Below are positions 1 to 64,000 of a DNA stretch of 64,000 bases, piece after piece. The stretch lies in assembly GCA_963924555.1 (NCBI GenBank), contig OZ004583.1, forward strand, positions 2,947,501 through 3,011,500, in the 5' to 3' direction. The notes beneath the pieces were generated by a model. That model was not told where the DNA came from. It ran no database searches and was given only the letters and a program-made list of their open reading frames with translations. Origin of the DNA: Crambe crambe (lineage: Eukaryota > Porifera > Demospongiae > Poecilosclerida > Crambeidae). The stretch's first letter is position 1. Every line of letters begins with the position of its first letter. The position numbers and the translations under genes are program-made.

Positions 1-2
1 AA

Positions 3-3000
3 GAGCATGCCATTGCAAATGTGGACACCATGACCTTTGACCTCAACCAGATGAAGTCTCTGGAGGTATTACTAGTGGAATCAATCAACATCCACCAGCT
101 TGAGGCTCGCTTCTCCCTGCCCAAGCAGCTGGTTAAACTGGAAGTTAGAAGATCACTCAAGTTCTTGCAGGTATAGGCGGGCTATATAAAAGTATATGCT
201 TATTAATCTAAGCAATGGTTTCACAGTGTTCTCCCTAAATATTAATGAAGGAATAGGGGTGGTTTCAAACATCAAAGGGTATTGTGGTTAATGTATTGAC
301 CACATCAAAGGGAAGATACCAGGCCCTTTGCATAGCATAGTGAGCCCCATGCTGGGGAGAACACTGCATAGTGAGCCCCTATGCTGGGGAGAACACTAGT
401 TTCAGCTGGTAGATAGTGATGGCATAGTGAGCCCTTATGTTGGGGAGAACATTGCTAGATAATGAAGGCATAGTGAGCCCCTATGCTGGGGAGAACACTG
501 GTTTTCAGCTGCTAGAATCTTGTCTCAATGTGTATAATGTTTTTGTAGGAGATTCTGGTGGTATATCCGCAGCTAGAGGTGGACTGTTCCCCTGTTGGAC
601 CGGCCATGCCCCCTCTCTTCTCCTCCACTCAAGCCATGGACTTGTCGCGAGCCATGACATGGGAGAAGCTGCAGCAGGCCAACTTCAAGCTCAATGGCAT
701 CAAGAAGATTGACGAGAGTGTGGTGAGCATTAATTAGACACTTCCATACATGATACACTAGTAAGAGAGTGGACATTAGCTATGCAGAAGCTGTTATTGA
801 TAACTATTATCTGACTTCAGATCTTTGATTAATCAACAGTTGGGAGTGTTGGCAGCCTTGATAATATTAGGAACAGGGTTGACACCCAAAATTATGTACA
901 TAAAATGAGTATATTGTATTGACGACCATTACCTTACATTGGTCATTGGGAGCAGTTTTTCTGGACAACAGTATGTATGTACATGTATGGTAATTAAGAC
1001 AGAATACACTCTTTACACAAGTAAAAACACTCAAAAAGAAAATTAGTGGAGCTCAAGTTGCTCAAAAATTGGAGGTATGCATAGATATCGGGTTGATATG
1101 ATGTTCTTATAAAGTGAATTACTTCAGACATTGACCTGCAATGACCTGTAGGTCTTGGAGTAATAATCCTCAGCAAACTTGTGTATATTCGGAGACTCAT
1201 CTCTTGCTCGGTATTTGTAGTTCTTAGCCACCCATGCAAACACAACAAACGTGACCACCCCTATACCAACGTTGGTCAGATAGAAACTTGTCCCACAAGT
1301 CAAGGAGTATCGTTGACTTTCCCAGAACTTTGCAAAAGGGATCGTAACAACCAGAGTTAAGGCCTGAAACAAGATTCTGGTGGAGAAAAAGATACCAATG
1401 AGAAGACCCTTCATAGAGTAAGGACTCTGTGAGCAGATGAACTCCAGGACAGCGATATCGATAAGCATGTTGCACAGTGCTGAAAGAGCGTGCTCAGCGG
1501 TCAGGAAGTACACATTTTGATATAAATAGGAATGTGTTGTAGTATTTATGTAATAGTAATTCAATGTTGAAGAATTGACAATGAACATGCATTGATAGTC
1601 GGTTTCCTTGTGAACAATCACGTCCATTGCCAGAGTACAAAGCAGTGAGAGAATCACTAGGAGTAGCCCGAGGCCGATTCTCATCATGATTGTCTTGAGC
1701 ATCCCGGGAACGTGGGGTAGTACGAATGGACGGATCACGAAGAGATGAAGCGGAATACAGAGAACTACTAGTAGTGGAGATAATAAGCCACTGGTGATAA
1801 AGATGTAGCGAAGAGGTCCTCCGGTGTGCACTAAATCCCCATAGGTGTGATGCGATGTAGATTTGTGGAAAAATATGTTACCGTGTGTGGTGAATATCGG
1901 GAGCATTGCTTCTGATGCCACTTTGAGCATGAATATTGGTCCAGTGGCAATCAATACTTTCAGTATACCCAAGAATGCTTTGACATCTTCGACCTCCTCT
2001 ATGGTGTGTGGTCCACCATACTTTTGTTTGCCGAGATCCAACCGGGAAGGAAGCTCGTCTTCGCAGTAGGTGAAGGCACTACGTTGGACAGGGATCTTAT
2101 GTTTCCAGGCAAATCGGATTACTCTATAGACAAGCTTGTAAGGATTGACTCCACCATGTTCTATCAAGAACCACCGCTTTGTTTTACGAATGACACACAT
2201 CGAAATAATAAGAACTAGTAGTACTGTACAGAAACTTAATCCCATTGCAGTGAGCCCAGCAATTCTTATACTGTCAATATAGTAGGAATGCGAGTCATAA
2301 AACAGAAGAGTCCATGTGACTTCTGAGATTGAAATACTGACATAATCGGACCATACGTACCAGTGTATGTACAGAAATGAGTCTTGGGTGGGTGAGTCAT
2401 GGAGCTGATCCATTCCGAAGCCAATGGCGTTAGTGATGAAGATGGTATTGCTTATCAAAATCGTTGTAATATGCGCCAATCCAAACACTGCTAGAATCAA
2501 GTAACGTCCCGTGAAGAGTTTTGGTAAGGTATGGATTTCATTTCCAATGATAAATCCAATGCTATATATTGGGATGCAACACAACATAGATGTGATAATG
2601 AAGGAACTGCATGATATCGTCTTATAGCGACCAAATTTGATGTCTGCAAGTAAGCCAGCCAGTGGAGAAATGAATAATACAATGGCCACAACTGCAAAAA
2701 TTATTGGGATGAAGTCCTGGTATGTCGTTGAATTGGTTGATATAAGAAAATTCTTTATATTAAAAAGAAGATTGTAGCTCAGTAGAATTGAAAAGTTCCA
2801 GAAGAGGATGAGTGAAGCTGGTTTTGATGTGAGGCAGCCTTTTCTATAGTGCCTGTTGTGAGTGGACTTGGCAGCTGTTAAACTAGCTGGTTTGGGTAAG
2901 AGTGAGCTTGCTTCACTTCCTTGCCGTTTCATTGTAGAAGAAAAACACTTATCTTCGTGGTTCAGAATCAGTTCTTGCTAGAAAACCTTGAACTACATAC

Positions 3001-3608
3001 GTAGGATATCACAGACAGAGAATTGGGCGTCTGTTAGCTATGTAGAGCTCAACTTGCATTGCATGCCCGACTTATATACTTTCTTTGTGAAAAAACGAGG
3101 GTCAATATTTACAGATGTGATGAATGGCCCAGTCGGTTACTTCAGTTTTATAGATAACTGTCAATATTGTATTTTCAGCACAAAGATTATGTCAGCTTTT
3201 GAGAAAAACTATAACTTTTATTTATTTTATGTAGAAATTACTTTCAGCATTGGAGCGTCTGGATCTCAGTTATAACTATATTGAAGAAGTTGAGCATTTA
3301 GTGGTAAGAAGTATGTGTGTGTATGCGTGTAATATGCAAGTATGCATAATAATGTATGCATATGCTCCATAACTCAAAAAGCCTGATTCTTTCTCTGCAT
3401 GGTCAAATTCCTTTTAATAACTGTGTGTGAATTCCTAAATTACCATAGGATCTTCCCCACTTGCGAGTGTTGGATTTGTCACATAATAAGATCACATGTC
3501 TCAACAACCTCCACACAAAGCTGGGGAATATCACCAAACTAGCCCTCTCAAGCAATAACATCGTCAAACTCAATGGTATGTATGTATGTAGCTATATAAT
3601 CATGATGC

Positions 3609-3689
<81 letters not shown>

Positions 3690-6600
3690 TCCCCTCCCCT
3701 CCCCTCCCCTCCTCTCCACAGGCATACAAAAGATGTTTTCTATCCAGTATTTGGATCTATCCAATAATCAAATCTCAGATGTACGCAAGTTAGAACAATG
3801 CATGGTCAATACAGTCTAAAGGCTGTGCTCCTACTTTAAGCCATTTACTGCATACATATGTACATTATGTTAATCATACAGTCTAAAGTCGGGTGTCTAG
3901 ATTCAGTGGAATGGAATACTGGAATGGAATACTGCCTATACTAAATTAAACTATCCAGCCACCAGTTTCTTTCTGACATTAAATTGACACAACTACTGTC
4001 AAATGATATCAGTGCTAGTGTATCTTTCTGCGTGGGAACTTTTTATTCTCCTGCAGGAAACTAATCATTATTAGCAGTAATGACTATAGTAGGAACAAGT
4101 GATCAGCAGAATATAGGTAGCATGTGCTCACATGATCACATCTCCTGACCAGAGGTGTTGGAAGCGAGATTTGATTGGTCAAGCCCGAAATTGAAACGTA
4201 ATCCCTCAGACCACCAAAGTTCTACAGTTTGCTATACTTGAGCATCATATGTATACGACACTTACGTACATAAGTTAATGATTGATAGCCACATAATAAT
4301 CCAATATTTTGTTATTGATTGATAGCCACTTAATAATTAACCTTGTTTTTCCCAAAATATTGGTCAGGCCTAGGCCTGACTGTTCTACCACCTATGTCCT
4401 CTTATACACTCCAACTCTCTGTGAGAGCAATTTTTTATTATCACTCATGTCTGCCATGTAGAATAATTAGATTACTGCATCTGAATTGGTACAGTTGTTG
4501 CAAATTTCTACCCATGCATACATTATTGTTGATGGAGAGCTATGGAATATGGAAGCCAAGGAACGTGTGTGTTTAAATCATAAAATACGTAGCCATTTAA
4601 ATCTTGGATTCCAGTATTCCATTCCAGTATTCCATTCCACCATTCCCAATCCACCGAATCTAGACACCCGTCTAAAGTCAGAACTGTGTGCTTGCATGCT
4701 CTACATGCATGGTCAACACAGTCTACAGGCTGAGCCCCTCTGAGCTATATATATACATAAACTGCTGATGTAAGCACAATACTGGTTTGTCATCTCTTAA
4801 CTCTCTATGCATTTATGTATGTGTATGTACTGTAGCCGATGGAAGTGAAGTATTTGGACCCCCTTCCCTGCCTGGAAAAGTTGCTTCTGAAGGGGAACCC
4901 GTTGACTACCTCTCTCTCTTACCGATCTCAAGTATTTAGCTGCCTTCCAAACTTTGCTGAACAGGTATGGAACACTATAGTTACTAATACTGCAGCATGC
5001 TACGATTGATGATGACTACACTTGGGTCTTGATATTATGGCTATGCAGGGCCAAATAGAACAGTCTGATACAGGACAACGGTTTGACCATCAATTTTCAT
5101 GTTGATCTAGCTGACATGATTATTATTATCATGACAAAGTAGTATATGAAACCTTGGGTTTGAGAATATCGAACCCAATGTAACATTTGCCCTTCCCTTT
5201 CAAGAAACCTGGATTTGAGAATATTGAGTAATATTCGCCCTTCCCTTTCAAGTAGTATATGAAACCTTGGGTTTGAGAATATTGAACCCAATGTAACATT
5301 TGCCCTTCCCTTTCAAGTACTATAGTATATGAAACCTGGGTTTGAGTAATATTCCCCCTTCCCTTTCAAGTAGTATATGAAACCTTGGGTTTGAGAATAT
5401 TGAACCCAATGTTTCCTTTTCAAAGTAATATATGAAACCTGGGTGAGCCCAATGTAACATTTGCCAACCTTGGGTTTGAGAATATTGAACCCAATGTAAC
5501 ATTTGCCCTTCCCTTTCAAGTACTATAGTATATGAAACCTGGGTTTGAGTAATATTCCCCCTTCCCTTTCAAGTAGTATATGAAACCTTGGGTTTGAGAA
5601 TATTGAACCCAATGTTTCCTTTTCAAAGTAATATATGAAACCTGGGTGAGCCCAATGTAACATTTGCCAACCTTGGTTTGAGAATATTGAACCCAATGTA
5701 ACATTTGCCCTTCCCTTTCAAGGGAATAAATGACTTTGTTGTGGATGTACATTATAGTGGTGACCAGTTGGGTTAGCAGCCCACATTATATAGAGTGCTT
5801 ATCACACAGTGGTATGTTGACGTGGTACAGTATTTTATAGGGCAATGAGGAAGTATTGATCTTCATACTGACTGTCAAAACTTGGATTTTGGCAAGTGGT
5901 GGAGTTTCACCTATACGCTATTCTGAGCCCTTAGCCAAGTACCTTAGAAACTAACCATATGCAAGTGGATTCCACTCTTACACTCCCTCGCATCTGCAAG
6001 CAAGCATACAGATGTATGCAATAACAAGTTGGTCTTTTAAGATTAGGCTATTATTAAATAATGTGCACTGAGCAACATGGCTTATTGCAGTAAGGTTGGT
6101 ATTGATTGAAGTATGTGTACTGGATTTTCTCATTATTTGGAAGCCTTAGTTCTGAGATTCTCCTTCACCATGGCTCTGAGCTTGTGTTGGCTAGCTAGAG
6201 CTAATGCACTCATCATCATGCATCATTGCACGTGCTACTAATAAAGTGTATGTATGTACCATAGTCGCCTTCAGGCAATAACTGACATTGTGATGTACCT
6301 ACACAGGTTGCTCTTGATGGGAAGTTGCCTTCCAAGGATGAACTGGTGATCTCCATTAGCACTCCCACTTCAGGACACAAAAGGGTAATGTCTGTTCTAT
6401 GTACATGTCACTTGCTGCTTCTTAATTGTTACAGTGTAGAACCCTCCCTCAGCGTTGTGAGAGATTTAGTGGTTTTGGAATTGAAAGGCTTTTATCTTTA
6501 AGTCCCCTCACACATACCACATACACACTATACACCACACCTTGCACCCTCATGCACCCACACACGTACATCCACAACAATGTACTTTGACCCCCCACAC

Positions 6601-9600
6601 ATACCCCTCATAGTAATACCTCACAAGAACCCTGACCCCTCATAAGTACATGTATGGTGCATACCATATGGCATAAAATTTTTATGGAGTGAATTTTTCA
6701 TAAAAGGTATAAACCCACAAATTTTATCACACCAAAATTCGTTTCAGGTGCCTTCTAGAACCCCAGATATCAAGCCAGATGAAGAGGAAGTGCCACCTGT
6801 ACCTGAAGGTATAGTAGATGTCATGGTCATTCATCAGTACTTTGACTGTTTGTTTTGTCCTTGTTAGTTTTAGAGGACTTGGAAGTGGGAATGAGCAAGA
6901 CCAGTCGTTTAGAGGAGCTCAGAAAGGAAGGGGGAGACAAGTGGCTCTCTATACTCAATGCAGAAAAACAAAAGGTACATATTGATCCCACACATTATCT
7001 ATATCATACACACTATAGTTATTCAAACAGCCAGCCACGTAAGTGCTTATACCTTACCATATATGTAACCATTTACAATTGACTACACCTTACCAGATTT
7101 CCATTGACTATACAATAACCAATACCACCTTACAATACCATGTATCAAACTATTTACATCCAACTTGTCAATTACCAGTCGTTTATACTTACCATATGCA
7201 TAATACATGCCCATACAACCATATCCACACTTTAACCCAATTTTCCTTTTTAGGAGATGGAAGGGAGTTTGGTGGCACCCAAGAGTCCTAAGAAAAAAAG
7301 GACAAGGCATTCCAGCAAATCCAAGAGCAAGAAGACTCATGAAACGTAAGAAACACGTCACAAGGAACAGGTTCTTCAACTAGATACATGTGGATGTAAT
7401 GAGGCATTGCAAGTTCCCTTACAGTTAATGATCAATGTCGGTTCATCCCCTTTACATCCTTCCTTCAATAGACCTTGTAATAAATGCTGGCACTGAATTA
7501 GCTCTGATTTTAAACACCTGCCATATTTCTTTACATTGAAATAGTGTTAGACCAACAAGAAAACAGAAAAATGGCCGGCCAAACTGCAGTTTTTCCTGGA
7601 CATTTTGTCCTTATCATTATTACCCCTGCAGTGTATTTTTTATTTTAAATATGGTTTTCTATTAGGGTCCCAGAGCCTGAAGTGAGTGAAGTTGTTCTCT
7701 CTTCACACCTTACTGAGCTAATGGAATCTATGACTGAAGAAAAATTAATGTACGTAATAAAGCTAATGTGGACACTTTTGAGATCAGTAAGAAGTCTCCA
7801 GTGTCCTTGAATTACTACATATTTTGCAGAGGGATCACAAATAAGTGTCCTGAATAGAAAGGTTTTTGCATTTCAGGAAAGGGGTACTGTAATGATTAAA
7901 AGGGTTCTCCCCCAATACAGTAATGCTGCCTGGAAAATAGAGGTTCTTGCATTCTATATGTTTTCGGTAATTTCAACTCTGTACTCATCCATATACATAC
8001 ATGAATATGCCAGTATCATTAATGCTTACTTATGCACATTGTTAAATATCTTGTTTTGTTTGCAATTTTCCAGATCTACGGTGAACTTTAACGTGACCGT
8101 GTTGGAGTATCAGAATGCCTCTTTCCTCTCCCTGTCTCCCGCTGACCTAGATCAGGTGCTCAATGTTCCCCTGGAGGAGTGTGTCCTGAGCATAAATACG
8201 CTCATTGGGAAGGCCCTGGAAGTAGACCTGACCTCCCACACCACTCGCATCACCAGAGAACTCAGTAAGAGACAAGCAGGTTTGGTCAGATATGTGCTAT
8301 CCCATAGTATATATTAATGCTTTTAGCAAATTTATGACTGACTTCTGACATAGTACTGAAGATATGCATAACTAACTGATTGAATCACAATGAATAGCAA
8401 AACTATATTCAATAATTGTCCTTTTGCAGAAAGTATTCATCGTCTGAAAGTTCACGAGGGGAAGCGACTGGCCGTGTGTCTCCAACTCTCTTCTGGTCGC
8501 AGCAGCAGTCATGGTGGCTCACACTGGGTCATCTACTGTGTCCAAGACTTGAAGGAGTTGGCTTGGCTCCATCATACTCTCAAGACTGCAATGGCTAGAA
8601 GCAGATCAGTGTAAGTGTGCATTTTGACTCTAATACTAAAATTCGCATTCTTGATCATTCGCTTGATTCTTGACCAAAGTTCATATTAGAGCTGATAAAC
8701 CACTCTATGAGCTAGATTTTAAAATTTGGTTAAGAATTGAGAAAGTTGTAGCAAATATCAAGTGAATGCAAATGTACTTTGACCTCCTACTACTAGTGTG
8801 ACACTCCTATTAGTAATATGTACTTTGACCTCCTACTACTAGTGTGATACTCCTATTAATAATATGTACTTTGACCTCCTACTGCTAGTGTGACACTCCT
8901 ATTAGTAATATGTACTTTGACCTCCTACTACACTCCTAATTATGTGTTGACATCCTTATGAGTTTTGTAAGTGTACTTTGACCTCCTACTACTAGTGTGA
9001 CAGTCCAGCTAAAAAGTATATGTACTTTGACCTCTTGATTCTACATGCATGTTATTATGTGCACATACTGCATGTGTTTGATTTTCTAATGTACACATTA
9101 GCCTCGTACCCAGGCCTTATTATTGAAATAAGGGCCTGGTATCCACTGTTTGCGCGTGCGCGACCCCAGCATCTATGAATAGTATTATAATGTGCCGATG
9201 ACGATGTAGAGTGGGCGGTACTAATTAGATGACTCGATCTTTGCCGCAGGAACAAGACTCTGTAGCAAAGTTCTCCTTGGAAGCAGACTTTAAAGAGATG
9301 ATTATGGAGGGTTCACACACTTCTTTCTCAGTCCTCTGACCTGATCCTCCATCCGGACCAAGAACTGTGCTTCTCTTCCCAGCTAGCTACTACTTTTTCT
9401 TATTACGAATCTCGCGCGGCCAGACCTTACTGAGACTAATAGAAGTTCTGGTGGTCCACTACAAACGGCAGAACTTGGCTCTTTCCAGTCGGCAGTCAGA
9501 CGTACAAATACTTCATTTTTTTAAACAGATCTGATGGGCCAGGCTCTGTTCCTCTACACTATGCTCTACATAAGGCAAGCCCGACGTCTCCAAGGGAAAG

Positions 9601-12600
9601 CGACGGCGTCAGAAAAACAAGTAACTATGGTTTGTAGCCGACCTTATCGGTAGCTGAAGCTGGAGAAGCACCTTCCATTGTTCTAACTAATTACTAGCAG
9701 CCGTCATAGAAACAAGGCCCCGCCCAATTATTGTGACGTTTACGTATCCTAAAATTTCCGAAAGTGCACAAATTCATGGAAAAGCGTGAAAAACCAGCAC
9801 ATGCGCAAACAGTGGATACCAGGCCCTTATTTTAATAAGGCCTGGGGACGAGGCTAATGTACACATGTAATAAAAAAATTTCCACTGTATATTGTATTGT
9901 CCTTTTATGATGTCATATGGATGTAACATATCTTCGCTGCAGTACTCCTGAACGACCACTGATTGAAGTCATCACATCAATACAGGCAGAAGTGGGATCC
10001 ATCTCCAACTCTCTCACTGATTCAGGCTCCCAGCACAGAGGCAGTCCCAGTCCTCACAGAGGCAGACCCATCTCGAACTCTCTCACTGACTCACGCTCCC
10101 AGCACAGAAGCAGTCCCAGTCCTCACAGAGGCAGGCAGACAGATATAGGACCCAGCGCCAACTCTCTCACTGATTCAGGCTCCCAGCACAGAGGTAGTCC
10201 TAGTCCTCACAGAGGCAGGCAGACAGATATAGGACCCAGCACCAACTCTCTCACTGACTCAGGCTCCCAGCATAGAGGCAGTCCTAGTCCTCACAGAGGC
10301 AGGCAGACAGATATAGGACCCAGTGCCAACTCTATCACTGACTCAGGCTCCCAGCACAGAGGCAGTCCCAGTCCTCACAGAAGCAGGCAGACAGATATAG
10401 GACCCAGCTTGAACTCTCTCACTGATTCAGGCTCCCAGCACAGAGGCAGCCCCAGTCCTCACAGAGGTAGTCCTCCCTCTGACACCATCCCTACTTCCAT
10501 TGACACCAAACCTTTACAAAGCGATGAGAATGATAATTCGAATAGTACAATCAGCCTTGTTTCTGATCACTACACAGCTGAAGGTGATGCTATAGTAGAA
10601 AATTTCACTTCTGTGTCATTGGAAGAATTTGATTCAGAGACCAAGTCAGCAGGTAAAGAGAATGGAGTGGACTCAAGGGGTCACGTGCATCAGACGTCAG
10701 ATGTGTCCTCGACAACTGGGTCTGATTTCTTGTCGTGTAAGAATTCGATTGATACACCAGTTGATTCTCTGTCTCCTATCATCACTCCAAGCGTATTTTC
10801 ACCTGAACATAACCAATCACCTGACACTCTTAAAAAGGCTGAAACAAAAGATTTACAAAGTCGGTCACCAGCAGAGACCACTAAGCATTTTGGTGATAAC
10901 TCAGAAATGATTGCTGTGCCTAAAAGCTCACTAAAACTCTCCTCTAATAGTCCTTCACATGTGGGTTCTGGAAAGAACACACCTAAAAACTCGTCAAAAC
11001 CTTCTTCACGTGTGGGTTCTGGAAGGAACACACCTAAAACCCAAAGGCCTGGTGTTACTGCTGCCTCTTCCTCGAATTCCTTGAAAGGTGGATCGTCTTC
11101 CTCATCACTTCAAGGAACACCACCTCTGCAGAAATCCGCTGGACCACTCCATGATTTACCCAGCAAATACATTGCCGATCGACTGGAGAGCTTGGAATCG
11201 CCTAATGTGAGTCTACCTTCTCCCTTGTACAGTCAAGAGAGTGAAAGTAAAATCGTTGGAGGTGTGGAGGAGGAATACGATGGTTTTTCCAAAGAGGATG
11301 ATAAAAAGGAGGACTCTTGTACGTCTCTTGATATAATCAAGAATGCTGTTGATCTCTCGGATCCAAATTCATTGGATTCGTTCGTAGGAAGACGACGAGA
11401 ACGTCACAGCTCTCGGGTGATCATCACCAAACCTGGTTTGGATGATAATAACTTACGGTTGTTTTTCAAGAGCATCATAGCGGATGAATCCAGTGAGGTT
11501 TTTATGAGCATTACATGGGGCATCAGTAATCTTCCCTCTGCTCCATCTTGCGAAATTGAATCGGCTGTCATCATTAGTGACAAGGGTATTTACCTTCTGG
11601 AAGTCTTAGATCCAGAAAAGCATCAATCCAGGCCTCTCTCGTGGACCACTCAGAATTTCCCCCTGGCTAAAATCGTTTGTTGTTATCATTCGAAACTCAG
11701 AAAGATCAACATTGGGATATTTGATCAGAGCCTCACTGTGGAATCCTTCGAGAATGGAGTGGTGAAGAGATTCGTTTTCTTTCCTCACACGTATGACAAA
11801 CTCACTATGTTTGTGGAAAATCTCAAAGCGGTTTTCGATTCTTTGAATCTGCGTTATGCAGTTATTTCCTCTTTAGAGGACAGCTTTGTTGATACGTCGT
11901 CAGGTAAGGGGATTATCTTACAAAATCCAGGTTCAGTGGACATGGCAGAACTCAAGGACAGTCTGGTTTGGTCACAGAGTCGAGCACAGGTCGGTAATTT
12001 CATTGCTGTGAATTCAAAATCAGAAACCAATCCTCTCACGATATCATTCGACACAGAGCTGAGACGAGTATCGTCACACACCACGGCTAAGTTTGACCTC
12101 ATCCAGTATGTGATAGTTGGAGAGATATGCACAGACACCCTTCCTATATCCAATGGAAAACTTCACGTCCAATCGAGAGCTCTCATCCTCACCAATAAGG
12201 CAATATACTTGTGCAAGGAAGAACTTGATTCTTGGCCTCATATGTCCAACTCAATCCGAGCCCCTCCCTTCCCCAAATGCATGGTGATCGATGCCCACCC
12301 AATCTCCAGGATTTCGGGCATCAAGGTGTGTGATAAAGCCCACCCAATCATATCCTGCACTGATCCTTTATACGAATTCTCGATACTCTTTGAAGAGCTT
12401 GATGATATCCAACTTAGTCCTACTTTATCCATGGAGTGGTTACTGTGTGTCCATGATAAGCAATATCTCAACCAACTTTTGGCCTGTCTCGAGTCGTTGA
12501 CAAATGATCTTCAGAAAGGGAATCAGAAAATGGTTTCTGTGAAACATACATCGAGTCGATTAACGATTCCAAGCTCACCTAAGCCACCAAAGACTTCAAA

Positions 12601-13795
12601 TCACAATACAACACATTCGAAGAAGACATGGGTTCACAGTAATCGTGGCAATAATCCGTGTTTCTTTTCAAGCCAAGTCTTGTTTGAGTTTTCAGTCCTC
12701 ACCAACTATCAGCGTCTCAAATTCTTCAAGAGGCGTATTGCTCAAGCTGACTTCATGAAGTCTGATGAAATTCCGCTATCCATCTTCCTTGCCCACTGCT
12801 CTTTTAGTACGTCTTCTTCTGAGTATGTGGAGGTCGAAACTTGTGTCATAACAAGCAACTATGCTGTGTATTTGCTGTCCGATATTGATAATATTCAGCA
12901 GTGGTTGGATGGAGGTGGAGTCACTTCGTTCCAACGAGCAGGCCTCTTGGATCCCAAGAATTCCAATCAAGTCCGATGCTTTTATCGATTGTGGTTGAGA
13001 GAGATAAAACAGGTTGATGTTGGTGTATTTTATGCTTCCATAGCAGTGACAGTGAAAGAATCTGACACTCCTCTCTTTACGATTCACACCGAAAATCCGT
13101 CAGCTAGTGTTTCGTTTTTGAGTGCACTTTCGTGTGTAGTTGAGCTCCATGACACTGTGGAAGAAAAAGAAATGGATAATTTGTTATCTGATTATGACCT
13201 GGTGATTGACACAGTTAAAACCGACACAAAGAAAGAAGTGAAAGACAAACAGCAAAGGGTGGAGTTCATGTATCACTCTGAAGATAGCATTTATAAACTA
13301 AAGAAAGCCATGGTGAACATCAGTCCTGCTATCAAAAAGGGCATGCCTAGAGATACTTGCTATGACACCTTGCAGATTCTCTACCAGCAAGTCATGCTTT
13401 TAGTGGAGGAGCTACGGATTCGAGACTTCCTCACTTTGCGATATTGCCCTCACTTGGTCTTCTTGACAAATTACGGTATCTATGTATGCTTAAATGAGGC
13501 AGGCGAGAGGTGTTCTCCATCCATCATGGATCCTTCCAAGCTAACCGTCAAAAAATGGTGCCACATTGATTTAGTGGAGCGACTTTACGTGGCGAGTCCT
13601 TTGACCTCTCAGTATTCCTGCTACAATATCATCATCTACCTCCGCAGCATCCATCGAGCGTCTCTATCTTCAGAAGACTCTAACTCTCTCTCCCTTCTTG
13701 TTCAGAATTCAGAGTTGCTGAACTGTTTCTTGTATCACTTTTCCCTTATGTATCGTGAAAGATGTGGCAAGCAGATATCTGTTACCAGAGATTAA
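3..13795 (+). CDS. STK11IP: STK11IP/nischarin-family leucine-rich-repeat protein (5' end outside window)
   Basis: Spliced exons read by hand: 3-170, 549-722, 3235-3303, 3449-3575, 3722-3780, 4836-4964, 6307-6384, 6748-6808, 6868-6974, 7254-7345, 7666-7750 (its 3' junction is uncertain in phase), 8074-8279, 8430-8610 and 9943-13795. The first half encodes leucine-rich repeats (LERLDLSYNYIEEV, LRVLDLSHNKI, IQYLDLSNNQI, LEKLLLKGNPL) followed by LDGK and a basic linker. Exons 8074-8610 encode a PH-like domain. The large last exon has a Ser-rich repeat region and then several PH-like segments with the family pattern (VIISDKGIYLLEV; VDVGVF). The order LRR, WL motif, PH-like middle domain and PH-like C-terminus matches LKB1-interacting protein 1 as I remember it; the C-terminal half also aligns with nischarin. 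Family known roles: LKB1 binding, or integrin/Rac endosomal scaffolding. Assignment to STK11IP rather than nischarin is moderately sure. The N-terminus is cut by the window edge. Confidence 0.7.
1124..2932 (-). CDS. POT/PTR-family (SLC15-like) transporter, intronless, nested in intron
   Basis: A single open frame of 602 residues begins with a Lys/Ser-rich cytosolic N-terminus and has about 12 hydrophobic segments, as expected of a major-facilitator protein. Signatures resembling proton-dependent oligopeptide transporters are ADIKFGRYKTI near residues 90-100, the sequence KYGGPHTIEEVEDVKAFLGI in the central loop, and SQSPYSMKGLLIGIFF near residue 510, which resembles the conserved APYSMKGLL stretch of PTR proteins. 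Family members couple proton influx to uptake of di/tripeptides or other small solutes across the plasma or lysosomal membrane; the substrate here is unknown. The gene lies antisense inside the intron between the host exons ending at 722 and beginning at 3235. Lack of introns could mean a retrocopy; no poly-A tract or target duplication was seen. Confidence 0.8.
   Translation of the reverse strand: MKRQGSEASSLLPKPASLTAAKSTHNRHYRKGCLTSKPASLILFWNFSILLSYNLLFNIKNFLISTNSTTYQDFIPIIFAVVAIVLFISPLAGLLADIKFGRYKTISCSSFIITSMLCCIPIYSIGFIIGNEIHTLPKLFTGRYLILAVFGLAHITTILISNTIFITNAIGFGMDQLHDSPTQDSFLYIHWYVWSDYVSISISEVTWTLLFYDSHSYYIDSIRIAGLTAMGLSFCTVLLVLIISMCVIRKTKRWFLIEHGGVNPYKLVYRVIRFAWKHKIPVQRSAFTYCEDELPSRLDLGKQKYGGPHTIEEVEDVKAFLGILKVLIATGPIFMLKVASEAMLPIFTTHGNIFFHKSTSHHTYGDLVHTGGPLRYIFITSGLLSPLLVVLCIPLHLFVIRPFVLPHVPGMLKTIMMRIGLGLLLVILSLLCTLAMDVIVHKETDYQCMFIVNSSTLNYYYINTTTHSYLYQNVYFLTAEHALSALCNMLIDIAVLEFICSQSPYSMKGLLIGIFFSTRILFQALTLVVTIPFAKFWESQRYSLTCGTSFYLTNVGIGVVTFVVFAWVAKNYKYRARDESPNIHKFAEDYYSKTYRSLQVNV
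3612..3687 (+). repeat. (CT)n microsatellite forming an intron's polypyrimidine tract
   Basis: About 38 CT units are followed by C-rich sequence and the acceptor AG at 3720-3721. The host intron is only 146 nt (3576-3721), so the microsatellite and its C-rich tail make up most of it and serve as the polypyrimidine tract for the LRR exon 3722-3780. Confidence 0.9.
3891..4669. mobile_element. Non-autonomous DNA transposon, 779 bp, 10-bp TSD (MULE-like)
   Basis: The ends are inverted repeats that begin gggtgtctagattc and continue into GGAATGGAATACTGG motifs; the right end is the reverse complement. The element is flanked by the direct repeat gtctaaagtc (3881-3890 and 4670-4679), a 10-bp target duplication in the size range of Mutator-like elements. 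No transposase frame is visible. It sits in the intron between the exons ending at 3780 and starting at 4836. Confidence 0.75.
5157..5745. repeat. Higher-order tandem repeat
   Basis: A unit of roughly 65 bp (tatgaaaccttgggtttgag, aatattgaacccaatg, aacatttgcccttccctttc) recurs along the stretch. A larger block of about 215 bp (5300-5515) is repeated at 5517-5730 with few changes. It lies in an intron (4965-6306). Small reverse-strand frames here are by-products of the repeat. Confidence 0.85.
8772..9035. repeat. 46-bp tandem minisatellite
   Basis: The unit starts atgtactttgacctcctact and ends near ctattagtaat. Starts at 8772, 8818, 8864 and 8910 give a period of 46 bp, followed by shortened copies to about 9035. 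Intronic. Confidence 0.85.
9099..9856. mobile_element. Non-autonomous DNA transposon, 758 bp, long TIRs, 10-bp TSD
   Basis: The terminal inverted repeats exceed 60 bp: the left end reads tagcctcgtacccaggcc and continues to tccactgtttgcgcgtgcgc, and the right end is its near-exact reverse complement. Each arm contains its own small palindrome around aaggcct/agggcct. Flanking copies of atgtacacat at 9089-9098 and 9857-9866 are a 10-bp target duplication, again MULE-like. It is inserted in the last intron of the LRR gene (8611-9942). A tiny relic with the same tagcctcg ends occurs at 63165-63207. Confidence 0.8.
10000..10470 (+). repeat. In-frame coding tandem repeat (NSLTDSGSQHRGSPSPHRGR units)
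   Basis: Six units encode NSLTDSGSQHRGSPSPHRG with or without a RQTDIGP spacer. Units are mostly 84 bp; the first is 66 bp because the spacer is missing. The region is Ser/Pro/His/Arg-rich and likely disordered, and SPSP is a possible phosphorylation target. All copies remain in frame. Confidence 0.9.
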
Positions 13796-13901
13796 ATTTG
13801 ATCAACATAAACTTTTTGATTTTTGAATTAGTTTTTTTTGTTTGTTTTTTGTTTTCATATGTATATTATACCCTTTTTAATTTTCGTGGAATGGTACATG
13901 T

Positions 13902-13907
13902 AATAAA
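13902..13907 (+). promoter_or_regulatory. Candidate AATAAA polyadenylation signal
   Basis: AATAAA lies 107 nt after the stop of the LRR gene and about 60 nt before the start codon of the BPI-like gene, so transcript end and next promoter must share 173 bp. Confidence 0.5.
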
Positions 13908-13968
13908 TACTCTGGTAAAGGGTGACTTTTCATTTAGTGCGCATGCGCAATTAGCAGACTGCTGAGTG

Positions 13969-16900
13969 ATGGCTTCTCATCTCTCTCTTATTTGTTTCGT
14001 ACTGGCTTTCTATGGCGGTCTGGCAGTAAATCCAGGATTTAGGATCGGCATCACTAGCAAAGGACTTGATTATGGTGAGAGCCCAATCATTTTGATCTAG
14101 CTAGGACTCAGGGCTAATAGCTTGATCAGTGGCTAAGTCCTAGCCCTAGCCCTAGCCGAAGCTTTCATAGGTACAGTCATGTATCATTATGGTGCAATAA
14201 TAATTAGTTTCACTGCTATATAGGTTGTGGGTAGGATTGACTTTTTCTGTTTCTTACAGTTCTGACGGTTGGAATTCCTATTTTGGAGAAGGCTCTCTCC
14301 ACCACTAAAATTCCGGATATCTCGGGAGATGCAGATACTCCCATTGGTAGCATTGAATATTCTTTATCAAAGTACATAGATACACTCAACTTGATGTGAT
14401 AGATACACTGTTTAAGCCAAGGCTATTCCGTGGGGTAATTTCAAATGGTTCAAAACTCCTTGAACTTATGAGCTCTATTTTGAAAGATATTATATAATAT
14501 TCTACTATTATAGATCCTCCAACTTTGAGCTCTCAACTATTTGGAATTACCCGCTGTTCGGAATAGCCCCGCTTTACCTTTTGAAAAAATAATTATACTG
14601 TTAATAAATCTTTTTATATGGTAGAATTATACTAACTTGTTGGAAAATGGGGCTGAGATTTAATGTAGAGATAGCCACAACCATTATTGGAACAAACACT
14701 ACAGAAGTTTGGCATGTGGAACTGCCACATATTAGGCCAGGTGGGTATATGAATTTGACCTTACAGCATCAAGTTGGGACCACTCTCCATTCCCACCTAC
14801 TCCCTTAAATCTGGTGACAAAGGATTGGAGCTTCAGGCCTCTGGTATTGCCATCAAAGCTTCTGCTGACTGGCACTATAAGAAAAAACATTTGTAAGTTC
14901 AACTCCTTATAAGCACTAACTGTAGAGCTAATAATTCCAAGATCTCATACAACCATTATATCTGGGTGCATTACACTGTAGCAAAACCTTATTTTTACTT
15001 AGCAGGGATATGAATTATGAGTTAATGCAGGTGTCAGCTTTGTACTTGAAGGCACTCAATCATACTTTATACTCTTTATTCAAAATAGCCCTGAAATTTC
15101 GGACCATGGGAGTTGTGATATATCTGTGAGCAGTGTGTCCCTCTCTGTCGGGGTCACTTTGGGGGTTGACACAGCTGGACATCCGACTCTCTCTGCCACT
15201 GGATGCAATATAGGCATCGGCCATCTAGATGTCAAGTTTCATGGAGGAGCAAGGTATGTAGCTACTAATTATTATAGTCTAGTTATTTTCTCACATGGCT
15301 TTAACTCTTAAATGTGAGAATGTTTTAATTGAGGTAACTGCTATCTACTTAGATTCTGTGCATGTATAAGTGTGTGTAAGTATTATTATTATAATCTCAT
15401 TTGCCTTATTTTTCAGTTGGTTGTACAACCTTTTTGCCAGCACTATAGCCAATAGCCTTAAAGGGAGCATACAACATCAGGTACACGAGACAATGCATGT
15501 ATCTATCCAATTCATAGCTTATATACGTACGTAGTAGTCCCAAGTAGAATTGATCCCAAGTAAAATATTACAGTAGACTCTCCATTAACGGACACTTCCA
15601 ACAGCAGACATTACCTAATAATGGACATTGCTTTGTGCACCAACTGAAATCCCTATCCTACAATGTATTAACAACACCCAAAGAGCGGACACCTCCCAGT
15701 TCTGGACAACGGACAGTGGAGCTTGCGCCAAACGATCTAGCCCTATATAAATTCTATCCTGAATAACGGGCCACCTCATTTGAATATTGACAATGAATTA
15801 TATATACAATGATAATGTGTTTCGATCTTAGTCTAGAGCAGTTCACAATCCACCAGCGATTGTATGATCTCCAGGAGTCTTGTAATACTCCCAAGGTCCA
15901 TAGAGTTTATAAGTGCACGGAACTTCCATGCCATAACTGGCTCCACGATTAATACAATTGCCAATTACTTCGGCAAAACCTTTATTGCTGTCTCTCTTGA
16001 GGAAGTTTGATAGCAGAGAGCTAATATTATAAGGAACATGTCCAACTATATCAGTTTCCTTCATAATCGCTACAGCTGATTTGTCCTTTATATTATGTGG
16101 TTCGCGTCTTAGAAGCAGTACTTGTCTTTATAAACATGGTAACCTCTAATGTAGGAGTTAAACTCTGCGACTTCCAGGCCAGAACTTTGAGGTGGCTGAG
16201 AGGCCATTGGCGGCAAGCAGCTGTTTGTTGAGTCCACGCGTGATAGTCCACATGCGTTCGAACATAATGGCAATAACTCCCCAATAAAGGACATAACCCT
16301 GAATAGCAGACCAGAGGCTTGTATCCCAAAGTGTCCGCAATTTGGAGAGTCTACTGTAGATGCATTCATCTTTGGGCACTTTTTAAACTTTGGCTATGAC
16401 TGCTAGTGCGTGGCCATGCACGGTCTGGAATTTTAGTGTAGAGGATATAGTCTACCATTACAGAACACATGACAGAAGCTGCCTGTACACCAGGACAACC
16501 AGCCATGTATCTAAAACAAGTTTGTAGTTTTCAGCAAGGGAAAAGCTCTATAGTAATAACAAAACTGAAAGTGGTACATGTATGTGGTGGATTCTTCCAC
16601 CTAATAGCTATTATAGCTTCATTCTTTGTTGTAAATGGTGACATAATTAGCTATCAGCTACTTTCTTAGTCTTTGGGTAACAGCACTCATCTTAGAAGTA
16701 ATTTATTTTGTTGTAGTTGTGTGATGCAGCAGTTAAAGAGATTAACACAGATGGCAACAAAGCATTGGAAACTCTACCTAGTGAGTTAGCAAGCTAGCTA
16801 CAAATGTAGACAGACATGTACATTGTGTGATTACTATAATCTGTTGCAGTTGAGATCAAAATTGACTCCACTGCTCAGGTGAACTATGCCCTGGTTAGTG

Positions 16901-19894
16901 CACCAGCATTCACTAGCTCGTATGTTGAGACCAACCACAAGGTACATAATTAGGCCATAGAACAGTTTAGCCATCATTAATTTCAATGCTATAGGATCCA
17001 AATTCCAGTTATCGAGAATTTTTTTGCAAGTGATATTCTATACTTGAATTTAGTTCACCCTTTCTGCCATTGAAATCCCTTTGATTATAATCGAAAAGCA
17101 CCTTGTATCAAACATTTGATTTGTACTAACTGATATTCTCCTAGGGGGAGTTTGTGTCTGTTTCCAAACCAGTTGAGGCTCCTATGAGTCCTGTAGCTCT
17201 ACCTGCTATATCCAAGACTGACAGAATGTTGTATGTGTGGTTCACAGACTATGTGGCCAATACTGCTGGCTTCGTGTACTACACTGCTGGGAAACTAGCT
17301 TATAATGTCACTCCAGATATGGTATGTACGTACATTACACAGATGTATTATGTGATAGCCCCTCCCCCTTCCCCTCCCAATTTAACTTTCTCAAAAATTT
17401 CATTGTTCCAAACTTCTCTTCTCCCCTGTGTTCTGTAAAAGTTGGACTACCTCAACTTCAAAATGTTAGCTTCTGCTCATGAGTTATGGAGATAAATTTT
17501 TATGAAGAAATGGGAAAACTGATACTTGGGGTTGTCATGCACCTACCTTCATATTTAACGTGGACCCCTTCAGAGTTTTTCATCCATTCTTGGCCATGTG
17601 CTTTTCTCACTTTTCAGATTCCTAGCAGCAGTCCATTGAAGCTGAATACATCATCCTTCAAGCTGATATTGCCTCAGGTAGGTGTAATGCTAGAAATACT
17701 AACTGCTAGTCATGCACTGGCCTTTTACCAACCATTAAGGAAGTAGCTATCCGACCAAAAAGAATGCATCATACGTATTATAGAGAGAATGACAACACTT
17801 TACTCTCTGTCTATACTAATAGTTGTACAATACTTATCCAAATATGGCGATGGTGATGGACCTTCAAGCCCACAATCCTCCTAATTTGGTCATCTCTCCT
17901 AGCAGTGTCAACCTCACTGTCCAAAGTTATGTCAATGTGTCTGTCATGGATCCGACCACCAAAACCAACAAGTCTGCATTCAGTATAGGATTGGTACGTA
18001 ATGGGATTGATACATAATAGGTAAACCAACAAGTCTGCAGTCAGTGGGGGATTAATGATAATTAATATGTAACCTCAGTTTGCAGTCAGTGTGGGATACA
18101 CACCGTACTAGGGAGTTAGCTGGATAAATTCTACTGTGTAAGAAATTAAAGTTTTCTTTGCATGACTTCCTTGAGTAAACTGAGCTCGCCCCACAATGCT
18201 TGCATTTCCCTGGTAAGTCTGCATTCAGTTTGGATTATGATTGCATCTCTTATTACTTTTTGCAGACAATTCACTGTGATGTGAAGGTATGGGTCCAAGC
18301 TAAGAATGGGAAAGAGCTGATTGGTGGAAATGCAACATTTTTGAGGTATAACTTGAGTTTTGTATCCAGTGATGGAGGGAGTTCATGCATACATGTGGGG
18401 ACATTACAGTGAGATAGTCCTGGAAAGAGTACATCCAGATATGATACCTGATGATAGTCCTAATCCAATTGCTCTTCATTTTGTGTTCAATGTTAATCTA
18501 CAGCTCACTTAGTTTTATTATTTTCGTACTATCTAATACAGTAACCTCTTGTTTATTGCTTATACAGAGCAGAATTAGGTCTGATATTTTCCAGTATTGG
18601 ACAATTTGATGTACGTAAGCATCTGATGATCTACATACTTCATTATTCACTCTTAATTTATTTGTATCAGGTTACTCTGCTCCAAACTGCAATGAATCTA
18701 TTGAGTACTGGAGTGATTGTCCCTCTTATCAATGGTACGTATATCTATCATAACCTATGCCCAAACTAGCTATTGCTAAAAAAAATTTGGACTCATAATA
18801 TCATCATTATGCAACTTATATCCAAGTCTTAATTCCCTCTAGCTAATCCATCTGATAAGTGTCCTGATATCAGAGGTGTGGCCTCAAAATTCACAGGAAG
18901 CATCCATTAAGATTATACGTACTAGAAATTTGGTCCAAATAGTCCAGATAGAAATTTCTTGAGTATATAATATTTAAATTATAATTATGGCTAAAAGCAT
19001 CATGTTTGTATGTCACATCTGTAACCATGTACGTAGAAACCGTCTAACTAGTTTTCTCTTCCTCTTCACATGCAGGCTATATCAACCCTGGATTTGAAAT
19101 CCCTATGTTTGATGGGATTTCTTTCCTCAATGCTAACATCACTCTGGGAGATGTAAGTAGCTAGCTACACCTATACCTACGTACAGAACAATAATATGTA
19201 ATTCACTTACTTACTGTGGCTATATAGCCAAACTTAATTGGATGTAAGAACAGATCAGGAAACCAAGGTTAACCAGATTCAAATGGCTTCTTGCTTCACA
19301 ACTGTTACAGTAGCTACTAGACAAATGCAATTGCATTGTGGGGTGAGCCTGAGCTGGCAAGGGTGAAACAGTGAGAATGGCCTCTCTTTCTGAAGACAAT
19401 CTGCATTCTCTGAGCCTCCATGGCTTCTCTTTCCTCAGTATATTATGGTCCCTAATACCACAAATCAATATACTGTTACACCTCTATAGCTATAGGAGAT
19501 AAGAATTCTGCATGAATTTCCTTACCTAATATTCTCTTTTCCTAGCTATGTGTGTATGCGTACATCATGCCCCCAATAGTACCTATTCCAGCTTCATCTT
19601 CCTATATTTTAATTAAGGCCAAGCTTGTTGAAGGTTTGACTGTATTATCCTTCTTACATGCAATTTATGCCGAAGAATCAGCTTGAGCTAGCTAGTACAG
19701 CTCTCTAATAGAGAGATGGTTATATACAGCTGAGTATTTACCTATCCTCTAAAGCCTTGAGTTAAGAAAACAGACTCCTTTAGGAGTAGCTATGAACTAG
19801 CTACCAGAACCTCTAATGTTCCCTGCCAATCTTATTCTTGCAGCACTATGTCGTGGTGAGCACAGACGTCAACTATAAACCAACATCCATGTGA
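13969..19894 (+). CDS. BPI/LBP-family lipid-binding protein, complete, 15 exons
   Basis: Exons: 13969-14074, 14260-14371, 14767-14892, 15089-15253, 15417-15480, 16717-16780, 16850-16941, 17145-17321, 17618-17677, 17823-17993, 18266-18345, 18568-18610, 18671-18734, 19076-19152 and 19844-19894. They sum to 1452 nt with all phases closing, giving 483 aa, close to vertebrate BPI/LBP length. A signal peptide (LSLICFVLAFYGGLAV) is followed by NPGFRIGITSKGLDY, the classic mature start. Two Cys in LSATGC and LCDAAV correspond to the conserved BPI disulphide. The second half has KTDRMLYVWFTDYVANTAGF and ends GDHYVVVSTDVNYKP. The family has two tubular lipid-binding barrels; vertebrate members bind lipopolysaccharide or transfer lipids and are secreted. 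Ligand here is unknown. A decayed partial copy lies at 35012-38457. Confidence 0.9.
15571..16356. mobile_element. Tigger/pogo-like non-autonomous transposon
   Basis: Ends read cagtagactctcca and, on the right, the reverse complement tggagagtctactg, flanked by TA on both sides (15569-15570 and 16357-16358). The subterminal repeats of the type aacggacac/gcggaca are typical of pogo/Tigger relatives. No transposase frame is present. It sits in the BPI-like gene's intron 5 (15481-16716). Confidence 0.75.
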
Positions 19895-20094
19895 ACTATT
19901 ATTTAAATTTTAGTGTGTCTAAGTGTGTAGTAGGAACATGTAGCAATAGAGCACTATTATAGCTAGCTACATAAAATTATTCTGTAAGAAATTCAGTACA
20001 GTGCTATAGCTCTTATAAAAAAACTTGTGCAAAAATGAATTATACAAATGAATTTATACCACAGTTAGTTATAGTGAATTAAACCATGTTAGTA

Positions 20095-20196
20095 TGAAAG
20101 GAAAAAAAATATGCTGAATAAAAAGGCCATGTAGGGTTAGTCTGTACAGACTAACCCTACATGGCCTTTTTATTCAGCATATTTTTTTTCCTTTCA
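20095..20196. repeat. Perfect 102-bp palindrome (hairpin MITE)
   Basis: Two 51-bp arms are exact reverse complements around the centre gtctgtacagac, with outer ends tgaaagg and cctttca. It interrupts sequence that is continuous in the second BPI copy (near 40550), so it inserted in this copy only or was lost from the other. Confidence 0.9.
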
Positions 20197-21618
20197 CTTG
20201 TTTGTTTACTTTTTATATGACCTCATTTTTAATTAGAGAGGCTAGGCTAGCTAGGTACTGGTTGGCACGCACGTACATGCACAGACGCTCGTGCGTGATA
20301 AATGACATCATTAATTCCAAAATGGCCGACATAGTATCGTTTGTAATGAAAAGTCGTTCGATATGACTGATTATTTGGGAGGAAGACTGTGTGGATAACG
20401 ATGGTAAAAGCACATTGTGTGATTATAACTGCACAATTTGATATGAATTTGATAGTCGTATGTGAAAGGATCATGGAGTTACAGCCATCAAAGAAGATGA
20501 TGATGATGAACGAATCATAAAAATTTTAGATTTAGACAGCGGCTGGTGCTGATTGTTGATGGTGTTCTGGAGGAGTTTGAGCGGACATATCATCCTCTGC
20601 ATTATTTTCCAGATGTAAGAAGTTTAGTTGAGCCTGTAGCAAGAATAGAAGAAATACAGAGAGTCCAGTTTGTATTGTTCTAATGAGAGAAGCCATGCCC
20701 ATTCCACTGAAACCCTGCTACCGCACTCTCTGATAAGAGCTATAACAATCTAATATAGCCTGCACCCACAGAAAATCTGTGACAATATTACGTATTTTAC
20801 ACTTGGCTGGTTTCTTCTAGCTAAGCCTAGCTATGCTGTCCTTCAGTGAGGCCTTTCCTATGCAGTTTCTGGCACCCTGCTTGCTGTTTAGGCTTGCTGC
20901 AGTGTTTGGCTCCCTGCATTGGCCTAGGCCCCTTGCTTGTATCTTTGCCAGCTTGCAGCAGTGTAGCCTCGGCCCCAGGCACTCTTTGCAACCTGTCTAA
21001 AAGAGAGCCTGCATCAGTTGTTCATGCTAGCCTTGAAATTCTTAGGCCGTATAATATTATATTCCTCATGCACTCTCCGTAAATGGATGTTTATCCATTG
21101 AAAAAATAATCTGAGCACCAAACAATAAAACCAGCCTAAAGATAGTCTTTTTGAGCATAAGTAGCTACTAGCGAATGGTATACAATATACATTTGATGTT
21201 TGGATTCATTTACAAACACAGGAGTTGGTGAGGTAAGTTAGAAGTTAGAATTACAGTATAGCTAAGGCAGTTCAAAATTAATAGCTTGTTTAATGGATTT
21301 TTTCGCCTTTCATTCAGGCAGGCAGGTCAAAATAAACTTTAACATACACTTGAATACTACTTGTTTATCCCAGTATACTATGAATTATATAATACTATAA
21401 TGGTCAACGTTGTTCTACTGTACAAATGTATACAAAGATATACTAGGATATACAAGTTTTAATATTTTTGATTTTGTCAGGGAAATTCGTTAAACAATTT
21501 GAACTGCCTAAAGATAGAATGATATCAGTGATTAGCTATGACACAACTAAAATGCTCACAGTAAAATATGGTGATATAAGATTTGGGGGAAGCCAATCTT
21601 GTTGGATATTACTATTAT
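20197..21618. other. Intergenic, no gene supported
   Basis: No convincing exon chain. A short open stretch ending ...HPLHYFPD before a GT at about 20610 could be an orphan exon remnant but has no partner. Near 20720-20741 is a fragment of the interspersed element described at 23592-23845. Confidence 0.4.
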
Positions 21619-21681
21619 TATGAGCGCAAAAAATTTCTTCTAAATAAAAGGGATAGCCATAAAATTCAGCTGCATTCCTAT

Positions 21682-21958
21682 CAGGGTTTCATCTACTGGG
21701 GGGGTGCAGGGGGGAAGCTTCCCCCCAAACCCTCAATCTTCCCCCCCAAACTAACCAACTTCCCCAAGGCTACTTCCTTTGGTGACCAAAGGTTGTTACA
21801 TGTAGTCACTAAAGGGAGTAATTAAGGACCAATTTCAGATTAGTAAATATTTTTGGCTCATGTGGGAGGGGGTACACCCCCTCCTGCACACTCTGATCGG
21901 TGAGCTTCCCTCCCCCCCCCCCCCCCCCCCCAAGATGAAAATCCTAGATGAAACCCTG
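21682..21958. mobile_element. Nested CAG...CTG element with 5-bp TSD
   Basis: Inverted ends cagggtttcatcta / tagatgaaaccctg are flanked by cctat at 21677-21681 and 21959-21963. It contains G- and C-homopolymers (about 22 C near 21910-21931). Inserted inside the composite MITE. Confidence 0.75.
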
Positions 21959-22036
21959 CCTATCACTCCTAGCCCTCCTAATTTTAATAACCACGCCTCC
22001 CAACTTAAATCCTTACTCTTCACTCCTAAGGAGGCC

Positions 22037-22433
22037 TAGGAGTGAAGTAGGAATAGTAGTTTTGTAATAATATTATTGCTGTGATTCTTGAGTTTGGTGA
22101 TGGGTACGGGTAAGGGGTTACTTGACTCACTTATTCCTGAAGGGGGAGTGAAGAGTAGGGATTTAAGTTGGGAGGCACGGCTATTGAAATTAGGAGGGCT
22201 ATAGGAGTGATAGGAATGCAGCTGAATTTTATGGCTTAGGAGTGAAGTAGGAATAGTAGTTTTGTAATAATATTATTGCTGTGATTCTTGAGTTTGGTGA
22301 TGGGTACGGGTAAGGGGTTACTTGACTCACTTATTGCTGAAGGGGGAGTGAAGAGTAGGGATTTAAGTTGGGAGGCGTGGTTATTGAAATTAGGAGGGCT
22401 AGGAGTGACAGGAATGCAGCTGAATTTTATGGC
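22037..22433. repeat. 200-bp direct duplication inside MITE
   Basis: Two copies starting at 22037 and 22237 (taggagtgaagtaggaatag) are nearly identical, and a partial inverted copy lies at about 21960-22030. Confidence 0.85.
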
Positions 22434-22731
22434 TATCCCTACTTCACTTTTTATTTAGAAGAAATTTTTGCGCTCACTTGTTTCCATTCTTTTTCTTTGT
22501 AATTAGCTATTATATAGAAATTCATAACATAACCTTTTAAAATCTAATATTCCTCTTTTGTAAGTACGTAACACTGGATGTGGAAGATTATTGACAAAAT
22601 TTGTGTAGTTGGAGGTGCACACACTGGCATGATAAAGTGAGCAGACTAGCTATATGTACAGCCATGTAGGATGAGCATCTATACTGAGGAGTGGCCATCT
22701 GGCCAGAATAGATAGCTAGCTAAGCAATCAA

Positions 22732-22990
22732 CAGTGATGGATCCAGGATTTTTAAAAGGGGGGAGGCTCATGGTGAAATATTTGCACACTTGTGCGTGGA
22801 AAAAAATTTTTTTACCTGATCATGCCCACTTTGCCTAACCACACCCTTTTTAGGGAAACTGTGCCCACTTGATGCTTAGCCAGTCTGCAGCTAGCTAACT
22901 TGCAAACCATTGTAGCTAATTCTTATAAGTGGCCACACCAAAAAAAGGGGGGGCATGTGCCTGAAATGCCCCCTCCTAGATCCACCACTG
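22732..22990. mobile_element. hAT-like MITE, 5-bp TSD
   Basis: Ends cagtgatggatccagg and ctagatccaccactg are inverted repeats, with atcaa on both sides (22727-22731 and 22991-22995). CAG...CTG termini and a 5-bp duplication suggest a hAT-type origin. No coding capacity. Confidence 0.65.
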
Positions 22991-23591
22991 ATCAAAGTAC
23001 ATAATCTGCTGAGTACATAATCTGCTGCAGTCAAAGTAGCTACATAATCTAGCTAGATTTTGATATGATGCTGCAGTGATAAATTTTGGAGCCATCCCTA
23101 CTTAACAGTTTTATTTAGCTATAAGAAATTTTTTGCACTCACTTATTTCTTTGTAATTATATTTAGCTATAGCTATGACAATTCATTGAACACTTTCAGG
23201 ATATTTTGCAATGAATTTATCTTTTTGTTTTTTTGTAGCCTATAGCTGAAGTTTTGTTGTAGCCTATAGCTAGCTGAAGTTTTGTTGTCTTGAGGGAGGA
23301 GAGTATGACCACTTTGAAGGAGGGACTGCAGCATAAAAGCTTTATTGTAGAACACCGTCTGATCAGAATAACTAGCTAAACCAACCATTACATTTATATA
23401 ATGGCTGCTGAGATTTGGTTGTCTTGCTTGAGGGAGGAGAGTGTGGGGAGTATAGGCTATTGAAATCGTGCCTTTTTCCCGGAATGAAGCCTTTTTAGTT
23501 TAACAAATAGCAAAAGGCACGCCTGGAAGTAGCGCCAGAGTAGATCGCAACAATTTGAATGTAATAGCTGCAGCCAGTAAGTCAGTACGCT

Positions 23592-23845
23592 GATCTCAAT
23601 TAATTATTATTATGAAGAAACTGAACAAAAGTCAATTTTAGATGTCGTTTTTTTTCTTCGTATGTTAGCGAATGAATTTTAGATTTTTGAACATTCTTGT
23701 CTCTACTGTGTAGGTGTAATGATTCACTGTAGCCTTCTGAGAACCTGTAGAGTAAGGGTAGAAGAGAAAGAAGAGTTTTTAGTTTATACAGTCCTATGAC
23801 CTTTGACCTGCCATCCCTACTTAGAGAGTGCTGCCGCACTCTCTG
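23592..23845 (-). mobile_element. Interspersed element with ATA tail (same family as 38593-39093)
   Basis: Reverse complement of the element duplicated at 38593-39093: it begins (on the - strand) cagagagtgcggcagcactc, contains ttctcagaaggctacagtga, and ends in an AT-rich trinucleotide tail. Homology to the 39.1 kb copy appears to continue beyond the tail (gccagtaagtc). Confidence 0.7.
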
Positions 23846-25154
23846 ATTATACTTTATCACTTGTATGACTTAATTAGGATTGTGCTGTATGATTGTATCA
23901 TCTATACATCTTCTAGAAGTATCTAGTGTCTTATCCTGATTGGTTGATTTTGTGTCACATTATTATTGGTTGATTTATGTGTTATATACCTGATGTACAT
24001 GTATGTGTGTTCAGATCATCTTTTTGAGTCTTGCTTTTATAAAAGTTCTTTAGCTACTAATAATAAATCTGGAGTAAAGAATGCCTACAATGATATCACA
24101 ATTTATTTTTCAGCTATATATTGTGAATCCACAAAAATTGTTAAGATATGAATGTCATTAATCTGGTCATTTTTTTCCCAAGGCAAGTCTGATTTGTCTG
24201 AAAGGGTTAGGACAATTTTTAAATTCTAAACAAGTATATACGTAGCTAAATAATGTTCAAATCTTGCTTAACTACAGTAGCTACATGTCGATGTAGCTGG
24301 AGTCCTAGTGAGGCAAGATGACAGCTGAAGCCATGCACCCCATTTCATACAGCTATGACCTACATAATCTATGGATGTTTTTTGTTTTTTTTTTGGCTAG
24401 TCAATTTCATCACATATTGTATAAGTGTAGATGTAGAGTTAGCTAGCTATGTGGCTCTCGTGAATGGAAAAGCCAGAAAGGATTCAAATCAGACGGAAAG
24501 TAATTTCAATAAAATTAGTTCCCATAAAAATTACATAGTTAATTGGTGAGCAAGCGAAGAGGGCATGCCGGATGGTGTGTTTCTGACTGTGTCAGAGCAG
24601 CTAGCTAACTGTACGATACTGGCAGCTCTGCAGTTTGAGTGCAGCTTCAGCTGGTAATTCTCTAGCTGTCTTGCAGTGCCATGGGCAGATACCATTTAGG
24701 TCCATGTGTATAAAATATTTATAGCTAGCTAGCTCTTCACTACCCCCACATAAATTTTGAGAAAAAAAACCAAATAAAAATTCACAGGATATCATATTAA
24801 TCCCCTATAAATTGGACTACAATATATATATAGCTTATTACAATGTGCGACCTATTCTACAGGAGATGGAGTGGAGCTGAGTGGGTTCATAGTGCTTTTT
24901 ATGCCATTTTTGCACCTGAACCTGGAGACGGCCATCCCCAAAAATGGCAAATCTTTATGATGGAAAGTGCCTCTTGAGACACTATTCCCGAGAGATAGGG
25001 CTGGTACCATGCATTCTGGGGTCCTCGTCCTGTAGCCTGGGTTCAGAGAATAACACTCTGATGCTAACTTGGAATGCACCAAGTCAGTTAACAACCTGAA
25101 TAGATATTGAAAACAAAGTCATTGTTGAGGATATAATCATAAGTGAGGGATAAT

Positions 25155-25224
25155 CTCGCGGGCCAGACTAGATTCTTTCCTTTTTCTTGGGGGCAGGAAA
25201 AAGGAATCGAGTCTGGCCCGCGAG
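25155..25224. repeat. GC-rich hairpin with flanking direct repeats
   Basis: Inverted arms ctcgcgggccagact ... agtctggcccgcgag are flanked a few bases out by tgaggga on both sides. A related stretch, atctcgcgcggccagac, lies inside the transposon at 9099-9856. Confidence 0.7.
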
Positions 25225-25966
25225 ACTAAATGAGGGAGGAGTACATTGAAATGACCACTGGCTGCTCACTCGCCCAACTAATGCTATACGAGCATCTCTA
25301 GTTGGTGGTGGTTTGTTTCATAAAGCTAATTTTTATGAAAACTAGAATTTTATCATGTTAGCTAAGAGAAAGTAATTTATTCAGGTTCAGAGGTGTATAG
25401 ATCACTATCTTAATTTTCCCAAAGATGAAGTTCAAATGACTTTAACTACAATGCTTATAGCATCATTGCTTTGCTGAGCTTCAAATCATTTGAATAATAA
25501 TGATTGACATGATAACTTTTAAATAGCTAGCTACATCTAAGTTAATGTGATAGACTCAACATTATGTATGTATGTATATGTATGTAAGTGTTATTGTATA
25601 AAATTAAGTAGCAGAAACTGTTCTAGAGTCAGTTAGCTATGTTCCAGGCTAAGTTGTGATTTGGTATTATTATTTGTAGTCTAGCTACTATATGCAGTTT
25701 AATCACATTCCTTTGATTGGAAAATAGTAGATCAATAGTCTTGCATAACATCTATGAGTGTCAAATTCATGGATTAGTAATTATCATAGCTGCATCAATC
25801 ATAGCTAATTATTGTTGGTTCAACCTCATAATATGATTAGCTAGCTATTAATTTTGATAAAAATCATGAATACCCTATACTATGTAACTTAATCGTCTGG
25901 CAAAATTAATTATGGTTTCTGTGCCTGCATGCCTTGTGCATGTCTGGTACATTCATCATTTTCTAA

Positions 25967-26150
25967 ATAAAAAGGTCAAGTAAGGATAGCAGCTGGGCTG
26001 TATAATGTACTGCAGCCTCGTATGAAAACAATCCCTACATTTACATCCACTGCCTATAGCTAGCTATGGCAGTTGTAAATGTGGGGATTGTTTTCATACA
26101 AGGCTGCAGTACAGCCCAGCTAGATTTTAGGCTATCCTTTTTAAATTTTT
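25967..26150. repeat. Hairpin MITE
   Basis: Left arm aaaaaggtcaagtaaggata and ctgcagcctcgtatgaaaac folds back on the right arm around the centre tagctagcta. A partial copy lies at about 39648-39735. Confidence 0.75.
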
Positions 26151-26964
26151 TGCACTGTTTTTCTTTCACATTACTGTGAAGTTTAAAGTAAGTGTGTATT
26201 GAGGGTGGCAGTATGATCAACTGAGAGCATAGATCTATACATAGACCTTATCTTTTAAAATTATCTTTTTCTTTGTACGTAGGTAGGTACATACACAGTC
26301 ACTGGTGATTGAAGAATTTATTTATAGCAACAGTAATGTAACTGACATGTGCATGGTATAGTGAAGTGAGCTGACTACATTACAGCCAAGTACTGGCTAT
26401 AATAGGATGAGCATCTGTAGTGCCTTCCTTTACGTATATAGAGACTATCCGGATCCGAATTATTTCAGCTCATACAATAATTATGATCACAGGGAGAGGG
26501 CATGCAACTCATATACACCACCGAAATGCTGGAGGTTACTAAAAATAGATCGCAGTTTGGCGTCACTGTTTGTAATTACTAGTATACTGCATGCGTGCCC
26601 ACAAACAGCCGGCATGCATGGCTGAGGCAAACTTCAAAGTATTATGACCAGGGATTAGGGGAAGGGGTAGAAATACGTAGAAATGGACACATTGAAGCTA
26701 CAGCTGGAGAGTCAGCAACTTCAGATTAGGTAGAAATAGGTGAAGAATTCCTCTACAGTCGCTTGTACTTCTTTGACACATTCAAGCCTGGTGTCAGAAA
26801 GATATCGTAATAAACACGTGGCTGTCATTATGATGACTTAATCTTGCGCATGCAAGGTGTTGCTAGCAAATAAAAACAAAATTTAATAGCTTCTTTATAG
26901 CTAGCCAATGATCTAAATAAAAATAAAAACACAAAAAATTAATTTTTTTCTTTTCTTTTTTCTT

Positions 26965-28122
26965 TTAATTTTCTTTCTTTTTAGCTTCTATTTCCTTCGT
27001 TTTTCTCTCTTCAGCCTTCTTTTTGGCTTCTTCAGCTTCCTTTTTAGCCTCTTCCTCTTTATGATGAGCGATTAATGCTGTAACCCCTACAGCTGATCCC
27101 ACACCAATTGCACCTCCAATAGCACCACCCAAAACTAGACCAGCTCCAGCTGCCACACCAAAACTTGGAATACCGATAGCCAAAGCACCTATAGTAGCAC
27201 CTATGCCAGCTCCTGTAACACCAGCTGCTGTACTTGCACCGCCACCGCTACCAAGTACTTTTTTTTTGTGCTTCTGGAACCAGGTTTTATGTGGGATGAC
27301 TATGTCTTGTTCTGCAATATCGATTTCAGGATCCACTCTACCCCTCACTTGAAAGCGTTCGAGATTCATCATGAGGAGAGCAATTTGCCCATCATTAGAA
27401 CACTTATTACAGATGGTAAACCATAACTCACTCAACCATGGCTCTGAGTCGTCGTTAAAATAAGGCTTACTTGAAATTCCAGCTGGCACAATAGGAATAT
27501 GATCAGGATTTATTTCGGCTGTAACGAGTGCCTTTTTAACTTCTTCCATCCAATTTGCTATTTTTTCATTAAATTTTGCTTTCATGTTCTTCAGCTCCTG
27601 CTCTTCAAAGAGTGAAATTAAGGTATTTGCAAAAGTCAGGACTATGACACATTTGTCCCATATGTCAGTATCCAAGGCCTTTTTCAGAAGCTTCAGTACA
27701 GAAACATCATTTTCCATCACAACTCTAGTGGGATTAACTGATATACAATATATCAACATATTCACGTTTTTGCAATGTTCTTGTATTTTTTGCACGTAAT
27801 CTTCTTTATCTTTAAAGGCTTTGTTAAAACCTGGAGTATCATATGCAATCACTTCAGCATTACAAAGTGGGACATCTTTTCTTAAACTTTTGATCTCAGT
27901 CGTCTCTTCACTTAATTTACATCCTTCTGTAAAGAACTTTTCCCCAATCAGGGCATTCAGAATTGTACTCTTGCCTGTACCTGTTAGTCCACATGCCATG
28001 ATATTAATCTTTTTTTCCCCTCTAATGGTAGCAAGGATGGCTTTTTTTTGATCTTCAGTGATACGCTTCTCACTGACTAAATGATCAAGAAGTTTAATGA
28101 TATTTGGATCAAAGTCACTCAT
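26965..28122 (-). CDS. AIG1/Toc34-like GTPase with glycine-zipper membrane segment
   Basis: A single-exon gene of 385 aa. Residues 40-52 hold the G1 P-loop (MACGLTGTGKST), DTPG at 95-98 is G3, and LTFAN at 162-166 sits where G4 is expected and resembles the THAN/THAQ type of AIG1/Toc GTPases. Residues about 290-352 form a Gly/Ala-rich hydrophobic block with GxxxG spacing (GAGIGATIGALAIG, GGAIGGAIGVGSAVG), suitable for membrane insertion or oligomerisation. The last 33 residues are a Lys/Glu coiled coil. A role in membrane remodelling or immune signalling, as in GIMAPs, is inference only. Decayed relatives lie immediately upstream at 28620-30072. Confidence 0.8.
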   Translation of the reverse strand: MSDFDPNIIKLLDHLVSEKRITEDQKKAILATIRGEKKINIMACGLTGTGKSTILNALIGEKFFTEGCKLSEETTEIKSLRKDVPLCNAEVIAYDTPGFNKAFKDKEDYVQKIQEHCKNVNMLIYCISVNPTRVVMENDVSVLKLLKKALDTDIWDKCVIVLTFANTLISLFEEQELKNMKAKFNEKIANWMEEVKKALVTAEINPDHIPIVPAGISSKPYFNDDSEPWLSELWFTICNKCSNDGQIALLMMNLERFQVRGRVDPEIDIAEQDIVIPHKTWFQKHKKKVLGSGGGASTAAGVTGAGIGATIGALAIGIPSFGVAAGAGLVLGGAIGGAIGVGSAVGVTALIAHHKEEEAKKEAEEAKKKAEERKTKEIEAKKKEN

Positions 28123-28619
28123 AGTTACTTATGGTTGTAGCTACAATAGTTACAAACTACTTTCTCTTAACTGCTAGCTATAGCCAACATAGCTACTTAT
28201 ATAATCAATTTTGTTGTGGCGTGATCATGCCACCTATATTCATCTCCATTGCAAATGAGCCACCCAGCTACACTATGGAATTCATCACCATGCGATCACA
28301 TTCATGAATGATGGCATTGAAGTTAGCTATAAAAATGCTAACACAGTACATAGAAGGTTAAACAGCAGCAAATCTTACAATGGAAGATTCAAGCAAAGAA
28401 GAAAGCTTCTTGATTTACATGGCTTTTAAATCAAACTTATACACCACTTTTTTTCCTGAATTATACTTAATTGAATTTTACATCTCTTGTACATTTTATA
28501 TGTAGCTTGTAAACTTTACAAGTGTTTAACAGCTTTTAATGCTTTGCGTGAAAAGTGGTGTAAAAAAGCATTACGATGAGAAATTGGACACATGGAAAAA
28601 AAAGAAAAAGATCTGCAAC
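28123..28619. other. Upstream region of the GTPase gene, nothing recognised
   Basis: AT-rich, no open frame or repeat recognised; may hold the promoter of the GTPase gene. Confidence 0.3.
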
Positions 28620-29095
28620 TTGCTTACAAGTAGTGTTGTACCCAAAGAATTAGCCCAAGATTGTACCTGCCAGCTTCAGAACACGAAGTCATTTGACGAC
28701 TGAACCAGAAAGACCTTCATGGGTGAGTGATTTGTGATCTTCTATTCTTCATGCAGATAAAAGCAATGCAAAACCTGTCAACATGAGAATCCTCATGAAC
28801 AGAATCTTCGACACAAACCCAAGCCTTAGGGATTCTTATAATGGAGAGATGCTGATTCCAAAGAAACACATATGAGCAAAGAGCAGTGAAATTGGCAGTA
28901 GAATATGCGATGAAAAAAAAAAGCAAGTGCTGGTCGTGCTTGGGGTTCTTTGAATTAAGACAATGTTGAAAAATACATGACATTTGGAATCGGATGATAC
29001 ATTGCATATTTAGAATTAACTCCTCAGTTATCATCATTGTTGTAGGTGGATCTGAATCTGGTATAACTGCTCTCATCAATTCCCTAATTGTTTTC
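28620..29095 (+). pseudogene. Inverted remnant of tandem-GTPase gene
   Basis: On the + strand it reads PKELAQ, then stop-ridden sequence equivalent to the C-terminal part of one GTPase module, then a P-loop relic VVGGSESGITALINSL near 29040-29085. It matches the opposite-strand remnant 29425-29910 in the same order, so the two form an imperfect inverted duplication. Many stops and frame changes. Confidence 0.65.
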
Positions 29096-29099
29096 TGTC

Positions 29100-30072
29100 C
29101 ATGGTTCGACTGTGCTAACATTATCTTCAATATTGACAAAAGTGAGCACGATAACAGCATGGAGCCACACCTCTTCTCCAAGTTCACGAGTAATCTTTTC
29201 AATATTTCCCATGACTCTGTTTCTATTTTCCCTAATTTGAATGCAAAGTAGAAAAAGGCCCAGATTTTTCAATGATTTAATCATAGGCTTAGTATTTTTG
29301 AATTTAATCTGCAAACCAGGAGTATCCCATACACGACAGGTGATATTTTCATACTTTATATCCTTGTGGTATATTTCTCCTGTCTTTTCTTCTTGGAGGA
29401 ATCTTTCCCATAAAATAGGGAATTGAAGAGAGAGGTCTTACCGGATTCGGACTCACCTACAACAGTGATATCAACTGAGGAGCTGATGCTTTCCAGTAAG
29501 CAAGTAAAGTATCATGCAATTCCAATTGTTGTAGCTAATACTTTCGTATTTTTCAACATTACACAAAGAACTCCAAGCAAGACCAACACTTGCCTTTTCT
29601 TCATCATCATATATAACTTCTAACTTCACTGCTCTTTGCTCATATGTGCTGTGGATTACAGGAATGAAATGTGTCAGCATCTCTCCATTATAAGAATCAC
29701 TAAGGTTTAGGTTTGTGTCAAAGATTCTGTTCATGAGTATTCTCATAATTACAGGTTTAGCATTGGTTTTAGCTGCATGCAGAATAGAAAACCACAAACC
29801 ATTCACCCATGAAGGTCCTTCTGGTTCAGTTGCCAAATGATTTCGTGTTTTGAAGCCAGCAGGTACAATCTTTATATTCTGGGCCAATTCTTTGGGCACA
29901 ACGCTACTTGTAAGAACTTGGCAGATATTTTCTTTCCACTTTTCAATTTCTTATCGTATTGCTTCTTTACACCATCTTGAGGATTTTGTTCTTCTATTGT
30001 AATCACACTAAAATCATGACTTCTATTGGCAGTTACAAACCTACAAAAGTACCAGGATGAGTCCCTGATCAA
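29100..30072 (-). pseudogene. Broken tandem AIG1-like GTPase gene
   Basis: On the - strand from 30072: end of one GTPase module (VTANRSHDFSV, then a frame change, PKELAQNIKIVPAG, WVNGLWFSI), then the start of a second module with a P-loop VVGESESGKTSLFNSL near 29420-29460, a frame change, CRVWDTPG, and VIVLTFVN. Block order and spacing parallel the intact GTPase at 26965-28122 (IPIVPAG, WLSELWFTI). Stops and shifts make a functional product unlikely. The first module lacks its P-loop, so the 5' part is lost. Confidence 0.65.
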
Positions 30073-30143
30073 GCTACACTCACTAAATCTTCTCCAGAGC
30101 TAACCATTAACAGAGGGTTATGTCATTACTTGTAGCCAGAATT

Positions 30144-33100
30144 TTAGCTATGCATAATACGACACTCACTTGTATTGACATCATATAATGACATAGGCGG
30201 TTCAGGTTCAGGCGAAAAAGTATCCTCGTGAGGTTGTGGGCAGATTGCTGAAAAAGCATCTTGATTTGTACTTTCACTTAGTAAATTATGATCAGTTGCC
30301 GATAGGGGATTTTGATTTCTTTCAAAAACAAGATGAAACTCATAAGTTTCACACTTGAGAGATTGTACTCCAATTTCAAGCAGTTTTCTTTCTTGTTCAT
30401 AACTCAGTGGAAATACTTTCAGTACACATTCACGAGAATATTTGAATTCATATACACCATTCCTTTCGTTTTGAATGTTTAGAATAGTTAAACTCAATAA
30501 GTCCTTCAAGTGACCCTTCACTGAATTTAAGGCTATAGGGTGATTGACTTCCACAAATAAGGAGGAGTAAGCATCTTTACTGCTGGCATAGTTTGATTGT
30601 GCTGGTTGTGGTGATGGCAATGGACAAAGTGATGAGGTAGTTGATGGCAGTGGCAATGCAGGTAGTTCTTGTGGATGTGTTAATGATCCCATTGATGGTG
30701 GAATAATATCTGTGGATTTATGTATACAGATCAATGATGAGAAAACTCCAAACATGTTTGACATTGTACATTCTATTTAATGTTTAAATGGAATTTTAAC
30801 TAACTAGTTTAAATGAGGTTAACATTGCATGAATCACGCCCCCCCAGAGCGCGCGTTTTCAGATTAGCCAGCTGCCACGAGGAGCATGAGGAGCCAGAAA
30901 GGGTTGCCACTGGCATTACTACTCAGTTTCTCCCACCCACCTCTCCCTCTTATGGTAAGGTATTTTGTTCTGCGATGTATTTTGTTCTGCAATGTATTTT
31001 GTTGTGCAATGTGTTTTGTGTGTGTGATGTGTTTTGTTATTGCACCTGTTGTATTTGAGTTCGTTACCAATGTGTTGGTTCTGTGTTGTATTTGTTCGTT
31101 CCTCTTGTATTTATGTTCTTTGTTCCAGCACACAATATTCAAGCTCCACTCTCCTCGGAGAGCCATTGCACATACCCCCCAGCTATTTCCACTTAGGTGC
31201 CAGGTCTGATTAACCTCCGAGCGGAGGATGTTGTAGCCAACACTCACTCCTCAAGGGGTGTCAGGTCCCGAGCGGGACCAGTTGCATTGGCTAGGGGTGC
31301 TGGGCCTAGGCAAGGTGCATTCAATTTAAGGCAGTTGGCCCAATGGTGCAGGACCTGGCACCCTGGCGTGGCCAGGAGCCTGGCTTTGGGAGCACTCAGT
31401 TGGGGGGGCAGCTTTTGTGTGTGATGTATTTTATTATTGCACCTGTTGTACTTGAGTTCGTTACCAGTGTGTTGGTTCTGTGTTGTATTTGTTTGTTCCT
31501 CTTGTATTTATGTTCTTTGTTTCGTGATGCACACAAATTAAGCTCCGCCACTCTCTTCGGAGAGTGTGATAGTGCAAGAGCCATTGCACACACCCCCCAG
31601 CTACTTCCATTTGGGTGCCAGGTCCGATTAACCTCCGAGTGGAGGATGTTGTAGCCAACACTCATTCCCCAAGCAGGGGTAGTGGGTGTCAGGTCCCGAG
31701 CGGGACCACTTGCATTGGCTAGGGGTGCTGGGCCTAGGCAAGGTGCATTCAATATAAAGGCAGTTGGCCCAATGGTGCAGGACCTGGCACCTTGGCGCGG
31801 CCAGGAGCCTGGCCTTGGGAGCACTCGGTTGGGGGGCGGCTCTTGCGCATTACCAAACCTTTTCTCCTTCTCCTTAAGAGTATCGGAGATGTAGGGTAAT
31901 TGGTGTTCAGTAGTGTGATCATAGCAAGGTTAATTTTGATATTAATCAATGCTATGATAATACGTACATACATACCTTTTGACTTGGAGTAGAATAATTT
32001 CAATACTCCAATTCCCTTCAGTTGACCTATTTGTTTCTCTTTCAAAGGAAATATTTCATCTAACTCATGAAAAGTGTAGAAAATGAGAGTGATACATCCA
32101 GATTTCCATTCACATAGGTATATTGGTACACCAAGCATTTCTGATAACTCGGACTGTAGCTCAAGAACTTCTTCTGCTGGAACATCAAAAAATTTATCAG
32201 TTTTTACATAGATCTTGGTTTTATTTTGCATAGAGGAATGTGTGTCAATAGGTACTTCACTAAGTCGGCGTTTACAATAAGCTTTGAATCTTGACTCATA
32301 TTCAGTCAGTATCTTCTTGTCATTGCTTGTGCCAAAGTTACTTACGACATTCTTCAAAATTCCATAACTGAAGAAGGAACAATGCTTAAATGTTTTTGAA
32401 AGTAATTCTTTAACCTTATCAGATTCGCTTATTCCTGGTATTTTGAGAATTTCAAGCGACATTTTCAGACTTGAAATATTTTCACAAGTAATTGTCGATG
32501 ATAAGGACTCAACAGTCTGAACAACCACACTAGTGAATTTAAATTGAATTTCTTTGCTCTCATATACCAATCTTCCCAGGAGTCTCTTCTTATCTTCTTC
32601 ATCCAAATGTTCAACTTTTAAATAAGGAAATTTATCCTTTACATCACTGCCACCTGACACACAAAAAGTTATCTCATCAAAGACAGTGTTAATTTAAACT
32701 CACCTTCATCATTTGAAGAAACAGCACTATTTTGAGGGGGATCAGTTTGCATATCCCCATTAATAATCTCTGCATTGCTGTCACCAATTGACTTGGAGAT
32801 AACTATTAAAGAATTGAGAAGACACATTGTATCAAAAAGTACAGCCATCGATTTGTATGGCTATCCTGATTGTTGTATATTTATAATTATTATTTGGGTA
32901 CTATATGATTTTGATACTTCTTACTATAAATAGACCTTGCTGAAATGGGCTGATGATTAGAATGCACATGCTTTTACCTACTCAGTGTGTCAGTGATAGT
33001 GTCAGCAAGTCCTGTTTGACTGATCTTTATGAGTGCTGCCTTTAAACTTTTCCAGCTGGGTTCACCACTCTTGGAGACATTATCTTCCTTATTGAGCCAT

Positions 33101-33559
33101 GCAGCAACCATTTCCTCACATAATGGCTCCATTTTCTTCAACTTGGAGTAAGAGAGTCCCAGTGCCCCACCCAACCTGATTAGGACATTTTTGTCCAAAT
33201 TTCTCAGGAATTCAGTGATTTCAAAGTGATCTTCCATTTTTAATAACTCCGCTAATGAAAAACATGAAAAGAACAACATGAATGATATACCTGTAGCTAT
33301 ATGAGAAAAATTGATATGTATACATAGGTTATTCCCCAACCACAAAGGCTGTATGGTTGAGCCCGAGGGCAACAGCCAATATAAATCATACGGCCTGAGT
33401 GGTCGTGGTATAATTAACCTATTTATAGGCTTATCTGGGCATTGATTGTTATGGTGATATTTATATTACCCTGGCTAACTTTGGTTAGCTATATCAATAT
33501 CACCCTGTGGTTGTTGTGCCTGTACTAGAATTACAACCAAATAGCAGTGCTTTGATCTT

Positions 33560-33603
<44 letters not shown>

Positions 33604-34214
33604 CTTTCTAGCTGGCTTAGTCACAGCGTGCTGCTGTGGAGCTAGCTGCCTTTGTAGCCAGGTGAAGTTAGTCTTGCAGGCCACACCCCCACCAACGTGA
33701 TTAGGGCCAAGAATAACTCTGTACGTCCACTGAGCTGTGTTGTCCATCATATAGCTTGTTGTCCAGCTATCAAGCTAGCTTTTGACATACGTAGTCTAGG
33801 GTCTGAACTGTTGCCATGCCCTTTATTAAAGAAGAATAGGGGGTAGTCCATATCATGTAGTCTATTATCTCAGTGCAGTCTACCTCAGTGCAGGGACAGC
33901 TCAGCCACTATCAGATTGGGTGGGTCGTAAGGTAGAATAGAAATATATGGGGGCCATGCACCACTATAATTGTGAGTAGCGGCATAATTAGCTAATTAGT
34001 TCAATGGGGCATCTGTGCCATCCTTACTTAGAGAAAACTATCGTGCTCTCTGCATGAGATTATCAAGGCGTCAGAGTGACCAATCAGATTACTGCTAGCT
34101 ATAGAGTGACCAATCAGATTACTGCTAGCTATGTATATATTATGTTCTAAATACTATCATGTAGCTATAACTATTCTCACCAGGTCCTGGATTGACTTCA
34201 ATGTTATCAGCCAT
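30144..34214 (-). CDS. Death-domain protein with 2A-like N-terminal motif and repeated modules
   Basis: Exons on the - strand: 34214-34181, 33251-32982, 32802-32704, 32653-31976 and 30709-30144, summing to 1647 nt (548 aa). Every intron is phase 1. Exon 1 encodes MADNIEVNPGP. Exon 2 encodes a death domain (about residues 18-100): LGGALGLSYSKLKKM, MVAAWL, PSWKSLKAALIKI. Exon 3 is an acidic linker. Exon 4 holds a helical module (DKFPYLKVEHLDEEDKKRLL) and ends IFPLKEKQIGQLKGIGVLKL; the last exon has a Pro-rich stretch and a second, similar VFPLSYEQERKLLEIGV. Death domains mediate homotypic contacts in apoptosis or innate signalling. The gene may once have continued into the GTPase remnants just downstream. 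Splice sites are by eye. Confidence 0.65.
31010..31850. repeat. GC-rich tandem duplication, period about 400 bp, in intron
   Basis: Two direct copies: gcacctgttgta begins at 31042 and 31439 (period 397). Each copy contains ttaacctccgag and gtcaggtcccgagcgggacc and ends near ggagcactcagttggggggg. GC content is clearly higher than its surroundings. Sits in the last intron of the death-domain gene (30710-31975). A shorter related lead-in starts about 30840. Origin unknown. Confidence 0.8.
33561..33603. repeat. (AAC)n microsatellite
   Basis: About 14 AAC units in the first intron of the death-domain gene. Confidence 0.9.
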
Positions 34215-35011
34215 TTTCAGTAACAAAGGAACGACCACTTGACTTTCACTGTAATGGACACCATTACAATAATAACTCTCTATATTTAATGGAGATGCAT
34301 GTAGCTAGTTAGTTGTATATAAAGCATTGGTATTATTTATTTGTTTGTTCTGTCTAAGATCCTAAAGTTGCACCAGAAGTCTGAGTAATCAATATACCCA
34401 TGCATGCATGGCCAGCCACACTGATTCAGGAAGCAACTTCCTCAAACACTGCATGGTAGCTATGAAGCTATGATTAGCTAGCTATAGTATGACTTACACT
34501 ATATAGTGATAACCACACTGGAAATAGCTCCAATTTTATCAGTATATCAAGAAGATTGCTATAACCGAGTCTGAACTTGCTCTTGTATCTCTCGAATCTA
34601 ATTGCTAGACAATAAGAGATAAACAAAAAGGAGTCATGTGACTAAGTGATATTTATTAGCAGCTATGAATAATAATTATAATCATCAGTGGTTGTTCACT
34701 GTAGCTAGAGTTAGCTAAATAACATGATTTCACTAATAGGATCCTAACCATTCAATACTCAAAATAGTTAGATATATCATTTGGCAAAGTTAACGTATAT
34801 ATCTGGAAAGCTATATATATACCTTGTATTTCCCTATCAAGACCCATCCATATAACTACTGCCATAATTATGATTGTATGGCTATGGGGGTCCAGTCATT
34901 ACAATCTGCCTCTATATACTGTTTCCTCCAATGGAGCATCCGTGCCATCCCAACTTAGAGAGTACTATCGTACTCTCTGATAACATACGTAATAGCTTCT
35001 GTATAGCCAAA
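34215..35011. other. Intergenic between death-domain gene and BPI duplicate
   Basis: No gene. Fragments of the cagagagtgc interspersed element occur near 34021-34062 (just inside the adjacent gene) and 34950-34984, the latter at the left edge of the BPI-like duplication. Confidence 0.4.
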
Positions 35012-38000
35012 ACTGCTTGTACACCAGGACAACCAGCCATGTATCTAAAATAAGTCCGTAATTTTCAGCAAGGGAAAAGCTCTATAGAATTACTAGTAAC
35101 AATTATTGCCTGAAAGTGGTACATGTATGTGGTGGATTCTGCCACCTAATATTATAGCTTCATTCTTTGTTATAATTAATGGTGACATAATTATAAGCTA
35201 CTTTCTTAGTCTATGGGTGACAGCACCCATCTTATAAGTAATAAATCTTTATTTTGTTGTAGTTGTGTGATGCAGCAGTCAAAGAGATTAACACAGATGG
35301 CAACAAAGCATTGGAAACTCTACCTAGTGAGTTAGCAAGCTAGCTACAAATGCATTGTGTGGTTACTATATTCTGTTGCAGTTGAGATCAAAATTGACTC
35401 CACTGCTCAGGTGAACTATGCCCTGGTTAGTACACCGGCATTCACTAGCTAGTATGTTGAGACCAACCACAAGGTACATAATTAATTCTTTACCATAGAA
35501 CAGGTTTAGCTATCATTAACTTCAATGCTATCAAGAAATCTCAATTATTGAGAAATTTTTTTTTTTGCAAGTGATATTCTATACCTGAATTTAGTTCACC
35601 CTTTCTGCCATTGAAATCCCTTTGATTATAATCAAATAGCACCTTGTATCAAATATTTCATTCATACTAACTGATATTCTCCTAGGGGGAGTTTGTGTCT
35701 GTTTCCAAGCTCCTATGAGTCCTGTTGCTCTACCTGCTATATCCAAGACTGACAGAATGTAGTATGTGTGGTTCACAGACTATGTGGCCAATACTGCTGG
35801 CTTTGTGTACTACACTGCTGGGAAACTAGCTTATAATGTCACTCCAGATATGGTACGTACATTACACAGATGTATTATGTGATAGCCCCTCCCCCTTCCC
35901 CTCCCAATTTAACTTTCTCAAAAATTTCATTGTTCCAAACTTCTCTTCTCCCCTGTGTTCTGTAAAAGTTGGACTACCTCAACTTCAAAATGTTAGCTTC
36001 TGCTCATGAGTTATGGAGATAAATTTTTATGAAGAAATGGCAAAACTGATACTTGGGGTTGTCATGCACCTACCTTCATATTTAACGTGGACCCCTTCAG
36101 AGTTTTTCATCCATTCTTGGCCATGTGCTTTTCTCACTTTTCAGATTCCCAGCAGCAGTCCATTGAAGCTGAATACATCATCCTTCAAGCTGATATTGCC
36201 TCAGGTAGGTGTAATGCTAGAAACACGTAACTGCTAGTCATCCACTGGCCTTTTACCAACCATTAAGGAAGTAGCTATCCAACCAAAAAGAATGCATCAT
36301 ATGTATTATAGAGAGAATGACAACACTTTACTCTCTGTCTATACTAATAGTTGTACAATACTTATCCAAATATGGCGATGGTGATGGACCTTCAAGCCCA
36401 CAATCCTCCTAATTTGGTCATCTCTCCTAGCAGTGTCAACCTCACTGTCCAAAGTTATGTCAATGTGTCTGTCATGGATCCGACCACCAAAACCAACAAG
36501 TCTGCATTCAGTATAGGATTGGTACGTAATGGGATTGATACATAATAGGTAAACCAACAAGTCTGCAGTCAGTGGGGGATTAATGATAATTAATATGTAA
36601 CCTCAGTTTGCAGTCAGTGTGGGATACATCAGTAGTGAGCCCCACACCGTACTAGGGAGTTAGCTGGATAAATTCTACTGTGTAAGAAATTAAAGTTTTC
36701 TTTGCATGACTTCCTTGAGTAAACTGAGCTCGCCCCACAATGCTTGCATTTCCCTGGTAAGTCTGCATTCAGTTTGGGATCACTGTTTCAGTTTTCAATA
36801 CCTGGAAATAAATACGTAATTATTATCATGATTGCATCTCTTATTACTTTTTGCAGACAATTCACTGTGATGTAAAGGTATGGGTCCAAGCTAAGAATGG
36901 GAAAGAGCTGATTGGTGGAAATGCAACATTTTTGAGGTATAACTTAATAAGAATTGAGTTTTGTATCCAGTGATGGAGGGAGTTCATGCATACATGTGGG
37001 GACATTACAGTGAGATAGTCCTGGAAAGAGTACATCCAGACATGATATGTACCTGATGATAGTCCTAATCCAATTGCTCTTCATTTTGTGTTCAATGTTA
37101 ATCTACAGCTCACTTAGTTTTATTATTTTCGTACTATCTAATACAGTAACCTCTTGTTTATTGCTTATACAGAGCAGAATTAGGTCTGATATCTTCCAGT
37201 ATTGGACAATTTGATGTACGTAAGCATCTGATGATCTACATACTTCATTATTCACTCTTAATTCGTTTGTATCAGGTTACTCTGCTCCAAACTGCAATGA
37301 ATCTATTGAGTACTGGAGTGATTATCCCTCTTATCAATGGTATATATATCTATCATAACCTATGCCCAAACTATTGCAAATATCTCTTGGACTCATAATA
37401 TCATCATTATGCAACTTATATCCAAGTCTTAATTCCCTCTAGCTAATCCATCTGATAAGTGCGAGGTGTGGCCTCATTTCATGAGCAAGATTCATAGGAA
37501 CAAAGCATCCATTAAGATTATACTAATAAATTATAGATTTGAAATTTGGTCCAAATAGTCCATATAGAAATTTTCATGTTTGATTATTAAATTGACTTCT
37601 CTTATAATTATGGCTAAAAATTAGCTATGTCACATCTGTAACCATACATCTTATAGAACCATCTAGCTAGTTCTCTCTCCCTCTTCACATGCAGGCTATA
37701 TCAACCCTGGATTTGAAATCCCTATGTTTGATGGGATTTCTTTCCTCAATGCTAACATCACTCTGGGAGATGTAAGTAGCTAGACATACCTACGTACAGA
37801 ACAATAATAATCCATTGTAATTCACTTACTTACTGTGGCTATAGCCAAACTTAATTGGATGTAAGAACAGATGAGGAAACCAAATTCAAATGGCTTCTTG
37901 CTTCACACATGGCCAAAATGATCAAATTCTCTCTGTTACAGTAGCCAGTAGACAAATGCAATTGCATTGTGGGGCGAGCCTGAGCTGGCAGTGAGAATGG

Positions 38001-38457
38001 CCTCTCTTTCTGAAGACAATCTCTGGTCTGCATTCTCTGAGCCTGGCTTCTCTTTCCTCAGTATATTATGGTCCCTAATACCATGCATCGATATACTGAT
38101 ACACCTCTATAGCTATAGGAGATAATTATATAATATTCTCCTTTCCTACATTGTGCCCCCAATAGTACCTATTCCAGCTTCATCTTCCTATATTTTAATT
38201 AAGGCCAAGCTCGTAGAGGGTTTATCCTTCTTATACATGCAATCTATGCTGAAGAATGAGCTAGCTAGCTACAGCTCTCTAATAGAGAGATGGTTATACA
38301 CAGCTGAGCATTTACCTATCCTCTAAAGCCTTGAGTTAAGGAAACAGACTCCTTTAGGAGTAGCTACCAGAACCTCTAATGTTCCCTGCCAATATTATTC
38401 TTGCAGCACTATGTCGTGGTGAGCACAGACGTCAACTATAAACCAACATCCATGTGA
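35012..38457 (+). pseudogene. Partial BPI/LBP-like pseudogene (copy of exons 6-15)
   Basis: Collinear with 16475-19894 including introns, beginning inside intron 5, so it is a DNA-level segmental duplication and not a retrocopy. Exons 1-5 are absent. Defects include a TAG at 35450-35452 (TCG in the parent exon 7), a 10-nt deletion near 35706 in the exon 8 copy, and a TAG at 35760-35762 (TTG in the parent). Exon 10 (36351-36521) and the terminal exon with its stop at 38455 are preserved. Similarity continues beyond the stop to about 38590, is interrupted by roughly 1.9 kb of inserted repeats, and resumes near 40495. Confidence 0.9.
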
Positions 38458-38592
38458 ACTATTAATTTTGTTACTTAATTTTTTTGTGATCATAAATTTT
38501 AGCATGTCTAAGTGTGTAGTATGAACATGTATAGCAATAGAGCACTATATAGCTACATAGATCATTCTGTAAGTAATTCAGAACAATGCTAT

Positions 38593-39093
38593 CAGAGAGT
38601 GCGGTAGCACTCTCTAAGTAGGGATGGCAGGTCAAAGTCCATAGGACAGTATAAACTAAAAACTCTTCTTTCTCTTCTACCCTTACTCTACAGGTTCTCA
38701 GAAGGCTACAGTGAATTATTATATCTACAAAGAAGAGAGGAGAATGTTCAAAAGCCAAAAATTCATTCGCCAACATAAGAAAAAAACGAGTTCTAAAATT
38801 GACTTTTCGTTCTTTTTCTTTATAATAATAATAATCAGAGAGTGCGGTAGCACTCTCTAAGTAGGGATGGCAGGTCAAAGTCCATAGGACAGTATAAACT
38901 AAAAACTCTTCTTTCTCTTCTACCCTTACTCTACAGGTTCTCAGAAGGCTACAGTGAATTATTATATCTACAAAGAAGAGAGGAGAATGTTCAAAAGCCA
39001 AAAATTCATTCGCCAACATAAGAAAAAAACGAGTTCTAAAATTGACTTTTCGTTCTTTTTCTTTATAATAATAATAATAATAATAATAATAAT
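38593..39093 (+). mobile_element. Two tandem copies of a 243-bp interspersed element with (ATA)n tail
   Basis: Copies start at 38593 and 38836 with cagagagtgcggtagcactc, itself a small hairpin, and each ends in ATA repeats (longer in the second copy). They look identical by eye apart from tail length, implying recent duplication. The variable trinucleotide tail is SINE-like, but no polymerase III promoter was recognised. A 182-aa reverse frame here is only the repeat read twice. Confidence 0.75.
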
Positions 39094-40049
39094 GTATAAG
39101 ATCGACGTACCGACTTACTGGCTATAGTCATCAAAATTCTGCTTTGGCCATTTGTTAGAGCGGCACCTAGAGGCTGATCTTTTGCTATTAGTTTTGACTA
39201 AGGCTCTACTTCACTATTCGATAGCACTCGGAACACAGCTGCTAATCTTTCTACGCCATTTTGAAGGGGGCGGGGCTTATGGGCGGAGCCACGTAAGCTT
39301 AAGTTTAGCTATAGCCAAGGTCTTCATTCATTATCTGATGATGTTCCAGTCACTCCTTGCTGAATTACAGTACAGATGCTCATCCTATATAGTAGCATTA
39401 TAGCCAGTACTTTGCTGTAGTGTAGTCAGCTCACTTCACCATGCCGTGTACATGTCATTTACATTGCTGTTGCTGTAAAGTTTTATATCAACAAAACTTA
39501 AATAGCTAAACAAATTCTTCAACCAGAGACACTGTATGTACCTACAAAAGAGGTTTATGTAGAGCTGGCTTTGTATAGTACTGTACTGTAGCCTCCCTCA
39601 TTCAACTTCAAGCACTAAGAAAAAGGATAGAAACAAGTGAGCGTAAAAAATAAAAAGGTTAAGTAGGGATAGCCTAAAATCTAGCTGGGCTATCTATAAT
39701 GTGCTGCAGCCTCGTATGAAAAAAATCTTCGCGATATTACCTCATAAAAGGGGTGGGGCAATTAATAGCAGTTCTCCTCATATAACACCTGCACAGGATG
39801 TGGCCATTTGATGGCATCCACTATTATGATCACTACACCAAATGCATAAACTCCCCATACTCCTCCCTCAAGCAAGACATACGTACCATCTCAATAATTA
39901 TTTCAGTGATCACATATGTAATAATTAGCTAATGCTGTTCACTTTTTAAAATGTTCACTCCTTTCAGTACTCCATTACACTGCAGATGATCATCCTTCAA
40001 ACTCTCCTCCCTGAACAGAATGAAATACTGATCATTAAATAAATTTAGT

Positions 40050-40488
40050 TGAATGTAAAAAATTTCTTCGAAATAAAAATGTGAAGTAGGGATGCTATTA
40101 TAACTGCAGCTTCATTATGAAAACCAAGTACTGCAGCATCGAAGCAGTATCGCCCAAAAATCTAGCTGGAATATGTATTATAACTGCATGCAAGAGAGTG
40201 AACTTAGTGAAGTGACCCTTACCCATCATCAAGTACAAGATACTATTCCTACTTCACTCCCTTGGCCCTTGATCATGGGAGTGAAGTAGGAATAGTATCT
40301 TGTACTTGATGATGGGTAAGGGTCACTTCACTAAGTTCACTCTCTTGCATGCAGTTATAATACATATTCCAGCTAGATTTTTGGGCGATACTGCTTCGAT
40401 GCTGCAGTACTTGGTTTTCATAATGAAGCTGCAGTTATAATAGCATCCCTACTTCACATTTTTATTTCGAAGAAATTTTTTACATTCA
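40050..40488. repeat. Very long palindrome, arms about 200 bp
   Basis: Left arm starts tgaatgtaaaaaatttcttc; right arm ends with its reverse complement. The arms pair almost without mismatch to a short asymmetric loop near 40265 (ggcccttgatcatggg). Internal words such as gaagtagggatg and gaagtaggaatagt are shared with the neighbouring MITEs at 22.0-22.4 and 40.7-40.9 kb. Confidence 0.9.
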
Positions 40489-40671
40489 CTTGTAGATATA
40501 GCTCTTATAAAAAAATTGTGCGAAAATGACAATTAATAGCTACAGTGAAACCAAGTTAGTATAACTATAGGGAACATGGGGTGTGTACATGTGGCTTGTA
40601 GCACAAGTCTGCAGTACCCTCGATTGTGAATCAGACTTCATGCATGATTATGTAGAAAATCATATAAAGGA

Positions 40672-40965
40672 AAAAATATTTATTCCAAATAAAAAAGAAA
40701 AGTAAGGATGGCTGTGTGCGGTTCAGAACTTCAGTCAAGTAACCCCTTGCCCATCACCAATACTATGAGCTGACTATTCCTACTTCACTCCCATGACAGG
40801 CCAAGATGAGATATAAAGGGAGTGAAGTAGGAATAGTTGGCTTGTAGTAGCTATTGGTGAGGGGTAAGGGGTTACTTGACTGAAGTTCACTCTCTTGTTG
40901 CTGAACTTTTTTGAACTGCACACAGCCATCCCTACTTTTCTTTTTTTTAATATTTTTTCCTTTAG
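40672..40965. mobile_element. MITE with inverted ends
   Basis: Left end ggaaaaaatatttattccaa, with aagtaaggatggctgtgtgc further in, is mirrored imperfectly by the right end (acacagccatccctacttttc, ending atattttttcc). Inner words (gtaaccccttgcccatcacc) are also mirrored. Confidence 0.7.
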
Positions 40966-41295
40966 CTACTTGTTCATCACCTTTTTTTATGTAATCCTCT
41001 ATTATTTTATTATAGGCAACTGGATGCTGTGATCCTGCTATCCTGTTCATGTATTGTACCTATGTAGTTCATTGGAGGTTTCATCATAATATTGTATTAG
41101 CCGAAATTAATCTGATCTGGAAGGGCTAATGTTGATGGAGCTCGTATCTATACAGTAAAATTGCTAGCCATTGACTTATTTTGTATATTATTTTAAGGCC
41201 TTTACTGGTACCTGATATAGACTACTTGATTATAGTGCCCATATATACCATAATATTTTATGTATCACCTCATATTAGCGCTTATTATACGTAGA

Positions 41296-41524
41296 TGTCG
41301 AGGACGACTTCTCAACTAAGTGGGGGACCCTACTTCGTTATTGTATCATTCATTGCACATGCTCAGTGTTATATCACATTGCACATGCTCAGTAACTAGT
41401 AGTTACACAACAGTGTCCATTTTCATAATAAAAACGAGTAAGACCTTATTTTTCTGAGTCTCTTGAGCATCTTCATTTACAGCTAGTTCTACCTTTTCAC
41501 ACGTCCAAAGACCCGGACGTGACA
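41296..41524. mobile_element. Possible solo LTR
   Basis: A 229-bp stretch starts TGTC and ends GACA, contains an AATAAA-type signal near 41430 and a duplicated cattgcacatgctcagt. These are LTR-like features, but the flanks (gtaga / tacag) do not form a clear target duplication. Confidence 0.4.
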
Positions 41525-42662
41525 TACAGAACAAAGATTGATCCCACTTCCATCCTTCTTATTTCCTTACTTTTTTGAGCAGTGGTCATCCCTACATCTT
41601 TTTTTCATTTCACGAAATGTTTTTTCCCTTACTTGTTAATTATAATGCGGGCATGCAAGAGTGGCAGGCATGTTTTTCCAATCCAAGTTACGTACATAGC
41701 TACATACTAGTATAATTCTTTTAAGTGTGAAATTGTTCTACAGTATCTCTTGCTTGCTATATTATAAAATGAAGAGATCCAGGATAGAACCAACTGTCAC
41801 CCGTCCGAGCCTCCTGTGCAGAAAACATTAACTTTCAGGATCACATTAGCTATATGCAGCTACAGTCATACCTATCTAAGTTGTAGCTATAGCTGTAGTA
41901 ATATGAGGGTGCCTGCTTCATGATTATGGCTAGCTAACCAAGTCTGAACTTCTCTAACTGTATGATAAAGAATTTGTAGATGATATAGTCTAATAGCTAG
42001 ACTAAGAGATCAACAAACATCATGTGACTATATTATTAGAAGCTATGAATAATCACCAGTAACTTATTCTCTGTAGCTACAGTAGCTATACTGGTAGCTA
42101 GTACAAAATGATGTACTTCCCAAATTACTTCTATAGAGATTGTACATTTTGCAGAAGAGGCTCGATCATCACTAGTGTGGGGCTCGCTCTGCTTGCCTCG
42201 TATTTAACTTATGTCATAGCTAATCATGTTCATGCAGACTGCATGAGGCTGTAGCTACGGCCTCAACTCCCATGTTTGCAAGTGAACCTGCAAGCACTAA
42301 AGTATTGTCTACTGAGCTAACTTAGCTACTACTTACGTACATCTCAGATTCATTTTCTAGTATGCAGGACCAATGCGTAGAGTATATAATAATTATTAGC
42401 TAGAGCTATGGTTAGCGTATTGTTACGTGTCCCCTTGAATGAATTTCCCCCTTCAGTGCATGCCCCTCCCCTATAGCTAGAGACTTCTAAAAAATATTTT
42501 CCTACTGGTGTAGCTGCAAGGAATCCCTAGTTAGTTAGTTATTAGTTTACATAGCTGATGATTCGTTGGTTCATGATATGTTTCAGTATCGTACAGTGCA
42601 CACATAAGAACTAGCTAGCTAGCTCATAGTTTGATTCTGATCATTCTTGTACAGAGGTTAAA
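41525..42662. other. Intergenic upstream of the membrane-protein gene
   Basis: AT-rich, no coding potential or repeat family recognised. Promoter elements cannot be assigned by eye. Confidence 0.3.
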
Positions 42663-44408
42663 ATGTCACGTATAATGAACTTACTGTTGGCTCTACTATT
42701 GCTGCTAATATGCCCCAATATCATCATGGCTGATCGAATAGTTAATGCAAGCTTAGCTGCAGGGTGTGAAGAGAATGATTACTGCCCAGCATGGTCACTG
42801 TCAACAATCAAGCAAGATGGTCTAAATACAAGTGAGTGTAGCTGTCAATCTAATGCATTGATACATTGCCAGGAGAATCATGATATATATCTTACATCAA
42901 GTGCTTGTGTGACATATGATAGTGATTTACACTCAGCAATTGCTGGAAATTGTCCTTTCAATGCTCATAAGGTCCACTATGGAAAACAGATATCAGTGCA
43001 CATTTCAGCTGTGAATATGAACCTTACCAAGGTCATGTGCGAACCTCTCAACAGGACTGGACTATTATGCAGCCACTGCATAGAAGGATTAGGACCAGCT
43101 TTATTGAATTATTCCTATCCATGCCTAGAGTGTTCCAAATTAGGTTGGGTGGCTTATTTTTTGGCAACTCTGATACCATCCACGATATTCTTTCTAGTAA
43201 TTTTATGCTTCCGTGTTGATATTCTATCACCTTCAATGAGCTACTTTATTTATCACAGTCAAATGTTCACTTTTCTTGTCCACAGAGTTCCTAATAGTAT
43301 TCTTTCTACACATCCACAAATTACTAAGCTATTGGTTACATTTTATGGCATCTGGAACTTGGAATTCTTCCGAGCTTACATTCCGTCCTTCTGTGTGAGT
43401 AGAGAGATGAACATGAGCACAGTTGTAGCACTAGAATACATTGTTGCTCTATATCCCTTGCTTTTAACTGCATTAATCTATGCAGCGATAGAGATGCATG
43501 CAAGAGGGTTCAGGCCGCTGTTTGTTCTGTGGAGGCCCTTCCATCAATGTAGTCATGACTGTAGAAAAATAGGAAGCATAAGAGGTTCAATCATTAATGT
43601 ATTTGCATCCTTTCTTTACCTTTCCTACAACAAAAATTTGGCCACTTCATATACTCTGCTCTCTTTTGTGCATCTATGTGCCAATAATAACTTTACAGTA
43701 GTTAGTAAAAAGGCAAGCTTTATGTTTGTGAATGCATCGGTATCAATTTCTGAAGCTATTCCACAGTTTATTCTATGCATATCAGTGTCTTCAATATTTT
43801 GCATATTTCCCTTGTGTTTGCTGTTTGCCTATCAACTAAAAGTATTCAGAAAGTGTATATATAAGTTCCCTCTTCTTTGTGAAGTCATCAACATTTTCCA
43901 AGGACATTTCAAGGATGGCACGACTGGTACCCGTGATTACCGTTTTCTTTCTGGACTCTACTTCATGATTCGAATACTTAGTATTGTTACAATCTCCATA
44001 TCAAATGACACGCTCTTTATCAGTAATATATATATTTCCATCATTGTTGTACTCATTTTTGCTTTCTTGCATCCTTATAAGGATAGAAAATACAACTATC
44101 TCGATATTTTCTGGTTTGCCTTTCTAATTCTTTGTAATTTTAATATCTTGTACTTGACTATAGGTCGACATAATGTTTTTGTAGTAGTTATGTCACTTTT
44201 TTTTATTCTTTTGCCCATTCCCTATTTCTGCCTTTTGCTAGTGTGTAAATGTATCAAAAAGGTACAAGCGTGTCGCAAAGGCAGTAAAATAATGTCCAGT
44301 TCTTACTGCTGTTGTTTCAATTTGCGAGAAGAGAATGGAATAGTTGTTGGTGGTGTTCCTTATCCTGATCGACTCCTTAATCCACTTAGGTATGAACAGC
44401 TACAGTGA
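42663..44408 (+). CDS. Orphan multi-pass transmembrane receptor-like protein
   Basis: A single exon of 581 aa. Signal peptide about residues 1-23 (LLLALLLLLICPNIIMA) is followed by a Cys-rich, N-glycosylatable ectodomain of about 135 residues ending LLCSHCIEGLGPALLNYSYP. After that come about seven to eight hydrophobic segments with the conserved stretches EMHARGFRPLFVLWRPFHQC, INVFASFLYLSYNK and FKDGTTGTRDYRFLSGLYF, then a short cytosolic tail. I recognise this architecture from invertebrate (sponge, cnidarian) predicted proteins with no assigned function; it is not a canonical GPCR. Surface receptor or channel-like roles are possible. The ATG is chosen because it gives a good signal peptide; the intronless structure is unusual among its neighbours. 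Confidence 0.7.
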   Translation: MSRIMNLLLALLLLLICPNIIMADRIVNASLAAGCEENDYCPAWSLSTIKQDGLNTSECSCQSNALIHCQENHDIYLTSSACVTYDSDLHSAIAGNCPFNAHKVHYGKQISVHISAVNMNLTKVMCEPLNRTGLLCSHCIEGLGPALLNYSYPCLECSKLGWVAYFLATLIPSTIFFLVILCFRVDILSPSMSYFIYHSQMFTFLVHRVPNSILSTHPQITKLLVTFYGIWNLEFFRAYIPSFCVSREMNMSTVVALEYIVALYPLLLTALIYAAIEMHARGFRPLFVLWRPFHQCSHDCRKIGSIRGSIINVFASFLYLSYNKNLATSYTLLSFVHLCANNNFTVVSKKASFMFVNASVSISEAIPQFILCISVSSIFCIFPLCLLFAYQLKVFRKCIYKFPLLCEVINIFQGHFKDGTTGTRDYRFLSGLYFMIRILSIVTISISNDTLFISNIYISIIVVLIFAFLHPYKDRKYNYLDIFWFAFLILCNFNILYLTIGRHNVFVVVMSLFFILLPIPYFCLLLVCKCIKKVQACRKGSKIMSSSYCCCFNLREENGIVVGGVPYPDRLLNPLRYEQLQ

Positions 44409-45906
44409 AGTATGACCCTCTTTATGCTATTGATTTATTTAATGATGAGTTCGTGTCATCATCTTATAATTATTATAATTATTGTAGCTAGCTATAGCTA
44501 TAGATACTCTATTACATTTCTTTACTGCTGAACTACAACTCTTTATGTTTAGATAATTGCCATACTGGAGGCGTAATATCAGAGAGTGCAGTAGCAGTCT
44601 CTATGTAGGATTAGTCCGGAATGGGTGTGGCTTCTTTTATTATATTATTTTTGTTTCCCATAATAATAATATGGAACATAATATCCAGCGAGGCGTGTAC
44701 CAAGTAATTTATTAACTCAATTTCTGTGTGCTATTAGCTTTTCAAGACAATAATGTAGCAAGTCAACATACAATACAAAAGCCACAAGAATAGATGGCTA
44801 AAACACACACTGTTGAATAAAGGAGATGCAGACGAAAGCTGATCTAAACTAAAAGATTCAGAAGGGGCATTTCACGAGAACCTACTATGTACGTAGGAGA
44901 ACTCTTACACTGCTATCAAGACAATGCACAACCATACACTCTAAAGTATTTTATGTACAGATGATGCATAAACTCGTAGCATTGTTCCAGAGTGTAGTAT
45001 GTACGTGACCATTGCCACATAAAAACCGAGGAAGTGTACCTTCTATGTACATACATCCTAATAGAACACTAACTGAACCCACTTCTGTTTACCACACATT
45101 GTGGTATATTGCAGTGAACCAATCATCATTAGCTACTGATATAAATTTTAATATTTCGTTGTTTAGTTCAACAACATTATTACCCTGTACAAACTAACAA
45201 TAATTATTTAAGCTGTAACAATGAAATTGTATTATTACTTGCCCAATTTATGGTATGTTGATACTTCTGAGTATTATTCAGGTTCATCCATGCCAACTAT
45301 ATATAGGCTTGGCAGGAAATACTATCATAGCTGCTAATACAATGCATGTAACTACGTACAGTCTGAGAAACACTTGTAGCTACCTGGACTATCAGACATA
45401 CAGTACGTATGTATGCTTGGGACCCAGTAATGGTCTTTGTATAGAGAGGTTGGAGAATGTTTTGTATAGAATGCATATGTATAAAGGTATCTTTGTTGAG
45501 AGGTTTTCCTCTTTCAAAGTATCTTTTAACAACAACTAAACTGCATTGAAAACAGACATCAATAATAATTATATTGAAACTAATATTGAAGTCCTAGACA
45601 GAATCCATTTTTGTATCATGTATCATTCAAATGATTCCATTCAACATCACAAAAAAAAAGGCTTCAGATCAACTAGCTAGCCACTCCCAAAAGTAAATAG
45701 ACCTGTAATTTTCATGCATAGAGTAAGTGGCATCTACGTACACAAACTCTAGTAGATAACTTTGATAAAGATTTTTAAAAATTCTTTTACAATGCCATTC
45801 CTGAAATGAAGTTTTATCTATACTCAGAAGTTTTGTTTCCTCAAACTTTCCCTGCAAATCTTTTATCTACAAAAATAATTGTATACATGAATGTAGCTAG
45901 CTATTG
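44409..45906. other. Intergenic, no gene supported
   Basis: AT-rich. A fragment of the cagagagtgc interspersed element lies near 44580-44620. Small open frames show no domain. Confidence 0.4.
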
Positions 45907-46361
45907 CTATATGCACTGGTGCTGTAGTTTGCTGAACATGTTTTCTGCCTCTGCCAGTGGTGCTCCTAAAGTCCTAGCTTCCTTGCTATAGGCAGAGAGG
46001 TCTTCAGGAGTCCACGAGAGTACTTTAAACTCAGGGAGATTCAGCATGGAGCAGATATTATAAAAACCAGGTCTTAATGAAGAGTCTGTGTTCCTGCATT
46101 ATAGAAGACAGCCACATACGTACATATATGAAAGACTGACTTACCATGATTTTATCATAACCTCATAAACAATTCTAGGACATCCAGGGGGCGGGGGCAA
46201 GCGATAACCAGTTGAAATTTTCTTAATAACCTATAATAGGAATAATTATTATACGGGAGTGCAAAATATTAATGCATGCACCTCTCCATTGGCTAGTCCA
46301 CTGTATGGTTTAACTCCCAGAGTCCATATTTCATAGAGAACACAGCCATAACTCCAGACAT
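45907..46361 (-). pseudogene. Receptor tyrosine kinase 3' fragment
   Basis: Copies of the last three kinase exons only: part of the [21 protein letters not shown] exon (46361-46282), the [18 protein letters not shown] exon (46230-46145) and the terminal exon (46093-45907). Homology stops abruptly near 46361 before the DFG segment, so no catalytic core remains. The reading frame of the retained exons is open and splice sites are kept, so loss was by truncation and not by point decay. Confidence 0.8.
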
Positions 46362-46863
46362 ATCATAATCACAATAATCATGCATATTCACTATTCTCAT
46401 TACTCACTACATTGAGGCATAACCATGTCAAAACTCAAGAGAGCCATTCAATGCTAAGAACCTTCTCTATCTCTTATTTTTGATGGCTGGCAGTTGTTTG
46501 CTCTCCATATATACTCTTCCCCATATTCCAGTGTGCTGTGCATACGTAATAATAATATTATGTCTGGTTTCTCTAATGACTTGATAAAAGTACATTGGGT
46601 ACTTTAACTTAAATATTGTTTATAGACATCGAGGAGGTGGTAGCTATAGCTATATATTTATTTGTTATGTGCACTCACTTCAGTTGCTGTTTCATATGTG
46701 TTACAGTTCTCATGTTCTTGTTGTACTTGTTTAAAATGGCCACAAAATCTATCTACATAGCTAGCTAGCTAGCTAATAATGGAAAAGAGCTCACCATAAC
46801 ACAAGATGTTAGGTTTCTACACAACACAACAAGTTAATATAATTACGTATGACACTATTGATT

Positions 46864-48665
46864 TTAAGAGTACATATAAGTTTGCTGTAGTTTGCTGAAC
46901 ATGTTTTCTGCCTCTGCCAGTGGTGCTCCTAAAGTCCTAGTTTCCTTGCTATAGGCAGAGAGGTCTTCAGGAGTCCACGATAGTATTTTATAATCGGGGA
47001 GATTCAGCATGGAGCAGATATCATAAAAACCAGGTCTTAATGAAGAGTCTGTGTTCCTGCATTATGTAATGGTTACTTTATTCAATACACAGCTACAATA
47101 CATCAATAATATAGCTGATTCCTAATAGCTACTTAATGAGGTAAGGTGTCAATTTTTTTTCTTGTTTTTTTTAAAGAACACACCTGTTCTTGAACAATCA
47201 GTTAAGGAGCATGAATATATGAAAGACTCAACTTACCATGATTTTATCATAGCCTCATAAATAATTCTAGGACATCCAGGGGGCGGGGCCAAGCGATAAC
47301 CTGTTGAAATTTTCTTAATGACCTATAATTTAGACCATAATAGAAATAATGATTACAGCTAGTAGATATGCACCTCTCCGTTGGCTAGTCCACTGTATGG
47401 TTTAACTCCCAGAGTCCATATCTCGTAGAGGACACAGCCATAACTCCAGACATCACTTGCAGTGGAGTAGAGACGATAATGGAGTGCCTCTGGAGCTGTC
47501 CACTTCACTGGTATCATTCCTCCATGGGACATGTAGTAATTTTCATTATTGAGATCTCTTGAGAGGCCAAAATCTCCTATCTACGTATATGGTCATATAA
47601 GTTATAGTATCACAGCTACTGTATATTAACTAAGGCAAGCTGTTGACAAAATGATTTGATAATAGGCATACTTAACATAGAAACAGTCATGTGAGGCATT
47701 AATAGTAACAGTATACCACATATGAATGGATGTATTAACTGATGTAAGATAGTTTTGTGATTACTAGCTATATGAAAACTATCTTGTCAGATCATACAAC
47801 CATGACTGTGATTGATGTTGCATTATAATTTTAGTGGCATTAGACTGTAGTATACATCTGTGTCTTGACAGCTGCCAAAGTTTAAGATCTAACTACTCTA
47901 TATAACTGTGAACATTTTCTTACCTTGCAAATGTCACTGCCAGAAACAAGAATGTTTCTTGCAGCTAGGTCACGATGGATGTATCCCTTCAGGCTGAGGT
48001 AGCTCATACCACTGGCTATTTGCCTTGAGTAGCAGAGCAGCTGCGATGCCAGCTCTAAGTGATTTGTGGAGCTGTTGTGTAATAAAGAGAATATAATACA
48101 TAGCTACTTCACTATCCAACCAATGGGGCATTGTTGTATACACATTCATGATTGTACAAACCCACCTTTTCTTTTCTGGAGAAGATTATGGGTATGCATG
48201 TTTACCTTGACTGAAGAGCAGGTAAGTGACTTCTCAGGTTTCCTTTGAGGATCAGTTCCATAATGATTTTACACTGAAGCATAAAAGCATGAAGAAGATG
48301 AATGCTACATACTTAGCTAGCTAGCAACCATATAAGTTTGGCTGGATCCAGATTGTTTTGATAGGTGGGATTGTAGCACCACTCATGATGCTCACCCCTA
48401 GTCTGGCAGCTCCGACCCTTTACCTTTACTCCTAGTCTGATGACACCCACCCTCGAGGGTAAAGGGTTAGCACTGCCAGACTAGCTTACCCCTAAGTACC
48501 CCTTATCACCACTCATGTACATACAGTGTATGAAATATGCATAATTATGTAACTTCAAAGTCTCAGAGTTTGAGGGTAATTGTAATTAATGCAGCACGCA
48601 GTTCTTGGGGCACCTTATTCCCAGGCACTCCCACACATAGCACACAGACTTCACTGGCATAGGAC

Positions 48666-48698
<33 letters not shown>

Positions 48699-50416
48699 AG
48701 GCCAGGGCCTCCCCATTATTTTCAGACCCCCCCCCCCCTTAAGTTCAGCTATTATAGTTAGCTACTATAGCTACCACAGCGGAACACTCCTTTTCTTCCC
48801 TTCGTCAAATTAAAACTTATTTAGAACTGAATGTCGACTGAACAACTTGTTATTTCTATAACTGGATATAGCTAACTGGATGTAACTGAGTTCGCTAAAA
48901 CATTTGTATTACTGAACCAACGAAGAATGAATTACTTTGGAGTTTGATTTTTTCTAAAAAGTAATGAGTAGCTAGTATCCCCTCCCCCCCCCCCCCCCCC
49001 TCCTCCCCCCTCCAGTAAAATTGGCATGGTCTTTATTAAAACTTAGGTCTCCTCATTAAAATCATCTTCCTATGCCACTGGACTTAAATAGGAATAAATG
49101 TACTAGGTGGGATATATTGGGGACATATGGTACGGATGTTGGCTTCACTGGCTTGCTAATAGTAAGTGGTAGCTAGGGTGTGACTTGCCGTGGTCACAGG
49201 TATGGTTGAAATTTTTGGAGCACTATAGCTAGTGCACCATTTTCAGGCTTGGGTTGGAAACAAACAGGCCTGGTTTGGAAACAAGGGGGGTATGGAGTGG
49301 GAATTTTTGGAGGACCCATGTTGGCTTCATTGACAGTCCTGTGGTAAGTTAGGGTGTGACTTGCTCATTCACTGTCTGCATGAGTGGTGGCAAAGGGGTG
49401 CTTGGGGATAAGGTGCCCCAAAAATTGTATGCTGTATTATAATCATCTTTGAAGTGACTCATGCATGGTTCACAGGTGTGATGGTTAAAGGAAATGACAG
49501 TTAGTATACACTGAGTTATCTAATGTGTGACCTTGAAAGTACAAGTGCAATATGGATGTGTTATATCTACAGGCCTGGCTTGGAAACAAACAGGCCTTAT
49601 TTAGAAAGAAAAGGTGTGAGAATCTTGTGGAGGACCCATGTGGCTTCATTGGCAAGCCTGTAGGGTATGACTTACCCATGCATTGTATGATTTTCTGCAT
49701 GAGTGGTGGCAAAGGGGTTATTGGGGGGGTAAGGTGCCCTGAAAATTGTGTGCTGCATTACAGTTACACTCAATCTCCGAGAGACATCTTTGAACTGTAC
49801 GTATCCATGGTCACAGCCTCACAGGTGTGATTATTAAAGTTAGTATGCACTAAGTTATCTAATGTATGACCTTGAAAGTACAAGCCAAGTAGTTATGGAT
49901 GTATCATATCTAGCTACAGGCCTGGCTTGGAAACAAACAGGCCTTGTTCAGAAACAAAGGGTGTTGGAGGACCCATGTTGGCTTTATTGCCTGTAGTACA
50001 TAAGTGGTAGCACTGGGTGTGACTTGCTCATGCACTGTATGATTTCCTGCATGAGTGGTGGCAAATGGGTTATTGGGCCTGAAAATTGTATGCTGCATTA
50101 CAGTTACACTCAATCTCCGAGAGACATCTTTGAAGTGACATACTGGTCACAGCCTCACAGGTGTGATTGTTAAAGAAAATAACAGTTAGTATATAATGTG
50201 TGACCTTGAAAGTATAAGCCAAAGTAAAGTGCAATATGGATGTGTCATGTATAGCTACATAAGTAGACCATTCAACCACTTTTGACTATAGATAGCCTTA
50301 TAAGTTAGACTACATAATTAGCTATGGTGCTTATAGTGACATTCCTCTAATTATGTAATTAGCTATAAAATTTCACACAGCTACAGCTGGTACAGCCATC
50401 ATTCAGAGCTTCTTTG

Positions 50417-50453
<37 letters not shown>

Positions 50454-53400
50454 TGTGTGTGTATGCAATTTGAATAATAACAATAACATTAAGTTAGTTA
50501 ATGCATGGAATTTCCTAGATCATACCAGATTGAATAATATTAAATTTTACTGGAGGGCTTTCCCCAGACTCCCAAGATGGTAGCTAGCTATGGCTGTATC
50601 ACTACAAATGACTGGCTCCAGCTCTGAATTTACCATAAGGAATTCCATTATAAGCTATACGTAGATACTCTGCTTAGCAAGTGGGCATGGCTAGGCTAAG
50701 TAGGTATTATCTGGTGTAGCTACTAGCTATATATACAGTGCAGAGGTGGAGCCACCAAAATTTGACTGGTTAGTCGACTTATAGGAAAGTTAGAGCACAT
50801 AGCATACTTTACACACCATCTAGGGGCATGCTCCCTCCCTCCCCCCCCTCCCCCCCCCCATCCCAGAAAGATTTTAAGTTGTCCTAGATTTGCAATCCTT
50901 GAAACAGTGCTGCGTGTGTCTTTTGAAGATATAAAATTTAAAAAAATTCTTCCCATATGCACAGTTTGGAAACTGAATTGAGGTGTGGTTCTTCTGGTAA
51001 TTCAAAAGTGGAATATGTGCTCTCAATGATGTTGTTAACCTCATATTGTAGTGCAACATGTGGTTAATCATTCATGTTGCAATCACAGCATCCATGAATA
51101 ATGGTTGGGACAGAAAAGTGGTCAGGTAAATACTCCCAAACCTGACTGGAGACTCCACCTCTGCAGTGTACCATTTTATCTACAGGCCTGGCTTGGAAAT
51201 AAAAGGAAGGTCAACCCGACCTCTGGATACTTGCAGCACTGAAATTTTGTATATTTACTAAGTAGCTACGTATTATAGTGTAAATATGATAACGTTGTAC
51301 CTTATTCTCTTTAATCAAGATTCCCATGATTCTGACGATGTTTGGATGGTTGAACTGTCCCATGATGGCGGCTTCTTGTAGGAACTTGACCCTCTCCTCT
51401 TCACTTGTTCCATTCTCTATTGACTTCACTGCAACTTCCTCCTCCACCACCTGGTTAGACCCACCCCCAGAGTGAGACCACACCCCTTTGTGCACTGTAC
51501 CGAAGGCACCACTTTCAATGTATGCAGTTTCCCTGAATAGATTAACATTACATATGAAGCTCTAATGATAAGGCTGCCATGTGCCTAGAACCCAGCATCC
51601 ATTGTTACATCCATTCTTACTTGATTTTGCATAAAAACGATGGTTTCTTGTACTAATTTGCATTAATGACTTGAAGGGTAGCTAGTAGTAAGCTATGTAG
51701 GCAACTTACTTAAGCTCTCTTTGAGATATATTGGGTATTCTCAGCTTCTTGAACTGGGTCATCAACTCCCTCTCTTCATTTGAAGGCATCCAGTAGGGAC
51801 TATCGTAGTCATAAAAATCCTCATCTTCTGCTGGAGTGAACTTGAACTCTTTTGCTTTATCAGGTGATAAAGGATTATCATATTCATCCTTTTGAGTCTC
51901 TCCATTTTTGGCAAAGTCGTATTCTCCACTATTCTCATCATCAATCTCTTCATATTCCTTATTGATAGCCATGGAATTTGTAGTTAACGTGAGTGAAGTT
52001 GACATCGCTGTAGCTTCTTTATCACCTTGTAATGCACTGATTTCACACTTGGGATGATTAAGTTTAGCATAATCATTTGGATTGGGCTCCTGAATCGTCA
52101 GTAATAATTCATGTGGAGAGAAAAATTGTACCTTAAATATAGCTACCATAATAATCCAAGGTTGGGTAGATCAATAATAAAAAATATATATTTTTTTATA
52201 CTAGCTACCCCCTATAATGCCTCAAAAGAGAGCTCTCTTTAAGAGCTTTCCAATAGTGTACTTAGTTACAACTTTACACCTATATGACATGACCTTAGTG
52301 GTTAAAAATTACCACATACTTGGGTGGGGGGGGGGGGGGGGGGGGCTTTGATACTAGGCCAATAGAAGCTATGATAGGAGTATCAAAGGCCTCATTTTTT
52401 CAACCACTGAGGTCAGAGCTCTCTTTTGAGACCTACGTATAAATCAAGCTTATATATGGGGTAGTATAATGAAGTTTTATTTAAACAATTATTTTTATGG
52501 TACTTTCGACCCTAGCTACTACTCTTTTGCCTACAAAATCCAAACTATTCACTTACAAGTCTATGGTGAAGTATTATAATTAGTGTAGCAGCTGTTGTGT
52601 ATTATGGTTTAGCTAGTTGTAATCAACTTACTCCTGTATCATCTGAATTAGCAACTACCGTGGCATCCATTTCATATTCATCTACATTGTTTACTTTCCT
52701 CTTGTTTCTCTTTCTGATGTGAAGGGACAGAGCCACACTGATGGCAATAAGTGCAAATAGCAACACTATGCCACCAATACTTGTTGATGTAGCAATAACT
52801 ATCACATTCGGTTGATTTGTACTGCCACAATTAGGACCATAGAAATTCTCAGTACATGTCAGAGTGAAGCTCATATTAATTGTAGCAAATCCAAAGATCC
52901 CTGTGTACATTGTTCTTTCAGTTGTGTTGCCGACAGGAATGGACATATTTATAGCAAATCTGTCTATTAGCTCATCATCACCAATGGGATCAAAATCTAT
53001 GATTTCTAGAAATAGTTGAACTCCATCATTAGGCTAATCATACAGAGGAAGACATTGTTAATATGGTACTATAATCATATACTTTATAACTCACCCACGA
53101 TTCACCAGAGAATGTTATTGGATTTGAGGTTTTAAATGCTGAGTGTGTAAAGGTAACGTTATTACCATCACTTCTTTGGTGTGTTGTAACAAGAGTGGGG
53201 CAGTTCCCTTGATTTTGGTTACGGACATAACTAACTGGTGTTCCTGCTGGTTTCTGACACAGAGAAAAGTAATAGTGGCACATCAAGGATTTAGAACACA
53301 TGCCATCACAGCAATCTTTACAGTCTGCACATTTACGTCCAGGATTATCAAAAGAGTGTATTGTGACTTGTAATTCATAATCACCTAGAGCCATCATCTA

Positions 53401-53497
53401 TTATAGTTCATAAAGATTTGTATAGTTAATTATTACTGACTATCAAACTTACTAGATGTGATGCAAGGAGAAATGAGTGAGAGAGAATACTAAACAT
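46864..53497 (-). CDS. Receptor tyrosine kinase with single Notch-ligand-like ectodomain
   Basis: Ten exons (-): 53497-53453, 53397-53095, 53033-52632, 52089-51710, 51532-51301, 48273-48206, 48071-47924, 47580-47374, 47322-47237 and 47056-46864. They total 2064 nt, 687 aa, all phases closing. A short signal exon is followed by an MNNL-like domain ([12 protein letters not shown], paired Cys), then [16 protein letters not shown] and [14 protein letters not shown], matching the MNNL/DSL junction of Delta/Jagged. No EGF repeats. TM helix around [17 protein letters not shown]. The juxtamembrane exon has many Tyr ([23 protein letters not shown]). Kinase motifs: [33 protein letters not shown]. The P-loop reads ESGAFG, with Glu for the first Gly. 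The 2.9-kb intron between 48274 and 51300 is filled with repeats. Kinase activity is plausible but may be reduced. Confidence 0.8.
48398..48484. repeat. Small hairpin repeat
   Basis: ctagtctggca at the left and tgccagactag at the right enclose a further inner inverted pair (gaccctttacc / ggtaaagggtt). Intronic. Confidence 0.7.
48666..48693. repeat. Poly-G run (28 G) with C-runs nearby
   Basis: Twenty-eight consecutive G, followed by 12 C at 48727-48738 and a long C-rich stretch near 48979-49014, all in one intron of the 47-53 kb kinase gene. Confidence 0.9.
49267..50270. repeat. About 348-bp tandem repeat
   Basis: Units begin ggcctggcttggaaacaaac at about 49267 (diverged), 49572 and 49920; the last two starts give a period of 348 bp. 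Each contains gcatgagtggtggcaaa and ctccgagagacatctttgaa. A stray unit start is at 51186, after the hAT-like element. Intronic. Confidence 0.8.
50419..50462. repeat. (GT)n microsatellite
   Basis: About 20 GT units interrupted once by tac. Confidence 0.9.
50741..51163. mobile_element. hAT-like MITE, 5-bp TSD
   Basis: Ends cagaggtggag / ctccacctctg are inverted repeats with cagtg on both sides (50736-50740 and 51164-51168). Same CAG...CTG plus 5-bp duplication style as 21682-21958 and 22732-22990. Confidence 0.65.
52326..52345. repeat. Poly-G run (20 G)
   Basis: Twenty consecutive G in the intron between the TM exon and the juxtamembrane exon. Confidence 0.9.
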
Positions 53498-53779
53498 CTT
53501 GAAGTGATATACCTTCAGCAACCTGTTTAACCTTTGTGTTGAAGCTAGCTAGCTACATTATTATGTAGTAACCATTAAAAAAAAAGATCACATGCATAAT
53601 GGACAAATCAACATTGAAAAAATAGCTATGTAGCTAAGTACACATACTATTGGGCTACTACAGCTTGCTATAGTCTGTATATTTTAGATGTGTATTAATT
53701 AACTTAGGCTTTACTAGCACATAACTAATTTACACAAAACTAAAAGAGGAAAGTAATCATGAATAATTACGATCAGTTA

Positions 53780-54760
53780 TTGTAATTAGTGACTCTCTGT
53801 GTGTACATGATTCAGTCAGCCTTGTGAGTCTCTGTTGTTGGCCTATATTGATAATAAGTTGATAACTTGTACTAAGTGAAAGATCCTCCACATTTGGTGT
53901 CAGAAGTGGGATTTATTGTGACAGGAGGTACCAAAGATCATTTCCGCTGCATTGTTACTGAAGAGTGAATGATAACCAGGTCAGGGCACATTTATCACAC
54001 ATGAGAGACTGATAGAGTGAGCAGGCATGGGTGCAGAGTTGGTAGAGCTGATTGAGGACAGGCAGAAGAGAGAAGAGGAGTGTGCGGCTGAGCGGTTAAG
54101 GAAATGGAGAGGCGGGCATAGGAAATAGCTAGACAGGTTGAAATGTTGACAAGACTAGTGGAAGCAAGTCCTCATAATGGTGGTGTTGAAACCCCAGTTG
54201 GCAGGGATCAAGTGAGCTGATGAAATTGGGTGAAGAAGCGTATTTGAAGATAATCTATAAGAAGATGATGACAGCGTATGTAATCCCCAAGGAATGCTGG
54301 ATTTTTAGTTTCCACCCTAATTGATGGCAGCTTTAAGTACAGCTGATTGTGCAGACTATGATAAAGTGCACGAAGAAGCCAATCGTGGGATGGTAGGATA
54401 TCAACAAAAGTTTCGAAAGGGTGGATGAAACTTAAGAGGTGCAGTACATGTACTGTTGACCAACTTCAGGAGTTGATGGCAGTGGAGCAATTTGTGAGAT
54501 GCTACCAGACGAAATGCAGCTTCGGGTGAAAGACTTAGAGGGAAAGCTGGCTACTGTTGCTGACGCTGGCCAACTGGCAGAAGACCACTTGCAGGCAAGA
54601 GGTTAATAGGTACAGGGGCTTAAGCACACAAATGCTAGAGGAGGTCCTTCCGGCATGGTGATCATGATGCAGCCAAGTTTACCGTGCATGTGAGTAAGCA
54701 CAAGGACGAAGACCAAAACCCCCTTTGCCTATTGTATCAGAACCATTTGTCAGGATAGCA
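53780..54760 (+). mobile_element. Ty3/gypsy-like LTR retrotransposon remnant (LTR end, PBS, degenerate gag)
   Basis: An LTR-like 3' end (...ctccaca, 53892) is followed by tggtgtcagaagtggga at 53895-53911, a primer-binding-site type sequence. A gag start follows at 54027 (MGAELVELIEDRQKREEE) and runs into stops. Around 54360-54600 are frame-shifted pieces (YDKVHEEA, LQELMAVEQFV) resembling the SCAN-like gag domain. No protease or polymerase is present. It lies between the two complete kinase genes. Confidence 0.6.
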
Positions 54761-54969
54761 GCTGATTTGGTTGGTCTACTTCCCAGAAGCTGGTCAGTAT
54801 TCTTGTCTTGTGTGACTACTCAATATTATCATGTATTGTAATTCTCATGTTAATTGTCGTAAAAAAATGGCCACAAAATAATTTAACCAATCTAGCTACA
54901 TAGGTAGCTAATATGGTTGAGCATGATTGACTACACAGCAAACTATAATGTTATGGTCTATGTACATTA

Positions 54970-57900
54970 TTAATTAATAAAATAAGTTTGCTGTAGTTTG
55001 CTGAACATGTTTTCTGCCTCTGCCAGTGGTGCTCCTAAAGTCCTAGCTTCCTTGCTATAGGTAGAGAGGTCTTCAGGAGTCCATGAGAGTACTTTGAATT
55101 CAGGGAGATTCAGCATGGAGCAGATATCATAAAACCCGGGCCTTAATGAAGAGTCAGTGTTCCTGCATTATGTAATGGTTACTTCATTCAATACACACAT
55201 CGAAACACAGTTGTCATATTTTTTTTTGTTTTTTGTTTTCTTAAGAACACCTTATCAGTTTACTATGGAAGCCGAGAGGGGCACTTTTTAAAAGTCTTTC
55301 TTCAGTTCTTCATTTGCAGAAGACTAATGCGGTGCATAGCTATGAACAGTAATTGATATTCTGCAAAATTTCAAAGTTTCATAATTTAAATGTGTGTGAA
55401 TTGCATGCACACGTCAACACGCTTGAGTAATGCAATCTTGTGTGATGCCAAATACTTCTCCTAGAGCTTCATCGATCATGGCATGTGCCCAATTAAGGTT
55501 AGACTTCATTTGGAACACCACTTGGGCAGCAAACTCCCTCATCTGAAGAAGTTGTGAAAAATGATAGAACTGAAGATCAAAGGTTAAAAGTTTGGAATAA
55601 TGACCCTTTACTTTGGTGAGTTCCTGCAACTGTGCGCTGCAAATGTGCTACAGATTACCATGGTTATCTAGATCAGAATTTGTTGAGCTTGGAAATGATG
55701 GCTGAATTGTTCAGATCTTTGCCATCCTTCCATAATCCAAGCTACGTACCTGCAGCTGTGAAGACTACCTGTAGACCACACACTTTCTTCTACACAGTAG
55801 TCTCATACATAGATCAGATGGTAACCAGTATAGTATGTACAAGCACTTCGTGGTTTTGACAAAACTTCGATTCGCACCGCACATGCATGTGCTGCAAGTA
55901 TTTGCAACTGAAAAAAGAGTGCCTTTCTTGGGTTCCACAGTTTATAGTGCTATTTTTGAGGAGTATGTCTGGCTTACCATGATTTTATCATGACCTCGTA
56001 AACAATTCTAGGACATCCAGGGGGTGGGGGCAAGCGATAACCAGTTGAAATTTTCTTAGTAACCTATAATGAGAAGAGTTAAATTAAGATCACAAAATGA
56101 TATAGTACATATGCACCTCTCCATTGGTTAGTCCACTGTATGGTTTAACTCCCAGAGTCCATATCTCGTAGAGGACACAGCCATAACTCCAGACATCACT
56201 GGCAGTGGAGTAGAGACGATAATGGAGTGCCTCTGGAGCTGTCCACTTCACAGGAATCATTCCTCCATGGGACATGTAGTAATTTTCTTTATTGAGATCT
56301 CTTGAGAGGCCAAAATCTCCTATCTAAAAATAATAAGTTGATAAGGAGTCTTATTGAGCAATGATTAAAAACAGAGTTAATTGGTATCATTGCAAAGCTT
56401 TTAACTAAGTAGTTCATAAATTTCACAAGCCTTTAACCGCTTTAATGTTTGTGTGATAAGACCCCTTTTCCCAATTACTATCACAGCAGCTGCTACTGTA
56501 GCCACATCATAGATAATTCAGACTACATATAATTTAGCTATGAACTACCCTTAGTCCTTCATCCTCCCCAACCAACTGCATGGCTACGTACAAAACTGAC
56601 TTGTTAGTTTTCAAAATTATATTATTTGGTGTTCATGTTCTAACATGAAGTTAGTTCTACTTACCATTGCTAAGTGAACTCTACAATAGAGAAAGGTATG
56701 TATGTACTCTAAGGATGAACTCTCAAGCTGGATACTAGGGAAATTAAAAGTATTGTGGCAAGCAAAGCTTTAGCCAATGACATCATCGTATTTTGTAACG
56801 GACGTACAGAACTGGAAGAATGTACATATGACAAATTATATATTATAATAGCGCCCTCTTATTCAACCCCCTAGTGGCTTGCTTCACTTGCAATAGTATT
56901 AACATCATTATTTTGATTATACGTAAAAGTTACCATAGAAACAAGTATCACATGTGATGCCTTAATTAATAGTAACAGTCCACCACATATGGATATGCAA
57001 TTACACCACATATGGATTATTTGGTTACTATTGGGTCTTGTGATAGATTATACTGTACTCATAATCATGTGACTGTAGTATGCATCTGATGTCTCAACTG
57101 GCATTAAATTTATTCATTAAGATCTAGCTACTGAACCTTTTTTTACCTTACAAATGTCATTGCCAGAAACAAGGATATTTCTTGCAGCTAGGTCTCGATG
57201 GATGTATCCCTTTAGGCTGAGGTAGCTCATACCACTGGCTATTTGCCTTGAGTAGCAGAGCAGCTGTGATACCAGCTCTGTGTTATTCGTGGAGCTGTTG
57301 TATAATAGATAGAGATACATAATTGTGTGAGCCCACCTCCCACTACTCCGGTAGTGGAATTAACTGGGGGGAGGGAGGTGAATTTTTCACCTCTTGGGCA
57401 TTTATTAATAATTAACAGGTGGCATGTGCATACGTACCTTGACTTAAGAGCAGGCAAGTGACTTCTCAGATTTCCTTTGAGCATCAGTTCCATAATAATT
57501 TTGCACTGAAGCATAAAAGCATGAAGAAGACCATTAGATGCATATTTGCAACTAAATGTAACAGCTATAGTACTTAGAAAATGGTGCATCTTAGAACAAA
57601 AACAAGTCTTGAAAATATGTATGATAGCAGCTAGTATCAAACTGAAGCATGATATGTAAATATTTGTATGTAAGTAGCTATTAGTGTAAATATGATAACC
57701 TTATATGTACCTCATTCTCTTTGATCAAGATTCCCATGATTCTGACTATGTTTGGATGGTCGAACTGTCCCATGATGGCAGCTTCTTGTAGGAAATTGAC
57801 CCTCTCCTCTTCATTTGTTCCACTCTCCATCGACTTCATTGCCACTTCCTCCTTCACCACCTGATCAGACACACCCCCAGAGTGAGACCACACCCCTTTG

Positions 57901-60900
57901 TGCACTGTACCAAAGGCACCACTTCCAAGGTATGCTGTTTCCCTGAATATAGACACAGCTGATTGCACTAAACTGGCAGGTAGTGAATGGCAGACAGCAG
58001 ATACTGCATGACGTTTACATTAGTATAACTGTGTGGCTCAAATTACACCAGCTACTTTTTTTTTGTGATTTTTAGTGTCTGCTGTCTGCCATTTACGCAT
58101 ATACAACCTGATGTAAGGGGGCACTATCCTAAGGGACTAGTCTCAGGGCCCTAAAGATAGTTGCTGCCACCAGAGTTAGACACTACCTAGCTAGTTCCAA
58201 GATAAAATGAATTAATAGCATGAATCATTATTATGTGCATTAGTCAGTCATGTAGGCTGGGGCCTGACACCTGGCAAGTTTAGTGCAATCAGCTATAATA
58301 GTTACATATAGCTAGCTAATACATAAAAGGTGCCATAGAACTCAGCATCTATGCATGATCTTGGTAATTGTAGGCTATGGTATTTGTGGTTTATTTTACA
58401 GATTGATAATCATGTGGTAAAATCATGTGAGTAAGGTGACCATTTACAGACAACAGTTGTTGTAGCTAAGTACATGCAGTGTAATCCTCATTTCTATATT
58501 AGACCATTGCATACTTATGCAACTTACTTTAGTTCCTTTTGAGATATATTGGGTATTCTCAGCTTCTTGAACTGGGTCATCAACTCCCTCTCTTCATTTG
58601 AAGGCATCCAGTAGGGACTATCATAGTCATAAAAATCCTCATCTTCTGTTGGAGTGAACTTGAACTCTTTAGCTTCATCAGGCGATAAAGGATTATCATA
58701 TTCTTCATATTGAGTCTCTCCATTTTTGGCATAGTCGTATTCTCTGCAATTCTCACCATCAATCTCTTCATACTCCTTATCAATAGCCATGGAATTCGTA
58801 GCAAATGTGAGTGAAGCTAACTTTGCTGTTGCTTCTTTATCAATTTGTGATGGATTGGGAGGATTAATTCTTGTATAATTATTTGGATTGGACTCCTACA
58901 ATAATTCATGGATAAAGTTATGGGTCTAATAGAATCCCTGTATAGTGTATACGAACTAATACCAGTGTATTTAATTACCCATGTGCTGTTTTGTGCCTAC
59001 ACAATCCAAAATATGCACTTACAAGTCTATGACGAAGTGAATGTATCTGTAATGAAAATAACAAGTGTTAAACTATGTTGCTTTTAACTAGTTGTAGTCA
59101 ACTTACTCCATCATTCTCTGTATCATCTGAATTAGCAGCCACTGTAATATCCATTTCGTATTCATCTTCATTGTTTACTTTCCTCCTGTCTCTCTTTCTG
59201 GTGTGAAGGAATAGAGCCACACTGATGGTGAATAATATCAGCAGTAGCAACACTATGCCACCAATACTTGTTGATGTAGCGATAACTACCACATTTGGTT
59301 GATTTGTGCTACCTTCACTAGCACTTGGAGAAGTAGTGGCACATATTAGTGTTCCCTGACTGAAGTCAGATGTCATTTGGCAGGTACAGTTCTCTGGACA
59401 TATCAGACCACAATTAGGACCATAGAAATTCTCAGTACATGTTAGAGTAAAACTCATATCTATCGTAGCAAATCTGAAGATCCCAGGGTACGTTGTACTT
59501 TCAGTTGTGCTGCCGACAAGAATTGACACATTGATAGCAAATCTGTCTATTAGCTCATCATTATCATTAGTAATGTTATCATGATCAATGATTTCTAGAA
59601 ATAGTTGAACTCCATCATCAGGCTACAGGAAAATTATAATTTTACATACGTAGTAGCAATGTGTAGTAAATCGTGTGATATTACTTACCCATGATTCTCC
59701 AGAGAATGTAAAATGATTTGAGATGAGTGTGACATTACTGCCATCACTGACTTGGTATGGTGTAAAAAGAGTGGAGCAGTTCCCTTGATTTTGGTCAGAG
59801 ACATAACTAACTGGTGTTCCTGCTGGTCTCTGGCACAGAGAGAAGTAATAGTCACACATTAAGGAGTTAGAACATTGGATTTCACAGCAATCTTGACAGT
59901 CTCTATCTGCACATCTACGTCCAGGATTATCAAAAGAGTGGATGGATACTTGAAGCTCATAGCTGTGAAATTGTGTTTCGCAAAACTGTCCAGTAAAACC
60001 ATTATTGCAGCTACAAACGAAAGAGTTCACTTCATCAATGCAGTGACCGTTGTTACAGTTTGCACTCAAGCAGTCATCAATATTGATGGCACAGTCTTGA
60101 CCAGTGTAACCAGGATCACATATACACGAGAAAGAAGCTAGTTCATCAACACAGCGACCATTATTACAATTTGCACTCATGCACTCATCGATATCGACAG
60201 CGCAGTCGGGACCAGTGTAACCAGGTTGACACACACAGGAGAAGTTGAGGTGACCATCCACACATCTCTGGTTCAGTCCACACTCCACTCCCACACAGTC
60301 GTCTATACTCGTAGCACAGAACTCTCCTGTGAACCCAGGCTCACAGGTGTTACAGTTAGGACCATAGAAATTCTCAGTGCACACTAGAGTGAAATTCATA
60401 TCAATTGTAGCAAATCCAAAGATCCCTGGGTATGTTGTTCTTTCAGTTGTGCTGCCAACAGGAATGGACACATTGATAGCAAATCTGTCTATTAGCTCAT
60501 CATCATTAATGTCATCATGATCTATGATTTCTAGAAATAGTTGAACTCCATCGTCAGGCTACAAGAGTATGATAGTTATGCAGTAAGTGGCTACAGAAAA
60601 TTGTGTGGTACGTATATATAACTCACCCATGATTCTCCAGAGAATGTTATTGGATTTGAGACATTGAATGCCAAATGTGTAAAGATAACATTACTGCCAT
60701 CACTTCTTTGGTGTGATGTAACAAGAGTGGAGCAGTTCCCTTGATTTTGGTCATTGACATAACTAACTGGTGTTCCTGCTGGTCTCTGACACAGAGAGAA
60801 GTAGTACTCACACATTGAATTATTACACTCTTGTTCACAGCAATCTTGACACTCCATATCTGGACATCTACGTTCAGGATTATCAAAAGAGTGGATGGAT

Positions 60901-62030
60901 ACTTGAAGTTCATAGCTGTGGAATTGTGTTTCACAAAACTTTCCAGTAAAACCATTATTGCAGATGCAGGAAAAAGAAGCTACCTCATCAACACAGTAAC
61001 CATGGTTACAGTTAACACCAACACATTCATTAATATTAATACCACAGTCTGGACCAGTGTAACCAGAATCACAGATACACGAGAAAGAAGGTAGTTCATT
61101 AATACAGCGACCATTATTACAATCTGCACTCAAGCACTCATCAATATCGATAGTGCAGCTGGAACCAGTATAGCCAGGCTGGCACCCACAGGAGAAGTTG
61201 AGGTGACCATCCACACATCTCTGGTTCAGTCCACACTCCACCCCCACACAGTCGTCTATACTAGTAGCACAGAACTCTCCTGTGAACCCAGGCTCACAGG
61301 TACAGTTATCAAGACACATACGATTACAGTTAGGACCATAAAAATTCTCAGTGCACACTAGAGTGAAATTCATAATAATTGTAGCATATCCAAAGATCCC
61401 TGGGTATGTTGTTCTTTCAGTTGTTCTACCTACTGGAATGGAGACATTGATGGCAAATCTGTCTATTAGCTCATCAGTGAAAATATTATCATCATGATCT
61501 ATGATTTCTAGAAATAGTTGAACTCCATCGTCAGGCTACAAGAGTATAATAGTTATGCAGTAGCTAAGTAGCTACAGAAAACAGTGTGGTATAACTTACC
61601 CATGATTCTCCAGAGAATGTTATTGGATTTGAGACATTGAATGCCGAATGTGTGAAGATAACATTACTGCCATCACTTCTTTGGTGTGTCGTAACAAGAG
61701 TGGAGCAGTTCCCTTGATTTTGGTCATTGACATAACTAACTGGTGTTCCTGCTGGTCTCTGACACAGAGAGAAGTAATAATCACACATTAAGGAGTCAAA
61801 ACATTGTCGTTCACAGCAATCATCACACTCTATATCAGGACATCTACGTCCAGGATTATCAAAAGAGTGTATTGTGGCATGTAACTCATAACCTCCTTGA
61901 GCCATCACCTATTATTACAGATGTAGTTCATAAAGGTTTGTAGTTGGCAATTATACACATTATTGCTGGCTATTGAACTTACCAGATATGATGTGAGTAG
62001 CAATGAGTGGAAGAGAATACTGAACATCAT
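54970..62030 (-). CDS. Receptor tyrosine kinase with three Notch-ligand-like units and EGF repeats; kinase frameshifted as written
   Basis: Exons (-): 62030-61983, 61908-61600, 61535-60627, 60558-59689, 59622-59107, 59046-59023, 58896-58528, 57942-57711, 57505-57438, 57294-57147, 56323-56117, 56063-55978 and 55162-54970 (3979 nt). Signal peptide, then three units of MNNL-like domain ([23 protein letters not shown]) plus DSL-like start ([14 protein letters not shown]). Units one and two are each followed by an EGF-like half and three EGF repeats (DIDECLSADCNNGRC, cbEGF type). The third leads to a TM helix. The intracellular part has YEEI, QYEEYDNPL, an intact P-loop [20 protein letters not shown] and TAPEAL. 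The 58896-58528 exon has a net +1 nt (near 58860) versus the 47-53 kb paralogue, putting the kinase out of frame and giving an early stop unless corrected by splicing, or unless it is a sequence error. A hairpin lies at about 57986-58093. Confidence 0.75.
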
Positions 62031-62862
62031 GATGTGATACCTACAGCAACCTGTCTAGCTAGTCTCTGTGTAGACACTGTAGTAATTAAGGCTTGCTAGT
62101 TACATGTAGTACGTAGAAGTGCTGTGTGCATGACTTTATATGAATATTATAGCAATCATGTGATGATACATAGTAGGCCTAATACGTACGTAAAATAGTA
62201 GTAGCTTACCATTAATGTATGGCTAGTAGCTAGCTTGTTTAGCTATAACCATGCATGGCATTGTGTCCTCTTCTTAAGCATCAATTGTGAGATTAGCTGA
62301 CAGAGGTGAAAATGATGGCCTCTTGTTTGGATTTGAGTTCCCATATAAAGGAAGTTTAATGGAATTCACAAGTGCAGTGATCCTCATGCAGGGAAAACTT
62401 TCTATTGGCTGGCTGTGTATATGTACATACGTAGCTATATTTACTGATACCTAACTTTGAAACCTTCTACGTATTTAGGTGCTTGACTATGTCAACAGCT
62501 ACATTACACTGCTAGTCTAGTGTATGCAGCATGTCATGAATCCGATTATTCCTTGAGGTTCAACATGATACTGGAGATACTGGATAGCCAGCTTGTTAAA
62601 CTAGTGGTTCATACTCAGTCTGTCTGATTCCACCCTTTCTAATGATCAAATTTTGTGTGAAAAAGTACTATGGCTATTTTACAACAAATTGTTTATGGAC
62701 TCTAGTAAATGGATCATTCTAGCTATTTCCATTGTTTAAATTTGCAACAGTTTTGTGTTCTCGTGCACTTTTTTATTGTAATATTAAAAATGGCCACTAG
62801 ATAATTTAACCAATCTACATAACTAATATGGTCATTGGCTAAACAGTAGCTGATTTTGCTTA

Positions 62863-64000
62863 TCAATTAATAAAATAAGTTTGCTGTTGTTTGCTGAACA
62901 TGTTTTCTGCCTCTGTCAGAGGCGCTCCTAAAGTCCTAGCTTCATTGCTATAGGCAGAGAGATCTTCAGGAGTCCATGAGAGTACTTTATAATCGGGGAG
63001 ATTCAGCATGGAGCAGATATCATAAAAACCAGGTCTTAATGAGGAGTTTGTGTTCCTGCATTATGTAATGGTATATGGTACTATATTATATATTTGCATA
63101 TTCGATACACACTTCAAAAAACATGTAGTTCCCATAGTAGTTTTTACCTTAGCATGGTGATATGTAGCCTCGTTCCTATTTTTTTAATGGGCCTGGGAAC
63201 GAGGCTATATGCTTCATGACCTTGTTGTTATTTTATTTATTTTTTTTATATTTATTCATTTATTTATTTCTTATTTATTTTTTGCTTTTTTTTATTCTTG
63301 ATCAATCAGTTTGCAGAATTAGTTTTTCAAGGGGATTAAGCTATGTATGACAGGCTGGCTGACTTACCATGATTTTATCATAACCTCATAAACAATTCTA
63401 GGACATCCAGGGGGTGGGGGCAAGCGATAACCAGTTGAAATTTTCTTAATAACCTATAATAAGAAGAGTTAAATTATGACCACAAAATGATTATAGTACA
63501 TATGCACCTCTCCATTGGCTTGGCCACTGTATGGTTTAACTCCCAGAGTCCATATCTCGTAGAGGACACAGCCATAACTCCAGACATCACTGGCGGTGGA
63601 GTAGAGACGATAATGTAGAGCCTCTGGAGCTGTCCACTTTACAGGAATCATTCCTCCATGGGACACGTAGTGATTTTCTTTATTGAGATCTCTTGAGAGG
63701 CCAAAATCTCCGATCTAAATATCAATAATTATAATAATGTGCAAAATATCACAGCAGCTGCTTTACAGTTCATTTAGCAGCTATTTCTTCATGGTAGTTG
63801 ACCAGTACACGAACTCCAAATATTATTTGTGAAAATAGCAAGTCAGTTTTATGTTATTGTAGCTATGGGCGCGGGCACACATTGGAGGATGAGGATTAAG
63901 GTTCAATATGTCCCGTATAGTCTATGATGTAGCATATTCAATAGAGAAGGGTACTCTTAATGTCTATGATTACATAAGGATGAATTCTCAAGCTGGCATT
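62863..64000 (-). CDS. Receptor tyrosine kinase, 3' exons only (gene runs off the right edge)
   Basis: Exons 63714-63508 ([34 protein letters not shown]), 63453-63368 (GYRLPPPPGCPR) and 63055-62863 (terminal exon, LRPGFYDI, stop TGA). Lengths (207, 86, 193 nt) and phases equal those of the two complete paralogues. The upstream exons lie outside the window; 63715-64000 is intron. Retained motifs are intact, so this may be a functional third member. Confidence 0.8.
63165..63207. repeat. Mini-hairpin relic of the tagcctcg transposon family
   Basis: tagcctcgttcc ... ggaacgaggcta enclose only about 19 bp. The outer bases match the ends of the 758-bp element at 9099-9856. Intronic in the right-edge kinase gene. 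Confidence 0.6.

Follow-up and report, generated by a model that had tools for sequence, protein, structure and literature searches.

Notch ligands contact their receptor through two separate sites, with the N-terminal C2 domain (MNNL) binding to Notch EGF12 and the DSL domain binding to EGF11 (PMC5538765). The Jagged1 DSL change F207A lowers Notch binding to background, while the C2 domain of these ligands binds phospholipid in a calcium-dependent manner, for which aspartates of the Jagged1 C2 beta5-beta6 loop serve both calcium and phospholipid (PMC3888931). The C2 loops vary among Notch ligands, and Delta-like3 N-EGF1 exhibits no liposome binding (PMC5538765). The sponge Amphimedon encodes five Deltas, with MNNL recognized by software in only one and its cysteines kept in all (PMC3482393), cnidarians have unusual DSL arrangements (PMC2770060), and a choanoflagellate protein carries both MNNL and DSL (PMC6040629). 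Early animals have numerous receptor tyrosine kinases (RTKs), whose ligands are for the most part unknown or few (PMC6485061). In the open-licence PMC literature, we found no receptor that joins MNNL/C2 with a tyrosine kinase, though a prior description in subscription papers is possible, and no such receptor is mentioned in the accessible text of papers dealing with the kinome, with Eph, and with the transcriptome of Amphimedon (PMC8662651, PMC6485061, and PMC3447736).

The window, i.e. the whole stretch of 64,000 nucleotides that was analysed (C5:2947501-3011500, from an animal genome of 143 Mb in 119 contigs), contains a gene model of this kind. Hereafter referred to as G1, the model comprises 13 exons and 12 GT-AG introns, and its 1325-aa product lacks internal stops. 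The predicted protein consists of a signal peptide, an ectodomain of three cysteine-rich modules and EGF repeats, a single transmembrane (TM) segment, and a cytoplasmic tyrosine kinase, which in silico is the architecture of an RTK. The features of G1 and of its two neighbors in the window are as follows:

54970..62030, minus strand: whole gene G1, predicted RTK with three Notch-ligand-type C2 modules (spliced model)
61983..62030, minus strand: exon 1, start codon and predicted signal peptide (MMFSILFHSLLLTSYL; spliced model, hydropathy peak at residue 1)
61600..61908, minus strand: exon 2, first half of the unit 1 C2, ending at the invariant W (spliced model, module alignment)
61356..61535, minus strand: start of exon 3, second half of the unit 1 C2 with the acidic DxD...D loop (spliced model, alignment, profile comparison)
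61269..61355, minus strand: unit 1 DSL remnant, C-x8-C-x3-C-x3-C-x1-C-x8-C (sequence; Pfam DSL just 13.1 bits over 15 residues)
60930..61268, minus strand: three EGF repeats after unit 1, end approximate (Pfam EGF/EGF_CA matches)
60627..60920, minus strand: end of exon 3, first half of the unit 2 C2 (spliced model, module alignment)
60382..60558, minus strand: start of exon 4, second half of the unit 2 C2 (spliced model, module alignment)
60316..60381, minus strand: unit 2 DSL remnant with four Cys only, C-x8-C-x2-C-x8-C (sequence)
59980..60315, minus strand: three EGF repeats after unit 2, end approximate (Pfam EGF matches)
59689..59967, minus strand: end of exon 4, first half of the unit 3 C2 (spliced model, module alignment)
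59440..59622, minus strand: start of exon 5, second half of the unit 3 C2 (spliced model, module alignment)
59341..59439, minus strand: unit 3 DSL remnant (sequence)
59209..59295, minus strand: predicted TM helix, bounds set by eye to residues ~822-850 (hydropathy peaks at residue 832 with a value of 2.86)
58528..58895, minus strand: exon 7, juxtamembrane segment with many Tyr motifs (YEEI, YDYAKN, YDNPLS; spliced model, motifs)
54970..57942, minus strand: exons 8-13, tyrosine kinase domain and C-tail (PF07714 in 3 of 4 pieces scanned; PDB kinase matches)
45919..53397, minus strand: paralogue G0, with one C2 module, no EGF repeats, a TM segment, and kinase exons, the C-lobe exons being partly duplicated (tblastn of the G1 protein, ORFs)
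62863..64000, minus strand: part of the next paralogue, G2, comprising its 3' kinase exons, with the ectodomain located outside the window (ORFs, tblastn)

Each of the three modules spans ~160 aa, follows the consensus YELxVxIHSFDN...CC...YYFSLCQ...FSGESW, intron, PDDGVQLF..., and is interrupted by its intron directly after the invariant Trp. The repeated cysteine-rich module reported by the original prediction is confirmed as a real feature of 54970..62030, where it is present three times, and the start and stop of the model agree with the boundaries it proposed. Unit 1 does end in the DSL-like pattern that had been claimed for it, and the expected EGF repeats were recovered by Pfam EGF/EGF_CA as three copies after unit 1 and three after unit 2. 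The ectodomain, TM segment, and kinase, predicted to lie in one chain, fall within a single gene model, and the same order is found along a tandem array. We consider it rather probable (roughly 0.7) that G1 is a single-pass contact RTK with a Delta-derived ectodomain, which would be activated at sites of contact by C2 docking and clustering. The gene model, the C2-Delta homology, the kinase motifs, the tandem family, and the selection acting upon both halves were computed here, whereas we infer the surface location, the contact-dependence, the bound partner, the signalling, and which way the fusion went.

The identity of the module was approached through its relatives. Scanned as single exons and as spliced units, none of G1's own three modules reached the Pfam MNNL threshold, and the assignment of G1 derives from paralogues, PDB matches, and profiles. 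Among five RTK modules scanned singly, one, from a paralogue, exceeds the curated MNNL cut-off (26.3 vs 22.5 bits) and another falls just below it (20.1); the former is located at C5:3131 kb, with kinase exons downstream of it (3128.6-3126.8 kb). For the profile work, 11 RTK modules were aligned (leaving out the two of L030, which are near-copies of those of L031, the second of L035, and those at C5:3031-3034, 3043, and 3137-3179 kb), together with six Delta-type modules of this genome that were picked by their DSL matches (leaving out L012, L023, L024-L027, and L029). MNNL matched at E<=1 in 3 of the 11 RTK modules, with a best value of 5.8e-6. When unit 1 was compared by phmmer with 177,635 PDB sequences, the only two matches at E<=10 were both Delta-like (0.002 and 0.91), and the 11-module profile likewise yielded three PDB matches at E<=1, all of them Delta (0.0015, 0.029, and 0.15). 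The six Delta-type modules matched Delta/Serrate/Jagged entries down to 1e-29. Direct comparison of the RTK and same-genome Delta profiles by hhalign gave a probability of 99.8% (E 3.6e-28, 167 columns), which was 99.5% (E 3.2e-22) for the C2 part alone with the DSL removed, as compared to a maximum of 4.0% among 100 column-shuffled controls and 0.1% for the reversed profile. The C2-only value relative to the shuffles, together with the recurrence of the module in 14 kinase-bearing runs among the matches listed, indicates that it is not a chance resemblance. Of 12 loci that are not part of the C5 array, 11 have a GT donor one codon past the invariant Trp, with those of L012 and L024 being weak and L029 not fitting, and an intron directly follows the Trp in both of the other RTK loci tested (2/2) as it does in the three G1 modules. 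The intron beside the invariant Trp is thus common to the RTK modules and the Deltas of this genome to within one codon. An AlphaFold2 model reached a pLDDT of just 32.7, too low for a fold to be read from it, having been built from a 7-row alignment drawn from the window only and with unit 3 read through its 66-nt in-frame intron (TAG=Q).

Based upon these comparisons, the G1 modules are homologues of the Notch-ligand C2 domain as judged from sequence. Could they instead be an unrelated cysteine-rich domain that came to resemble Delta by convergence? Both the Pfam MNNL and DSL scores of G1's own modules are under threshold and the best single-sequence PDB E-value is just 0.002, as such an origin would predict; however, the profile comparison, the paralogue over the curated cut-off, the shared intron, and the co-occurrence with EGF repeats all argue for common descent, making convergence highly improbable. 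Of the MNNL-DSL-EGF-kinase reading in the original prediction, the MNNL homologue (supported by the paralogue, the PDB matches, the profiles, and the intron, with G1's own modules sub-threshold), the EGF repeats, and the single gene model stand, whereas the intact DSL domain does not. None of the 11 RTK modules matches Pfam DSL at E<=1, and a longer stretch of G1 scores only 13.1 bits over 15 residues against a cut-off of 24.2. All six Delta modules match DSL, but since they were picked by DSL matches they provide no independent control. The remnant retains six Cys in unit 1 (C-x8-C-x3-C-x3-C-x1-C-x8-C) and four in unit 2, while unit 3 has the first five of unit 1 with the sixth 12 residues on. 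The DSL in the RTK modules is reduced to its first C-x8-C, and G1 consequently does not belong to the Notch ligands as a class. When unit 1 is aligned with DLL4, a gap separates the third DSL cysteine from the fourth, at what we take to be the position of Jagged1 F207.

The state of the DSL bears directly upon an alternative in which the protein is a reverse-signalling Notch ligand, with C2 and the DSL remnant binding the animal's own Notch and the kinase reporting the contact. Its basis is the C2 homology to Delta, the four LNR (Notch-type) domain matches in the genome, and the separate site that C2 has on Notch EGF12 in the canonical complex (PMC5538765). However, the EGF11-contacting DSL is cut to its first C-x8-C in modules that do not match DSL (0/11), the DLL4 alignment gap coincides with the presumed F207 site, and F207A alone takes Jagged1 binding to background (PMC3888931). 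We therefore regard this alternative as unlikely. No O-fucose consensus (C-x4-S/T-C) occurs in the G1 ectodomain, and a search for the Notch NOD domain returned 0 matches, although its controls were likewise unmatched and the search is hence uninformative. An acidic D-x-D...D stretch is invariant or nearly so in the 11 modules, and by our own alignment it appears to sit where Jagged1 has its calcium/phospholipid-binding aspartates. The missing middle of the DSL and the conservation of this acidic stretch cast doubt on canonical Notch binding and favor a function of the C2 type.

A further alternative is a lipid-sensing RTK, in which C2 would bind phospholipid (e.g. exposed phosphatidylserine or a microbial membrane) directly and in a calcium-dependent manner, so that the receptor would have the equivalent of the Gas6/TAM system built into its own chain. 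Both the conserved acidic stretch in 11 modules and the avidity expected from three tandem copies favor this possibility, as does the calcium-dependent phospholipid binding of Notch-ligand C2 domains (PMC3888931), but C2 loops are variable and Delta-like3 N-EGF1 lacks liposome binding (PMC5538765), so we consider it a tentative alternative to the contact receptor. For the latter, we envision an ectodomain built from a Delta-type protein, with three C2 modules, each with a reduced DSL remnant, separated by EGF spacers. The C2 modules would dock on a neighboring surface, where the partner could be a lipid of the membrane, as for the C2 of Jagged, or else a surface protein, whether of the EGF type or another. 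Clustering of the multivalent chain would follow and its kinase would be activated in trans, after which it would phosphorylate the tyrosine-rich juxtamembrane tail (YEEI and others) and recruit SH2/PTB adaptors.

The kinase half of G1 carries the catalytic motifs, including APE, and PF07714 matches three of the four kinase exon pieces scanned, the last exon being unmatched. Among the best 60 of 2627 PDB matches to the spliced kinase, the top match is a single EGFR entry, followed by mostly Eph receptors (EphA2 kinases first) and FAK. Relative to its best-matching counterpart in the paralogues, the ectodomain exhibited an omega of 0.38 vs G2 (855 codons) and 0.33 vs G0 (413 codons), while the kinase exhibited 0.19 (301 codons) and 0.22 (306 codons), respectively, with each G1 exon compared with its best match, such that the single G0 module was used three times and G2 exons perhaps twice. 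Exon 7 yielded 0.11 vs G2 and 0.41 vs G0. Thus, both halves are under purifying selection, a result that does not by itself imply their joining on one transcript.

The predicted joining is repeated along the contig. Searching the genome with the module yielded 119 matches at E<=1. This genome also carries a very large set of tyrosine kinases and many Delta-like genes, features that, along with its size, suggest that it is probably from a sponge. Of its 121 PF00112 matches, the two cathepsin L-like genes that were read have a Cys active site, and they provide no silicatein evidence in either direction. Among the matches listed for C5:2.99-3.28 Mb, 14 of 23 gene-like runs have C2 halves with same-strand kinase exons after them (including one fragment and one four-module run that is perhaps two genes), and the remaining 9 have kinase exons only. 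These counts derive from exon-by-exon searches in which two weak C2 matches (E 0.007 and 0.59) were counted and C5 kinase matches outside 2.99-3.28 Mb were excluded. Relatives with no kinase detected in the stretches covered are found in an array on C12 (L053) and at loci on C13, C19, and C10, and no G1 kinase match at E<=1e-3 was detected in 19 C2/DSL loci outside the array (stretches of 3-7 kb, L023 and L029 excluded). One of the relatives, L062, is a single open frame encoding C2, EGFs, a TM segment, and a short tail ending in FDNPLYAA, and is 32% identical to unit 1 plus its EGFs over a 296-column alignment (E 3e-33). The juxtamembrane YDNPLS of G1 resembles the FDNPLY of this tail, and may possibly be a leftover of a Delta-like tail motif. 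The existence of L062 also lends some plausibility to the idea that G1 is in fact two adjacent genes, a kinase-less Delta-like gene and a separate kinase that only seem joined. However, exon 5, which encodes C2, the TM segment, and the start of the cytoplasmic region, closes with a phase-0 GT donor, the frame is open across exons 6-13 to the kinase stop, and 14 runs among the matches listed repeat this order, all of which render two genes very improbable. In a tree of 21 C2 modules, those of the RTKs group together (91/72), next to two C13 modules. However, 11 of its 18 inner branches lack resolution and five of its rows are long, so the tree does not settle the origin of the module. The simplest picture would be that a Delta-like ectodomain was fused to a kinase lineage that had been amplified locally, with the direction inferred.

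If G1 is a contact RTK, its partner might even be another member of the array, with homophilic or heterophilic recognition between cells and signalling by tyrosine phosphorylation. Such a self-contained system is conceivable because the C2 modules alternate with calcium-binding-type EGF repeats, which bind each other in Notch-Delta; we nevertheless judge it improbable. Were it true, the array of ~14 genes (among the matches listed) with its varying module number would constitute a recognition repertoire. More generally, a module of a known ligand family seems to have turned into the head of a receptor family and been tandemly amplified. If transcribed as modelled, G1 would clearly illustrate how a ligand ectodomain can become a receptor, and in it the C2 function (membrane/surface recognition) would be separated from the DSL function (Notch binding).

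Among the systems to which G1 can be compared are the loci L053, L054, L062, L063, and L064 of the same genome, which have a C2 module with the DSL middle shortened or missing and EGF or Thr/Pro-rich stretches. A TM segment and short tail are readable in L062, the ORFs of L053 and L063 indicate the same for these loci, and no kinase exons lie within the 5-7 kb pieces, those of L054 and L064 stopping short of the gene 3' end. The shortened DSL of L054 and L064 is an instance of this feature outside the C5 array. Conversely, the kinase exons at L055 and L056 share 76-79% identity (C5:3052.6-3053.6 kb) and 66% identity (C12:2402.6-2402.8 kb) with those of G1, and the other open frames upstream of them have no C2-module match among those listed. 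A protein tyrosine kinase of Ministeria vibrans has EGF-type similarity to DLL/JAG/NOTCH and, like G1, combines a kinase with a resemblance to the Notch pathway, though the similarity is described via repeated cysteines, with the terms MNNL and DSL absent from the text (PMC11594159). With Eph and other animal RTKs, G1 has in common a single TM segment and a tyrosine kinase, but Eph receptors are defined by ephrin-binding, FN3, and SAM domains, and neither these nor Sushi gave a Pfam match in the G1 pieces scanned (ectodomain pieces and the last exon). With the Notch ligands Delta, Delta-like, and Jagged, G1 shares the N-terminal C2 (MNNL), the first C-x8-C of the DSL, EGF repeats (which are absent after the C2/DSL of the paralogue G0), a single TM segment, and, with the Deltas of its own genome, an intron position within one codon. 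It differs from them in its reduced DSL, in carrying the module three times, and in having a tyrosine kinase inside the cell in place of a non-catalytic tail.

Kinases related to that of the receptor tyrosine kinase gene G1 were found at loci L055 and L056 of the same genome, with 66-79% identity to the G1 kinase over the matched exons. Since the open frames upstream of both are of an unrelated kind, this arrangement points, at the sequence level, to a putative exchange of ectodomains inside one kinase lineage.

Delta-like relatives in the same genome are located at L054 and L053:
G000:C13:5940644-5943652 (locus positions 644-3652), minus strand, L054 open frame, 1002 aa
G000:C12 (locus positions 1015-5626), plus strand, L053 C2 array (ORFs)
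The uninterrupted L054 frame encodes the second half of a C2 module, followed by a DSL of reduced length and ~20 mutually similar EGF repeats. Its C13 surroundings contain many Delta-like matches, and no tyrosine kinase was among the matches listed for this region. At L053, tandem C2 modules are separated by repetitive Thr/Pro-rich stretches, and downstream of the modules the ORFs show a hydrophobic segment and then a tail with PPPDY; a search with the G1 kinase found no match within the stretch of the locus examined.

Three further features lie in the window:
45919-48276, minus strand, 3' kinase region (C-lobe/C-tail matches) of G0, the neighbouring paralogue of G1
26965-28128, minus strand, AIG1/GIMAP-type GTPase open frame (Pfam PF04548)
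42630-44408, plus strand, ORF of 592 aa
In G0, tblastn with the G1 protein placed the C-lobe/C-tail matches in two sets (46359-45919 and 47580-46873), which suggests either a partial duplication or alternative ends. The 592-aa frame resembles a multi-pass membrane protein with a cysteine-rich start, and a Pfam scan returned zero matches at E<=0.001.

Multi-DSL proteins are encoded on C15:
G000:C15:6461207-6466914, L012/L016, C2-like start and DSL domains
Here, the C2-like start precedes a tandem series of DSL domains, an arrangement resembling the cnidarian multi-DSL genes described in PMC2770060.
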